Shown here one piece after another: positions 1-64,000 of a DNA stretch of 64,000 bases. The notes beneath the pieces were generated by a model. It was given only the letters and a program-made list of their open reading frames with translations, had not been told where the DNA came from and did no database searches. The DNA is from Thuidium tamariscinum (lineage: Eukaryota; Streptophyta; Bryopsida; Hypnales; Thuidiaceae), in contig OX344750.2 in assembly GCA_947034885.2 (NCBI GenBank), forward strand, positions 32,102,821-32,166,820. Reading direction: 5' to 3'. Position 1 is the first letter of the stretch, and each line of letters begins with the position of its first letter. Position numbers and translations under genes: made by a program.

Positions 1-1515
1 TCTTCACATGACTATTAATATATGTATTGATTAAAGATAATGATACATCATACCATATAGAGGTGATATTTGTCAATTACTATGCCTTATGGAGTTTTTT
101 ATAATTGGATATTGTAAAATCATGTGGTTACATGCAAAAGAGAGTACTTAGAACTTTTGAATTCATATGCTTTTTTTCTTAAATCAAATTTCACTCAATT
201 TTTTTTATTTCTATTGCAATGCACATGCAATAATCTTTATAAATTGTCGTTCTTAGCATATGCAATTGTACAATCATGCAATACAATTATGACTATTATG
301 TACAAATGTGTCAATTATGTTTTAGAAGATTCACCAATGTGGATTAGAAGATATTAGCTTCTAAACTTCAATTTTTTTCCTTTGAACTTTGATAGCTACA
401 TTTCTAGACCTCTTGTCTTTCTTATTCAAATTTTCACTATTATATAGGATGAATTTATATTGTTTAATTGTCCAATAAGAGGCATTTTATGGTGCAAACA
501 TCATGAGCATGAAGTACCAATGATCTTATAAAAGAAAAAGTCTCACTTATAGTACTAAAAACACATGAGCCATTAGTACTTAATTGCACCAAATTTGTCC
601 TTCTCCAAATAAAATAATCCCTCAATGTACTTAAATTTTGAATGATAAGAAGTACCTAATGTCCCATTATCCAATAAAAAAACATGTACCTTTATAAACA
701 TTATGATGTCAAAATGGGTGGAATAGGGGAAAAAATTGTCCTTTCTTTGACAAATATGCATTTAAATTCAGTTGAGGACCCCAATTGAGGCCATTTTAGA
801 GGCCTCTTTGAAGGTTCAAAATTTCTCTAACATTAAGTACTATTACTTCTCATGTATAATCAAAACATAAATCATTAATATATGTAAAGTACAATGGAAG
901 CACTATAATCCAAAGTATCAAATTGTTCTACCAAGATAGTATATTTTGTTTTAAAATTGCTATTGTGCCTAATAAATCTTACTAAAATCTATACATTATA
1001 TATTTTATTTTTGGCAAGTTAAATGAATTTTCAACACATCAAAGAATGTGATATTTTGAAGTTGTATATAGAAGTTATCAAAGAACAAGGTTTAATTCTA
1101 AAGGTGTTTCTTCTACATAGGTTTGGAATTGACTTTTTTAATGTATACAAAGTGAGGTTCGTGTCTTAGGGTCAATGGTGCATTTGGAAGTGTCCACCTT
1201 ATCTACATTTAAAGATTACTCATTTCAATTAGGTAACAAGTGTATGTGTTGTAGTTGAATCTTATCGAAGGCTAATTTCTAGAAATTGGCATCTATATGT
1301 ATTATTTTTCTAAAGATTAGTGAAAAAAACTTCCTTCTCCAAAATTACAACAAAAACAAACATATGTTCAAAATTGTAGCATCCTTTTCTTAAACTTTTA
1401 TGAGTTCTAACTTTTCCCAAGGGTGATTTCTTGAATCTATAATACTACTTAGATCTTTTAATTCTAGCTTCTACTACAATTGATTCTAGTCTATTGATGT
1501 GTAGGCTCAATACAG
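1..1515. other. AT-rich flank upstream of transposase
   Basis: AT-rich sequence without a supported gene. It should contain the 5' end of the transposase gene, because the first transposase exon seen has no ATG at its start. I could not find a first exon or a convincing CACTA terminus here. Confidence 0.4.
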
Positions 1516-1525
1516 AGCTGGAATC

Positions 1526-4500
1526 TTGAAAGGCCCATCTACTCTACCCTCTGCAAGTATTCCACATTCAGACAATGACCTTGCAGAAACTGACAATGTT
1601 CAAGAAGAACCAATGGATTATGAAGATATTGGAGAACATCCTGATGTGGTTGTTGCTGATTTCCTACTGCATAGGTTGGGGATGGAAGTCCAACCACTTG
1701 ACAATGACATAGCTGACATTGAGGGTGCTCCAATGAATTATTTAGCCACTGAAGCCTCGACACCATTATATACTGGTTCTAGGGCTAATCGTTTGTCTAT
1801 TATTCTTCAGTTTTTGAAAATACAGGCTAAGCATGGAGTAAGCAATGTATGCATGGATGAAATATTCCAATTGATTGGAGATCATGTCATTGATTCAAAT
1901 TTGGACTCTAAAATGCCAAAGACAAGAGCAGAAGCAAGGATACTAATTACAGAATTGGGACTTGACTATAAGACAATACATTCATGCCCATGTGATCATA
2001 CTTTGTATTATGGAGAGAATGAAGACCTTCAAATATGTCCCAATTGCAACCTATCTCGATACCGGCAAGATACACTTCTAAAGACCGTCCCAAGAAAGGT
2101 AATTGTTTATATAATTATTATTTTTTAGACAATTTTTGATGATTTCCCTCTACAATTTTTTTGATGCAATTTTAACATTAATTATTTTTTCTATGTGCAT
2201 GGACAATATTTATCAACAGAAGATGCACTATTTTCCAATTACTCCGCGTCTACAAGCTATGTATCAATGTCCAAGTATCTCAAAACTTATGACTTGGCAC
2301 CATGACCACAAAAGTGAAGATGACATTATGAGAGGGCCGGCTGACTCACCAGCATGGAAATTTGCTCTTAGAAGATGGAAATTTCTCCAAAATCCGCGCA
2401 ATGTATTTCTAGGCATGGCCATGGATGGAGTGAATCCTTTTGGGAATAATTCTACTGCATACTCTATATGGCCCATTGTACTAATATGCTACAATCTACC
2501 ACCTTGGCTAGCTATCAAAGCCTCTTTTTTGATACTTGCAGCAATTATCCCAGGTAAGTTACTGTAAAACTTATAAAAAATTGGTATACAATAAATATAA
2601 GACCATGCAATTATGCTATCAATTTTTCATGAAAATGCCTATTTTTGAAAAATATTTATTTTAAATGTGTCAAATTCCATTTTAAAAATAAATAATTTAA
2701 TATATTTTTAAATTTTCATTTATTGCAACAAGTACATCTTCAACAAGTACATCTTCCAACAATTTAGTACAAGTTTTTCTTGAGCTATTAGAAAGCTACA
2801 ATAATTTGAAGAGTAATATAAACAATATATATTTTGCATGTGCAGGAAAAAAGAAAGTCAAAGATATGAACGTTTATTTGGCACCAATTATTGATGAATT
2901 GAAGAAATTATGGACAATTGGAGTAGAAGCTTTTGATGTTCATACAAAAAAATCTTTCACTATGAAGGCCATACTTTTGTGGACTATGCATGATTTTCCA
3001 GGATATGGTGTGGCATCTTCATTGCAAACGCAAGGTTTTTTTGGATGTCCAGTTTGTGGGCCGGAGTATGTAAATTCATACTCTGCAAAAGAATTAAATA
3101 AGATTATATATCACGGGTATCGGAGGTATTTACCAGAGGGCCATCCATGGAGATCAAATGAAGTTGTCAACCAATTCAATGGCAAGATGGAGCCCATTTT
3201 AAAACCTCCTACGAGGATGGATGGTTGGGATTGGTTGTCACAATGGGAGAAAGTGGAAACTGGTTCATTGCAACTTCAAAAAAGTGGCATGACAGGGATT
3301 TCAAAGTTCTATGACCTTGAATATTGGGCTGTAAGTTTTTTTAACCCTTACTCACATAATAATATTTTTGTTGCGTTTTAATAGAGGATAATTTATATTG
3401 TGGTATTGACAAAAATGTCTATTCAATTCTATTGTATCCATTGGATTAGTGTATTTGAGGATATTAGTTAATGTAAATTAACTTTTTTTGCATGCAGGAG
3501 CTCAAGATACGACACCTTCTTGACCCAATGCATATAGAGAAAAATGTATGTTCATCTCTTTTTAAGACCTTTACTAATGCAAAAGGTACAAAGGCTGATT
3601 CTGAGTCACAAAGAGAGGAAATGAAGAATATGGGGATTATGAAAGATATGTGGATTCAATCTGGAAGTGCACCACCCAAAGCACCTTGGATTTTTACAAA
3701 GACTGAATTTGCCCAAGTAATTGATGTGCTACAAACCACAAAGACTCCAAGGAATTATGGATCATCTTTTGAACATAAATTTGCAGACAACAAGTTTACA
3801 GGCATGAAGACACATGACTATCACAATCTTTTGCATGATTTGCTTCCAATTGCAGTGAGGGATGCTTTGAATGAAAACTTGCGAAGCATTGTATACCGGT
3901 TGGGAGAATTGTTTCGCTGGATATGTAGCAAAGAAATTAAGATTTCTGAAATTCGTGGGATGAAAAATATGGCAGCTGAGTTGATGTGTGATATGGAAAG
4001 AAATCTCCCTCCAAGCTTTTTTGACATTCAAGTACATTTGATATGGCATTTGGTGGAAGAAGTTGAATTGTGTGGACTTGTATCATCTCGTTGGATGTAC
4101 TTTTTGGAACGATACATGAAGGACCTCAAAAATTGGGTTAGACAAAAGGCACGTCCAGAGGGTTCTATGGCAGAAGGATATATCTTGACAGAGGCAATGC
4201 ACTATACTACTGAGTACACTACCCGATTGGCACCAAATGCACCTCAATTGTGGAAGCTAAAAGAAGATCCAATTCTATCTGAGATGGTATTGCCTAAAGC
4301 CCATAAAATGCAACGTCTTGATAGAGATGAAATGGGGGTGGTTTTTTTGAAACAAATTCACAATTTCATATTAAAAAATGATCCTTGCATGGCGCATTGG
4401 AGAAGACAATATGCTATAGAAGTTAGAAACAATGAAGTTGACTTTGGTGAATGGGCCCTACTCCAAATGCAAAGCCAAATCAGCTTGGGTGAACACCCAA

Positions 4501-6100
4501 TAGATCGTGAGTACAATATTGCCCTTGGTCCACATCCAAAAGTGAAATTCTATGCACATATGTGGGCTACAGGAAAATATTTAAGAGTATTTGCTAGAGA
4601 TGTTGGAAAAAAGACACAAGATTCAGGTATTGACTTCTATCTATTCTTGAAGTTGTTTTGTCCTAAAATCTAGTGAAAGTAGGACTTTACATGAATATTA
4701 TATAGCTTTATGGAGATTTAAGTTAACCTTTTTTATTATTCTCTTTGTTTGTAGGTGTGATTATTGAACAAAAATCACAAAGCGCAAAACCATAATGAAG
4801 AGTCTTGTATGGAGTACAAAATGAAAATCAAAGTTCAAAAGTTCTTGCCCCTAATAGTTGTTTGTACTTGCATGTTTGTAGAGAAGATAAAAGTACATTA
4901 TAAGAATATGTTTTCTTTGTATTTGTAGATTCATTCTAAAAAAACATTAGTGTTTCACTATAGAATTGCAACAAGTACATCTTCCAACAATTTAGTACAA
5001 GTTTTTTCATTTTGACATTCAAAATACTATCACTATTATGAGTTGAAAGTTAATAAATGGAATTGCATAGAATTAAAAAAAAAAATAGAACTTAAAGAAG
5101 ATGTATTATATTGTCATTTTAAAGATAATCCTTCATGAAATTATGAAATTGAATTATTTCACATATTTAATTACCCTCTATATATGGTTGTTGCATATTT
5201 ATATTCATCAGAGTGTTCTCAAATATTTCTAATGTATACAATGATCATACAATTTGAACTTCAAAGGTGAATTGAATTTTTATTTTGGTTACTACTAAAC
5301 TTTACATGTGCACTTGTACAGGGATAGCATGTTCATTCCATCACTTGGATGTCAATGGAGAACCTTGCACAATTGAATATTATGGCAAAATCTGCAATAT
5401 TGTTGAAGTAAACTTCAGGTCTTTTACAATAATATTATTGAAAGCAAATTGGTATGACAGTACTCCAACACGCCGTGGAAACCCTAGAGTTTTGGTTGAT
5501 GAGTGTAAGTTTACACGTGTACGTACAAGCACCTTTATGCCATCTCACTTGGTCGAACACGAACCTTTTATTTACCCTCTTGATGTAGACCAAGTGTTCT
5601 TTATTGAAGATAGGCTTAATATTGGTTGGCATCTTGTTGTGAAACATGAAACAAGGTCCCACAAAATTCTCTATAGAATGGAAAGAAACAACATTGTGGA
5701 AAATGATGAAGAGAACGTATTGTTACAACATGAGGATAGCAACACAATTGCTCCACCATTGCAATGCTATGAAAAAGAAATTGAAGGTGACCACTTGTCG
5801 ATTGAGTTTATTGATGAAGAAGATGCTTGGGCTAATGATGCTGATGGAGAAGGCACATTGGAAGGTGAAGAAGATTATTTGCAAACTCTTATAGACGGTG
5901 AATCTAATGACAATGATAACATGAACTTTGATGTCTACACCCAAGAGATGATTGAGGTACCAAGATTACGCCCTACAATAAGTGTACAAAGATATATTGG
6001 AGAACATTTAATAGGAGAGGATAACATCTCAGATCCAGAAATGGAAGCTTTGGATTTGCCCGAAGATGTTATTGGATACTCAGGGAGTGACAATGAATAA
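1526..6100 (+). CDS. CACTA (En/Spm) tnp2-type transposase, five exons, open frame
   Basis: Transposase of a CACTA DNA transposon, which excises and reinserts the element in the nucleus. Exons by consensus GT/AG sites: 1526-2098, 2220-2553, 2846-3330, 3498-4626, 5322-6100. All phases agree, giving 3,300 nt and about 1,099 codons without a stop. Visible in order: a Cys-rich segment CPCDHTLYYG...CPNC in exon 1; the tnp2 core with AMDGVNPFG (Asp about 260) and TMHDFPGYG (Asp about 352), the likely catalytic acidic positions; FFGCPVCGPEY; LLDPMHIEKNVCSSL in exon 4, followed by a DUF4218-like stretch; and a DUF4216-like C-terminus (exon 5) ending in an acidic tail. The frame begins with TTG, not ATG, and an acceptor-like tacag lies just upstream. 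The true start is therefore probably in an undetected 5' exon, and the N-terminal transposase-associated domain is not seen. An alternative acceptor near 4754 would add a short exon ending in a stop. Confidence 0.9.
2726..5006. repeat. 38-bp repeat shared by two transposase introns
   Basis: The segment 2741-2778 (starting CAACAAGTACATCTTCC, ending AGTACAAGTTTTT) recurs identically at 4969-5006. The first copy has an extra partial unit just before it (2726-2740). One copy is in intron 2 and the other in intron 4 of the transposase gene. It could be a transposase-binding subterminal motif, a small insertion or an intron element; the sequence does not decide. Confidence 0.8.
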
Positions 6101-8079
6101 TCATTTTGTTGATGTATTTTCAAAATTTCGAATCCATCATTGATTGTCTAAGGTGGCCTTGGTGTTTATTATTTCTTAGATTGTGTGGTTGTGTTCTTAA
6201 GAACTCTTGCTATAAATCCTTCTTTTGAGTGTCTTTAAAGAAATTACATAATATTTTTGTACATACTCTAGTATTGTAGTTGGAGTTGTTGAACTTGAAG
6301 TGTACTTCAACTTGAACTTTATTTTCATCTTTCTATGTACCACGATAGGAGAGGGCTGGAAAATAGTTTGGCCATTAAGGATCATCATATAGGTGGTTGT
6401 GAAATGGACATGAGATGGTTCTTTAACTGACCTCTCTAATCATTGAATGAATGAAAGTGAAAAAATATTATTTATTGCAAGAGCCAATCAATCTCTTTCC
6501 TTTCTCCATTTTTCCTAAAAGATGTAAGTAAATAGTTTTTTGAAGACCTAGGGTCTTAAATAGGGACCTATGACACAATTTGTTTGAAAATTCTTAAGTC
6601 AAGAATGCTTCAAATTAATATGAAATGACTTGTGTTAGATTCCTCATTTATTTATCTTTGATTGAAAAATGAGCACAAGGCATTTTCATCTAGGGAAATA
6701 CATAAAAAAGACGGATCAGCTCTTAAATGAGCGGTTTTAGTGCCTCTTATCTTATCAATGAACTTCTAAAGGACTATAGATTTCACTTTGCATGTTCTGT
6801 GCACTTCAGTAGGTTCGTATGACTTCATAATTTGGAATGTTTAGATAAAGTTCATATGATGGATGCTATTCATTATATTGTAAGTGTGCAAGTTGTTTCA
6901 TATCATTTTGTTAAATATATTGGAACAATTAGAGAGGTGTTTTCAATTTCAACTTGAAGTAAGGAAACAAAAATATACACCAAAAAAGCATTGTCCTTTA
7001 AAATAAATATTAATTGTTACCTATTTGAAAACTATTGAATTTGTAATCAATTCAAAATAGAATGTGTTATATTTAGTCTACTCTTACTAAATTTTAGAGA
7101 AGGTACAATTCCAAATTCTAAAATATTTGGATATTGAAGTTTTGATTCAAACCATTGAAGTTAAGAAGGCACCAAATTTGTAATTCTAATAATCTAGGAT
7201 TGAAAATTATAAACCATGCTAGAATATTAAATTGATTAGTGCTTTGTGTTGTTGTATAGTTGAATTCCAAGTATTTGAACAAAACAAACTAAGTTACTAA
7301 TAAACTAAGAATTCTAACACTAGCCATGCAAGAATGGGCCAAAATTTGGTAGAATAGGGAGACATAAACACTAACACATTCCTATATATATACTAAAAAT
7401 TAATCATGTGAATGCATGTGAATGTTAGGTCTTTGATTATTGTCACAATTAATTTTGGAGCTAATATTTTTTTATAAAATTTTGGGTTCTAATTGTGTCA
7501 AATTAGAACTTTAAAATCATGAGGTTTAATAAATAAAAAATTCATGAATTCCAAAAAAATCTACAATCTAAGCATTGAAATAAGTAATGATGTCTTGGTA
7601 TTTCACTTTATTGATGAAAATTCTAACTAGTGATATATATTGCCTTCTACATGTGTGAGCATGAAAAAGAATATAACACTTTTACATTACCAATTGTAAA
7701 TGAAAAAGTCATATCTTCAATATGAAGTCCCTTTACATCTCCTAGTCATCCCTCAACTGAACTCAAAATTATTTCTTTTATATTCAAATCTAAATTCTGA
7801 GTATGGAATCATAATGCAATCTACAAAAGTATATTATGCATTTTGAACCCTCTAAGGAGATGCTACACTGTTGGTAGGTCTTACTTATAATTATAACAAC
7901 TAGGCAACTTATAAGACAACTTACAAGCATAGAAAAACCTACAATGATATCACAGTTGACAATTGACTTAAGAAGACCTTGCATTATTCCTACAATGTTT
8001 GCAAGTTGAGAGGGGATTAATGATCCCAAATTTGGCTAAATTTACATCCAACCTATAAATCTTTTTCTTCTTAAGTCCT
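6101..8079. other. AT-rich sequence downstream of transposase, no gene seen
   Basis: Probable 3' UTR followed by AT-rich sequence. No coding region, RNA gene or clear terminal inverted repeat was found. Confidence 0.4.
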
Positions 8080-8310
8080 TGAGTTCCAACTATTACAATT
8101 GAGTTTAGTCACCTCAAATTGAATTTGACAACTTTGAATGACAATCCAAAAATGACTACATCTAGGATTGATTTGAAAATCTTTCCATACAAACAAATAG
8201 CATTAATTTTCAACAAGTTTTATGGAATTGGACATGACATGCAAAAGTTACAACACTTTGAATAACATAGAGAGACTATGTGGGGGTTGTTCTAGTCATT
8301 TCGGTTGCTC
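8080..8310. mobile_element. Degenerate relative of the 34.1-35.1 kb TTAA element
   Basis: The stretch with AGGATTGATTTGAAAATC, CAACAAGTTTTATGGAATT, ATGCAAAAGTTACAACAC and GAGACTATGTGGGGG follows the same order as 34911-35050 in the element at 34091-35079. It lacks the TTAA ends, so it is a decayed or partial copy. Confidence 0.6.
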
Positions 8311-8857
8311 TAGGATTTGAAATTAACTAAGTCTATTAAGTAAAGTCAAAAATAAGAAATTCTTCAAACTTCAAATGTTATAATCTTTTGATTTGTTTGC
8401 TCCAAGTCTATAAGCTTTTTTCGCGTACATGTTTGCAATATTGTTATACAAACTTTTACACATGTTTTTTTAAAAACTTTTAGAAGAAAATCATTCTCAT
8501 TGCCATAAAAAGTAGCAACTTCTAACAATGTCTATATGAAATGTGTCTTCATTTCTTAGGAATTAAATATAAAAGGATGAACCTATGATAATAGAAAGAA
8601 CTTCCAAAATCTTTTTGTTTCATTTGTTTTTATTTTGTTACTATATATTTAAAAAAATTTGAAAGTATATAAATTACAAAATGAATATATTTTACTTATA
8701 GACTCAAATTTGTATTTGCAATCAAAATCTTGAATTTTAGGAAATTTTAAATATCAAAGTTGAAGTCAAAAACAAACTTTAAGAATTTCATTTGATTATT
8801 TGGGCCTAATAAATTCAAAAAAGATCATTGTTGTTGTTCAAATCCACAATAAAAGTA

Positions 8858-8930
8858 TTAGATGAAATTTGAGGGGAAGAAGAGACTGCAAGTTTCCAGA
8901 CTATAGGAACTTGGGGGACAATGCAATATT
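8858..8930. mobile_element. Left-end fragment of the CATTAG-ended MITE family
   Basis: TTAGATGAAATTTGAGGGG matches the terminal repeat of the complete element at 52516-52796. It is followed by an AGACTGCAAGTTTCC...GGAACTTG hairpin like those at 51.8, 52.7 and 56.7 kb. No matching right end was found. Confidence 0.55.
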
Positions 8931-9304
8931 AGTAGTTTGATGTAGTCAAAATTGTGACACATCAAATATATTTATAAATGTAAAAGTAGGATAAAATAAA
9001 TAGGAGCATGCTAAAAACAATGGAAATCAAAATATTTGATAGTTAATACAATAAAAGTAAAAATATAAATATACTTCTAATTCTACATTAATTTTCTTAA
9101 AATAAATAAAGTAAAATAAAGTGAAGTAAATTATTGATAGTAAAGTTCTTTTACTTTGAAGTGCTTCAAATTGTATATATATATTGACAGTCATTGAATA
9201 TATTTCATAGTCATTGAAAACTTCAAGAACATTGCTCTATATTTGTTTATATATTTCTTTAATCTTTCTTATTTTTGTAACTATAACCATATATAATTAC
9301 CAAA

Positions 9305-10808
9305 ATGTCTTCAAAAACACATATTTGTATCCTTTGTAATCAAACTTTTAATTCAGAAGAACAATGGAAAGCTCATGAGGGGGGTAAAAGGCACAAACGT
9401 ATTTCTAAAATTGCCTTAGGAGAAGAAACTGAAGGAGAAAAACAAAATACTTCTAATAATGGTAACATAATTGATGAAGATATACAAAAATTACGAGCAT
9501 TAGGAATATCAATTCCTACAATCGTCAATAAAGTTATAAAGTGTCAAAAATCAAAAAGTGCAAGTCGTGACTTAGATATATCCAAAATGACAGAACTAAC
9601 TGAGCCATGTGTCCTTGTAGAGGGTGAACAAATTTTAGGTATTTATGTTAATAATTTTTTTGCGAAAGAAAAATGTCAAAAATGGTATAAATTATTAGAT
9701 TTTACTTACGAGCATGGAGGAATTGTCAAACGAGGAAAAGAAAAGAGTGGAGGCAATATGGTAATGATTGGTTGGAGACATGATGAATTCATTGACAAGC
9801 CAACTATGTAAGTGATTTTACTTTATTTTCATTGTAATCATGTTGTATATTTCAAAAAAATTCTTGTTGAATGAAGTCAATATAATAGCATTATTTGTTC
9901 TAAATTTGATAAAAATAATTATATTTATGATGTTATTAGAATTTGAATATTATCAAAATTATCTGAAACAATTACTTATTTAACATCAATGCTTGTAGAT
10001 ATACACAATCAGAGAGGAAAAATCACAATATAAAACCATTGGCAGAAGAAATTCATGAACTAGGAGAATCTTTTGCAAATGAGGTTTATAAGTTTTTGCA
10101 ACCCGCTTTTGGATCTTGGATACAATCCTTGGAAAAGCTACATCCTAGAACAATCCCATTCAACTATGGACGAATTAGAGATACTCCATTTTCGCATATG
10201 GGCATTACAAAAAACTATTGGATATCTCCACACAGAGATCTTGGTGATAGTAATATGGGATTCATCATGTGGTTTACAGAAGGTAATTTCTATTATATTT
10301 GAATTTTAAATGTTTCATCTTTTCAATCTTAAGAAACCTTAAAGCTAAATGTTTAATTTCCATTTTTCCATAACACATAATTTTAACAATTGTAATTAAG
10401 ATTTAAAACATATATTTTATTACTAACACAATAACATTTTATTATTATCACAATAATATTTTATTATTTAAGTCATGATTGTTTACCTACTTCTTTTTGT
10501 GTATAGAATTTCCATATGGAATACCAAAACGAGGAGGAGAGTTTTGTCTACAAGACTATGGCTACTACATCAAGCCTAAAGCTGGATCGGTATTACTATT
10601 GGATTCAAAAAATGTAAGACATGGAACTGTAGCCAATAGTGGCTTCTTCCAAATAGGAGTTGCTCTTCTCACAAAAAAATCTATTTTAAATTCTTTTGAA
10701 AGACTTACAAAAGAAATGGATGAGATTAGGAGAGCGAAAGAAAAGACTAACAAACATCATTATGATTCTATTTTAGAGAATTTGACAATAAAGAAATTTA
10801 AAAAATAG
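9305..10808 (+). CDS. C2H2 zinc finger plus TET/JBP-like Fe(II)/2OG dioxygenase, three exons
   Basis: Predicted Fe(II)/2-oxoglutarate oxygenase with an N-terminal nucleic-acid-binding finger. Exons: 9305-9807, 9999-10282, 10507-10808, with consecutive phases, giving about 362 residues from an ATG. Residues 8-30 form a U1/matrin-type finger, C-x2-C-x12-H-x5-H. Residues about 100-320 hold the double-stranded beta-helix signature: SPHRDLGDSN (His246, Asp248), FIMWFTEG, GGEFCLQDYGYYIKP, GSVLLLDS, then RHGT (His301). The spacing and the GGEFCLxDYG...PKxGSVLLLDS block resemble TET/JBP-type nucleic-acid oxygenases more than AlkB or prolyl hydroxylases; this assignment is from memory of motifs. Where TET enzymes carry the 2OG-binding Arg before a hydrophobic strand, this protein has Gln311 (FQIGVALL). 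The C-terminus is Lys/Glu-rich and charged. Base composition is as AT-rich as the transposase upstream and unlike the GC-richer host genes of the window. Substrate unknown. Confidence 0.8.
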
Positions 10809-11685
10809 ATTGAATTTTTTAATACACCACATGTAAAATAGTTTGCTTTCAATCTTACATGAAAGTATTACTAAAATGACCCAAAAAAACTTGTGATATT
10901 CTAAACTATAATTTATAAATAAAAATTCAACCAATATTTCCTTATAAGTAATATTTTTGTTTGCAACAAATATAAGTATATATCCATATTTTAGATACTT
11001 TTGTGACCTTGAATGATTAGATTATTTGTATTTGAAACTTCTTATCTTCCATTTTTTGGACTATACCATGATGAGGTTTAAATCTTGATAGTAGATAATT
11101 GAATTGAGAGTGTAGCTAGGAAAAATAATTTGAAAATAAAAATGTAATTTTTTTTCTTAAGAAATTATAAAGTACAAGAACATTAATGATGGAAGAAAAA
11201 ATCTAAATCATTGATATTTCTAAGATGGAATTGAAAGATACTAATGCATATATATATATGTATATTTTCTTTACTTTTCTTTTGGTGGTTACCTTTGTCT
11301 TAAAAGTGTATATATTATTCTAAAGTTAAAAATTTTAAATTTTAACTTTAAGAAAAATTGAATAACTTTTGGAAAAATCATGAAAACACAACAAATTTGA
11401 CAAGCATTTCTTGCAATCACCCATTATTGTACGTTTATTTTTCTAAAATTATAAATGTGGAAGTGTGTCAATTGTCAAGTCAATTATATTGACTGTAATT
11501 CAAAATCAAATTTGCAAAGATGAGATTATAGATTCAAAAAATAAGAAAATTTCAAAAAGTTACGAAAAGAGAATCTACTTTCAAATCCATTGCAACATAA
11601 TCTACTAAGAAAATGACAATATTTCTTTTTCTAATTCAATGTAGAAAGAATTATGAAATTTTTCTTCTCAAATTTATAGGAAAAT
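10809..11685. other. AT-rich intergenic, no gene seen
   Basis: 3' flank of the dioxygenase gene. AT-rich, with a short TA run near 11250. No supported feature. Confidence 0.4.
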
Positions 11686-11687
11686 AG

Positions 11688-12036
11688 TGGTGAGAAGGGA
11701 GGAGGCTTAAAAACCACTTAGGCTTGAAAATCGCTCACCTTCTCAAGCATACATTGTTTGTACATGCTTCTTTTTCATCTTTACAAGAATGTACTACAAA
11801 CAATGTACATTTTAGAAGGTGAACCACTTTAGAGCTCTATGCCATTTCGACTTCAAAATTTCATAACTAATTCCACAAAGCTCCAAAAAATATGAAACAA
11901 CTTGGGTTACATACTTACATGTCAATTTTACTTGTGTTTGAAGCAAAAATTTTAGAAAAATAATTCATAAAGATTCGCTTCTCCAAAATTCAATTTCAAG
12001 TCTGACTTGGACGCTTTCTGGAACTCCTCCCTTAGC
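11688..12036. mobile_element. MITE family copy, diverged (second copy at 54990-55306)
   Basis: AGAAGGGAGGAGGCTTAAAA at the left and GGAACTCCTCCCTTAGC at the right form imperfect inverted ends. The interior (ACTTCAAAATTTCATAACTA, CCACAAAGCTCCAAAAAATA, GAAACAACTTGGGTT) matches 55126-55190 closely. No transposase is encoded. Confidence 0.65.
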
Positions 12037-12726
12037 AGTGATGAATTGAACCATACAGATGAATCCAGAATTCAAAGTGTACAACTTTTACTTATGTATA
12101 AAATATAAAATATTGTTCCAAATAGCAGGTAATGATGGTTTTCCGAAATAGTCAATTCTGGATAAGACTGCATGTTGAGGGGTTAAATCCTATATTCTTG
12201 CACAACTGACATTTTCCTTCAGAAAGAAATATTGATTTGAACTTATGTACTGTACTAGAAGTAGCTAAATTTTTTTTTGACACAAACGGAACGAAATTTC
12301 ATAGGGAATCAATAATCCAAAAATTTGGCTTGGCTGTTTTGTTCCAGGTTTTTCTTAATGCAATGGCTTGCCTATTTGTTCCAAAAAATAATAATAATAA
12401 TAATAATTTAAAAATTGAGTGGCAGTAGCTGAAAGGTCAGCCTCCCACCACAGCTGCAAATATGGTAAGCTTATTGAAAAAGCCCAATGTTGCTGGAGCT
12501 CATCTTCATACTGCACGCTCACAGGGCACAAATAACGAGACTGACAAAAATTCCTGAGCAACGTCTGGTTAAGGGAATTCGTGGCGCATTTGGTGTCCAA
12601 ATCTGCTTTCTTCTATGACCCCATAAAATATTCTTAGTTAAAAGCTGACAAGTTTCTCTTACACGTCCCTGTGCTTCATAGTCTATAAATGTAACATTAA
12701 ACAAAGCCGTGACACACATTGGGAAC

Positions 12727-12885
12727 GTAGTTCTCTTACTGGACGTTGCTAACACGTTGCTAAGACGTTGTTGAGGCGTTGCTTAGGAATTGCCTTTGCA
12801 CTTCCTCAGCCAGACGTTGCTTTTTCTGGGTAGAAACGTTGCTCCATTCCAGACAGCATCACAGACGTGGCTCAAAACGTTGCAA
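12727..12885. repeat. Irregular cluster of ACGTTGC motifs
   Basis: About seven copies of ACGTTGC or a one-base variant (GACGTTGCT, CACGTTGCT, GGCGTTGCT, AACGTTGCT) fall within some 160 bases just past the 3' end of the minus-strand gene at 12859-13473. The last copies overlap its final codons. Spacing is irregular. Function unknown; it may be a decayed tandem repeat. Confidence 0.55.
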
Positions 12886-13473
12886 GCCCCCCCTTATTCT
12901 AGTAGTGTACATCTGTTTTCCGTAATAATCTTGAAACTTAACAGAAAAACCAACTAGTGCGTACACGGTTATGATCGCACACAAAAGAAAAAGAGGATCT
13001 CGGTTTCTGCAAGTCAACTTCTGGGATTGACAAGCGGCACCGACAAGAAGGCCTTGGAACACACTATAGAATCCTAAAATTTGGTATAACTCGTTGTTAG
13101 TGGATGAAGCGTCGTCCTTAGCACGGTCCAACCGTGAAGTAATATCAGTGACCTCGTCGTTCCAAAACTTCTCCGCAAGCTCAAGCAGCTTCCACCGATT
13201 GGTCACGTCGTTCCTGCTAGGGATAGGCTGATTTCTGTAAGTAAATTTCCAAAGGTCTTCGATTTCAAAATCTGGAAAACTCACCTCCACCGAAGCTGCA
13301 CCCCTCGGAGAGACCTGATGGTCACTAGTACTCGCACTCGCAAGAACTCGGCGCCGCCGCAAGGTAGAGTCGCTTCCACTCCAGATTTCTTCAGTTCCCT
13401 GAGGAGAAGGGGACTGCTGTTCGTTCACCGATGATCCGGATTCTACATCAGCACTATAACCAGGCAAACTCAT
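12859..13473 (-). CDS. Intronless two-helix membrane protein, family not recognised
   Basis: Open frame of 204 codons from ATG to TGA with GC-rich codon use, unlike the surrounding AT-rich DNA, so probably a real gene. Residues 1-65 are Ser/Gln/Pro-rich and low complexity, with an RRRR cluster near 40. Residues 66-125 are hydrophilic and likely helical (DLWKFTYR, RWKLLELAEKFWNDEV). Two hydrophobic segments follow, about 131-147 (ILGFYSVFQGLLVGAA) and 160-177 (PLFLLCAIITVYALVGFS), separated by a short loop with two Cys. The tail is basic. It looks like a tail-anchored or hairpin membrane protein. I do not recognise the family and give no function. Confidence 0.6.
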   Translation of the reverse strand: MSLPGYSADVESGSSVNEQQSPSPQGTEEIWSGSDSTLRRRRVLASASTSDHQVSPRGAASVEVSFPDFEIEDLWKFTYRNQPIPSRNDVTNRWKLLELAEKFWNDEVTDITSRLDRAKDDASSTNNELYQILGFYSVFQGLLVGAACQSQKLTCRNRDPLFLLCAIITVYALVGFSVKFQDYYGKQMYTTRIRGGLQRFEPRL

Positions 13474-14230
13474 ATTCCTCGGGATGGAGGTAACTCACGG
13501 GAGGCTAACGCATCCAACATAAGAATTTGCAGGATGCAATCATTTTGATGACACGCATCTAGGCCAAGAGTAGTTCAGGTGCCTCCATCTCTCAACAGCC
13601 ACAAGAGGAACAGAAGATTTCAACCCAGTTCCCCTCTCAGGTTTCCGCCAGAGTTTGACCCAAACGATGACCTCCAATAACTCAGAGGGGACCTCAGCGA
13701 AAGCGATGTCTTGAAGTGAGGCCTCCGACCCGCACTCCACGTTCATCATCGTGAAGACGTCTTGCATCCCAGATGTGTAAGAGCACTACGCTACCGATAC
13801 GGCTCCCAATACGACTCTGAAAACACGGAAACGGTGCCAACGGGCCATTTAGCGTCCCTTTGCGAAAAACCGCTCCCCAATTCAGCCGTTACTGCCAACC
13901 GCATTTCCCAGGGCTCTTCATATAAGGGCCTCTACTCTGCATATTTGGACGAGATGCCGTTCGAAAGAGCGCTCTCACCAGAAGTAAGCTGAAAAACTCA
14001 ACAGAGATTCTACGGGAAGATCAAAAAGGGAGAGTCTGGCGTCCGTGACTTGTTGTCACGTTGGGCATGGGATGCTGAAAACGAGCCTGGCCCGGTCCCA
14101 GCTAGGCAACAGACCCGGGCCTCACAAGTTCCCGTGTCGTTTGCAGGAGCACCTCCTTATCCTGCTCTAAGGAAAGCAGCAGACAAGGGTGCTAGGCTGA
14201 AGCTCACCTAAAATGGTGCAATGTGCAGAC
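13474..14230. promoter_or_regulatory. GC-richer 5' region of the 12859-13473 gene
   Basis: This stretch is markedly GC-richer than its surroundings and lies directly upstream of the minus-strand gene, as expected for its 5' UTR and promoter. A minus-strand frame at 13540-13767 (75 codons from ATG) could be an upstream ORF. No TATA box or transcription start could be assigned. Confidence 0.35.
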
Positions 14231-14972
14231 AATGAAATAACATAATTTATCCCAAGTCGGCAGTGGGAGATGGAGGTTTACATTATTATATTGTCTTATC
14301 CCACATTCTATTCCATACCATTTACTCGGCGCAGGTGACGCGGCTATAAGTCAAATAATGTTAAGCTTGGCTCTCTGCCTCCCCAATCGCACGCAAGTAT
14401 TGACCTGGCGTCAAAGGCAAGTGGCAAATTGCGAGATTCGTTCCTTGGTTCTTGTTTTTTTTGGAACAAATGGAGAACAACCAGGCCAGAGGCCGGACAG
14501 TGAAGAGATCAAGTACAGACAGAATCGTTCCTAGATTTTGACCGGCAGAAATCGCGGAGTTTCTACTTTCTAAGTACAGTAATCCCCTTCGAGCATCCAC
14601 AGTATCGCCCCGACTGAAATACGGTATAAGGGAGGCAAGGAAGCAACCCATTTCCGCCCACAGGCGACGGTCACCGCGTGAGAAAGCATGGACTGTGAAC
14701 AGTGCAAAGGATGTCGAGTGCAGCTGTAGTCAACATAAAAGTTTGCCCGCATTTCAAATTTTGAGCTGGGCACCATAAGCCACATGTTGTGTTGAGAGAA
14801 CCTCAACTTCCCTAAAAATATAAGTTTAGGAATGAAGGCTAATTTTTGGATTGCATCATAGTGCATGATTATGAGCTTGCTACCCAAAAGAAATTTGATG
14901 AAAAATTGCTTTTTTTCATTCTATAAAGTGCTCAAGAGTCATTCATTGACGAGAAAACAGCGCCCATGTCAT

Positions 14973-15915
14973 TTAACCCTTAAAGGTTTTTGACTATATT
15001 TTCACCAAAAATGCTCCAAAACTGCCATTTCTAATACAAGTGCAATTTTTTTCTTAAAACACATTTTTGACTCATGTAACTATAGGATCTTGTAGTAAGG
15101 TGGTTTGTAAACATGTGGAAAAAATTTCAGAAATTTCCACCTTGTAGATTGCAAGATATAAGCATTTGAATTGACAAAAATTGCTTTTTTATCCCTGCGA
15201 AAATCCAGGCAGCTGCACTTCACAAGGTCACATTTGTGTGAAAAAAAATTCAAAATGGTGGTTACTCTTTGAATTCATACTTCAATGCAAATTGGCTACA
15301 TTCTCAAAAAATTTCAAACCATTTGGAATCGTACAACATATAGGAAAAAATAAGTAAGTAGAAAGAAGTAAAAAATGAGCCAAAATACTAAATTGTGAAC
15401 ATTTTATTCATGGAATTGAAAATTTTCAATCCCAATGGTTAAAATGTTGTAATAAACAATCTACACCTTCTGTTTTTTATTTTTTCCAAAAATATGAAAA
15501 ATTGAATTAAATGAAGAATTTCAAACTTTTTTTGTGTTGTAGAGATTCTATAATTGGCCGCAAACTACCTCAAACTCAAAATCTTCATAACTTTTGACTC
15601 ATTGATGGGAATAGATTGATTCAAAGCTTTCCATGTCTGTATAAACCTAAAGAACCAATTTGAAATTTCACTTTTAGAAAAAAAGTTTTTTGAAGAAGTT
15701 TTTTCAGCTGCCCGGGCTGTAAAGAAAACAACATATCCTACCATAACTTTTTAACCGTGAAGTCAAAAGTTATGAAAATTGTCGGGCCTTAAAGCTACTC
15801 CTCAGGCACACATCTTATCAAAATTTCAAAGAAAAAAAATAAAAACTCCATCCGTAGTGAGCTGCCCAAAAAATTTATAATCTCAAAAAACGTTGTTCAG
15901 GGCTTTAGGGGTTAA
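14973..15915. mobile_element. TTAA-flanked piggyBac-like nonautonomous element, copy A (about 0.94 kb)
   Basis: TTAA at 14973-14976 and at 15912-15915 flank an element whose ends read inward TTAACCCTTAAAGG and, reverse-complemented, TTAACCCCTAAAGCCC. The interior is homologous from end to end and collinear with 29821-30773 (same orientation). Shared blocks include GGTTTTTGACTAT, TTTTCACCAAAA, TAGGATCTT and AAAACTCCATCCGTAGTGAG (one base different in the other copy). No coding capacity. TTAA target duplication with CCC-type ends is characteristic of piggyBac-like transposons. Confidence 0.75.
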
Positions 15916-15989
15916 GGATTAACCCTAGATTGCCACCAACACCATTTTGTGGCGTTTCAGTAATAGTGCATGGCCATAAGGACATGGTG

Positions 15990-17973
15990 AAGTAATTCCC
16001 CACTCCTTTAGTATTGTTGTTGTACTCTTTCAATATTTATACAATATAGTACTAGAAGTATACTATTACAGAGCAAAAGCAATATTGTAAGTAATCTATT
16101 TCAATAAGAATACAATGTTATTTTTAAAACAACATTGTTGCAACACTACTTTTGTATTGCAATAGTCTACTTTCAATACTATATTGCATAAACACTAAAA
16201 CAATATTGTTTCAATGGGGTTAATTTTTTGAAGATTGAAGGGTTGTAAAAAGAGCTTAAAAGTAGTTTTTTTCATTCACTATTTTTATGGCCTTTCATGT
16301 TGAATTACAAAGAGTATCCATTTGAGTTTTTAGTCTAACTATCTAATGTTTGTTTTCATGTAGCTAAGAAGTAAATTAAAAAAAAAAGGATGGCAAAACA
16401 TGTCATTTTAGTGTATTTTGAAAAATTGAGTAAATCTGAAATTCTCCACAAAAATGATATTTTTCGAGTTTGAGCCCAACTCATAAAATGAAGGTCTTCT
16501 ACTCTAGTTTCTACTCCAATTAGGATTTCGTAAAAATTCAAAATATTGAATATTTTATTGTGGTTTGAACTTGGGATGTATTTACAATGTCTATTGCATT
16601 CTAATTATAGAAGAATATAGAAATTGAGTTTACACCATGATGTTTGTCACTATAATGTACATGCATGGTGATATTTTTGAGATATTTTGAAATAATTTTC
16701 TATTTGATATGATTTATTCTTCAATTTTTCTTCAAATAGATGATTGTTTCAAACTTGTTCTCCTTGCTATTCCTAAAGCAACAACTAATTGGTGTCAATG
16801 TCATAAATATTAAAAAAATAAAAAATATTGTTCTTAAAATTAAAAAAATTATTAATTCCAAAAAATAATTACACTAAATATCTAATGTGGTTGTTGCCCG
16901 ATCACATCAGATTCTACAATGGCACATTTCCAAGAGTTTCCAACTATGCAAGAACTCACAATTTTATTTAGAGCCAAATCTCCTCTAATGGTTCATCCTT
17001 GGAATTTTGTGCAAAAGGAGGTTTCTAATGAGTACTTTTGAATTTTTTGAAGTAGATGATTCGCACTATTTTAGAAAGGATGATTTCCATGAAGACCAAC
17101 CCATCCTTACAAGGTTAAGTAATTGAGCATATTTGGAGTGCGGATATGTGGAAGGGAAAATTTTTTCCATGTTCACAAATAGATTTGAAAAGGATTCCAT
17201 ATTTTTATTTTTCAAATAAAATTACTACAAAAAATTTTAGTTGAGGATTGAGTTCATCCCACTCTCATCATTTAGATATTCTCATTTCTGACTAAAGGCT
17301 AGTTGCTAAATTGACCAACGATTGGTTGCAAAGTCAATAGACTTGTAGCCAATTACACTCATGAAGACATTGATGCTGTTTTTGGTCAATGGAGCTCAAG
17401 ATTGAAGACCAATAACTATCCAACTCTTTTGAGGCTCATGAAGTCCATGGATTGTGAAGTGCACCTTGTGATTTTTCATCTCATTGAGGAAGTTCCTGAC
17501 TTCAAAGCATTTGTGCATAATGTGCCATAACTATGTTGGGAACTATGCGATAATTAATTACTACTCATCTTTACTATATGAAAAGACATCATCCTATAGT
17601 ATCAAAAGAGCAAGTATTACAAATGGAGTGCCTCCTATGATTATGAATGAGGAAGGAAGTTGTTAGTTGTAATTGTTCAATTCAATGTGTGCATTTTGAA
17701 CTCTATAGCTCATACTCCTAGTCAAATGATACTCATGTCCAAATGCAAATGCTAGTTAAAAGCTTGCTTTAGAATTGTGTATCTATGGCAAGTTTTTGTG
17801 CAAAGTTCAAAATTTGGTCAATCCAGTTGATGAATGAATAGTGTGGTAAAGAACATAGCCAAACCTCGAACATCTACATTGATTCCAACTACCTAAATTT
17901 TGGAAAATTAATCACCTACATCCCCACCCCCAATTTTTATAAATATAAAGATTGCCTAATTCATAAATATTTA
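15990..17973. other. AT-rich intergenic, no gene seen
   Basis: AT-rich sequence with many stops in all frames. No coding region or clear inverted repeat recognised. Confidence 0.4.
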
Positions 17974-18272
17974 CATTAGAGAAAATCTGGACTCTCCAGA
18001 GGGCCACTAAGAAGTGGCAGAAGGGACCCCTCATTACATTTATTTAGCATGAGGTAGAATTCTTCCCCTATAGCTATAATGTACAAGTGTCATGTGCTCA
18101 ACAATGCAGCCAAACGTTAGAGCTTTGAAATATGAGCTCTTCAATTTCATTAGATGAAAGCTATAAAAGACTGACATATTCTGCATGACAGTGAAGATGT
18201 GCGTACAAGCTGAACCGCATTTTCTGTTTCAAAATTAGGTGACCCTCTGGAAAGTCCAAATTTTCTCTAATG
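17974..18272. mobile_element. CATTAG-ended MITE, 299 bp, about 33-bp inverted repeats
   Basis: The left end starts CATTAGAGAAAATCTGGACT and the reverse-complemented right end starts CATTAGAGAAAATTTGGACT. Similarity continues through CCAGAGGG(C/T)CAC. Noncoding. The terminal hexamer CATTAG is shared with the family at 52516-52796. No obvious target duplication. Confidence 0.75.
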
Positions 18273-19944
18273 ACTTGCTCCATAGAATCTTGCATCTCTT
18301 TTCTATCAATAACTATAAATTATATACATTACAAATTTTTTGGTATTGTTATTTTGACAATTCTAAAGCATGACCTCTTATAGTCAAAACATATATCTCA
18401 CATGCAACAACCCCTAACACTTAAAGGAAAGACTAACACATAAGGTAGAGAGTTTAGAATTTGGAGGTCAAGATAAGGATTTAGGTCAATTTAGCAACCT
18501 CACATAAAAGATGCAACAACCATCCATAATTCAATAACAACAACTTGGATGAATGCCTATCTTCTTTTAGTTGTATTTTAGAATTGACTGATTTTAGCAT
18601 GTTTTTTAATAATTGATCAATTATTTTTTATACATTAATTAATTATTAGTCAAAAATTGAAAATTCATTCTAAAATTGATAGAAATTTAAATATTTTTTC
18701 TTAAATTCAAAATTTTAAGTTTTAATCATAGTGATTTTTGAAAAAGTTATTTTGCTTTTTATTCAAATCAATTCTAAAGGGCCACATTTTTTTAACCAAA
18801 AAAGTCACATATTGACTAATTATATATACCTATTTAATTACAGAATAGGTGCTAAACAAAATCTTCAAATCTACACTATACTACAATTGAAGAACTAACA
18901 CAAGAATCCACAAAGAAATAGATGGAGCACAAAAATTATTTTTTGGGGTACTTGAGAAGTGTTTGCATGCATCCATTGTTCTAAACTTGAATGGCGTAGG
19001 GGACATGGTAGTTCGGCAAAATGTCCCACAAATGACCGGGAGGGGCCGGTCGGAGGTTGTTGGGCAGGGTCACCATCGAAGCCCACCTCCAGAGTAGAAG
19101 CGCCTCTGCCGACTTTATCCCTTTCACCAGGTTGTAGTTGAATTTTGACGTAGCTTGTCGTAGTTACTTGCGTACAGACTTTCGTTTTTGGAGATGCATT
19201 TTATTGGCGTCTTACACTCTCGCAGGCACGAGCCCCACCCCTTGTTTCGATGGCACTCAGACTTTCAATTGAAACGGCAATTATTTTTTAGAAAGAAGTG
19301 TGTACTACTCTTTGATTGCTGTCACCTTCGATCACCACACTTACTGGTTTCAGAAGCAGAGCAATGGGACTGCCCGTCACTTGCAACCATCCCCGCTGCC
19401 AACCAACACTCAGTTCTAAGCAGAATACGACTTCCACAATGTTGTTTGGGTCACCTACTGTTTTGACGCAATGAAAGTTTGTTGAAAAACTTGTTGTGAT
19501 GCAACTTAAGGGACGACGCTGCATCACCGGACGTTCATGAGATGACAGTGTGAGTCAAACTTTGAACAAATACCATAATATCGGTGGATAGGAAAATAAC
19601 CACAGAGAATCTCAACAGTTTAGTGCCCCAAGATGTACAGCATCAGGACCATGACATCGGAGTTCATGTCAGTTAAACAGTCCGTGTTGATTACAATTCT
19701 GATAACCTGCAAGCAAAACAGCAAATGCGTAATAGCAATCAAAATATAACATCCATCACTTCATGCTTTCCCCGGCACTCCGAAAGTTCATTTTCAAATT
19801 ATTAGCAAATCTGCATCACAGAAATGCTGGACATAGGCTTACAAAGAATCCAGAAGCTCCACAGGACAGAAAAAAATTGAGATGGGACTTCGTGGTGACA
19901 CCCAACTAGAAAACAGAAGTTATCAAAGCTCCAATAGATGCAAT
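18273..19944. other. Intergenic, with a GC-richer patch at about 19.0-19.5 kb
   Basis: AT-rich at first, then a GC-richer stretch with short overlapping ORFs on both strands. None resembles a known domain. It could be a decayed gene or the 3' part of a minus-strand transcription unit. Confidence 0.3.
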
Positions 19945-20136
19945 TCAACTTAACTTCCTCAGCATGACAGGCTCATCCATTGCGGCAACCCGCATTTGAT
20001 TTACACGAAGTAAACCCTCCCTCCAAGCAAGCTCTGCGCACGAGCTCACAAGTACCACAAGTATCCACTCAACAATCATAATCGGGAATATGGCACTTGT
20101 TTTCACAAGCAACAGAATTCTCAAGATCGTCGGCAT
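19945..20136 (-). CDS. Possible small hydrophobic protein or gene remnant
   Basis: ATG-started 63-codon frame with one long hydrophobic segment (TILRILLLVKTSAIFP, IMIVEWILVVLVSSC) and a basic tail. Another hydrophobic minus-strand frame lies at 20333-20617 (LITIWFVFAFLFVALSLS). The two could be exons of one membrane protein, a pseudogene, or 3' UTR of the CX9C gene at 21.4-21.5 kb. No family recognised. Confidence 0.25.
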   Translation of the reverse strand: MPTILRILLLVKTSAIFPIMIVEWILVVLVSSCAELAWREGLLRVNQMRVAAMDEPVMLRKLS

Positions 20137-21365
20137 TCCATCAGATTCTTACAAGCAATTAACATCAGTTTTCATTTTTGATCAACTTCAACAAATTTTC
20201 AGTATGCGACTTCGGAATTGGAGACAGAGATTGCAGGAGCAGAGCCAGAACAAAAAGCTGATTTCAGGGAATAGTTACAAAGAGGCCTTAATGACGCCCT
20301 CATGGAAATTTGTAGTCATATTCTCGAAAGGTCTATAACCATTGTGTTTCCCATACTTCTGCTATGCAGAAGTCGTTGCACAAGGACAGCATATCCTCAA
20401 CGCTGACACATTCAAATGTGCTGAGAGAAAGAGCAACAAATAAAAACGCAAAGACGAACCAAATTGTAATCAAATTTAGATTATCGATGAGAATCAATGA
20501 GTGCTGCAGGATCCTCTCAAGTGTAAGAATGACTTCACCTAATGAATGTAAGGGATGTAAACTATGCCTTTCTCCCTTCACCTCATTCCCGCACCATGAA
20601 TGACAGAAAAATAACAATCTATCTGGCGGAAAGAGTTCCCAGACTAAAATGACTGTAACAAGCCTTCAAATCACAGCTTCCGCATTGGAGTGTGCATAAC
20701 ACTGGAATTAGATGTACCATCGTTTCTTAAAGGTTCGAAGAGCAAAACAAAGTTTAGGCCTTGAAGAAGAAAGTGCAAGCTCATCACTTAGATGCCTTCA
20801 TCATGCGTGATATTCTCTGTAGATGGTAGTTGATTGTGCTGCTCTGCTTCGGTTGCTTAGACTGCACCATCCCAACCCACACATTGCTTTAAAACCAATA
20901 TTCAACAGCCTCCCGTAAATAGTAAACCAAAACCCAAGCCGAATTTCAAAGCCCTCCGCCAGAAAATCCATGGTACATAACACACAATTCGATCTTTAAG
21001 GAGATTCACTGCATGAACGTCAAGCAACTACAGTGAAACAGAAGGAACCGAACAGGTATTCTTTGTTCTTAGCAGCAAGATAACTAAAATGAGATCCACA
21101 GTCACGCAAACATGCAATATCGTTTAATAAAATGCTACAATCGGGGGTGATCCCGGACTTTTCCTCAAGGAATCAAAAGTCGCACACTACCTGTATCAAA
21201 ATTCGTAACATCATAAACAACATAGACGAAAGTTTACGAAAGTTCATTCATAGAACGAAAACATCGAAGCGATCCTAAAATTCCTAAACCCTAAACCCAG
21301 GCACCCACCAGAATTGTGCAAGCTCACAACCCAAATGGTATTCCAATGAATCAAAAAAGCATCAC

Positions 21366-21536
21366 CTGAAGCTCCATGCACATGTTGAGGGCACGTTTCT
21401 CCGTCGCGCACTTGTCATCGTCGTAATTGAACTTCTGAATGCACGACAGGAAGATGAGCATCTCCTGGAAACAAGGCAAAGTCTTCCGCGTCAGCGTCTT
21501 AGGGTTGACGCGCATCACTCCAGCCTTGCGCCCCAT
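21366..21536 (-). CDS. Twin CX9C protein exon 1, mitoribosomal mS37/MRP10-like
   Basis: Exon of 57 codons from ATG to a GTGATG donor after Gln57. The sequence begins MGRKAGVMRVNPK and carries two perfect CX9C motifs, Cys22/Cys32 and Cys43/Cys53, the coiled-coil-helix-coiled-coil-helix fold imported into mitochondria by the Mia40 relay. The MGRKAG...NPK start and the PC...EM..FL.C pattern fit plant mS37 (MRP10/CHCHD1 type), a small-subunit mitoribosomal protein; this is from memory. The short C-terminal exon downstream (lower coordinates) was not found. The frame stays open upstream without an ATG, so this start is preferred. A telomere-box-like AAACCCTAAACCC lies at about 21287-21299, in the presumed first intron. 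Confidence 0.7.
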
Positions 21537-21784
21537 GACTCTCACGCCTTCTTGCACACCCTGTGACTGCAATGGAGCCTCAGGCCTCGAAATGGCCGTG
21601 GCTGGGGCGATCGGTGAAGCTCGCTCTGCCAAAGCATTGGAGACGGGAAGCTCAAGGAGCACCAAACCCTATGTGTTTGGGAACGCGTTAGAATGGGCAG
21701 GTCCCGACGTTCTCAGTCATGCTTCAGTAGGAATTTTTTTGCCCTCCAGCCATGCTTCTTCTAAGGTAAGTTACTGTAGTAAGA

Positions 21785-22134
21785 CAGAAGCACCTAAATG
21801 CAATAAAATGATGTGTGTTTGGGTTACAAAACCAACGAAATTGGTTTTGTGTTTTTCTGAGTTTGAATGAATATAATACAAATTTTTGAAAACATCTAGA
21901 TAGATGCATTTATTGTAAACGCTAAACTAACATCAAAGTGGGCATTCAAATAGTCCAAAAGTGACACACTTTAATCTTTAATCGTGCAATGGGTGATTAG
22001 CCACTTCTTGAAAGAGTGACAATTTTTTAAAACCTCACTTGTCTACTTTGGATCTACTTGTGCTTGGATTTAGGTTGATTTTTAGGTGTTTGAGGACAAA
22101 TTGAGTTACATTTGGTGCTTCTACCTTAAGGTAA
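21785..22134. mobile_element. MITE with GTAGRAGCACC ends, copy 1
   Basis: The left end CAGAAGCACCTAAATG and the reverse-complemented right end GTAGAAGCACCAAATG are inverted. The interior matches 31334-31744 (GTGACACACTTTAAT, GCACTTGGATTTAG, CTAGGTGT-like blocks). It lies about 250 bp upstream of the CX9C gene start, within possible promoter range. Noncoding. Confidence 0.65.
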
Positions 22135-25100
22135 CCAACCCCTTTCTGATCACCATCCTATTTTGAGAGTTTAGGTTTTTTTAATTTCAAGCATAGGATG
22201 TGAAGTTATTGGTGCATTATAATGCATTATAAATTGTTGATTTCCTTTGAATTTCTTTAGTAGCCTGGTCAAATATAGACATATTTATATAATAAGAATA
22301 GGTTTCACAAATCTTGATAAAAAAAAAAATCACAATAATTTTGTTTTTAGGCAAAAAGAATTTTAAAAATCCAATATATTTGAAATGTATTTCCCTATAC
22401 AAGAAAATAAATTTTCACCACTTCAAAGCTATGTTGAATTCTTTCAATAGTCGGAAATGGGTTGTAAACTTTTATGTTGTAAAAGTGACCATTAAAGGTT
22501 GTTTCATCTCTCATGGTCTTCTATGGATTGGAAGATTTCATATTTTAATCTAGATGAACCTTCTATTAAATTCTATAGATTATGCATTCATTATTAAGAG
22601 ACAAGTGGTTGCCAACTTTGATTTTAAATGCATGAATGTACAACTACCATACTAAAATCCTAAATCAATATGTGACAAACTTCAATATACCCATGCTTTA
22701 TCCTTAGCCCATTCAATATTTATCACATATCCATTTTATAACCACCTCATATCTATTCATCATCTATTTATAGGATCAATTTCAAAACAATGGATGTTTT
22801 TAATCTAGATAAACCCTCTTTATTATAAAAATCATCAATGAAATAAGAAAGATTGGTGTAGTAGTTGTTTGTAAGATAAAAATGTTATATTATATTATTT
22901 TTAATTATATTATTTATTTGTATTTCAAAAATATCGTAATAAAAAGAATTGGCAAATCTCCAACCCTTACTTTGATGAATTTGGAGAAATTGCAATGAAT
23001 AATAGTTAATAATTTCATACATACTTGTCACAAAGACCTCAAGCAAGTCAAATTTTTGAGGTAGATTACCTAAAAAATCTATTTGTAAGATTCACTTTAT
23101 ACTAATGATATCTTGTATTGGATGGTGGAAAAAAGTCTATGGCTCCCTAATACCAAGCTTGTCAAATTCAAAGTCAATAAAACATTCCTCTAAAGAGTAA
23201 TCCCACCTCATTTTTTCAACTTGGGTGTGGCTTTAGACAAATAAACAATTATTATTTGGACCTTAATATATTCTTAGCACTGTGCTTTGATTAATTTCAT
23301 ATCTTTGTCTTGCTTTTTGCACACACCTTTTAGACGTACCATACTAAAACTTGTATGTAACTAGAGCAACTACAATTGAAGCTTCAATGATAAATATAAG
23401 GTAAATGTGTTTTACTTAGGATTATCATTATACAACAAAAGAAGAAAGTTGAGGTTGGAATTTATAGTTGAGGGTCTATGGAGGTAGGATTTTTTAGAAA
23501 AAAGGGTTCTAAAGTTCTTGAAAGCAAAACATATGTTTGATTTGGGATTTTGAAATAATATAATAAGAAAGAGAAGAAATGATCATTTAAAAGTGTTTTA
23601 GAAGGAAAAGAGTTGTCTTTGAACAAAAACTTTGTATCAATGTTGTGGTTTGAATTTTGCATTAGATTGAAGTTTGGAATAAAAGGTTGTATTTTACACA
23701 TTCCACCAATATTTGGGATTTACAAGAAGTTATTTAGACAATGCATTGCTATATAGCCCTCTTTTTATCATCTAAAATATACTCATATGTATTTATCCTC
23801 TATTTTTTCTTTATTTATCTCTATTTATCTAAACCATACAAATTAAGTAAAAGTTTGTATTATGAAACCTATTTTGTCTCACTTCCAAAGAACTATACTA
23901 CATGACATTTGGGAAGGTTGTATGGTATGGTTTGAAAGTATTATGGTGAAGTTCAACAAGGACAACTCTAGTAATCAAAGGTGTATATAGTTTGGATTTA
24001 AGGAGGCCCTTGCTAACTTCATCAAGGAATTCAAGCTATAGATAAAGCAAAGTGGGGCAAATCATTTTAGGGAGGTCGTCATCAACTTCAAGACTTGTAA
24101 GCTTAGCAATTAGCAAGTAGATTTTTTCTCATCATCAAAGTAGAAAATAGTGTCAAAGATGGGCATATCAAAAAAATTGCCCCTGAGATTCAATATTGAT
24201 GCAATTAATACAAATATTGTTATTGAATAATAACATTTCTAATTGAATTTAAATTCAACACCAATATTAATTTAGCATTGAAAGTAATTCAATATGTTTG
24301 TATATATATATGAGTTTGTAAAGTATGTATTAATATGAGATTTGACTTGTACTTGCACTAATAACTCTTCTTGCTAAAGATTAACTTGAAATATTTGGTA
24401 GGCTATTCTAATAGTAAGACCAAGCTCATCTAAATGAATGTAAATGGAATAGTCATGATTTAGATTCATAGACCAACAAGGATAATTTTGTACCAATATT
24501 AAATTTAATGCATTACTTGTTTCTAATGTTTAATTTCATTGTACATCCACTTTGCCATATTTTCCAATGCTTCCATCTACAAACATGTAACTTACAAATT
24601 TTCAAGAGAAAAGTGGATATCTATTTAACTATGTAAGGAAATGTGGTTTTAAATTTTTTTTAAATTTACACATAAGACAAATTGATTTTACTACCAAAAT
24701 TGATTGAGGTCATTGGTTTGTCCAATTAGTGAAGGTGCAAAAAATAGCATCACTAGCAAAAGTGATATCAATACAAAATTTCACATTTGTGGAAATTGGT
24801 ACAATACAACAATATTTCAACCCACATTTCTTTCAACTATTCTACAAATGAATTAGTGCAACTCAATGAATTAGTGTCACATGCATGAATAGGACAAGAG
24901 ATCTGAGAACTCATGCTTGTTACACACTTCGTAAATAGGCATGCCTTCTAATCACAAGGGCGACCGAAATCCTCGAGGTTTATAATTTACTGAAATTGTT
25001 TCCTTATATCGATAGTAAGTTACAATCGGTTGACAGTTTCTGCATCAACAAATGACAGCAGACCATGCACTAAATACGAACCAGGAGATTTATACCCTGA

Positions 25101-25192
25101 AAATAATGGATAGTGATCATATTGAACAATTTGAAACACAAATATAAAAGTACAATTTACAATGCAATGTAATAGATCTAAAGAATTGAAAC
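22135..25192. other. AT-rich intergenic, no gene seen
   Basis: About 3 kb of AT-rich DNA between the CX9C and DUF309 genes. Only short ORFs with no recognisable domain. Confidence 0.4.
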
Positions 25193-27662
25193 TTAATTCA
25201 AGCTGTACAGATCTTCTTCTGAAGCTCGCAGAACAGGCACTTTCACCGTAATTGGGGGAGGAAGTTGCAGCTCCGGATTCAAAGTTGACATTTCTGAGCG
25301 TTGCTGCAAGTATTCGATATGCAGTTCTTTCTTGTCACCGTGGGCACTCACTCTGTACAAGGCCTTGCCGGCTCCGAAGTCGCCTAGCAACTGGTATGAC
25401 TGTTCCGATCCATCCATTCTTGTGCATACATCGTCCACACCTGGTACAGACCCCAATGAGATCGACATTCCCCTCTGAAACACACGCAGTCCGAACGATT
25501 GACACACAAGTCCAGCCAATAGTCTTGACTTTCAATCAATAGATGACACTTAAACGGATTGCAGTGACAGGAAATTTGGACTGACAGTAATCTTGGACTG
25601 ACACTTATAGGACTTTTTCATGCACTAAGACTCTTGACAAATAGGATGCACCCGCACTGATATTTTATAAAATATTCTGAAGAGCCACTTAAAAAGAGCA
25701 TAAACTTCTGAGCATTCTAGATTGGATTCTCCATAAAATCCTTAAATTGTTCTGAGTAAACCCATCTTACTCTTCATGTGCCTACATATTGAAAAGCAGG
25801 ATGCGATTTGAATTCAATTAATATGTGGATGAGACTGGTGTGTAATGGCATGCTACTATTGCTTTTTTATAAGTGCCGATGCAAGGGCTACTGTCAAGGA
25901 GGTATGGAAGTGACTGATGCCATGGGCTTCCTCCTCCAAAATTCTTGAACTCAAAATGGAAGAAGATATGTGTCAAAGAAAAGAAGATATGTTTTTCCTC
26001 CAAGGTGTTGGGAGTTCCTTCTAGGACTGTAATGTTTAATCAAAGGACGACATTAGAAAGCAGAAACACCATGCAGAGTTCTGAAGACACTAACATACTA
26101 TTTGAGCTGAAGTGATAGAAACTAACTCACAAGCAGCATGTTCAAGCTGTGCATTGTAAATAAACTCCAAAACTGCAGATGCCTCTCTTTCAAAATCATG
26201 CAGTGGCCCTTCTTGAAAGTCTGCTCGTCTCAGCTTCGTCAGGCCTTCTCCTAATTCCACCATTGCTCCCCTGTGATTCTGTTTCCGCATGCCATCACAT
26301 GAGTTTAGTTCTATGCAATTCAAAAGCACTCGATGAGGAAATAATAAAACCATAAGGGACCGAATCCCATCTCCCATACTATTCCCTGTTACCAACAGCA
26401 ACTCATCATGAAATTGACACGCTAGGTCAGCCTTCAATTAGCAAGTTGAGTGTATGCAATGCATGGGGAGAACCAGCTGCTAATGTAAGATGAACCAGTT
26501 CATTTTCCCAAATTGTCGGTTCAAAATCAAAACTTCAAACAAATTGCCACCCTATATTTTGAATTTTTTTCTATTTGAAGTAAAACTACAAAGAATAGTC
26601 AAAGAATAGCAACAGAAACCTGATTCCTATTTGAAAACTATGAACATTGGTTGCATTGGCTCAAATTTCTCCCCAGACACTATAAGCATGAATTGGCTAC
26701 ATGTCTATGGCCACTAATCTTTGCATGGAAATGGGGGTTGTCGAATGTCACTTACAAAAAGTTTGCAACCTCCCACCTTTTGACCAATTGCATAACAAAT
26801 TCATGTATGATGATAAAAATTTGATCTCAACAGCTTGCACTCTTGCAGTAAGGTAGAGGACATTAGAGTTCCATTGACCATTCATGTAAACTTTGATTTG
26901 TGCTAAGTGTGAAACTATTTGATCTAAAAATATTTAGATTATTGCAACTGATTTTAGCTTGACACAAAGCGCAAAATTGAAATGGTGCAAGTTTCTATAT
27001 TATTGTCGGAAAAGGTTCAAAATTAAAATGTACGGTGAATGGAACCTCTCCCTTGCTGTATGGTGAACTGAGGATTTACATTATCCGAAGCAATCTCTCC
27101 ACAGCTCTACAGCGATCTTTCAATGAAATCGTAGACATTTTGCTTAAAATGCTTAAAGTGACAGAAATAGAATCTACCTCACTCTGGAAATGTTTGCACC
27201 AAAGCATTTTAACTCGCAAATCCAATTTCCATACAGACGAAAGCCAATTGAAGAAGGTAAAACCCTAATTCTGACCTGATTGAGGAGATGGTACAACCCC
27301 ACTGCGCACTGCAGAATCCCATGCAAAATGCTCCGCTGCGGCTCCGGCGCATTGTTCCACAATCCTTCCAGAATGTCGTGACACTCGTAATAATCCCCCG
27401 CATTGAAATGCGTCACGCCCTCCGCAAATGTGGCCCGCGAGTCCGCCACAATCTCCTCATCGTCCCATCGCCACGCTCGTCGGCGCAAGATGCCACGGTT
27501 GCTCTGCACCCCGAAACAGAAAAAGCGTCCCTTCGTCGCACCGAATTTCAATCCCCTGCAAGTAAACGAAGCGGGTGACGACTTGAAATGGGTGCATTGG
27601 GATGCACTGGGAGTGGGAGAGCTGCAAAGATAGAATGGGCGAAGCTCGGATATGGATGTCAT
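25193..27662 (-). CDS. DUF309 domain protein with plastid transit peptide, three exons
   Basis: Exons read on the minus strand: 27662-27276, 26278-26099, 25474-25193. All junctions are phase 0 with good sites (donors GTCAGA and GTATGT, acceptors ending AACAG and TTTCAG), giving 282 residues. Residues 1 to about 60 are Ser/Thr/Arg-rich with few acids, as in a chloroplast transit peptide. Residues about 80-180 carry the DUF309 signature: FNAGDYYECHDILEGLW (EcHDiLEgLW helix), GILQCAVGLYHLLN, then the exon 2 start NHRGAMVELGEGLTKL. The conserved C-terminal extension ends near EEDLYSL. DUF309 proteins occur in bacteria and plastid-bearing eukaryotes; biochemical function is unknown. The gene looks intact. 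Confidence 0.88.
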
Positions 27663-29820
27663 CTTGACAATTGTTGAAGATCGCGCTAAAAATCAGACAA
27701 GGAAGAAAAAAAACCTAAAGAGCTAATCTACAGTGACCCTTTCCATTTTCCTTCACCGCTCGTGGATCACTCCAGACACTACATCCAAGGACATCGAAGA
27801 CACGGAGAAGCGAATCGACGAAGAAGAAGCTTGGTCGACCTTCGAAATCTTTTGCAAGCTGGCTCGCGAGCCCATTTTTGGTTCCCAAAAGCATCTAAGC
27901 TCAAGTGGAAAGCCACATTAGGTGGGAGTACCGAAAGCCGTCAATCTAAGCAATTCAGCATAGTAAGAGGCATTTTTTCCTTAAAATTATATTTTTTTAA
28001 GTTCTAGCAAGTGAAAATCATGTGAATCATTAAAAAGATTAGATTCTTCAGATGTTATATGTAATTTCTATGATTTTTTAAAGTGTCAGCTCTCTAAACC
28101 ATTGAAATTGTTACCTAGGTGTATCCAAATGTGAACTTTGCAAAATTAGTTGTTAATAAATTCAAGTTAAGTATGTGTCCTTCACATGTCTTAGCCAATC
28201 AAAATTAAACATTTGGAGAACACATTCACCAAAATCTATGTATACAATTAGGTGACTCTAGGACCCATCCTTAGGAACAGATATAGTAATGGCTACTCCT
28301 ACCTTACAGTAAATAGAATTGAACTTGTTTAATACTTAAAACTCACTAATAACTATCTTTTTGTACTCCTAACAAAAAACAACGGAGATAATAAAGGAAT
28401 TATCATGGAAATTATTGATTATCTTTTTGTATTTTCTTTAGTATTGAGTATCAATGGATAATGATTAATCTTTACTTTTTGGATGAATATAGTTATCAAT
28501 GTGTTTAGTAAAATAAAAAACAATACTAAATAACAGAAATTAACAAGCCTCTCAAAGAACTATCTAATTTATTAATGACAATTGGGACTCTTCTAACTAT
28601 GACAACTTAAGAATATGTAGAATTTGAGATTGAGTTTGACTTCAATGTTAATCCTAAAGTTTGTGTTGAAAATGATATATGCACAACGCTATATTACCTA
28701 CATCTAGTGAGTGGAAGAAAGCAATGAAGAGATTGTAGCGCAAGTTGAACAACCTTTGCCTCCCCTTTGCATATGGTTCAATTTGTGGCAATTCTAATAA
28801 ATATCAAGTCATACAATGTAGTGATACTAGTGCTTTAGTTACTGAGTTTGATGTGATTGGAAAGGATATTGCAAATCTCATTGTCAATTTGGGCTCATCA
28901 ATCTACTCACACTTCATAGTTTAGCCAAATTTTATTATCTTTAATTAACTAAATATAATACTTGTATGATAGTTCATTTACAATGACCAACATTGAATAT
29001 TAATTACTTATTTACAAGTAATGTGAGCATATCTTCTATTAATTCCTAAGTGATCAATAAACCATATATGGTTGAATTGAAATTTCAAGCCCATTTTTAT
29101 ACAAGCAATTAAATTCCTTTGACCATTTAAAAAAAAATTTAAGCAATTTTAAAGGCTAACTATTGAAAACTTTCATTTTTCATTGAAAGAAATATATATT
29201 TGATTATTGAGAGGTCTTTGAAGGCATACATGTACCATAAATGAAGAGTAATTTTACTTCATTTCCTAGCTCTAGGCAAAGTTTAACAATTTCACTTGAT
29301 TTGAGATCTAAAAAATTATACATATCTATTTGCTTTGAAAATGGTTCCAATGGAAAGTGTAACATAATGTTTTCATAATATTCATCATTAAGAATTCAAA
29401 CATGCAACTATTGATTTAGAGCTATTTGCAATTTCTACTTATAAATAATAATTGCATTTCAACAATTGCAAAGTAGATTGTGTAATGAGTTTAATTTTCA
29501 TATGGAATTTAGTTTTTTAGAAGTGCATTTTAGTGTGCTAATACTCTTTGTAGTTGTTCATGTCACCTCCAATCCCCCCAAAAATTTATATGCAAATTTG
29601 GAAAACATTGTGGGAAAAGGCAATATACTAAATTTAGAAAATTTATTCTTTTCTTGTTGTAATCTCACAACTCCTATGCAATTTTGAGCTCAAAATTTGT
29701 ATACTTATTAATAAACTAGCTCTTTAAATATCTTATCGGTTAGATTTTACTTTAGTAGGTATGCCTACAAGGCAATGCACTGTTTTCATAGTCAAAACAC
29801 TTTGATACACTACTTTGGAG
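27663..29820. other. DUF309 promoter side, then AT-rich intergenic
   Basis: The first 300 bp are GC-richer and probably hold the 5' UTR and promoter of the DUF309 gene. The remainder is AT-rich with no supported gene. Confidence 0.4.
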
Positions 29821-30773
29821 TTAACCCCTAAAGGTTTTTGACTATGTTTTCACCAAAACCGCTTCAAAACTGTCATTGTTTAGACAACTACCAAATTTTA
29901 AGAAAAAAACATTTTTACACAAAAGTAACCATAGGATCTTTTAGTGCACAAGTTTAAAAAGATGTGAAAAAAATTTCAGCAATTTCCGCCGTATAGATTG
30001 CAAGATATTAGTGTTTGAAGTGACAAAAATCCTTTTTTTACCACTGTGGAAATCCGGGCAGCGCACTTCACAAGGTTACATTTGTATGAAAAAAAGTTCA
30101 AATTGGTGGTTACTCTTTGGATTCATTCTTAAAGTCAAGCTGGCTATATGCAAAAAAAAATTCAAATCATTTGGAGTTGTAAAACATAGAGGAAAAAAAT
30201 AACAAGTACAAAGAAGTAGAAAATGAGCCAAAACACTAATTTGTAAACAATTTATTTATGGAATTGAGAAATTCTGATCCCAATGGTTAAAATGTTGTAA
30301 TAAACAATCTTCACCTATCACAATTATTTTTATCCAAAAATATTAAAAATTGAATTAAATAAAGGATTTCAAACTTTTTTTGTAGTGTAGGAATTTTGTA
30401 ACTAGCTACAAACTACCTCAAACTAAACCTCCTCATAACTTTTGACTCACTAATCCAAATGGAATGATTCAAAGATTCCTGCATACACAAAATTCTAAAT
30501 AAAAATTTTCATATTTTCATTTTTTCTAAAAATTATTTTTAAAGAAGTTTTTTTATCTGTCCAGGCTGCCCAGAGATCAAAGGAAATCACATATCATGCA
30601 ATAACTTTTTGACTATGTAGTCAAATGTTATGAAACTTGTTGGACCTTAAAGCTACTCCTTGGGCGCATGTTGTGTGAAAATTTCAAAGAAAAAGAATAA
30701 AAACTCCATTCGTAGTGAGCTACCCAAAATCGCTATGTTGCCAAAAAACGCAATTTGGTCCTTTAGGGGTTAA
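29821..30773. mobile_element. TTAA-flanked piggyBac-like nonautonomous element, copy B (about 0.95 kb)
   Basis: TTAA at 29821-29824 and 30770-30773. The ends read inward TTAACCCCTAAAGG on both sides, a perfect 14-bp inverted repeat including TTAA. It is homologous over its full length with 14973-15915. No reading frame. This copy has the better-preserved ends of the pair. Confidence 0.8.
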
Positions 30774-31333
30774 CTTTATTCTCTTGAGAAAGACTCCAAG
30801 AATAAGTGACTTTCACATTCCTAATTCTAGAAATGGTCGTTTTCAAAACAAATCGACCATATTATAGTTGGTGAAAATTTTTAAAGTATCTCTACAATTG
30901 CTTGGTCAAAGGCGCAAACTAGGAATTTGACTAGGCTAGACAATAGTTAGTCTCCAATGGTGTGCAAGACAAGGCTCAAGAAATGCCCAACTACAACCAT
31001 ATATCTTGAGAAGATGGAGAAATGGTGAGCCTTAGCTATGGCATGACAAGGATTTTTACAGTACTTTGGACCCCAATATCAAGGTCCACCTCCCTTGCTA
31101 ACCATTCAATTTCATTTTTAAAAAAAAGTGAAATGCTTATAAGCAATTTCATCTATAAGAAAGAAAAACTTTACTTGATTCTAAAAAGAAGACGATAAAT
31201 TATTCTCATCTTGATTTGAATCTTTAAGTGAATAGTGGAGCTCACTATTTCCTCTTGGTGTGAGAAGGGGAGTTCAATTCTGAGTCAAGCCGTGGGATGC
31301 TCTAAAGGTTAATTGTGTAATACCAATAAGGTA

Positions 31334-31744
31334 GTAGGGCACCCAAATGGGCACTTACCCTAGATCCAAAAATCCAATAGGTGTGTAGGAAAAAATATTA
31401 GGTGCGCTTATTAGAAAATAGTTTAAGAAATTAAAAAAAATAGGTTCATATTATTCTAAGCTTGTATGAATATAATATGAATTTTTAAAAACAATTGTGT
31501 AGATGCACCTATTATGGGCATTAGACTAACACCAAAATGGGCACGGAAACACCCAAAGGTGACACACTTTAATTTTGAATCCCATACATGTGATTGGCCA
31601 TTCTTTGGAAGAATAACAACTTCTTAGAACCACACTTGTTCACTTTAGGACCCCACATGGCTTCTTTGAGTCTATTTGCACTTGGATTTAGATTTTTTTT
31701 CTAGGTGTCCGTGAACAAATAGTGTTCAATTTGGGTGCTCCTAC
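31334..31744. mobile_element. MITE with GTAGRAGCACC ends, copy 2
   Basis: The left end GTAGGGCACCCAAAT and the reverse-complemented right end GTAGGAGCACCCAAAT form the inverted repeat. The interior matches 21785-22134. It ends two bases before the TTAA of the next element, so two different MITE families abut here. Confidence 0.7.
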
Positions 31745-31745
31745 A

Positions 31746-31974
31746 TTAACCCCTAAACGACGCGCAGGCCATATTTTGGTCGATGAACAACACAAAATCT
31801 TTCTATACATGATAGAAATGGAGTTATTCATCCTTGAATTTAGGGATGGAAAGGGAAGTTCTTCTACAGTGCTTTGACTTCCAACAAGAACTTTTGAATT
31901 TTTTGGAACCAATGATTCCCATGGTATCAAAATTCATGATTTCCATTTCCACCAACTCATTGCTTAAGGGTTAA
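31746..31974. mobile_element. TTAA-flanked short element, copy C (229 bp)
   Basis: TTAA at 31746-31749 and 31971-31974. Left end TTAACCCCTAAACGACG; right end reverse-complemented TTAACCCTTAAGCAAT. Subterminal GGCCATATTTTGGTCGATGA is shared with the 32404 element in diverged form. Noncoding. Confidence 0.65.
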
Positions 31975-32114
31975 CCTATAATCATACCTAGTTTTCTTTG
32001 CATGTTCTTCTAAGCTTAGTGTGAGAGTACATGAGCCAGCTTGCTTGCCAATTTGGAGCCTCCTAAAGTCCTACTAACTTAACTTTGCATCCCCATGCCA
32101 AATAGTCTAACTTA

Positions 32115-32243
32115 GGGGTGTTTCATATTACGGCGAGAGGCCATGGTTTTCTCAAATCTGATTGGTGGAAATCATGGTTTCTAAAATCTGATTGGTAGAA
32201 TCGATGGCCTCTCAACTTAGATGGCCATAGTGTGAAACATCCC
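32115..32243. mobile_element. Tourist-like (PIF/Harbinger) MITE, 129 bp
   Basis: TTA at 32112-32114 and 32244-32246 flanks ends reading GGGGTGTTTCATATTACGGC and, reverse-complemented, GGGATGTTTCACACTATGGC. A TTA target duplication with a GGG-TGTTT end fits Tourist-like MITEs. The interior has a duplicated ATCTGATTGGT(G/A)GAA unit. Confidence 0.7.
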
Positions 32244-32403
32244 TTAGTGTGACCAATGAACTGGCTTTGAGTTCCACTCCTCCAGCCTGAAACACTGAGT
32301 CTTACAAGGCTCTCGACTAAACAATAGTGAGGAACAGGGAAGCATATCCAAACAGCATCATCATTCAATAGCAGCACAATTGCCAAAGCCTTTGTCTTTC
32401 ACA

Positions 32404-32772
32404 TTAACCCTTAAACGACGTGCATGCCAATTTATGGTCGATGAATGGCTTTCAAACAGTCTGCCAAACAAAACAAAAAAAATTTCATCCAGGTTTTTTT
32501 GGGTACCAGACTTTTGATTATGTGCCATCATGCAATGCCAAAAAAAACCTCAATCAATGAACTCATAGATTTAGAGGAGCCCAAATTCTAAGAAGAGTGC
32601 GTTAGACTTACACTGCCCCTCTTGTAATTTGCATCGTGGGCAACATTCTCTATTGACTTGTGTTCCATTGTACATCCTTCATTTGTCTAAAGCGTGAGTG
32701 GTTTGCGCTGAAACAGATGCTGTTCACGACTCGCTACTTCCCACGGTGACCCGTCCGTTGTTTAGGGGTTAA
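32404..32772. mobile_element. TTAA-flanked element, copy D (369 bp)
   Basis: TTAA at 32404-32407 and 32769-32772. Left end TTAACCCTTAAACGACGTGC; right end reverse-complemented TTAACCCCTAAACAACGGAC. The left subterminal region (TGCATGCCAATTTATGGTCG, then ATGAA) parallels element C, so C and D are related. Noncoding. Confidence 0.75.
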
Positions 32773-33186
32773 GCATTCTTCAATCAACCCCCTTTACAAA
32801 AGACTCGATATTACAAGCCAAAATATCCCTGTATAGTAGTTGGCTATAATTGCGACCTGTTTCTTCAAACCGTCCCTCTAGGAGGTTGTATAAGAGATTG
32901 TACATGTTTGTTAAATCAACATGTGGTGGTCACTGAATCAATTGTGGATATTGTCAGAGCAATTTAAAAGTTGTTCTATATTCATTTTCACTTCAACATG
33001 AGACATAATAAGAGACAAATTGAGTTTATTTTGAACTTCATGTACATGTGTCAATTTTATTGTAAAAAATCAAAGAGAGTCGACTTTGTCAAACTTTTAC
33101 AAAACTATGAGACATTCTTCTCCCATATGTAGTTAAGGGGCCATTTTAGTTTCCTCCTAGTTGTGTTTTGGAACCTTGCATGTTCC

Positions 33187-33435
33187 TTAACCCCTGAGCG
33201 CCCAGCCTATGTTCACCAAAATGCAAACTCTCTGGAACTCATTCCACTCAAACAACCACTTAAAATACAATCTACAATTTTTGACCGTACCGATTGGTAG
33301 TAGAGAGAGGCTTATAGCTCCATGTGAAAGGACCAATGATTTCACCGTACCATTGAGAAAATTATAAGGTCAAACAAGGACAACCTTTCAAGTCAAAGAG
33401 GCCATATTTTGGCCTCTTGGGCGCTCAGGGGTTAA
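33187..33435. mobile_element. TTAA-flanked element, copy E (249 bp, perfect 18-bp ends)
   Basis: TTAA at 33187-33190 and 33432-33435. Both ends read inward TTAACCCCTGAGCGCCCA, identical over 18 bp including TTAA. Left subterminal ATGTTCACCAAAATGC matches the same region of copies A and B. The right arm holds the palindrome-like GAGGCCATATTTTGGCCTC. Noncoding. It has the cleanest ends of the group. Confidence 0.82.
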
Positions 33436-33812
33436 AGCGTCTCATAGTACTAATACTGAAACTGGCCTTATCTTTTCTTGGTGTCTCCTAATGCGGATTT
33501 GGTGATCCCTAGGATCTGAAATATGTACCTATGGCTGATATCTTTGGAAACTCTTTACTAATTCAAAAAAGCTCAAAAAATTATGGCACTTCTTCCTTTT
33601 CGTTCTCCAACTCTCTGTCTTTCTGTAAAAATTATGTGAAAATTCTTCCCTACATGTTTAGACCATCAAAAATAGCAATCAGCCCTTAAAGGGTCGCTTT
33701 ATGAGCCTCCTCTCTTAATCATGCCAGGCACCAATTATGCTGCCAAACACGATAAAATTGAAAATTATAGTGCCAGGCACTATTACACTGCCCCTGTCCG
33801 TGTGCTTAACAC

Positions 33813-33844
33813 AGTGGGAGGCCTTCAGGGGAAGGCCTCCCACT
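33813..33844. repeat. Perfect 14-bp hairpin
   Basis: AGTGGGAGGCCTTC and its exact reverse complement are separated by the four bases AGGG. GC-rich stem in AT-rich surroundings, between two TTAA elements. Could be the core of a small foldback element. Confidence 0.6.
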
Positions 33845-34090
33845 ATACATTACATTACATCCAAATGAGCCCACAAATGTAATTACGGATTATTCAGCAA
33901 AGACTTCCTCCAAAAGAGGTCATATTTCATTTGTATCGTACAACTATTACAGAGTACCAAACGAATTGTAACAAGCTTTAGAAACAAGAATGGGTAAGTT
34001 ATATGGCAGGTTTTGGATTTCAGTTTGGGGACTAATGCAACAAGGTGAACTCAGTTCTAGTCTCCCATGAAAATAGTTCTGTTTCAGTTG

Positions 34091-35079
34091 TTAACCCCTC
34101 ATCACCTAAAGTCCAAATGTGCCTAATAGCATCCTTTTCAAGCCCTATAAGTCTACATGTCACTAAGGTATGAAAATTTTAACTATATAATTTTGTAGTG
34201 TGTATGCTGTAAATGATGTGAATCATATTTGGAGTCATTTGGTTGCACAGGTCTATTCCAAGATTATAATGTTTTAATGTTGAAAAAAGATGTTGAAATT
34301 TTTCTAAAACACATTTGGATTTTGGAGGTGAAATTTGATTTTTAAACCTACTCAAATGAAAAAAACTTTAAACTAAAAAGTACTTCAAAATCAACATACG
34401 GACACATTGGTGAAAAAAATGTCAATCAATTGACTCATTGTGCTTGCAAAATGAGTCCTTTGAAATGTCAAAAAAATAGCAAAAATGGGTGATTAAATTA
34501 AATCTATGACTAAACTTCCTTTTACTAAAATGCCTCTCAATCACTCGTAACTTCTTGGATTGATATGAAATTTTAGCCACATAAACTACACTAGAATATG
34601 CAACTTTTTTTTAAATCATCAGAAACGGACACTATATGAAGAAGAAATAAGCCCCCAAAGTTCATCATAATCCAATTATGTCTGATTTTTGAACTTCAGA
34701 TGGCTCCCAAACATTCAAAGCAACTTGAATTGCCATGAAAATTTGACCACAATAATAAGGCTTCTAAAGGAACATAATCCAACAAATTTCATTGAAAAAA
34801 AAACATTGGATGAAAGAGATGCAAGCCCCTAAAATTGCAACCATCAATTACAGCTTGATGAACTCAAATTGCACCTATGAACTTTGCTTGGCTCCCAAAG
34901 CATTTACACATCTTGGATTGATCTGAAAATTTCACCACACAAACTAGACTAGTATGCAAACTTTTTCCAACAAGTTTTATTCAATTTGGATATTTGATGC
35001 AAAAGTAACAACACTGTGAATTGGATTGGCAGACTATGTGAGGACACTTTTTGCATCACCTTCGGCGATGATGGGTTAA
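34091..35079. mobile_element. TTAA-flanked element, copy F (about 1 kb, internal repeats)
   Basis: TTAA at 34091-34094 and 35076-35079. Left end TTAACCCCTCATCACC; right end reverse-complemented TTAACCCATCATCGCC. The interior has about three diverged tandem units of roughly 180 bp, each with a TTGGATTGAT-like then GAAAATTTxRCCACA block (near 34557, 34725 and 34915). A decayed relative lies at 8080-8310. Noncoding. Confidence 0.7.
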
Positions 35080-37910
35080 TACAAAGCCGTCCCCATGAAG
35101 AAATCCCAGGTAGATACCGATTCTATCCTCTGCAATGACTAGCAGTGATCTCAAAACAGATTCAGGGTTTTTAGCCAAATGTTCATTTTTGGAAGATTTT
35201 TCAAAATTTATACAAAGGGCATGAAAAAATTAAGTAGAAAATGAGCAAAATTTAGCCAGTTTTGAGATCACTGGCAATAAGATGTCACACATGACTGAAA
35301 GGAGAAAACCTAGAATGCGAGGAAAACTGCACCAAATTTGCCATTCTAACGAATCATATGAGGTTCAAAGTTGCCAAGGAATAGTTAGAAGCAATGGCGC
35401 TTTGATGCTCAGGGATGAAAAGAGGATCAGGCTGATTAATTCGAAGAAGTACCAGTTTATTTACGGAAGATTCGCATTTGAACCAAAATTCAATACTTCA
35501 TTTACACTTGTACCACTCTTTGGCATTCGAGCTCTCAAGTCTTGAGACAGCAAACAGTCCACTCATCGACAACACCTGAATGAGTTCAAGACTTGGGCTG
35601 AAAATCTGGGCATGAACAATAGACTCTCTTTTCCCCCGAGCAAAAATTAAATCGTCTATGAACGTGCACCTCGCTCCTGTGATGTCCTAGAAATTCTCTA
35701 ATATGGTCAAAGTAACCTGAAGCTTCTACCAAACTTGCGTTGTTGCCAAGACGCGCATCAACCCCGGCCCGGCCTTGGTGGCGCAAAGTGGCGTCACGAG
35801 GAGCTTGTGGTGAGAAGAATTGAGATTTTTCTGAAATGGATCACGGAGGCATAGTGCAAAGCTGGTTTTGAAGCTGAAGCCGCAACGCGATGTGCAACTT
35901 GTCCTCCCAAGGTTGTAGCTAAGGTTACTGGTGCCCCTCTGCATGTTTGATTGCAAGCTTCGCACCGATGCTTCGTCTTGCCACTTGAGCATCGAGATGT
36001 GACCCAACACGGGCGATGTTGGCGAGATTAGCATTGCGACAGTAACTTGAACCTGCAAAACTGAAGGCCGCCTCTTGAATCGCAGTATATCGTCATTTCT
36101 AATAGTACTATTCCTTGGTACACTTCAGAAGGACTGCAGCCTATGTCACCACCATCATCTCGATCCCCTCGACCATCCGTAACGCATCTCCACACACAAG
36201 GCGATAATCCTTGTTTTATAAGTGAAAAAACAGAAGTTTCGAGCTACAACAAAATAGTGAGATTAGGTTGCCCCTCACTAATTTCTGGATATTTGAAACC
36301 CTATATAAATATTTACTGTACTTTTGAATTTGTTATTGTTCTAATTGAGACTCATGAATCTCTATGCGTACAAATGAAAGGAAGCTTATCCGTGGAAACA
36401 TCTATTGACTTCGATGGTTTGAAGAGTAACTTTGCTGGGGCAACCTAATTGTTAAGGCAACCTAATCTCACTGATCGATACATGGACACAATGCCCTCGA
36501 AACTGACCTCGGAAGCAGGTGCAGCAGGAGTTTCTCCAGCACATTGCTCCCTTTCAACTTCGCTGCAGCACCTCGTCACCGCTGTGCGATCTCGTCCAAC
36601 CATTGTTGCACCAACAGCATCGCCTCCGAATTGCCGGGAGTTTTGACCATGCCTACAGACTGAATCCCCCTTTGCCTTTCTCTTTGTTCGGCTAGGAGCC
36701 TCCTTACACGACCACACGGGCACTGTCTGATCCCAGTACTCCGGCACCTGTTGGTCATCACTGCCGTTGCGTTGCCGCGGTCGCACTTTCGGAACCGCGC
36801 AGCGCCGCCGTGGTGTGTCAGTGAGATCTACTGCCGAACCTAGTTCCGTCGTCAATGTGGATTGTGAGTCACTCCAGGAGCGTTCCACCATTGTGCACCT
36901 CCGGAAGGTGGTCAGTACGTACGTGAGATTCTCTGATCAAATGCTCAAGAACGCAATATGTATAAGTATACACACGGATTGGTTTCTTTCTAATGCAGAA
37001 TCGATCTAATCTTTCACAATACAGCGGCCGGGACAAACACATGCACAATTTGTGTATGGACCCTGTGTGTGTTCAAACTCTGACCTACCCAAACTGACAG
37101 ACGGTTTTGACTCGGTGGAAACTAGAATGATCAGCTTGGCAAAGATCAGCACCCCAAGAAATTCAATGGAACGCTGACCTACATAACAAACCAAAGCATG
37201 ATGACACCGACGAATTTCTAAAACGTACCCAACTGTGCAAGAATTAAGTCGGCAGCACGATATCAAACAAATTCTTCCCTATCACGCGCTCTTCAATTCC
37301 TCTATTTCTACTTGCATTGTCCATGCCTTGAAGACGCACACTATCACAACGATCACTCAATTAAGTTCACTAGTACTAAGTCGATCAGAGAAAGACGCAG
37401 AGCGCATTGATAGCACTAGATTGCAGAATTGGCTCCATCGATTCCTCACAATGGATTCTACTGTAATCGTTCTACAATTTCAGTTCGCAACGTGCGTACC
37501 CAAATTTTGCTCTGCAGGAGCACGGCATTAATTGGTCCAGACGAAGAAGTTAAGCTTGTTCTTATAGGCTAGCCAGCTCTGGCCATGGCGGTCATACATG
37601 AGTCCGTGAGATCTTTTCTGGCTGCTATCGTTGCTGTGGTCGTGGTCATCATCAGAAATGATTCCTGTTGGGGACAGATCGACTGAATTTAGAAGCGGAG
37701 CTCGTGACTTTCCCAGTCCTGCTGATACTGGAACTCCTGATCATGATTTCGAGGTTTCGTGTACTGCGGCTAGCTAATCTGACCTTAGCTTCGGCATGTC
37801 GGGCTGTCTGCGGGACTGCATGCCCAATGGGCGTCAAGGCCAGGTGGTGGATTCTTGGACCTCCCGATAGAAACTTTCTTGGTTTCATAATTGGAAATCC
37901 GATTTCATAA
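35080..37910. other. GC-richer segment without a recognised gene
   Basis: From about 35.6 to 37.9 kb the sequence is clearly GC-richer, with overlapping ORFs on both strands (up to 148 codons on the minus strand at 36445-36891). None shows a known domain, and no frame is sustained across plausible exons. GTGAGATTAGGTTGCC at 36257-36272 is exactly inverted at 36456-36471, suggesting a small element. An old retroelement or a decayed gene is possible. Confidence 0.3.
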
Positions 37911-38130
37911 GGGAGAGGCACCCAATGGCGCACCTGTACCCAATGCCGTCCGTTTCTACAGCACACAATCATTTCAGGCTATAAATGTAGGTAGGCTATA
38001 CATGGCTTATTTCTTTTGACCTAAAACAATAAATAGTCTACAATCCCGCTACATTTATGTTCTAGAATGAATGACTGACTTAGAAATGGACGGCATTGGG
38101 TGCAGGTGCGCCATTGGGTGCCTCTGCCGT
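37911..38130. mobile_element. Short MITE with about 45-bp inverted repeats (220 bp)
   Basis: The left arm contains GAGGCACCCAATGGCGCACC and the right arm its reverse complement. Pairing continues through CTG(T/C)ACCCAATGCCGTCC(G/A)TTTCTA. The arms are GC-rich and the spacer (about 130 bp) is AT-rich. Noncoding, with the form of a recent foldback MITE. Confidence 0.75.
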
Positions 38131-38167
38131 ACTTGGAAAGCAGAGAGTCATAAAATAGTGAGAATAC

Positions 38168-38453
38168 CGTACGTGTAGGTCAGTTTCATAAATAACTGAG
38201 GAAAATTTGGAAGATGTTGAAATTTAGAAAATTACTTACAACTACTTTTCTAAATTTGAAAAAACTGTTCTTGAAAGAAATCAAAAAAAGGAATACATTT
38301 ACGTATGAATAGAAAGAATCAATCCAAAATTAGGAGTATCCTCATATTGTGCCAATTTTTATAAAAAAATTCCAATCTATCTACCAAATTGTTGAATTGT
38401 AAAAAGTAAAATATTTTGGCATAAACTACTGAAACTGACCTCCATATACAATA
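38168..38453. mobile_element. TACGTGTAGGTCAGTTTC-ended MITE, copy 1
   Basis: The left end GTACGTGTAGGTCAGTTTC pairs with the right end GAAACTGACC. The body (GGAAAATTTGGAAGATG, GAAATTTAGAAAATTA, ACAACTA) recurs at 48551-48799 and 60429-60695. Noncoding. Confidence 0.75.
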
Positions 38454-38746
38454 GGTTGCCTTGACAATTGGGTTACTTTATCCCAAGAAAGTTACTTTAC
38501 AAGCCATTAAAGTCAACAAATACTTTTACAAACATTTCCATTTGTACATATTGGGAGATTCATGAAATACAAATATAGAAAAACTTAATTCAAAAGTAGT
38601 GCATTTTTGTATAATAAGGGTAAATATTTATGTAGTGTCAATGTCAAAAAATTAGTATGGGCCAACCTTATTTCACTATAATTTAGTGCATGTTATTTCA
38701 AATTAGATTAGTGGTTCCAATTCATAAATTACATGTTCAAAGTACT

Positions 38747-38749
<3 letters not shown>

Positions 38750-38802
<53 letters not shown>
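38750..38802. repeat. (TA)n microsatellite
   Basis: Uninterrupted TA dinucleotides, about 25 repeats. Confidence 0.95.
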
Positions 38803-38804
<2 letters not shown>

Positions 38805-41529
38805 ATAGGGGATAGGTTCTTACATTTATTCCAATGATTGGTGTAAATAGGGGACCTAATTACTCCAAAAAATTTGGAATACCACTTGAGATGCATGTAG
38901 TTGGTACTCTTCATCAAGAAAGTTTGGTAGTTCACCACATTCTTTGGTACAATTGATCTACTATCAATGTCATGTTTGCTAGGAACATTCACTTCTATTG
39001 GTTATAAAGTAATTATGTCTATTGTGAGCACACTCATGTGTATTTACCTAATTATACATAACATTGTTAAGAAGCCCTAAACCATTCTCCTTTATAGATT
39101 AGCATAATCCTTTCCTAGATACCTAAGAGTTAATTTAGCTTAATATGTACAAAGTTATTGGATGATTGGGAGTCATTAGCAATGATGGAAGCTTCTATTT
39201 TCAAGGGGAGCAAAGGGCCACTTCAATGTTGGTTAATAATGTTATTGAGCACTTGTAAAAGCCATATTGAATATGGCCTAATGGAGAAGATCCTTTGCAT
39301 CGATAGAAGGTACATGAGAGTGACTTAGCGGATGACCATATTCCAAAGTAAAAGACTACATAAGAAAAGCTTCTTGTAGAGTAACAATTTATTTACTTTG
39401 AGGCCTAAATCCTACTACTATTATATATTGAGTTACAAATAGGTTGAGGTTTGAATGGAGTCTTTCTTACCTTATTGTATTAAAATTTAAACAAATAAAA
39501 ACTTGAATTTATTATACATATATAGATTAATAATTTGTTATTTGATAATGCTAATCCAATCAATGTGAACCATTTAATATGTATGAAAATCATTCTTTTA
39601 TTTAATTGATAAGGTCTTACATGTATGTAATACAAGACAATATTTAAAAATATTTTTACTGTGAATCATTAAGAATAATTTGCATCTATCAATGGCTAAA
39701 AATTCTAGATTCTACATTTTCTGAAAAATCCAAAGTGGGCTTTAGGGACTTTGGAGGCATTTTTTGCTTGCGTCATTAGTTGGACAAAATAGGATTCTCA
39801 CTCTTTCACATACAATACTTAAAATATATAAGACACCTTCCACATAATCAAATTCATTTTTCAAACCTTCAATATTTTCATAGACAATTGAGTTATTCGT
39901 AAAGTATCCTAAACCGAGGTTTAAAGCCATAAGTTTTGTGAAAAAGCCGGTTGAGTTAAAAAAGTTCAAATAAAAGTGGGTATGAAACTTATTTTCCCAT
40001 CAAAATGGTGCCTAAAAAAGTTTGGTCCCCACTTTTGAAGTCGTGTGACATAAGTATCTTGCAAAAAAGTTTGACGCTTCAACTATAGTTGCCTTCTCAA
40101 CTTCAAAAAAAGTCATGCCCAAAGTGGGGGGGACTTTACAAATAACTCAAATGTCAACATAATTGTTTTGGATCTAGTCAAACTACTCATGATGCATTAA
40201 AGAGAAGGTTGAAGATGTCTATTCGTATTGTTATAAACTAGATTAATCCATTTAGATGACATATGTTACTATAATAAGAAAGATTTGATAAATGATGTCT
40301 CTACTTCTACCTACATAAGTAGAAATGTCTCTTTATGGATCAAGTTGACCTTAGGCAATGATGGGATAAACTATCTTGGACCATCTACTTGCAATGGAAT
40401 CTAATGTGAAGACCATAATAATAGAGTTCTAAATACTATAATAATAAGTTGCATTTGCCAATAAATTGGTTCCTCCCTTTTTTTTGCATGAAAGGTCTTT
40501 TATTAATGTAAAACCTTTTCTTCTTCTTCTCACAATGTGGATAAATCCATTTGAGGTTTAGTTTGTTGGCTTTCAACATTGGGTCAAATTTTTTAAGGCC
40601 ACCAAAACAGAAGGACGTAGACAACCTTTCACTTAAAAATTTTGGTACTCTCCCTATTTCTGGTCATGCACTACAAATGTTCTTGATTTTTGTTGGTTAT
40701 TATTGTGAATTGAAAAAAATTCTAATTTTTCTAGGATATACATTTTGGACTTTATATGAATAAGCTATTTATCTTCAATGTGTTGATATGGGCTTGCTCC
40801 TAACCTTACATGTATCTACAAGGACTCAAGGAGAGATATAACAATAGTATACAATGGTTTTGAAGTTCAAAAGATATGTAGGCAAATGAAAATAAAACAT
40901 GTGTCAAAAACAATAATGGCATGTTGAGGCCTATTGTTCTTAAGCCTAGAAAGGCCCTTAATATTTCTTTATATAACTTGTATTTAGCCTCATAACTCTT
41001 CAATTGTGATTAAATACATAAAATTGCGATAAATTATTATTTACATATATCATGATCATTAATTTATTTTGTATTGTAAATTATTTAATCAATGTTCATC
41101 TAATCAAATTCTAAAAAATTTAGAATTAAGAATGACTTTATATATATGAGGTAAAGCTTTGACTAGTAGATATATGAGTAATAGCATTCTAAGATTATTA
41201 CATAGAGATTTTAGTATTTTCAATCAATAAAATTTATAAAGAATTGTATTAAATATCATATAAAAAGAAAAGTGTAAAACTAACCCATTTTATTAGGGTA
41301 GAAGTAATGTAATTAGCTGCTTGTTCTATTAGAATAATGTAATGTAGAAAAACAACTTTACAACACAAATGTTTTGGGCTACACAAAAATTTGCATGAAA
41401 ATTTACACTGTGTTTTACTTTGTGGCATAAGTTTTGACTATCATAATTTTTTTATGTGTGTAGGATTAAATCATAAATGACTTTATGCTAATCCATTTCG
41501 TTCTAAAATATGAAAAAAGTACCATAAAT
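38803..41529. other. AT-rich intergenic, no gene seen
   Basis: AT-rich DNA with only short, unsupported ORFs. Confidence 0.4.
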
Positions 41530-41727
41530 TACAAGAGAAAGGAGTAGTTTAAATATAATCCTAATAGTATAGTCCTATAAGTAATGACCTTAAAGGGGTG
41601 TTTTTAGTAAATTCTACTCAAAACATATGTATTTCTGGTAAAATTTTACAAAAAGCACCCCTTTAAGGTCATTACTTACAAGACTATACTACTAGGACTA
41701 TATTTAAAACATCCCTTTCTCTTATAG
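41530..41727. mobile_element. Foldback MITE with about 80-bp arms
   Basis: The left arm holds AAGTAATGACCTTAAAGGGG and the right arm its reverse complement. Pairing extends outward through AGTATAGTCC and AAGAGAAAGG to nearly the whole element, leaving a loop of about 30 bases. A transcript would form a long hairpin. Confidence 0.75.
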
Positions 41728-44105
41728 AGGCCTTAATCTCTGAAGGACCAATATCACTTTGAAGAACAAGTGAAAGCTTGAACATGTTTCTATAATCTAA
41801 AATTTTGGTTTGTTTTTCTAAATTAAAAGATTAATAAAACACAATAACTCATTACAAAGAATATATGATTATTTTGTGCAATGAAAACAAGCCAACGGTC
41901 TTTCAAAAGTTCGCTTTTTGAATAAATAGCATTGAAGTTTGGAATGATGGATTTTTTTATTCCCTTCATAGACAACTCATTATTTTATCTATCGATCAAT
42001 CAAAAGTTAGTTAATTTCTAAACAAAAAGAATTTCTATCATTACTAATTCAATGAATTATTTGTACAAAAAATGCAGTTTGAGTAGAGTTTCTAATTTGG
42101 CATGCAAAACCACAATTCCTTTACTAGACTATATAAAATATTTTGGTGTGATGAAGTATGATTTTGCACTTTCCATCCTAAAATGGTAGATGGGGGCATA
42201 TTAACCATATTGTTGGAAATACTTCAAGACAATTAGATAGAAGTTATTGAATGCATTCACATGAAGGCTAAAATATTAGTTTTGAGGACTTGCACATCTT
42301 TAAGCATTCATCAAGGATAAATAGAAGCCACAAATACTTTTCTTCATTTATATTTTGAGGATCTTTGTAGAATTAGTTGTCTTCAAATATTCATTTGTAA
42401 ATTTTCCATCAAGGATGAATAGAAACCACAACTATTTTGATTCGTTTATATTTTGAGGATCTTTGTAGAATTAGTTGTGAATTTTAAAGTCTCAATCACA
42501 TATGACTCATAAAGTATTCCTACTATATTCGTTATTGGTACATTAGAAAATGAAATCAATACATTGAAGAATGTAATATATACTTCTTTTGCCATATGAA
42601 CTAGTTTGGAACCTTCTATCTAAAGTAAATCATCCAAATTTAAGTTTATTCCCAAAAACTAGCCCTAGAAAAATTGAGAAAAAATAGACACATCTTGTAC
42701 TCTCTTCAAGGTGTAAACATTGATAATAGGGCATATTCTTAAAAAACCCTACAAATTTAACTTTGACTTCTTATAATTTCTGTATATTATAACCAAATAT
42801 CATTCTTGGATTTCATCCAGCTTTAATTGCAATTTATCTTTATGAGATTGAAAAATGAAAACTTTTCTACACTCAAGAATGTTTTTTCTAATATTTGCTT
42901 GATTGGTTTTAGGACATTAGATGAAATTTGAGAGCAAAGATGGGCCATTTAGAGGTTGTTCCCCCTCCTGTTTCTTATATTGTAAAGGAATTGTAAATTA
43001 GCCCCTACTACCTCATTTATTGAATTTTTGAAAAAGAATTTCAAAATTTCAAAAAATATTCAAAAAAATGAAAACTCATTAAATTAAATTTTTTTAATGT
43101 AATAATATGTAATGATTGGTTAAAATAAAATAATTAACTAATAGTATTTAATATGGCAAATTTCTATAATCCAAATAGTTTAGGAATTTGAGGGAACTTG
43201 AGGAAACTCATGGGCTTCTTAGCCGTGAATTTTTTTCTAATAGATCCAACAATGCTACTATGTGAGCATGCAAACTTTGAGCATATACTCTCTCTCACAC
43301 ATCTATATCTACATCTATATCTATATATGAATGCACTATAGTCATAGAAGTTTTTTTTGATATAGACACTTATACTATAAGTGTAGTCTTTTAGGCTCAT
43401 GGGCTCACACTTTAAAGCTTACATAACATCAACCTTCTAATGGGATCCACCCTTAACTTGTAATGATATTGCAGACCAAAGTGGTGCATTAGATGACTTC
43501 ACTTTGCGCTATAGGATGAATAAATATGTTTTTCCATCCAATTCATTTATTTAGAAGGTATTTGAATACATTTTCAATTAATAGTATTATAAAGTTTGTC
43601 ATTATAGTCTTGTTGACATTTCTAAAGGAAAAGATGCTCAATCTACAAATCACCCTTGCTTGTAGTGTATTTTTACAATTTTTTGCTAATTTCTCTCAAT
43701 AAGACGAGCAATAAGATGTTCTTTTGAATTTGAATTCAACTAATTAAATAAAGCTTATCAAGTTTAGTTTCTATTTTAATTTGAAATTTTGAAAAATTCA
43801 TGAATTTCAATATTTTATAGGTAATGTGAACTTAGGGCCTATAACCATGGTGTGTTGATTTTTAAATTTTTAAATTTTAGATTGACACTATAACTTTGGT
43901 TTATGACATGATATTCTATATTATAATATACATTTGTGGTGAAAATTGCATGTATTGTATTTTGAGTATATTTTGCATTTGATAAAAAATTATTTACTTT
44001 TTCCTAGAATTCATAGTCATTTAAAATTTTCCCAAAATATTTGAAATTTTACAGTTTGTAATAGACATATGACAGTTATAGACATTTGAGGCTTGAAATC
44101 AGTGG
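41728..44105. other. AT-rich intergenic, with a MITE end fragment near 42915
   Basis: CATTAGATGAAATTTGAG at about 42915-42932 matches the terminus of the 52516-52796 family, with no partner end. A short ATCTAT-type microsatellite lies at about 43300-43330. No gene seen. Confidence 0.45.
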
Positions 44106-44402
44106 TATCAACCACGCCTACAGCTGGTATCGACATTCAGATATCTATTGATAACCGTATACCGACTGATACCCGCGACAGTAAGTTTTCGGCTCTCTGG
44201 CCCTCTCTGACCACCCAAGCTCTGGGTTTGCTTGTTTGAATCGTCGTCGGCACGATCGATCTTACTCGCGGAGTGGGTGTTTCGAATCTTTGCCGGTCAA
44301 TTCGTCGATAAGTGTTTCCGGAATTAGTGTCCGAATTCGTGGTTTTTCGAGTGACTTGTCTGCGGCTAGTTTTTTCTCTCTTGAATTTTTCAGAAGAGGG
44401 CG
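44106..44402 (+). promoter_or_regulatory. EMC4 upstream region / 5' UTR
   Basis: Base composition shifts from AT-rich to mixed directly before the EMC4 ATG. The stretch has several CG dinucleotides and no competing coding frame, so it probably contains the promoter and 5' UTR. No specific element assigned. Confidence 0.4.
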
Positions 44403-46574
44403 ATGGAGAGAGGAAGTGGAAAATTTGCGCGCAAGTGGGCCGTCGAGCTTCACGATGCTTCTAACACGTCCTCATCCCGGGATCTTCCGCCGGATCCTCT
44501 CGGGTTCTCGCGTTCCACTGTTGATCCGGTTCGTGAAACTTATTTTTCAACTATTAGGGTTAGGTTTCCTATTCAAATTTGTCAAGCAATGAGGGTTATG
44601 GTAGGTGCTGGGGTATTGTTATAGCTTTGATGTAATGCATTTGTGTCTTTTTCAGGAAGAGACCACTTCTGCGAAGCAGAAGAAGGAGAATGAGGCTTTT
44701 TGGAAGCAGCAGGTACGGGTTTCCCGTTCAGCTTGGTGCTTTTTCATTTCTTGTTTTGCTTGCGCAAGTCGGGTAGTTGAACGCATTGGTAGCGGTGCGG
44801 GAGGAGGAGTTAATGTGCTGTCTCGTTTTGGTATGCAGAAAGCTTGGGAGGCCGCACAATCTCCCGTGAAAAACTTGATGATGATGGGTTTTATGATGTG
44901 GATGGCTGGGAGCACCGTTCATCTGTTCAGTATTGGCATAACGTTCTCTGCGTTGTGGCAGCCACTTAGCGCTCTTCAGAGCATTGGAAAAGGTACACTC
45001 TTCGACACAACAATGAATGGTATCTGTGTCCGCTAGTGGCTTTGGTTCTCAAACCATTCGAGAAATTGAGGTGTTTCTGAGGATAGGGAGTGTTAGAGTT
45101 CGTCATTATTACTAGAAATACATTAAGTTCCTGTAATGTTTGGCTACATCAGCGGGGTCCCTTCCGGAACCTGTGTATGGGGCGTTTTTTTATGGAATAC
45201 AATGGATTCCATAAATGAAAAAAACGTTTTGGCGACCACGCCCCGGCCCTTGCGAATCTAGAACGATAGCCTCTAGTTCATTCTAGAATCGGATTGTTTC
45301 TGCAACTCGAGAACATGAAATTGGAATCGATAGGAATCGCGTTTCTACGGGGAAGGTAGGGTTTTGAGAGGATACAAAATGAGGACTACGAAGCCTGACA
45401 TCCCTAATCGCGAATTAGTTACTGAAGGCCTTAGTGCCGGTAATTAATTTATGCTGTAGTAGTGACCCTTTCTCGATTGCTCTAAAAAATTGTAAGAATT
45501 CATCACTGGGTTGGGTGAATTGAACGTATTCAAGGATTACTAGTGTTGACCGTCGTGGTTACAAAACTTGGTCCGTGTATTCCGTCTTTTATGTCATATC
45601 TCGCAGACATTTTTCCTTTATTTTCTTAGATGTAGTACTATTCCGGCATTTGCGCGTTAGTGCAGCATCTCAGGCTGAGGGTATGAAATTCGAATTCAGG
45701 AGTCCAAGCCTGTTCTCAGGAGTATGCAATGATACTGAATCGACAGATTGTGTTCAGTGTTTGAGCCTTTTCAGGATGCCAAAACCAATACGTTATTGCC
45801 AAAGGTTGCATTTGTTGCGCTTAACCTTGCAGCTATGGGACTTGGACTATGGAAGGTGAGGGTTCCTACTCTTTCTCCCCGTGTTTGTTGATGTCAAAAA
45901 TTCTTTTTCTTAATGAATCTTTTCTGCAGAGGTTTCTGTTTCTAAGAAAGGATTTCCATGTGCAGTTAAGTTACTTATTTGTTGAATAGAACATAGACTT
46001 CTAAATGGCAGTTCTTTGATGGCAGTTGAATACATTGGGACTATTGCCTACTCATGCTTCGGATTGGTTATCTAATCTAGCGCCCCCTCAGGTAACTCCT
46101 GATCTGGAACCATTTTCTCTAGCTCTGAGTCAGCGTAGATCTAATGTGTAAGTGTACGTCTAGAAGCATCTGCTTGAAACCATGAAACACCTTCTATATT
46201 TATTTATTTTTGAAATGGTTTCTGGTGCTTAAGTTTTTGCTCACCGAAGTCGTTTTACAAGTGGCAGTCCTAATTTTGACTTAATCGGTATGATTGCGAC
46301 AAAGCTGCATCAGCAATACCAAATACCTTGTTTAACTCTTTCGCCCGGTGTTTCAAATTTATTCCCTCCAGCGCCAAATTTGTCGTTTGGGGGTGAAAGA
46401 GTTAAATCTGCGTTATTTGAGTTCTTAGATTGGCCGCATAGATGTTCATCGTGCTCTCTCTCTTGTAACCTTGGATTCTTCGAAAGTAGTCTCAAGTTCC
46501 TAATTGTTATGTTTGAATTTTTGCATGTACAGTCGGTGGAGTTTTCAGGAGGTGGACTATCTCTGCTCTTGTAG
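44403..46574 (+). CDS. EMC4: ER membrane protein complex subunit 4 (EMC4/TMEM85), six exons
   Basis: Subunit of the ER membrane complex, the insertase for tail-anchored and some multipass proteins. Exons: 44403-44528, 44656-44712, 44839-44992, 45758-45855, 46026-46091, 46533-46574, with consistent phases, giving 180 residues. This is the usual size for plant EMC4. Hallmarks: N-terminal RKWAVEL and SRDLPPDPLGFSR, then KAWEAAQSPVKNLMMMGFMM continuing WMAGSTVHLFSIGITFSALW (membrane segment 1), VFEPFQD, LLPKVAFVALNLAAMGLGLW (segment 2), LNTLGLLPTHASDWLSNL and the C-terminal VEFSGGGLSL. The exon 4 start at 45758 was chosen over the nearer CAG because only it keeps phase and restores the conserved VFEPFQD. 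The gene looks functional. Intron 5 carries a small TTAA-flanked insertion (46332-46405). Confidence 0.95.
46332..46405. mobile_element. Tiny TTAA-flanked element inside EMC4 intron 5 (74 bp)
   Basis: TTAA at 46332-46335 and 46402-46405. Ends read inward TTAACTCTTTCGCCC and TTAACTCTTTCACCC, 14 of 15 matching. The interior is under 45 bases. The TTAA flanks match the larger TTAA group, but the terminus is CTCTTTC rather than CCC, so it is a separate family or a chance foldback. Confidence 0.6.
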
Positions 46575-48550
46575 CCTAGCTTTGTTGTTTCTGATTATAA
46601 TAAGTATTCACTGTAGATTAAGTTCTTGATAAATCTTATTGTTTCAAATTCATATGTCATGTTTCATCACTTGGTCGTGTGATGGGTATCATGCAAGAGA
46701 AATGTTGCTTTCTACTTCTGAGTGGTGGAATGCTTTGGTCACTGAAATGCCCCTCATTCTTGAATGAGGATGACTTGTAGTAGAAAAATGTCCTTCAGTT
46801 TTTGGATTTGAAAGTACGAACTGCTCAAACTAATTACATTAACTTGTAGAAGGATGCATAGTCTAGTCCTGTGCTTGCGATGATTTTGGAAAAGATTTGT
46901 GCGCAACAAGCTGTGGAATTTCTCTGGGACTCTTGTAATTCTAAGAGTAAACTTTGTGTCCTCAAGCGTTCATATAATAATCATTTGCTGAGATTCTCAC
47001 AAAACTGTTTCCGGACTGAATAAGTATCGGAGTTCTTTATTCGAACAGTACGAAGCTTCAAAAAGTGATTTGGTGGTAGATACGATATTTCCTTTGTCAA
47101 ATGACCTTTTTGAGCTGGATGATCAGGTCATACTCGTGGACAAAGGATGTGACTTCTAGTGGATTTGGTTGCAATGTTATTTATTATTTTGTGGGCTGCT
47201 AGGCAATGTGGAACTGAAGTCTGGCCAACTATTCTATGTAAACATATGCCTATCTTACATATAAAATAGTCTTTCTTTTGTACTTGATGCTTGATGCTTG
47301 TGCCTCCCTCATGACAAATAATGGACATGGGGTGTTTTTTGGGATTTGTTTTTTGGGATGATTGAATACAACCAAGTGGATCTAAATTTATCATAGGCAC
47401 TACATGAGGAGTTGTTCATGCTTGATATTTATCAAGTCGGTTACTTATGATAGTCAATCTATGTATTTGAGATTGACACCCAATCCACATTACATAATCT
47501 CCGCACTATTTCTAGGAAAGAGTGTGGTGAGAGTAGGTAATGTAATGTGTACACTATTTTACAGCATATACATGCATCTTTGGTTTAGTGACTATGGCTT
47601 TGACTTTGGCACAATAGTGAGGTGGTCATAAATTCCTACTTGGGGCATTGGCAAGGCACTTGTTACTATAGTCCACTATCACTGGTAGAAGTACAATGGG
47701 TTTTTTGTCATCATACAAGAATTTTCAGGGAAAAAATATGTTAATTATTTATTAAAGGGTCTATCTTTTAATGGAGATATCAATGATGGAATTCACCATC
47801 TAAGTCCATAAAGCTTAGATATTTGAGCCCTTCTCAATAAACATTCCATTCATACTAGTCTTTCAAATTGAAAATGTCCTTCACCACCCCATTTCTAGAA
47901 CTAAAGTAGGATGCATTAACTAATGTGGATTTGCTCCATGCCTACTTTAATACTCTCTAATACACAGTAGATGTTGGAGTTTCTCATTTGAAGATGCTTT
48001 TTGAGTACTTTCATCAAAATTTACAACTAATCCTTATAGAGTATAAAAAACATGAATTAAATTAGATTAGATGTAGTTTTTGCTTGTCTTTGAAGGAAGA
48101 TTGATTGAAAAATGTTCTAAAATACATAACTTTCTTGAGAACCTAAATCAATACAACATGTTTGATGATTCAAATTCAAGCTCATTCCAATGTGCAACCT
48201 TTATGGTTAGATCCAATCTTAATATGTTTCATTTTAATGTCATGAGGATTATATTCTACTAATATATTGAGTGGAAAATGGGAACAAAAGGGATTTTTGG
48301 AAATTACAAAGTGATAATTTTATAAATATAAGGTAATTCAAACATTCATAGAAATATTCCCTAACATATTATTATTTTATAAATGTTTTTTCATTAATCC
48401 ATTTAGTCTAAACATGTCCAATATTAATGGCAAAAGGAATGATAATGAACCATCTTCACTTAGAGGGACTTATTATGCACACCCTACTCTATTGAGACTT
48501 ATGTGTTTTTTCCTAGTAGTTGTTCTATTGCCTTATACTATATTTGTACT
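46575..48550. other. EMC4 downstream region and intergenic
   Basis: The first few hundred bases are likely 3' UTR and flank. No other gene or clear inverted repeat seen. Confidence 0.4.
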
Positions 48551-48799
48551 ACCGTACATGTACGTCAATTTCCTAAATAGCTTAGGAAAATTTGGAAAAT
48601 GTTGAAATTTAGAAAATTATTTACAACTATTTCTAAAAATTTTGAAAAAATAGTTTTTGAGAAAAATTAGAAAAAGGAACACATTTATGCATGGTTAAAA
48701 AAATCAATCCAACATTAGGAATGTCTTCTTAAAGAACTGAAAATTAAAAAATTCCTATCTATTTGTTGAATTGTTGAAACCGACCTATACATATGGTAT
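48551..48799. mobile_element. TACGTGTAGGTCAGTTTC-ended MITE, copy 2 (diverged)
   Basis: ACCGTACATGTACGTCAATT at the left and GAAACCGACCTATACATATG at the right. The body matches the copies at 38168 and 60429 (AGGAAAATTTGGAAAATG, GAAATTTAGAAAATTATTTA). Noncoding. Confidence 0.7.
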
Positions 48800-49025
48800 C
48801 CCTTATGAAGTAAACCTCACATCCAAAAATCTAACCAAGGAACAAAATGAGGGTTGGTATTATGTGAGCTTAGAAAAGTGTGGCTATGAGCCTAGAAGAC
48901 TATACACCTATAATATAAGTGTCTATATTATAATAATCTTCTATAATAATAGAGCATACATGCTATAAATACCTATATTACAAGTATTTATATTATAAAT
49001 ACCTTCAATGGTTGTATTATACCTA

Positions 49026-49976
<951 letters not shown>

Positions 49977-50252
49977 TAAGGTGGGTACACTTCAAAGTGC
50001 CACTTTTTTGTATTGTGCCTAATAACCATTATTGGTCTGATCAAATTTTCATATAGTCTTCTTGGCAAGTGAAAGCACGTTCCAATGTACCAAAAAACGC
50101 AGCATTTGGATACAGTATGCAAAAGTTATTAAGGTTCAAAGTCTGTTTCTAAAAGCGCTTCAGCCAAATAGGTACATAAAGGAATTCAGAAATGTACAGC
50201 AACTATAGATGGCACTTTTAGGTGAGGTGCGATTTTAGGTGTACCCACCTTA
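49977..50252. mobile_element. AAGGTGGGTACAC-ended MITE, copy 1
   Basis: TAAGGTGGGTACAC at the left and its inverse GTGTACCCACCTTA at the right, a perfect 14-bp inverted repeat. The interior matches 52240-52520 (GCCAAGTGAAAGCAC-like block, ATGCAAAA.TTAT, AAAGT.TGTTT). Noncoding. Confidence 0.78.
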
Positions 50253-50636
50253 ACTGAAACTGAACCTGCTCCCACCTCTGCTTCGGCAGATAGCATCACA
50301 GTAACCAAGACTCGCATTCTTAACTAGTCACAAGTTAACTTACTTTGGGTACCAACTTCAACTTTTTCTTGCAGGCTGCCAAGTGGCAGCCAATCCTTGC
50401 TCCGGAAATCCGTGAAATTCAGTTCCTTGAAATAATCAACGCCCAATCTCAATCAGGTAACGTAGGGTCACACTCTACAAACTCAATATTCAAATGCCCA
50501 CATTTAATCCTTTCACATGTAATACAGCAGTTCATCCCACTGCATTTATTTTGATTTACACGCTGTGTAGGTACTGCATGAGTGTACAGTCTTTGGAAAG
50601 GGTGGAAGAACTAACTCCCCTCAACTGTCATGATAT

Positions 50637-51040
50637 GAGAGCATCCCCACGGCCACTCAGAATTCAACGCAAACTGGGCAAGTAGCCGGGCCCAGTCGGC
50701 CGAAGGAATTGCCCCACGGCACACTCGGCAAAGCCAAAAATAAGGCCGGGCCCGGCCAAATTTGAGAATGCCACGGCCAAGTGCCAAGTGTGTGGCCGGG
50801 CTCGGTGGACAATTATTTTATATTTCATTCCCATGTTTGAGGTACTTTTCGACTTTAGAATAATTGATTCTCGACGGTAAGCATGAGGTGGCACCTCGAA
50901 GTGCGAAATAACTTGCTTCCCTGCCTCGTTGGCCGTGTTGGGATGGGGCAAATTTTTTTAGCCGGGCCCGGGCTTCCTAAATGGCTCAGCAAGTGGTCCC
51001 TGGCCGGGCCATTTGCCCGAGCCAGGTGTGGGGATGCTCT
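50637..51040. mobile_element. GAGCATCCCCA-ended MITE, copy 1
   Basis: AGAGCATCCCCAC at the left and GTGGGGATGCTCT at the right. Rich in GGCCGGGC and related GC blocks, unusual for this AT-rich window. It directly abuts the next element with the same terminus. Confidence 0.7.
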
Positions 51041-51357
51041 AAGAGCATCCCCACCGTGTTCAAAATATGACTCAAACTGGGCATTTGGCCGGGTTAGCCA
51101 ACCATCTGTACCCCACCACACGCAAAATAGGACTCAAAATATGGCTAGGTGTGACCAAATTTACTAGATAGATGGAAAAATGTTGAGTTTTAGCCAGGGC
51201 CTAGAAGGGAGTTTGACTTTACTTTTGACCCTGATAGACAATCCAATTTCAAATTTTTTTAGTTTTTAAATAAAATGTTTATATGTAATTTGATGTACAA
51301 AAAATGAAACATTTCTTATCCCCCAAAGATGAAAAATGAAATCCATCTTGGCTTGAA

Positions 51358-51524
51358 TTTCCGAAGAGAAGTGGAGCTTCCTATATCCTTTTGGGGTAGA
51401 GGGAGGAGTCCCAATCCATGTGGGACAAAGAGAGTTTCAACTTGAAACTCTCTTTTGTCCCACATGGATTGGGACTCCTCCCTCTACCTCAAGAGGATGT
51501 AGGAAGCTCCACTTCTTATAGAAA
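51358..51524. repeat. Near-perfect long hairpin, about 80-bp arms, almost no loop
   Basis: The sequence folds back around C51441. The left arm holds AGAAGTGGAGCTTCCTA and GAGGGAGGAGTCCCAATCCA; the right arm holds their reverse complements. Only scattered mismatches and no real loop. An RNA copy would be an almost perfect duplex, suitable as a small-RNA source. Confidence 0.85.
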
Positions 51525-51772
51525 TTCATGCCTCCCTACATCCACTTCATGTGAATGTAGGAAGAAGTGAGTTTACAATGGAGCAAGGCTCCTTATATCC
51601 CCATGGGCTGGATGGAGGTACTCCAACCCATGTGGGATATATGAATTGCAACTTGTTAGAACTAGAATTTTGAATTTTGAATTTTGAAAATTCAAAAAAA
51701 TTTGGATTTTCAAACTCAAAATATTTTGAGATCTCCTCAAGCAAGGAGAGTGAAACCTCAAAGTAAAAAAAA

Positions 51773-52041
51773 CATAAGAGGTTTTCTTCCATAGTTGAGA
51801 GACTGCGAGTTCCCGGACTGTGGGAACTCGCTACAACAGTTGATCTACAGTGATCTGATGTGGCAAAGAGACTGCCACATCAGATAATAATATTTTATTA
51901 AATTAAAAATATATTTTTTTATTATTATTATTTTATTTTTTTCATTTTTTCATTTTTTTAATATTTTTTTATTCTGATCAGCAAGGCTGGTTCACAGAAA
52001 TGGGGAAACAATCTCTCAACACCCCCGAAAAACCTCTTATG
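51773..52041. mobile_element. CATAAGAGG-ended MITE, copy 1 (269 bp), with two internal hairpins
   Basis: CATAAGAGGTTTT and AAAACCTCTTATG form a perfect 13-bp inverted end. The interior holds the hairpin CGAGTTCCC/GGGAACTCG (51806-51830) and a 13-bp palindrome ATCTGATGTGGCA/TGCCACATCAGAT (51853-51885), then an AT-rich run and AGCAAGGCTGG. A second copy is at 56632-56938. Confidence 0.75.
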
Positions 52042-52239
52042 AGCCAATGTTTTTGGATTTTAATTTAAGCCAAAATAAACTAAAAAAATTATTTAAAAAA
52101 AATAAAAATATCATTTAGAGGATTGTTTGCATTGTTCAGCAATGAGGCTCTCCAACTTTGGTTGGGATGGATCATAATCATCTACCTTGCAAAAGGCCTG
52201 ATTTTGAGTCAAATTCTGACCCATGCAAAGGGGATGCTC

Positions 52240-52520
52240 TGAGGTGACTACACCCAAAAGCGCCACAAATTGGTATCGTGCCTAGTTTCTATTGTTAGGC
52301 TGTTCAGATTTGCATGTAGTCTTGTTGCCAAGTGAAAGCACATTCCAATGGATCAAAGAATGGATCACTTTAATACAATATGCAAAAATTATCAACGATC
52401 AAAGTTTGTTTTTGAAAGTGCCATACATCTATAGTCTATATATATAAGCGATTTTGAAAATGTACATTGATTGTAGATGGTGCTCTAAGGTCAGTTATGC
52501 TTTTGGATGTACTCACATTA
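52240..52520. mobile_element. AAGGTGGGTACAC-family MITE, copy 2 (diverged ends)
   Basis: Interior collinear with 49977-50252: AAGCGCCACAAATTGGTATC, GTGAAAGCACATTCCAATG, AATATGCAAAAATTAT, TGTAGATGGTGCT. The ends have decayed. It runs into the next MITE at 52516. Confidence 0.7.
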
Positions 52521-52796
52521 GATGAAATTTGAGGGCATTACAGGGCCGTTTCGGGTTTGTTCCTAAAACGGCTCCCAATGTTGCTATCTGTTGTCAGGCT
52601 CATTTTTATCAAAATAAAATAAAATAAAATAAATTTGGATCTTGAAATATGAAAGTAAGTCCAAAAAAAATTTGAAAAAAAAAATTATTACATGGCAGGG
52701 TCGCGACTACGTAGGATTCGAGTTCACAGGGCAGAAACTGCGTTCCCACGGTTTGGGAACCCGCAGTTTCCTAATGCCCTCAAATTTCATCTAATG
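52516..52796. mobile_element. CATTAG-ended MITE, complete copy (281 bp, 25-bp perfect ends)
   Basis: The left 25 bp (52516-52540, starting CATTAGATGAAATTTGAGGG) are the exact reverse complement of 52772-52796. The interior includes an AAACTGCGTTCCCA...TGGGAACCCGCAGTTT hairpin near its right end. End fragments at 8858 and 42915 belong to the same family. Identical ends suggest fairly recent mobility. Confidence 0.85.
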
Positions 52797-53407
52797 CCTT
52801 CTTAGCGTCATTTCATCCGAACTCATCCATCATAAAAATGATAGAAGACTCTAGTTCTGGACTACACTAGACGCTAAATCCTCTACTTGAAGTATGCCTA
52901 GCAAGGTAAAAAAATTTAGGTTCTCTAGAATAAAAGTAAAAAGAAAAAGGCACCCTCATTAAAAAAAGTTGGGCCAGACTGTTTTGGTGCTATTTTGACA
53001 TCAAAGGCCACATTTTGACAATATAGGTGCTATTTTCTCCATACTCAGTTGGTATGAGGGTTGGTACCAAATTTACTTGATTGCATTTTTATATGCACCA
53101 TCATGGCACCATTTTCACATGCCTTGAAGTTCCTGATGCTATTATGTGCCATGTTTAGGGTATGTTCTACACCTCTTCCATCTTATTTGGGGTCTTTGAT
53201 TGCAAATATTAATTTAGAATTTGTAATGAAAATTGTATGCAAAAAGTAAAAACTTCTTGCATTTTTCCTTCAGGTGAATCCACCTTGTTGGGCCCACTTA
53301 GAATGGAGGATTTAGTATCCACCCCGTATCCACTATGTTGGACTATTGATCCTTGCAATCCAATGGATTTTTTCGGCAATTTGTCATCACTGTGCAACAA
53401 AAGAGTG

Positions 53408-54480
53408 GGTTTAGCACTAAGCCTTTAGAAAATAAGTAGTAAAATCTTGGATGAAATCACCAAGTTTTGAATGAAAACAAAATTATGGATATGTAGTATG
53501 TGCTAATGTGATGTTTTCTATTCAATATGTGGATGAATTAAGAATCCCACCACAACATTTAGTGTTGCCATTGTGGCACTTCATCAAAAATGAATACAAA
53601 GATAACATTCAATAGCATTGAAAAAGGTTACCTTTTGCTCTTTTGAATCTACATTCACAAATTTCATTCACAAAGAAATAACTCCAGCATTAATTACATA
53701 GCTCTACATTAATTGTAGGGAGCCTTGACATGAAGCTCCAAATCTGATAACTACCCAGAGTAATGGAATACAAATGCTTAACTATGACATACATTGACAC
53801 TCTAACTATACAAGATCGATCTGTCATATAATCTTCCATTGACAATTAGATCTCCTATATAAACTTTTACAAATCAAGCCCAAAATAGCAATACAATCAA
53901 ACCAATGGTGAGTCTATTGACTCATTTCTCCAAAATCTTCCATAAAGCTGGAGCTTTCATGTATTGACACTATAAGCACAAAGACTAAATAGCACATGGT
54001 TCATTAACTTCACATTACATTTGAAACTAATTTTGTTGTAACAAACTCTGCTTGTCTATATTAGTCAATATTCTGACACTTCTTGATACATACATTTGTA
54101 ACTATTGATGGGTGTAGAGTATTCTACACCATCTCATCTTCAGGATGAAATGATGTGACATTCCACATCATTTTGGTGGTCAGAAGATAGTCCAGCTGAA
54201 TTAGTTATAAAAGCCCTATTTGTAGCAGTTTTTTTTTCCATTTCTTGTGAAGTGCCAAAGTGGCAATATTTCATTTTATTGTGAAGCTCCAAATCTCAAC
54301 ATTCATTCATATATTGGATAGAAAATATCATATTAGCACATACTCTGTAATACATATCTACCATTCTATTTTCATCCATTGTTTGGCAATCTCATCAAGT
54401 ATTTAAAAAAAATTGAAGTTTTATTGACAATTTCATCCAAAATTTTACTGTTTTTTCCTTATAGGCTTGGTGCCAGGCCA
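53408..54480. mobile_element. Long-TIR MITE, about 1.07 kb with about 180-bp diverged inverted repeats
   Basis: The left end GTTTAGCACTAAGCC is inverted at the right as GGCTTGGTGCCAGGC. Similarity continues inward through AGTAAAATCTTGGATGAAAT, AGTATGTGCTAATGTGATG, TTTTCTATTCAATATGTGGA and the TTGCCA...TGGCACTTCA block. Short hairpins such as GGTGTAGA/TCTACACC (about 54114-54133) sit in the middle. No transposase. An end fragment lies at 59448-59560. Confidence 0.75.
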
Positions 54481-54989
54481 AAAAATTTGGTACAATTTTG
54501 CACCCAACTCGCCAGAAAAAGAAACACTGTGTTGCAGTTGTGTAAAAAAACACACCGAAAAACACCCTGTTGCAGCCAAATCTGGTTGGCCAACTGTAAC
54601 TGACTGACTGAACTTTATCCGATTCCCATCCATCCTTGGGCCTATCCCTTCAGCATATTCAGCCCCGCCAGTCGGTTTCCGTCCTCGCAAAGCCTCCGTC
54701 CGTCCGTCCGTCACGCATTTCCGTTCCATTTAGTTCGTCAGTCCTCCCCAGTTTAGCTTACTTTATTCCGCCGTCATATTAGAATTGCTGGGCCAACTAC
54801 GGAGTACAAGACTTCCAACTTGCAGAGGGCCCCAGGCACTTGGAATCGTGCTTATAAAATGCTTTGTTCCAATGGAACTGTGGAAGTCGGTCAAGAGAGA
54901 TCAATGGCGCAAAAGGTTTAGAGTAGGGTTGTCACGGCACTTCCAACTTCCAGATTTTTTTCAGGGAATTGAGGGAAATCAGGAGCCAA

Positions 54990-55306
54990 TAAGGTAGGAG
55001 GCTCAAACTCTGATAGGGCATTTAGAACCAAAAATGGCTCAGAGGTACATTTTGCTTTCTCCAATATTCCAAAATGTACAAAATGTGTACATTCTAGCTG
55101 ATGGTCGCTTTTAGAGCCCTATGGCTTTCAACTTCAAAATTTCATAACTAATTCCACAAAGATCCAAAAAATATGAAACAACTTGGGTTGGATGTCATTT
55201 CCTCATGTCTTTCAAAGGAAATTTGTTGAAAATATTTCAATATGTTTTCCCTCCCCAAAATTCAACTTCAGCACTTAGATGGTCGCTTTATGGACCTCCT
55301 ACCTTA
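54990..55306. mobile_element. TAAGGTAGGAGG-ended MITE (317 bp)
   Basis: TAAGGTAGGAGGCTC at the left; the right end reverse-complements to TAAGGTAGGAGGTCC. Interior shared with 11688-12036. Noncoding. Confidence 0.75.
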
Positions 55307-55321
55307 CGTTTGCTGGAAGTC

Positions 55322-55682
55322 TGAGGTGCTGTGACACCCCTTCTCCAATGTTGAGGATGAATCCCTGAGGTTCGTTCACCTCGAGGGAGACTTGAACCTC
55401 AAGGGTTCACTAAGTGAGGTTAAATTTCACTGTGCACTTGTTCACCCTAAACTCAAAATAGTACAGTGGAGGGGTGAAACCCCGAAGCAGAAGATCAAAC
55501 TTTCCCAAAGAATGAATCCCAGTGACTGATTAAGCACCTACTGAGGTGAAGACAACTATAGTGGATTTCCCAGGGAATGAATCCTAGGCTTGACGCAGAA
55601 GACAAATGGAAACATGCCATGTGCACATTCCGAGGCCATTTCACAGCAAGTGAAGGTGCCGTGACAGCCCCTAATGTTGCTT
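55322..55682. repeat. Direct repeats of about 30 bp bounding about 0.3 kb
   Basis: AGGTGCTGTGACACCCC with TAATGTTG-like sequence (55322-55351) recurs in the same orientation as AGGTGCCGTGACAGCCCC plus TAATGTTG at 55655-55682. Between them, a GAATGAATCC(C/T)AG unit is also repeated. Possibly a retroelement remnant; no coding frame. Confidence 0.45.
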
Positions 55683-56456
55683 CATAGTGCAACTGTGGGT
55701 TTGGATGAACTGGCCCCTTTATTCAGCCACACCAAGCCATTCTAGGGATGCAAATAAAAATAAAAGTCCCTCCTATTTTATGCCTAAATAATTTACCTAG
55801 TTCACCTCACCTAGCTAATTTGGAGCCTCTGATCACAAATATGAATTTAAAATTTGCAAGTTTTCTCATGCATGGAAAATAAAAAATTTCAAAGTTTTAC
55901 CGAGGGTCTGAGCGAGTGGGTCAGTTCACCCAGATCCAGCTGTGGGGCTGCTCTAAACTTTTTCTTACCTTACCAAACTCAAGCATCCATCATGGCTAGA
56001 GTACGCTTCTGCAGTGACATGTAAGTTAGTATGCTCTCAGCTTATGAGCTACTGCCAAATCATCAAGAAGGAATTGAGGAAGCCAAACCACACACACCAT
56101 TTCTATTTTTAGATTTTAGATTGTTCTATTTTGAGGCCTAAGAGGTGGGAGTAACTGGTTTGTTATGATGCATTATGAGTTGTTGATTTCTTCTAAATTT
56201 TTTCACTAGCCTATAGTTGGAATTAGACATATCTATATACTAAGAATAGGTTTCACATAATATTGACAAAAAAGATTCACAATAATTTTTTTTTGAGGTG
56301 AATTTTGTTTTTAAATTTCAAATTTGTCTACAATCTATTTCCTCACATATGGAAAAAAAAATTCCCACCAAACCCAGCCAAGAGCTGTGCTAAATTTTCT
56401 TAAGTGGTTGGAAATGGGTTGTAAGCTTCTAAGCTTATTGTCAATTGATTATTAGC

Positions 56457-57071
56457 ACTACACTAAAAAGGGTATTTAGTGTTGGCAACACTATTTGCGA
56501 ACCATGACACTAAATATCATTTACCCTACTAAAGTAAGTAACACTAAATGTAATTTCTAACACTAAAAGTATTCTATGGTAAATCTGAAATATGAAGAGG
56601 TTTACATTTAGTGTTAGAAGGTAAAAAGTGACATAATAGGATTTTCAGCTAGTTTACAAGACTGCGAGTTCCCAAATGCTGGGAACGCATTGGGAACTCT
56701 AGGAATGCAGTGCTGATGTAGTCGAGTGACTGCCACGTCACAAAATATTAATTAATTAATATTTTTTTAAAATCATTTTCTTTATTTTTTAAGCATTCTG
56801 AATTTTTTTTAATTAATTAATTAATTTTTTTTCAAAATTCAAAAATTCAGACCAGCAAGGGGCTGGTCTACAGCAATGGGAACAGTTTTTGGGAACACCT
56901 CTGAAATAGTCTTCTTTAGGGCCAAAAATCCTCTTATGAGACAACACAAAGGCGGCGCATTGAAGTTTAACACTACACTAATCATCCTAAAATTGACATT
57001 TAGTGTACGGTCAAGTAGGGTGATAATTACACTAAATGTAATCCAACACTAAATACCCTTTTTAGTGTAGT
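56457..57071. mobile_element. CACTA-like MITE (615 bp, about 29-bp ends) with a nested insertion
   Basis: The left end starts ACTACACTAAAAAGGGTATT, preceded by C to give CACTACACTA. The right end is its reverse complement, and the match continues through TAGTGTTGG. Further inverted ACACTAAATGTAAT motifs occur inside both arms. The CATAAGAGG-family MITE (56632-56938) is inserted in its middle. Confidence 0.75.
56632..56938. mobile_element. CATAAGAGG-family MITE, copy 2, nested in the CACTA-like element
   Basis: CATAATAGGATTTT at the left and AAAATCCTCTTATG at the right. The interior shares GACTGCGAGTTCCC, GACTGCCACGTCA and AGCAAGG..CTGGT with 51773-52041, in the same order. Its position inside a different element shows it inserted later. 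Confidence 0.7.
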
Positions 57072-57283
57072 AAAAACATGGGCTCTGTCATGGCATTATT
57101 AACCAACACTTGGAGGCTCCCTTTCCCCCCTAAAATAAATTTTAAAAAAAAAATTGGGTATGCCCTGCATGAAAAATTATGATAACAGTGCTTAACTGAC
57201 ACTGCTTGTAACTTCGCTTGTAATTTTGAGACCCTGTTTCAAAAACTCCATCCCTATAGAAAACCTACCCATGTTCTATAGTG

Positions 57284-57829
57284 TACCCAAAAGAGGCATA
57301 CCACCACCTTGGGTCAATTTATTAGCCCTCTTCCCTCTCTCAAAAATTTATAGGCTATTGTTTGTTTAAAAAAAACAATGCTTACTTTTTAAATCATTGT
57401 TGATTTTTTTTTAAATCACAAGTTGTTGGTCTTGTAATATCTAATCTGAGCCATCAAAATCTGAATACAAATCTGAATACAAAAATAAATACTAAGTATG
57501 GATACAATATTATATATGAATATATAGCAAATATTGAATACATATATGAATATGGAATACAAAATATGGGATACGGGATGTTGTTTGTCCCATATTGTTT
57601 GTCAATTACAATGCTTATTGAAAATTACAAAGAGAGAGGGGAAGGGGAAGGTATGAGAAAATTTAAATTTAAAAATTTAAAATTATTTTGGGTGCATAGT
57701 GAATGTGCAAAAAAAAAAATTTAATTTAAAATTTTAATTTTCTTGGCCAATGAGGACATGCCATGTGTATCCCCATGCAAATTTTTAAGAATTTGATTAC
57801 AATGCAATTATTGCCTCTTTTGGGTGCAT
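57284..57829. mobile_element. Possible MITE with CACCCAAAAGAGGCA-type ends
   Basis: GTACCCAAAAGAGGCAT at the left and GCCTCTTTTGGGTGCAT at the right are inverted. AT-rich interior. The same motif recurs in direct orientation in the adjacent 60-bp duplication. Confidence 0.55.
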
Positions 57830-57838
57830 AGTTTGTCA

Positions 57839-57962
57839 CACAATGCACCCAAAAGAGGTAGTTACTACATACTATGGTTGAAGTTCAACCCAATTTGACA
57901 CAATGCACCCAAAAGAGGTAGTTACTACATACTATGGTTGAAGTTCAACCCAATTTGACACA
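57839..57962. repeat. Perfect tandem duplication of a 60-bp unit
   Basis: 57841-57900 and 57901-57960 are identical base for base (starting CAATGCACCCAAAAGAGG). A CACA junction precedes the first and follows the second. No mismatch, so it is recent or an assembly artefact. Confidence 0.95.
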
Positions 57963-60428
57963 AAGCACTTTGTTGATATTGAACCCGGACACGAGTTGCA
58001 TCCACCATTCAATCATGAAGCTTGATTTATAATTGAATTACCATCCAAGTATTTAGGGGAAAATTATACCTCTACACAGGGGTGAGGATTTACTTGGTGA
58101 ACAATGCTAAGAATATGGTTTAGGAAGTTTTTGGAGCTACCTTCGTAATTTTCTTTCTCATTGAAGAAATAACCAAAGAGGGGCCATTGAGGGTATCCAT
58201 TGTACCTTCTCTTGGTGCATTTTGTCTAGTATCAAATTCTCACGAACCACTTTTCTTCAACTTCAAATTTGCAAAGTTTGCAATCTTGAACCATCAAAGA
58301 CATTTAAAGTTTGAAACCAAACTCCAAGTTACAAGTTTGAGTAGACATGGACATTGAGTAGGAATTGGTTACAACAACCAATCTTGAAGCCATGCCTACC
58401 TTCATCCTATCCAAGCACTCCAAGCCCCTCAACAACCAACCTTGAAGTGACAATTTCCTTGTTCAAAAACAAATTTGCTTCCAATAACTTTTGTATTATC
58501 CTTGAATGTGAAACAAGAAACAGGAAAAATCTAAAATTTCCATGAAACTCATGGCTACATATCTACCTTTTATTATTGAACATTGGTTTATTGCTAATCC
58601 TACCAATTTTTGTTTAGTTTTTTATCTTCCATTTTACACTCCAACTAGTAATTGTTTCAACATTGGGCTATACACTAGACTTCAAAAACATGCTCTAAAA
58701 CACCCATAATTAGTCAAATTGGTCACAATTTTTTGCCTTTTCATGAATTCTTTCCTCTAATCTATGTGGCCCATGTTTCTACTAGTATGGTACTATAATT
58801 TGATAGTTGGTAGCAAATACTATACCTATTGACCAAACTAAATATATTTTTTATAAAAAATACTATTAGGTGTTTTAAAATTATTAAACAATGTATAAAG
58901 ATAAAAAATTCTCCTTGATGTGAGCTCAAGGTTCTAGTAGAAGTACAATCTTTATGGGTAATATTTTGTCAAACTTCTCATTTAAAGACAAATTAGAGGG
59001 TCTTAAAGCTTTGTCTACATAAATAGCTTTTGTAAGCCAGAAGGTAAGTCATCTTTCTACTAGTAAGATGATAGGTCACTTCATCGAAGACTAGTAGCAA
59101 ATCTAAAGAGTTCCTAATAGTAAAAAAAATGTAGTATTGAAACTTTTTAGGCAAAATAAATAATGGCATTAAAGAATATAGGCATGAGATTGTCATTTTT
59201 GCAATTTTTATTTTTCTTCTCATTCTAGTGTAAATTGATTCAAAAGGCCTTGCACAAAAATCATGATGCATCAAGTGTACATTATTCACATCACTAAAGA
59301 ATAGACAAAAAAATTTCAACGTACTTGAATGTAATTTATTCATTTTATAAAGCTCCATCTAGAAACTTTTGAAAACATTCATAATCCAAACAAAGGATGT
59401 GTGTGGGTTTTTTTAAGTTGAGGGATTAATCCTATAAGGTCCACATATTTGAAAGAAAATATCACATCAATATATATCTCATATCTATAATTCTATTTTC
59501 ATCAACAATTTGGTGATTTCATCCTAGATTTTATTCTTTATGTTCTAAAGGGGTTTGAGCAGAGCCCATTCTTCTAGTACAAATTCATGACAAATTACCA
59601 AAAAAACAACATTCCAACAAAAATGCTTTGATAGGTCCAAAATTTAAATCATTTTGGCAAAGTACCTTAGTAATACATCTCATCTTTCCAAGGTTGATCT
59701 CTAAGGGCAAAACACCCATTCCCGCACCTGTTCCTTGTAGTGGATTGTAGATTCACCCAAATGCGTGAGTAAACTTCCCTTAATGTGTTCGCCACATGTA
59801 TGATTGTAATTTGCTGACACGACTGAAGGACACATAGGGAAATTTGGTTGGCTGAGTTTTGATTTTCGCAGGGTTCAGTTTTGGGGCACCTACAGGACAG
59901 TTCCACAGGTCTAGGAAGACCACACTTTGAAAATTTGTAGAAATAACGTACTGTATCCAAAAAATCTAATTTTTTTTGTGGATATTTATGATTTTCACTT
60001 GCTAATACTAGAAAATATCATTTTTAGAAAATGTTGCCTCAAACTATGCTGAATTCCTTATTTGGACGATTTTGGGTTTCCACTGTATATAAGGCAATAA
60101 GAGAATTTGGATAGTTGCTATACTCTTCAATGGTAGTTACAAGTGTAGTTGGTGTAATTGTACAATGTAAGAGGTATCCGTACATATTGAGCATTGATTG
60201 TACATTAAATTTCCATGGCCATTCTCAACCCCTATTCACCTTTACACACTTCCCAAGTATAATAAACTATCTCATTCCAAACCAAATGGTACATCCAAGT
60301 TCTAAAATATACAACATTAATATAATTTAGCCTACCGAATGTGCTTGATCCCATTTGGTTTGGAATGGCTATAGAGGATTGACCATTCATTGCCCCAATC
60401 AAGAGTGAATGTAATAAATTGCCCCCTA
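57963..60428. other. AT-rich intergenic, one MITE end fragment
   Basis: 59448-59560 (ATATCACATCAATATATATC, ATTCTATTTTCATCAACAAT, TTGGTGATTTCATCC) matches the right arm of the 53408-54480 element. Otherwise no feature supported. Confidence 0.45.
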
Positions 60429-60695
60429 TTGTATGTGTAGGGTTAGTCTTATAAATAACTCGGGAAAATTTGGAAGATGCTAAAATTTAGAAAATTATTT
60501 ACAATTATTTCTAAAAATCTGAAAAAGTTGTTCTTGAGAAAAATTAGAAAAATGATGCATGAATAGAAAGGATTAAGGAGTATACTTGTAGATTGCCAAA
60601 AAATCAAAAAATTCTTATCTATATGCCCAATTGTCGAATTGCTAAAACTAAAATATTTTGGCAGATTCATACTGAAATTGACCTAAACGTACAAT
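60429..60695. mobile_element. TACGTGTAGGTCAGTTTC-ended MITE, copy 3
   Basis: Left TTGTATGTGTAGGGTTAGTC, right GAAATTGACCTAAACGTACA. The body matches the copies at 38168 and 48551. It lies a few hundred bases upstream of the likely NTMC2T6 transcription start. Confidence 0.72.
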
Positions 60696-60899
60696 AATTT
60701 GTGTTTCATTTTTTTTTACACTATTCACCCCAAATCATTTGTGGACCTTTTTGACTGCAAATATGAAGTCAAAATAGTTCCGAATGTTATCACGTGTTAC
60801 ATTTGTGGACATTTTTGACTGCAAATATGAAGTCGAAATTCCCAAATTTTATCACGTGTTACAAATAAAAAGTTTCCAGTGTCCTTTACAGGGGTAAAC

Positions 60900-61843
60900 C
60901 GGGGCAGTAATTGGGTAGTTTACCGCATACAGTATACACTCGCACGAGACAACTTCTTCGCCCCGACTACAGAAGAAGGAGTTCCGTGTTGCCCGACATA
61001 CCGTGGGTTGTGCTGTGAGTGAAACGTGGCCGTCACAGGCGGATCGTGTTGACGAGGTTGCGACCTGTTTGAAGCTCTGGCTTTCGCGGCATTTGCGTTC
61101 TGGTCTCTGCTAGGTGAGCTTACGTTTAGCTTTAGGTCGACTTCCGATGAGTTTGGCGGAGCCAGACGGAATGATTTATCTCTGGTCGGTGATAGAACGG
61201 GCGTTTTTTATACTGTGAAGGAGCCTGCCGCGTTCGGCTCACCACTTGGCAAGCGCTTTACGAAATTGATTCGATTATAATACGATTTATGATGAGTCAG
61301 ATGATGAGGGATTATAGGTTTTCTTATTAGCATTGCGAAATTTCTCTTAAGGACGATTGAGGATTGGATTTGAGGAAGCTATGTTCTGGTGTCTTCTTTC
61401 GTCCTGTTTTAGTGATCCAGGTTTTGGTGATTTTTGAATTTCTTGACGAGCTTTCGTGAGATGGTGAGGTATGCCAGTCCGCGTGTTTTGATTTTCTAGG
61501 TAGAAACCGTGGATGCAGCGAAGCGGCTTGAGTGCTACTTGATTCGAATTATCCGCAGCGCGAACTCATGGAAGCGGAAGTTTGTAGATAGAAGCACCTG
61601 GCAAGTGGCAGCCTCTTTTTTGTTTGACATTGAGAAGGTGTTAGCGCTTGGTAGACGCGGTTGCTTTCCGCTAGAGAGCCTTGAGAAGAACTCGACTTCA
61701 CTGTTACTGTGATCACCAATTTGTTTTAAGCGAGTGAAAGCTGAAGTTCAGGTGCTCTGTTCTGGCGATTATATGTCGTTTTCCTGGTGAAAAAACTCTA
61801 TGAAGTTGAACTGGAGGTTGAGGGAGTGATGATGCATTAGAAA
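60900..61843 (+). promoter_or_regulatory. NTMC2T6-like gene: promoter, 5' UTR and probable UTR intron
   Basis: Composition turns CG-rich from about 60930. Splice-like sites (TAGGTGAGC near 61111 and TTTCTAG near 61500) suggest a 5' UTR intron. An ATG-started 67-codon frame at 61509-61712 would be an upstream ORF. Exact transcription start not determinable. Confidence 0.4.
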
Positions 61844-63766
61844 ATGGTGAATCCGTCAGAGAAAGTTGAGGTTTCGCCGCAGCGACCGTTGGGATGGAAG
61901 ATTGTAGATTTTCTGTTGAAATGGCCTTTCATGTGCCATGCGGGGTTGGTGCTTCTGGTCGCCTGGATTGTTTCCTACATGCACCTCAACGTTGCCCTCG
62001 TCTGCACTTTGGGCTTCATTTACCTGTATCAGGTTGATCTTTTGCATCCATTTCAATTCTGTATGCGGATCGTTGTCTGAGAGAGTCTCTAAGGGACATT
62101 GCATTTGGAGAGAGGTCAAGAGTTTGTTGTAGTTGTGGTTTTGAGGGGCGGGATACTTGATTCCTAGAAATTGGAAAGCTATTTCCCCAATTGCCTCCTT
62201 GGTAAGAAGGCATTCACTTAAGTAGCTCCATCGCGACTTATTTACTAAACCTCTTGTTGAATACTTCTTTACTGTCATAATCGTGCTACGGCTTTACAAA
62301 TTCTGATTTATAGTCATTGACCTAGTTATAATCTCTCTAGATTTCGATGCCATTTTTAGGTAGACATTGACCATTCAATGCCGATCTTTTGTGAGATATT
62401 GTCGATCTAAGTGCTGTGGACGCACTTTCTGCTCAATTTTATTTGAACTTCATAACTGTGAAACTGGTGTCCGCTCCGCTCTTGTTTTCTTCCTGACTGC
62501 AGTCATGTGTTTCACGTTGGCAGATCGAGAGTCGACAACGGCGGAAATTAAAATGGAAGTTACGCCATGAAGAGAAAGTGAAAGCTAGCAAATTGAGGGT
62601 ATCTTCTTCTAGAGCGACTCATTTCTCTTATTGTTACAGTGCTTATGTTGTATCTCGTCGGTTTCACACACTTGAAGCAATACTCATACGTGCTAAATTG
62701 TGCTGAAAGTACTATGGCTTGTTCCTTTGTCCTATTTCTTAAACGGCAGTCAGTCACTACACATAAATATGAACTTTAGTGATCATATAGGTCAATGGTT
62801 CCTGGTACAGTACATTACACAATTACCTTCTGTTGGCGATTGTTACATAAGTTTGGAAATTGTTTTAACACGTACCAATCCTTGTGGATACTCTGTTAAT
62901 TGACGATTTGTATTTACGTTTGCCTACAGCTTGCTGAAGGGGAAACTGTTCGATGGATGAATGAAGCGATAGAGAGAGTCTGGCCTATTTTCTTAGAGAA
63001 CTTTGCTTCTAAAATGCTTTTGGTGCCCCTCACCTCTTTTTTGGAACGCTTTAAGCCCTGGAGTGCGGTATGAGTTTCCATTCTCATTGATCTACTAAGT
63101 TTTTATCGTCCTTAATTTTTGCCACTATCTAGATGACCTAGTTTGTGATTTTGGAGCTGATGTGAGGCATGTTTCTGTGGCTTATGGTTGCAGAAAAAAA
63201 TGGTTCTTCAAAACCTCTCTCTCGGGAAGACTCCACCAATTGTGACAATGCTCCGCATTTTGGACACGCCTGTGGAGGGCGATGACTTGGTATGCATATG
63301 CTCATCTCTTGTCTGTTTCGATCTATCTGTGATGATAACGATGCAGATTGTGAATTGTTGACCATTACTTTTGAATAGAATCTCTTAGAAGTCAAGGAAT
63401 TTCAATCGTGTTTTGTTAAGTAGTCTTTTTCTAGGGATCTTCATCTTTAAATAATTCATAATCCATCTCGTCTTGAAACATAGGGTTAGATATAACTGCC
63501 TTGATTCTGTTTATGGTGAGAGACTGCATAGAAGGGTATATGCACTACCAAAAAATTGTAATGGCTACTTGGTTGGAGTAACTTTCCTCAAAGAATGTCT
63601 CTGGGTAGAAGGGCTGATTTGGAAGGATTGTCAGGCAATTGAAGCGTCGTTGGAGTGGTTGGCAGCCAAAGACATGGCTGCTGTCGTGGCAGTGAAAGTT
63701 CGACGTCGCCTTGGGTTGGGCATTTGGGCTACTTTTCACGTCTCCAAGCTGTGCCTTGAAGGCAAG
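61844..63766 (+). CDS. SMP/C2 membrane-tether protein, NTMC2T6-like, 5' part (five exons, cut by window end)
   Basis: N-terminal part of a plant synaptotagmin-like (NTMC2 type 6) protein, an ER-anchored SMP-domain lipid carrier at membrane contact sites. Exons: 61844-62032, 62524-62598, 62930-63067, 63194-63289, 63635-63766, all phase 0, giving 210 residues so far. Residues about 29-63 form a hydrophobic hairpin (GLVLLVAWIVSYMHLNVALV and onward), followed by a basic linker (RRKLKWKLRHEEKVKASKLR). Then the SMP domain starts: GETVRWMNEAIERVWPIF, SFLERFKPWSAKKMVLQNLS, LGKTPPIVTMLRILDTP, AAKDMAAVVAVKVRRRLG. This order and wording match Arabidopsis NTMC2T6 proteins as I recall them. The ATG is preceded by an in-frame stop. 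The remaining SMP and C2 exons lie beyond the window; a further acceptor may occur near 63974. Confidence 0.88.
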
Positions 63767-64000
63767 GTAGTTGTCTGAACTTGGAGCCGGAAACCTATGC
63801 AGAGGCACTTAAATGACGTACTGCTTGGCATAAAATGGGACCATTTAATTCCATTTTGGACTCTAGGGTGCATGCAGATAGGAGTACTAATCTACCGGTA
63901 TTAGGGGTTGCTCCTATTCCTCTCAATTTTTAGCCGAAATGCATGGATATGCTCAACGTGTCGTTTATTTTCAGTCTTTTTGGGTTCGAGGTTCTGAGCT

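Follow-up and report, generated by a model that had tools for sequence, protein, structure and literature searches.

TTAA-flanked elements with CCC ends in the moss Thuidium tamariscinum, probably mobilised by a piggyBac-type transposase

The piggyBac transposons are best known from animals and are widely used in gene delivery and mutagenesis. A cluster of five elements flanked by TTAA in the genome of the moss Thuidium tamariscinum raises the question of whether elements of this kind have also moved in a land plant and, if so, which type of enzyme moved them. Here we analyse the 64-kb stretch of DNA that hosts the cluster (the window), following up an initial annotation. The land-plant host is itself well supported by the content of the window, which includes EMC4, parts of a plant-type CACTA transposase and DUF309.

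The five elements of the cluster (E1–E5) are all bounded by TTAACCC..GGGTTAA at exactly the coordinates in Table 1. The initial annotation described inverted ends of up to 18 identical bp, and E4 does carry perfect ends of this length. The inverted ends of E2, E3 and E5 are imperfect, with base 8 as the first mismatch; the terminal matches are 11/14 in E2 and 12/14 in each of E3, E5 and E6. Outside the TTAA, direct repeats are absent in all seven of the candidates considered (E1–E7, of which E7 was later dropped). Translation of E1 and E5 in twelve read-through frames yielded no Pfam transposase, as is expected if the elements are non-autonomous and in agreement with the annotation, which saw no transposase encoded here.

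Table 1. TTAA/CCC elements and their relatives, with positions numbered from the first letter of the window
Feature	Positions	Strand	Description
E1	29821..30773	+	953 bp TTAA/CCC element; perfect inverted ends of 14 bp
E2	31746..31974	+	229 bp element; initial 42 bp 86% identical to the start of E3
E3	32404..32772	+	369 bp element; single inner TTAA in left end (32411-32414)
E4	33187..33435	+	249 bp element; perfect inverted ends of 18 bp
E5	34091..35079	+	989 bp element; internal repeats at 170 and 188 bp spacing
E6	14973..15915	+	second copy of E1; 78.5% identity, K2P 0.247; probably inside E8
E8 body	14666..14972	-	E3-like; far end decayed, lower boundary approximate
E8 outermost 7 bp	15916..15922	-	GGATTAA on +; severed from body by E6
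E9	16991..17118	+	E2-like right part, end at TTAA
E5-like fragment	8081..8292	+	without recognisable ends

Further copies and relatives are found elsewhere in the window. E6, E8, E9 and the E5-like fragment had been overlooked in the initial annotation, which had proposed the alignment of copies as a check. The homology between E1 and E6 spans the whole element and halts exactly at the TTAA on both sides; the flanks are unrelated, with 0.35 and 0.96 of random pairs matching their scores. E3 and E8 are identical at 175 of 281 positions once E6 is removed, and with E6 left in they match in nhmmer with an E-value of 7.3e-20. Their score of 55 compares with a maximum of 32 among 2000 random stretches that do not overlap E8. 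For E9 no left end was found, and the flanks of E2 and E9 beyond the TTAA are not cleanly unrelated (0.067). No second copy of E4 was found in the 64-kb window.

The initial annotation treated the cluster as a family group. This simplifies matters: the ends are alike, but the cores differ among E1/E6, E2/E9, E3/E8, E4 and E5. Among E2–E5 the exceptions are the left end common to E2 and E3, and 26 bp over which E3 matches E5 (E 0.02–0.05). Since these cores are mostly unlike, the case for a common mobiliser is built on the ends. The best explanation is that several families, both MITEs and longer non-coding elements, have short inverted ends starting with CCC in common. The left end of E2 can also be paired with the right end of E3 (13/14 matches), a pairing that we do not prefer because the two elements share their left ends (Table 1).

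Some other candidates were set aside. E7 (15919-16223) was discarded because its left TTAA belongs to E8, as the outer TTAA of that element, and because its ends match at only 10/18. At 40348-40369 there is a faint resemblance to an E5 end (E 0.64), which was left uncounted. Two single ends, 12186 and 46397, score highly but have a best partner of 11/18. The latter falls within an ORF (46233-46574) whose end is the C-terminus of EMC4, and is perhaps located in the last intron of that gene. A homologue search with one ORF of unknown function gave no matches.

Could such pairs of ends arise by chance? There are 16 occurrences of the plain TTAACCC motif on the two strands, where 9.25 would be expected, so single ends can be chance occurrences, and those at 3341, 12186 and 16223 are orphans that lack a good match within 1.6 kb (best 11–12/18). 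Since this excess is no more than about 1.7-fold, the evidential weight lies in the inverted pairing. We counted TTAACC..GGTTAA pairs no more than 1.2 kb apart that had 11/14 or more terminal matches, and compared the count with 200 first-order Markov sequences. The window holds nine such pairs (the six elements E1–E6 and three cross-pairings between ends of the cluster), against a simulated mean of 0.385 and a maximum of 2. The existence of a whole-length second copy of E1, and a probable nested insertion of that copy, also speak against chance, which as an overall account is hardly credible. It is refuted for E1/E6 and, less strongly, for E3/E8 and E2/E9; for E4 the evidence for a transposon is its 18 bp ends, and for E5 its own ends and a relative lacking ends. 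The clustering is also unusual: when elements are dropped onto random TTAA sites in the window, the probability of five starts within 4.3 kb is 0.0007 (for six elements) to 0.0026 (for seven).

The position of E6 is informative about how these elements insert. E6 probably inserted into the E3-like element E8, which would have been present before it. Removing E6 together with one TTAA rebuilds an E3-type terminus at 14/16 bases, compared with 12/16 when E6 is kept, a match to the E3 end that comes from the first bases of E6 itself in reverse. The rejoined 7-mer, GGATTAA, ends in the outer TTAA of E8. It differs from GGGTTAA at a single base, and agreement this close or closer is seen at 0.001 of positions. 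Over 60 bp inside the restored E8 end, just 0.002 of random pairs reach the observed score, compared with 0.82 outside it; the nhmmer alignment overran the shared TTAA by 4 bases into E6. The inner TTAA of E3 corresponds to a paralogous empty site, with one TTAA there and two flanking E6. A repeat at about 21852-22133 was considered as a second empty site. It resembles the DNA on the left side of E2, with a single TTAA where E2 sits, but was rejected as one-sided: the other side has no match (0.37 of random pairs are equal). Together, the E1/E6 copy pair and the probable nested insertion bear out the initial view of mobile, non-coding TTAA elements with CCC ends.

The annotation also took the target duplication to be exactly TTAA, and expected a single TTAA at empty sites. 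A single TTAA is indeed present at the paralogous site, but this site is a 62%-identical paralogue, not an allele, and alone it fits a TA duplication equally well, as TA is contained in TTAA. The elements could then be of Tc1/mariner type, with ends ACCC..GGGT, a TA duplication and the outer T and A a matter of preference or chance. What speaks against this are the flanks of the ends that were recognised through homology, namely both E6 ends, the outer E8 end and the right E9 end, all of which carry the outer T or A that TTAA requires. Under free TA insertion this has a probability of about 0.008, the product of TA-context frequencies in the window (0.084, 0.30 and 0.30). Furthermore, the Stowaway-type MITE ends of Tc1/mariner read differently from the ends seen here. 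Tc1/Mariner does count among the MITE superfamilies of plants (PMC12550479), yet we consider it improbable as the source of these elements. Most likely the duplication comprises the four bases of TTAA and not the inner TA, as judged from these flanks.

Other superfamilies use the same target. Some Sola elements use TTAA. Sola has been annotated in a fern (PMC6890710). Kolobok also makes TTAA duplications and is known from chlorophytes and rhodophytes, but its ends are of the form 5'-RR..YY-3' (PMC9587614), whereas here the ends are CC..GG, with CCC following the TTAA at all 12 ends of E1–E6. That count is partly a product of selection, since most of the ends were chosen by this pattern. That the elements were moved by Kolobok, by Sola perhaps, or by a plant transposase still to be described is unlikely, if less so than a Tc1/mariner origin. 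Autonomous piggyBac elements encode a DDD transposase of the DDE_Tnp_1_7 type (PF13843), and their excision is seamless and leaves one TTAA. The hallmarks of piggyBac are CC[C/T]T ends, TIRs of 12–19 bp and TTAA duplications (PMC2872659). The perfect repeats of 14 bp in E1 and 18 bp in E4 fit this range of lengths. The target site and the CCC termini also agree with the piggyBac reading of the initial annotation, but the literal CC[C/T]T motif is found at only 3/12 ends. The base after CCC is C at eight, T at three and A at one, and CCCCT, the commonest end type (8/12 ends), is missing from the set of four end motifs in an animal survey (PMC10813416). As no transposase was found and the literal motif is this infrequent, we infer the superfamily from the target site and the ends. 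On this basis, these are probably old non-autonomous elements that were moved by a piggyBac-type transposase.

To our knowledge, none of the five established plant MITE superfamilies, which are likewise small non-coding inverted-repeat elements of plant DNA, makes TTAA duplications. Tourist duplicates TAA/TTA and Stowaway TA (PMC10004981). A survey of 207 plant genomes classes MITEs into these five superfamilies plus Micron, and neither piggyBac nor TTAA is present in its main text (PMC12550479). The initial statement that piggyBac is rarely, if at all, reported from land plants is broadly correct yet too strong, as a review includes it in a list of angiosperm MITE superfamilies and one row of a fern repeat table gives 1,230 piggyBac hits. 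A good parallel is provided by the CMITEs of corals, which are piggyBac MITEs with a TTAA target, short CCC-type inverted ends and no recognised transposase, and which also form arrays and insert at TTAA within another repeat (PMC2872659). The moss elements differ in having a land-plant host, in that CCCCT is commonest in place of CC[C/T]T, and in that no autonomous partner was found in the window.

We propose that these are old cut-and-paste MITEs and longer non-coding elements that inserted at TTAA, most likely duplicating the four bases, and were most likely mobilised in trans, by a transposase of piggyBac type whose gene lies elsewhere. The enzyme would recognise a TTAACCCYTNA-like end, excise the element and paste it into another TTAA. 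Several element ends read TTAACCCTTAA, and such ends would therefore provide a second TTAA target; at 14973 an E1-type element probably landed in a TTAA within an element end. More tentatively, mosses may have, or may once have had, a resident piggyBac-like lineage with a distinctive CCCCT-type end and a transposase yet to be recognised. The elements of this lineage would use one another's ends, with the TTAA that these contain, as landing sites and so build clusters.

The natural range of piggyBac in land plants is poorly charted. The copy borders and the paralogous empty site indicate past movement of TTAA/CCC elements in the genome of a land plant, and the end sequences are now at hand for finding the enzyme.

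The initial annotation placed five TTAA-flanked elements in this region, and our coordinates for them (E1 to E5) match it exactly. They occupy 2789 of the 5259 bp of the cluster. Their ends read TTAACCC, mostly followed by C and T; E1 has perfect inverted ends of 14 bp, E4 of 18 bp. This terminal pairing is far above chance level: nine inverted terminal pairs, three of them cross-pairings, were observed in the window, whereas 200 simulated sequences gave 0.385 on average and never more than 2. The unpaired TTAACCC motif is only ~1.7 times over expectation (16 versus 9.25, both strands of the window), therefore the evidential weight is carried by the pairing and by second copies.

Features of the window discussed in the text
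Feature	Position	Strand	Remarks
E1	29821-30773		953 bp
E2	31746-31974		229 bp
E3	32404-32772		369 bp
E4	33187-33435		249 bp
E5	34091-35079		989 bp
E6, second copy of E1	14973-15915
E8, E3-like element	14666-14972 (body), 15916-15922 (outermost 7 bp)	-
E9, E2-like right part	16991-17118		nhmmer E 1.2e-6; terminates at TTAA
E5 relative without ends	8081-8292		nhmmer E 1.9e-15
Other repeat, two copies	31332-31743, 21852-22129		69.5% over ~300 bp
Near-palindrome	51350-51532		~90% self-complementary; possible fold-back element
Near-palindrome	41530-41726		~82% self-complementary; possible fold-back element
ORF preceding CACTA parts	1505-2128		no Pfam match
CACTA (En/Spm-like) parts	2701-6100		several ORFs: Transposase_21, DUF4218, sub-threshold DUF4216
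C2H2 zinc-finger ORF, then ORF with Tet_JBP match	9287-10808		Tet_JBP sub-threshold
ORF, 211 aa	12862-13494	-	no Pfam match; no homologue at E 0.001 (protein search)
EMC4 gene	~44.6-46.6 kb		PF06417
DUF309 ORF			Pfam match

Comparing the window with itself revealed E6, which aligns with E1 over its full length (942 positions, 104 transitions, 93 transversions, K2P 0.247). The similarity starts and stops at TTAA, and the 60 bp flanks are at random level (0.35 and 0.96 of random pairs score at least as well). The inverted repeat of E1 extends two bases beyond TTAA, but these are absent from E6, so the border is set at TTAA. E1 and E6 are thus independent and old insertions.

Directly left of E6, on the minus strand, lies a match to E3 (nhmmer E 7.3e-20), here called E8; their alignment scores 55, while 2000 random stretches reach 32 at most. 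The likeliest history, judging from the rejoined sequence, is that an E1-type element inserted at the inner TTAA of an E3-type element end. It would have landed within the E8 terminus, leaving E6 flanked by two TTAAs. After removing E6 and one TTAA, the joined sequence starts TTAATCCTTAAATGACATGG, where E3 starts TTAACCCTTAAACGACGTGC; 14 of the first 16 bases are identical across the join, as are 175 of 281 over the body. Outside the restored TTAA the E3 homology ends (the score there is one that 0.82 of random pairs also reach). With E6 in place its own reversed end agrees with that of E3 in 12 of 16 bases, which keeps the end match from settling the question by itself. The argument depends on the rejoined 7-mer: nesting predicts approximately GGGTTAA immediately right of E6, the sequence there is GGATTAA, and 7-mers this near occur at 0.001 of positions.

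The expectation of an empty site with one TTAA holds at E3, the unfilled counterpart, which has a single TTAA where two flank E6, although this compares paralogues instead of alleles. An element that has ACCC..GGGT ends and duplicates TA fits too, and would give the same letters at this site. However, the ends found by homology rather than by pattern, namely both of E6, the outer end of E8 and the right end of E9, all carry an outer T or A, which has a probability of ~0.008 under free TA insertion (the product of the window TA contexts 0.084, 0.30 and 0.30). For this reason a TTAA target duplication is preferred over TA.

The first 42 bp of E2 and E3 are 86% identical (E ~1e-8). Apart from these left ends and a 26 bp E3/E5 match (E 0.02-0.05), E2 to E5 have dissimilar cores. 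The flanks of E2 and E9 beyond TTAA stand at 0.067 against random pairs, a stop that is not clean, and no second copy of E4 was found across the window at E 0.01. E2 directly adjoins the repeat copy at 31332-31743, whose ends are seemingly inverted by eye (GTAGGGCACCCAAAT / ATTTGGGTGCTCCTAC).

Insertion at TTAA and termini that begin with CC make up the piggyBac pattern (PMC2872659). Yet the literal CC[C/T]T is found at only 3 of the 12 ends of E1-E6 (CCCC at eight, CCCA at one), which counts against a simple piggyBac label. The motifs named in an animal survey (CACTA, CCCTC, CCCTT and CCCAT; PMC10813416) fit four of the 12. Kolobok shares the TTAA target of E1-E6, but its termini are RR..YY (PMC9587614). 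Pfam recognised no transposase in twelve read-through frames taken from E1 and E5, where stray matches (E 0.018 and 0.041) were to unrelated families; the longest stop-free stretches in E2, E3, E4 and E6 are 50 to 64 codons. Among 17 other window ORFs run against Pfam, transposase parts came solely from the CACTA-type element (~2.7-6.1 kb), which is of a different superfamily.

In the literature, the main text of a 207-genome plant MITE survey lists five superfamilies plus Micron, with piggyBac and TTAA absent from it (PMC12550479). A review names seven angiosperm MITE superfamilies, of which PiggyBac is one (PMC10004981), and the repeat table of the first C-fern assembly gives PiggyBac 1,230 hits and 122 kb (PMC6890710). 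No published description of piggyBac-type elements of a moss was found in a literature mostly covered below full-text level; in one moss paper 'piggybacking' refers to gene expression (PMC10619864).

Elsewhere, the zinc-finger and Tet_JBP ORFs are possibly one split gene. The latter, a 2-oxoglutarate oxygenase match, scores 24.8 bits against a cut-off of 34.9. TET/JBP-like genes are unusual in plants.

Among the best 120 of 254 EMC4 matches, the best named one by E-value is Solanum verrucosum, followed by the moss Ceratodon purpureus. For a 51-residue exon, within the same 120, the moss Physcomitrium patens is the top named match (48/51, tied with two proteins), with Ceratodon, Dioscorea, Brassica, Eruca and P0001 at 47/51. 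P0001, a protein from a metagenome contig, is similar to the window by eye, including apparent translated introns. QSVEFSGGGL, as in Ceratodon, stands near the end of the ORF that stops at 46574; Araucaria has EIEYSGGG there. A moss is the probable host. The EMC4 gene and the DUF309 ORF are compatible with a plant nuclear genome, and the claim that these elements reside in a land plant is well supported.
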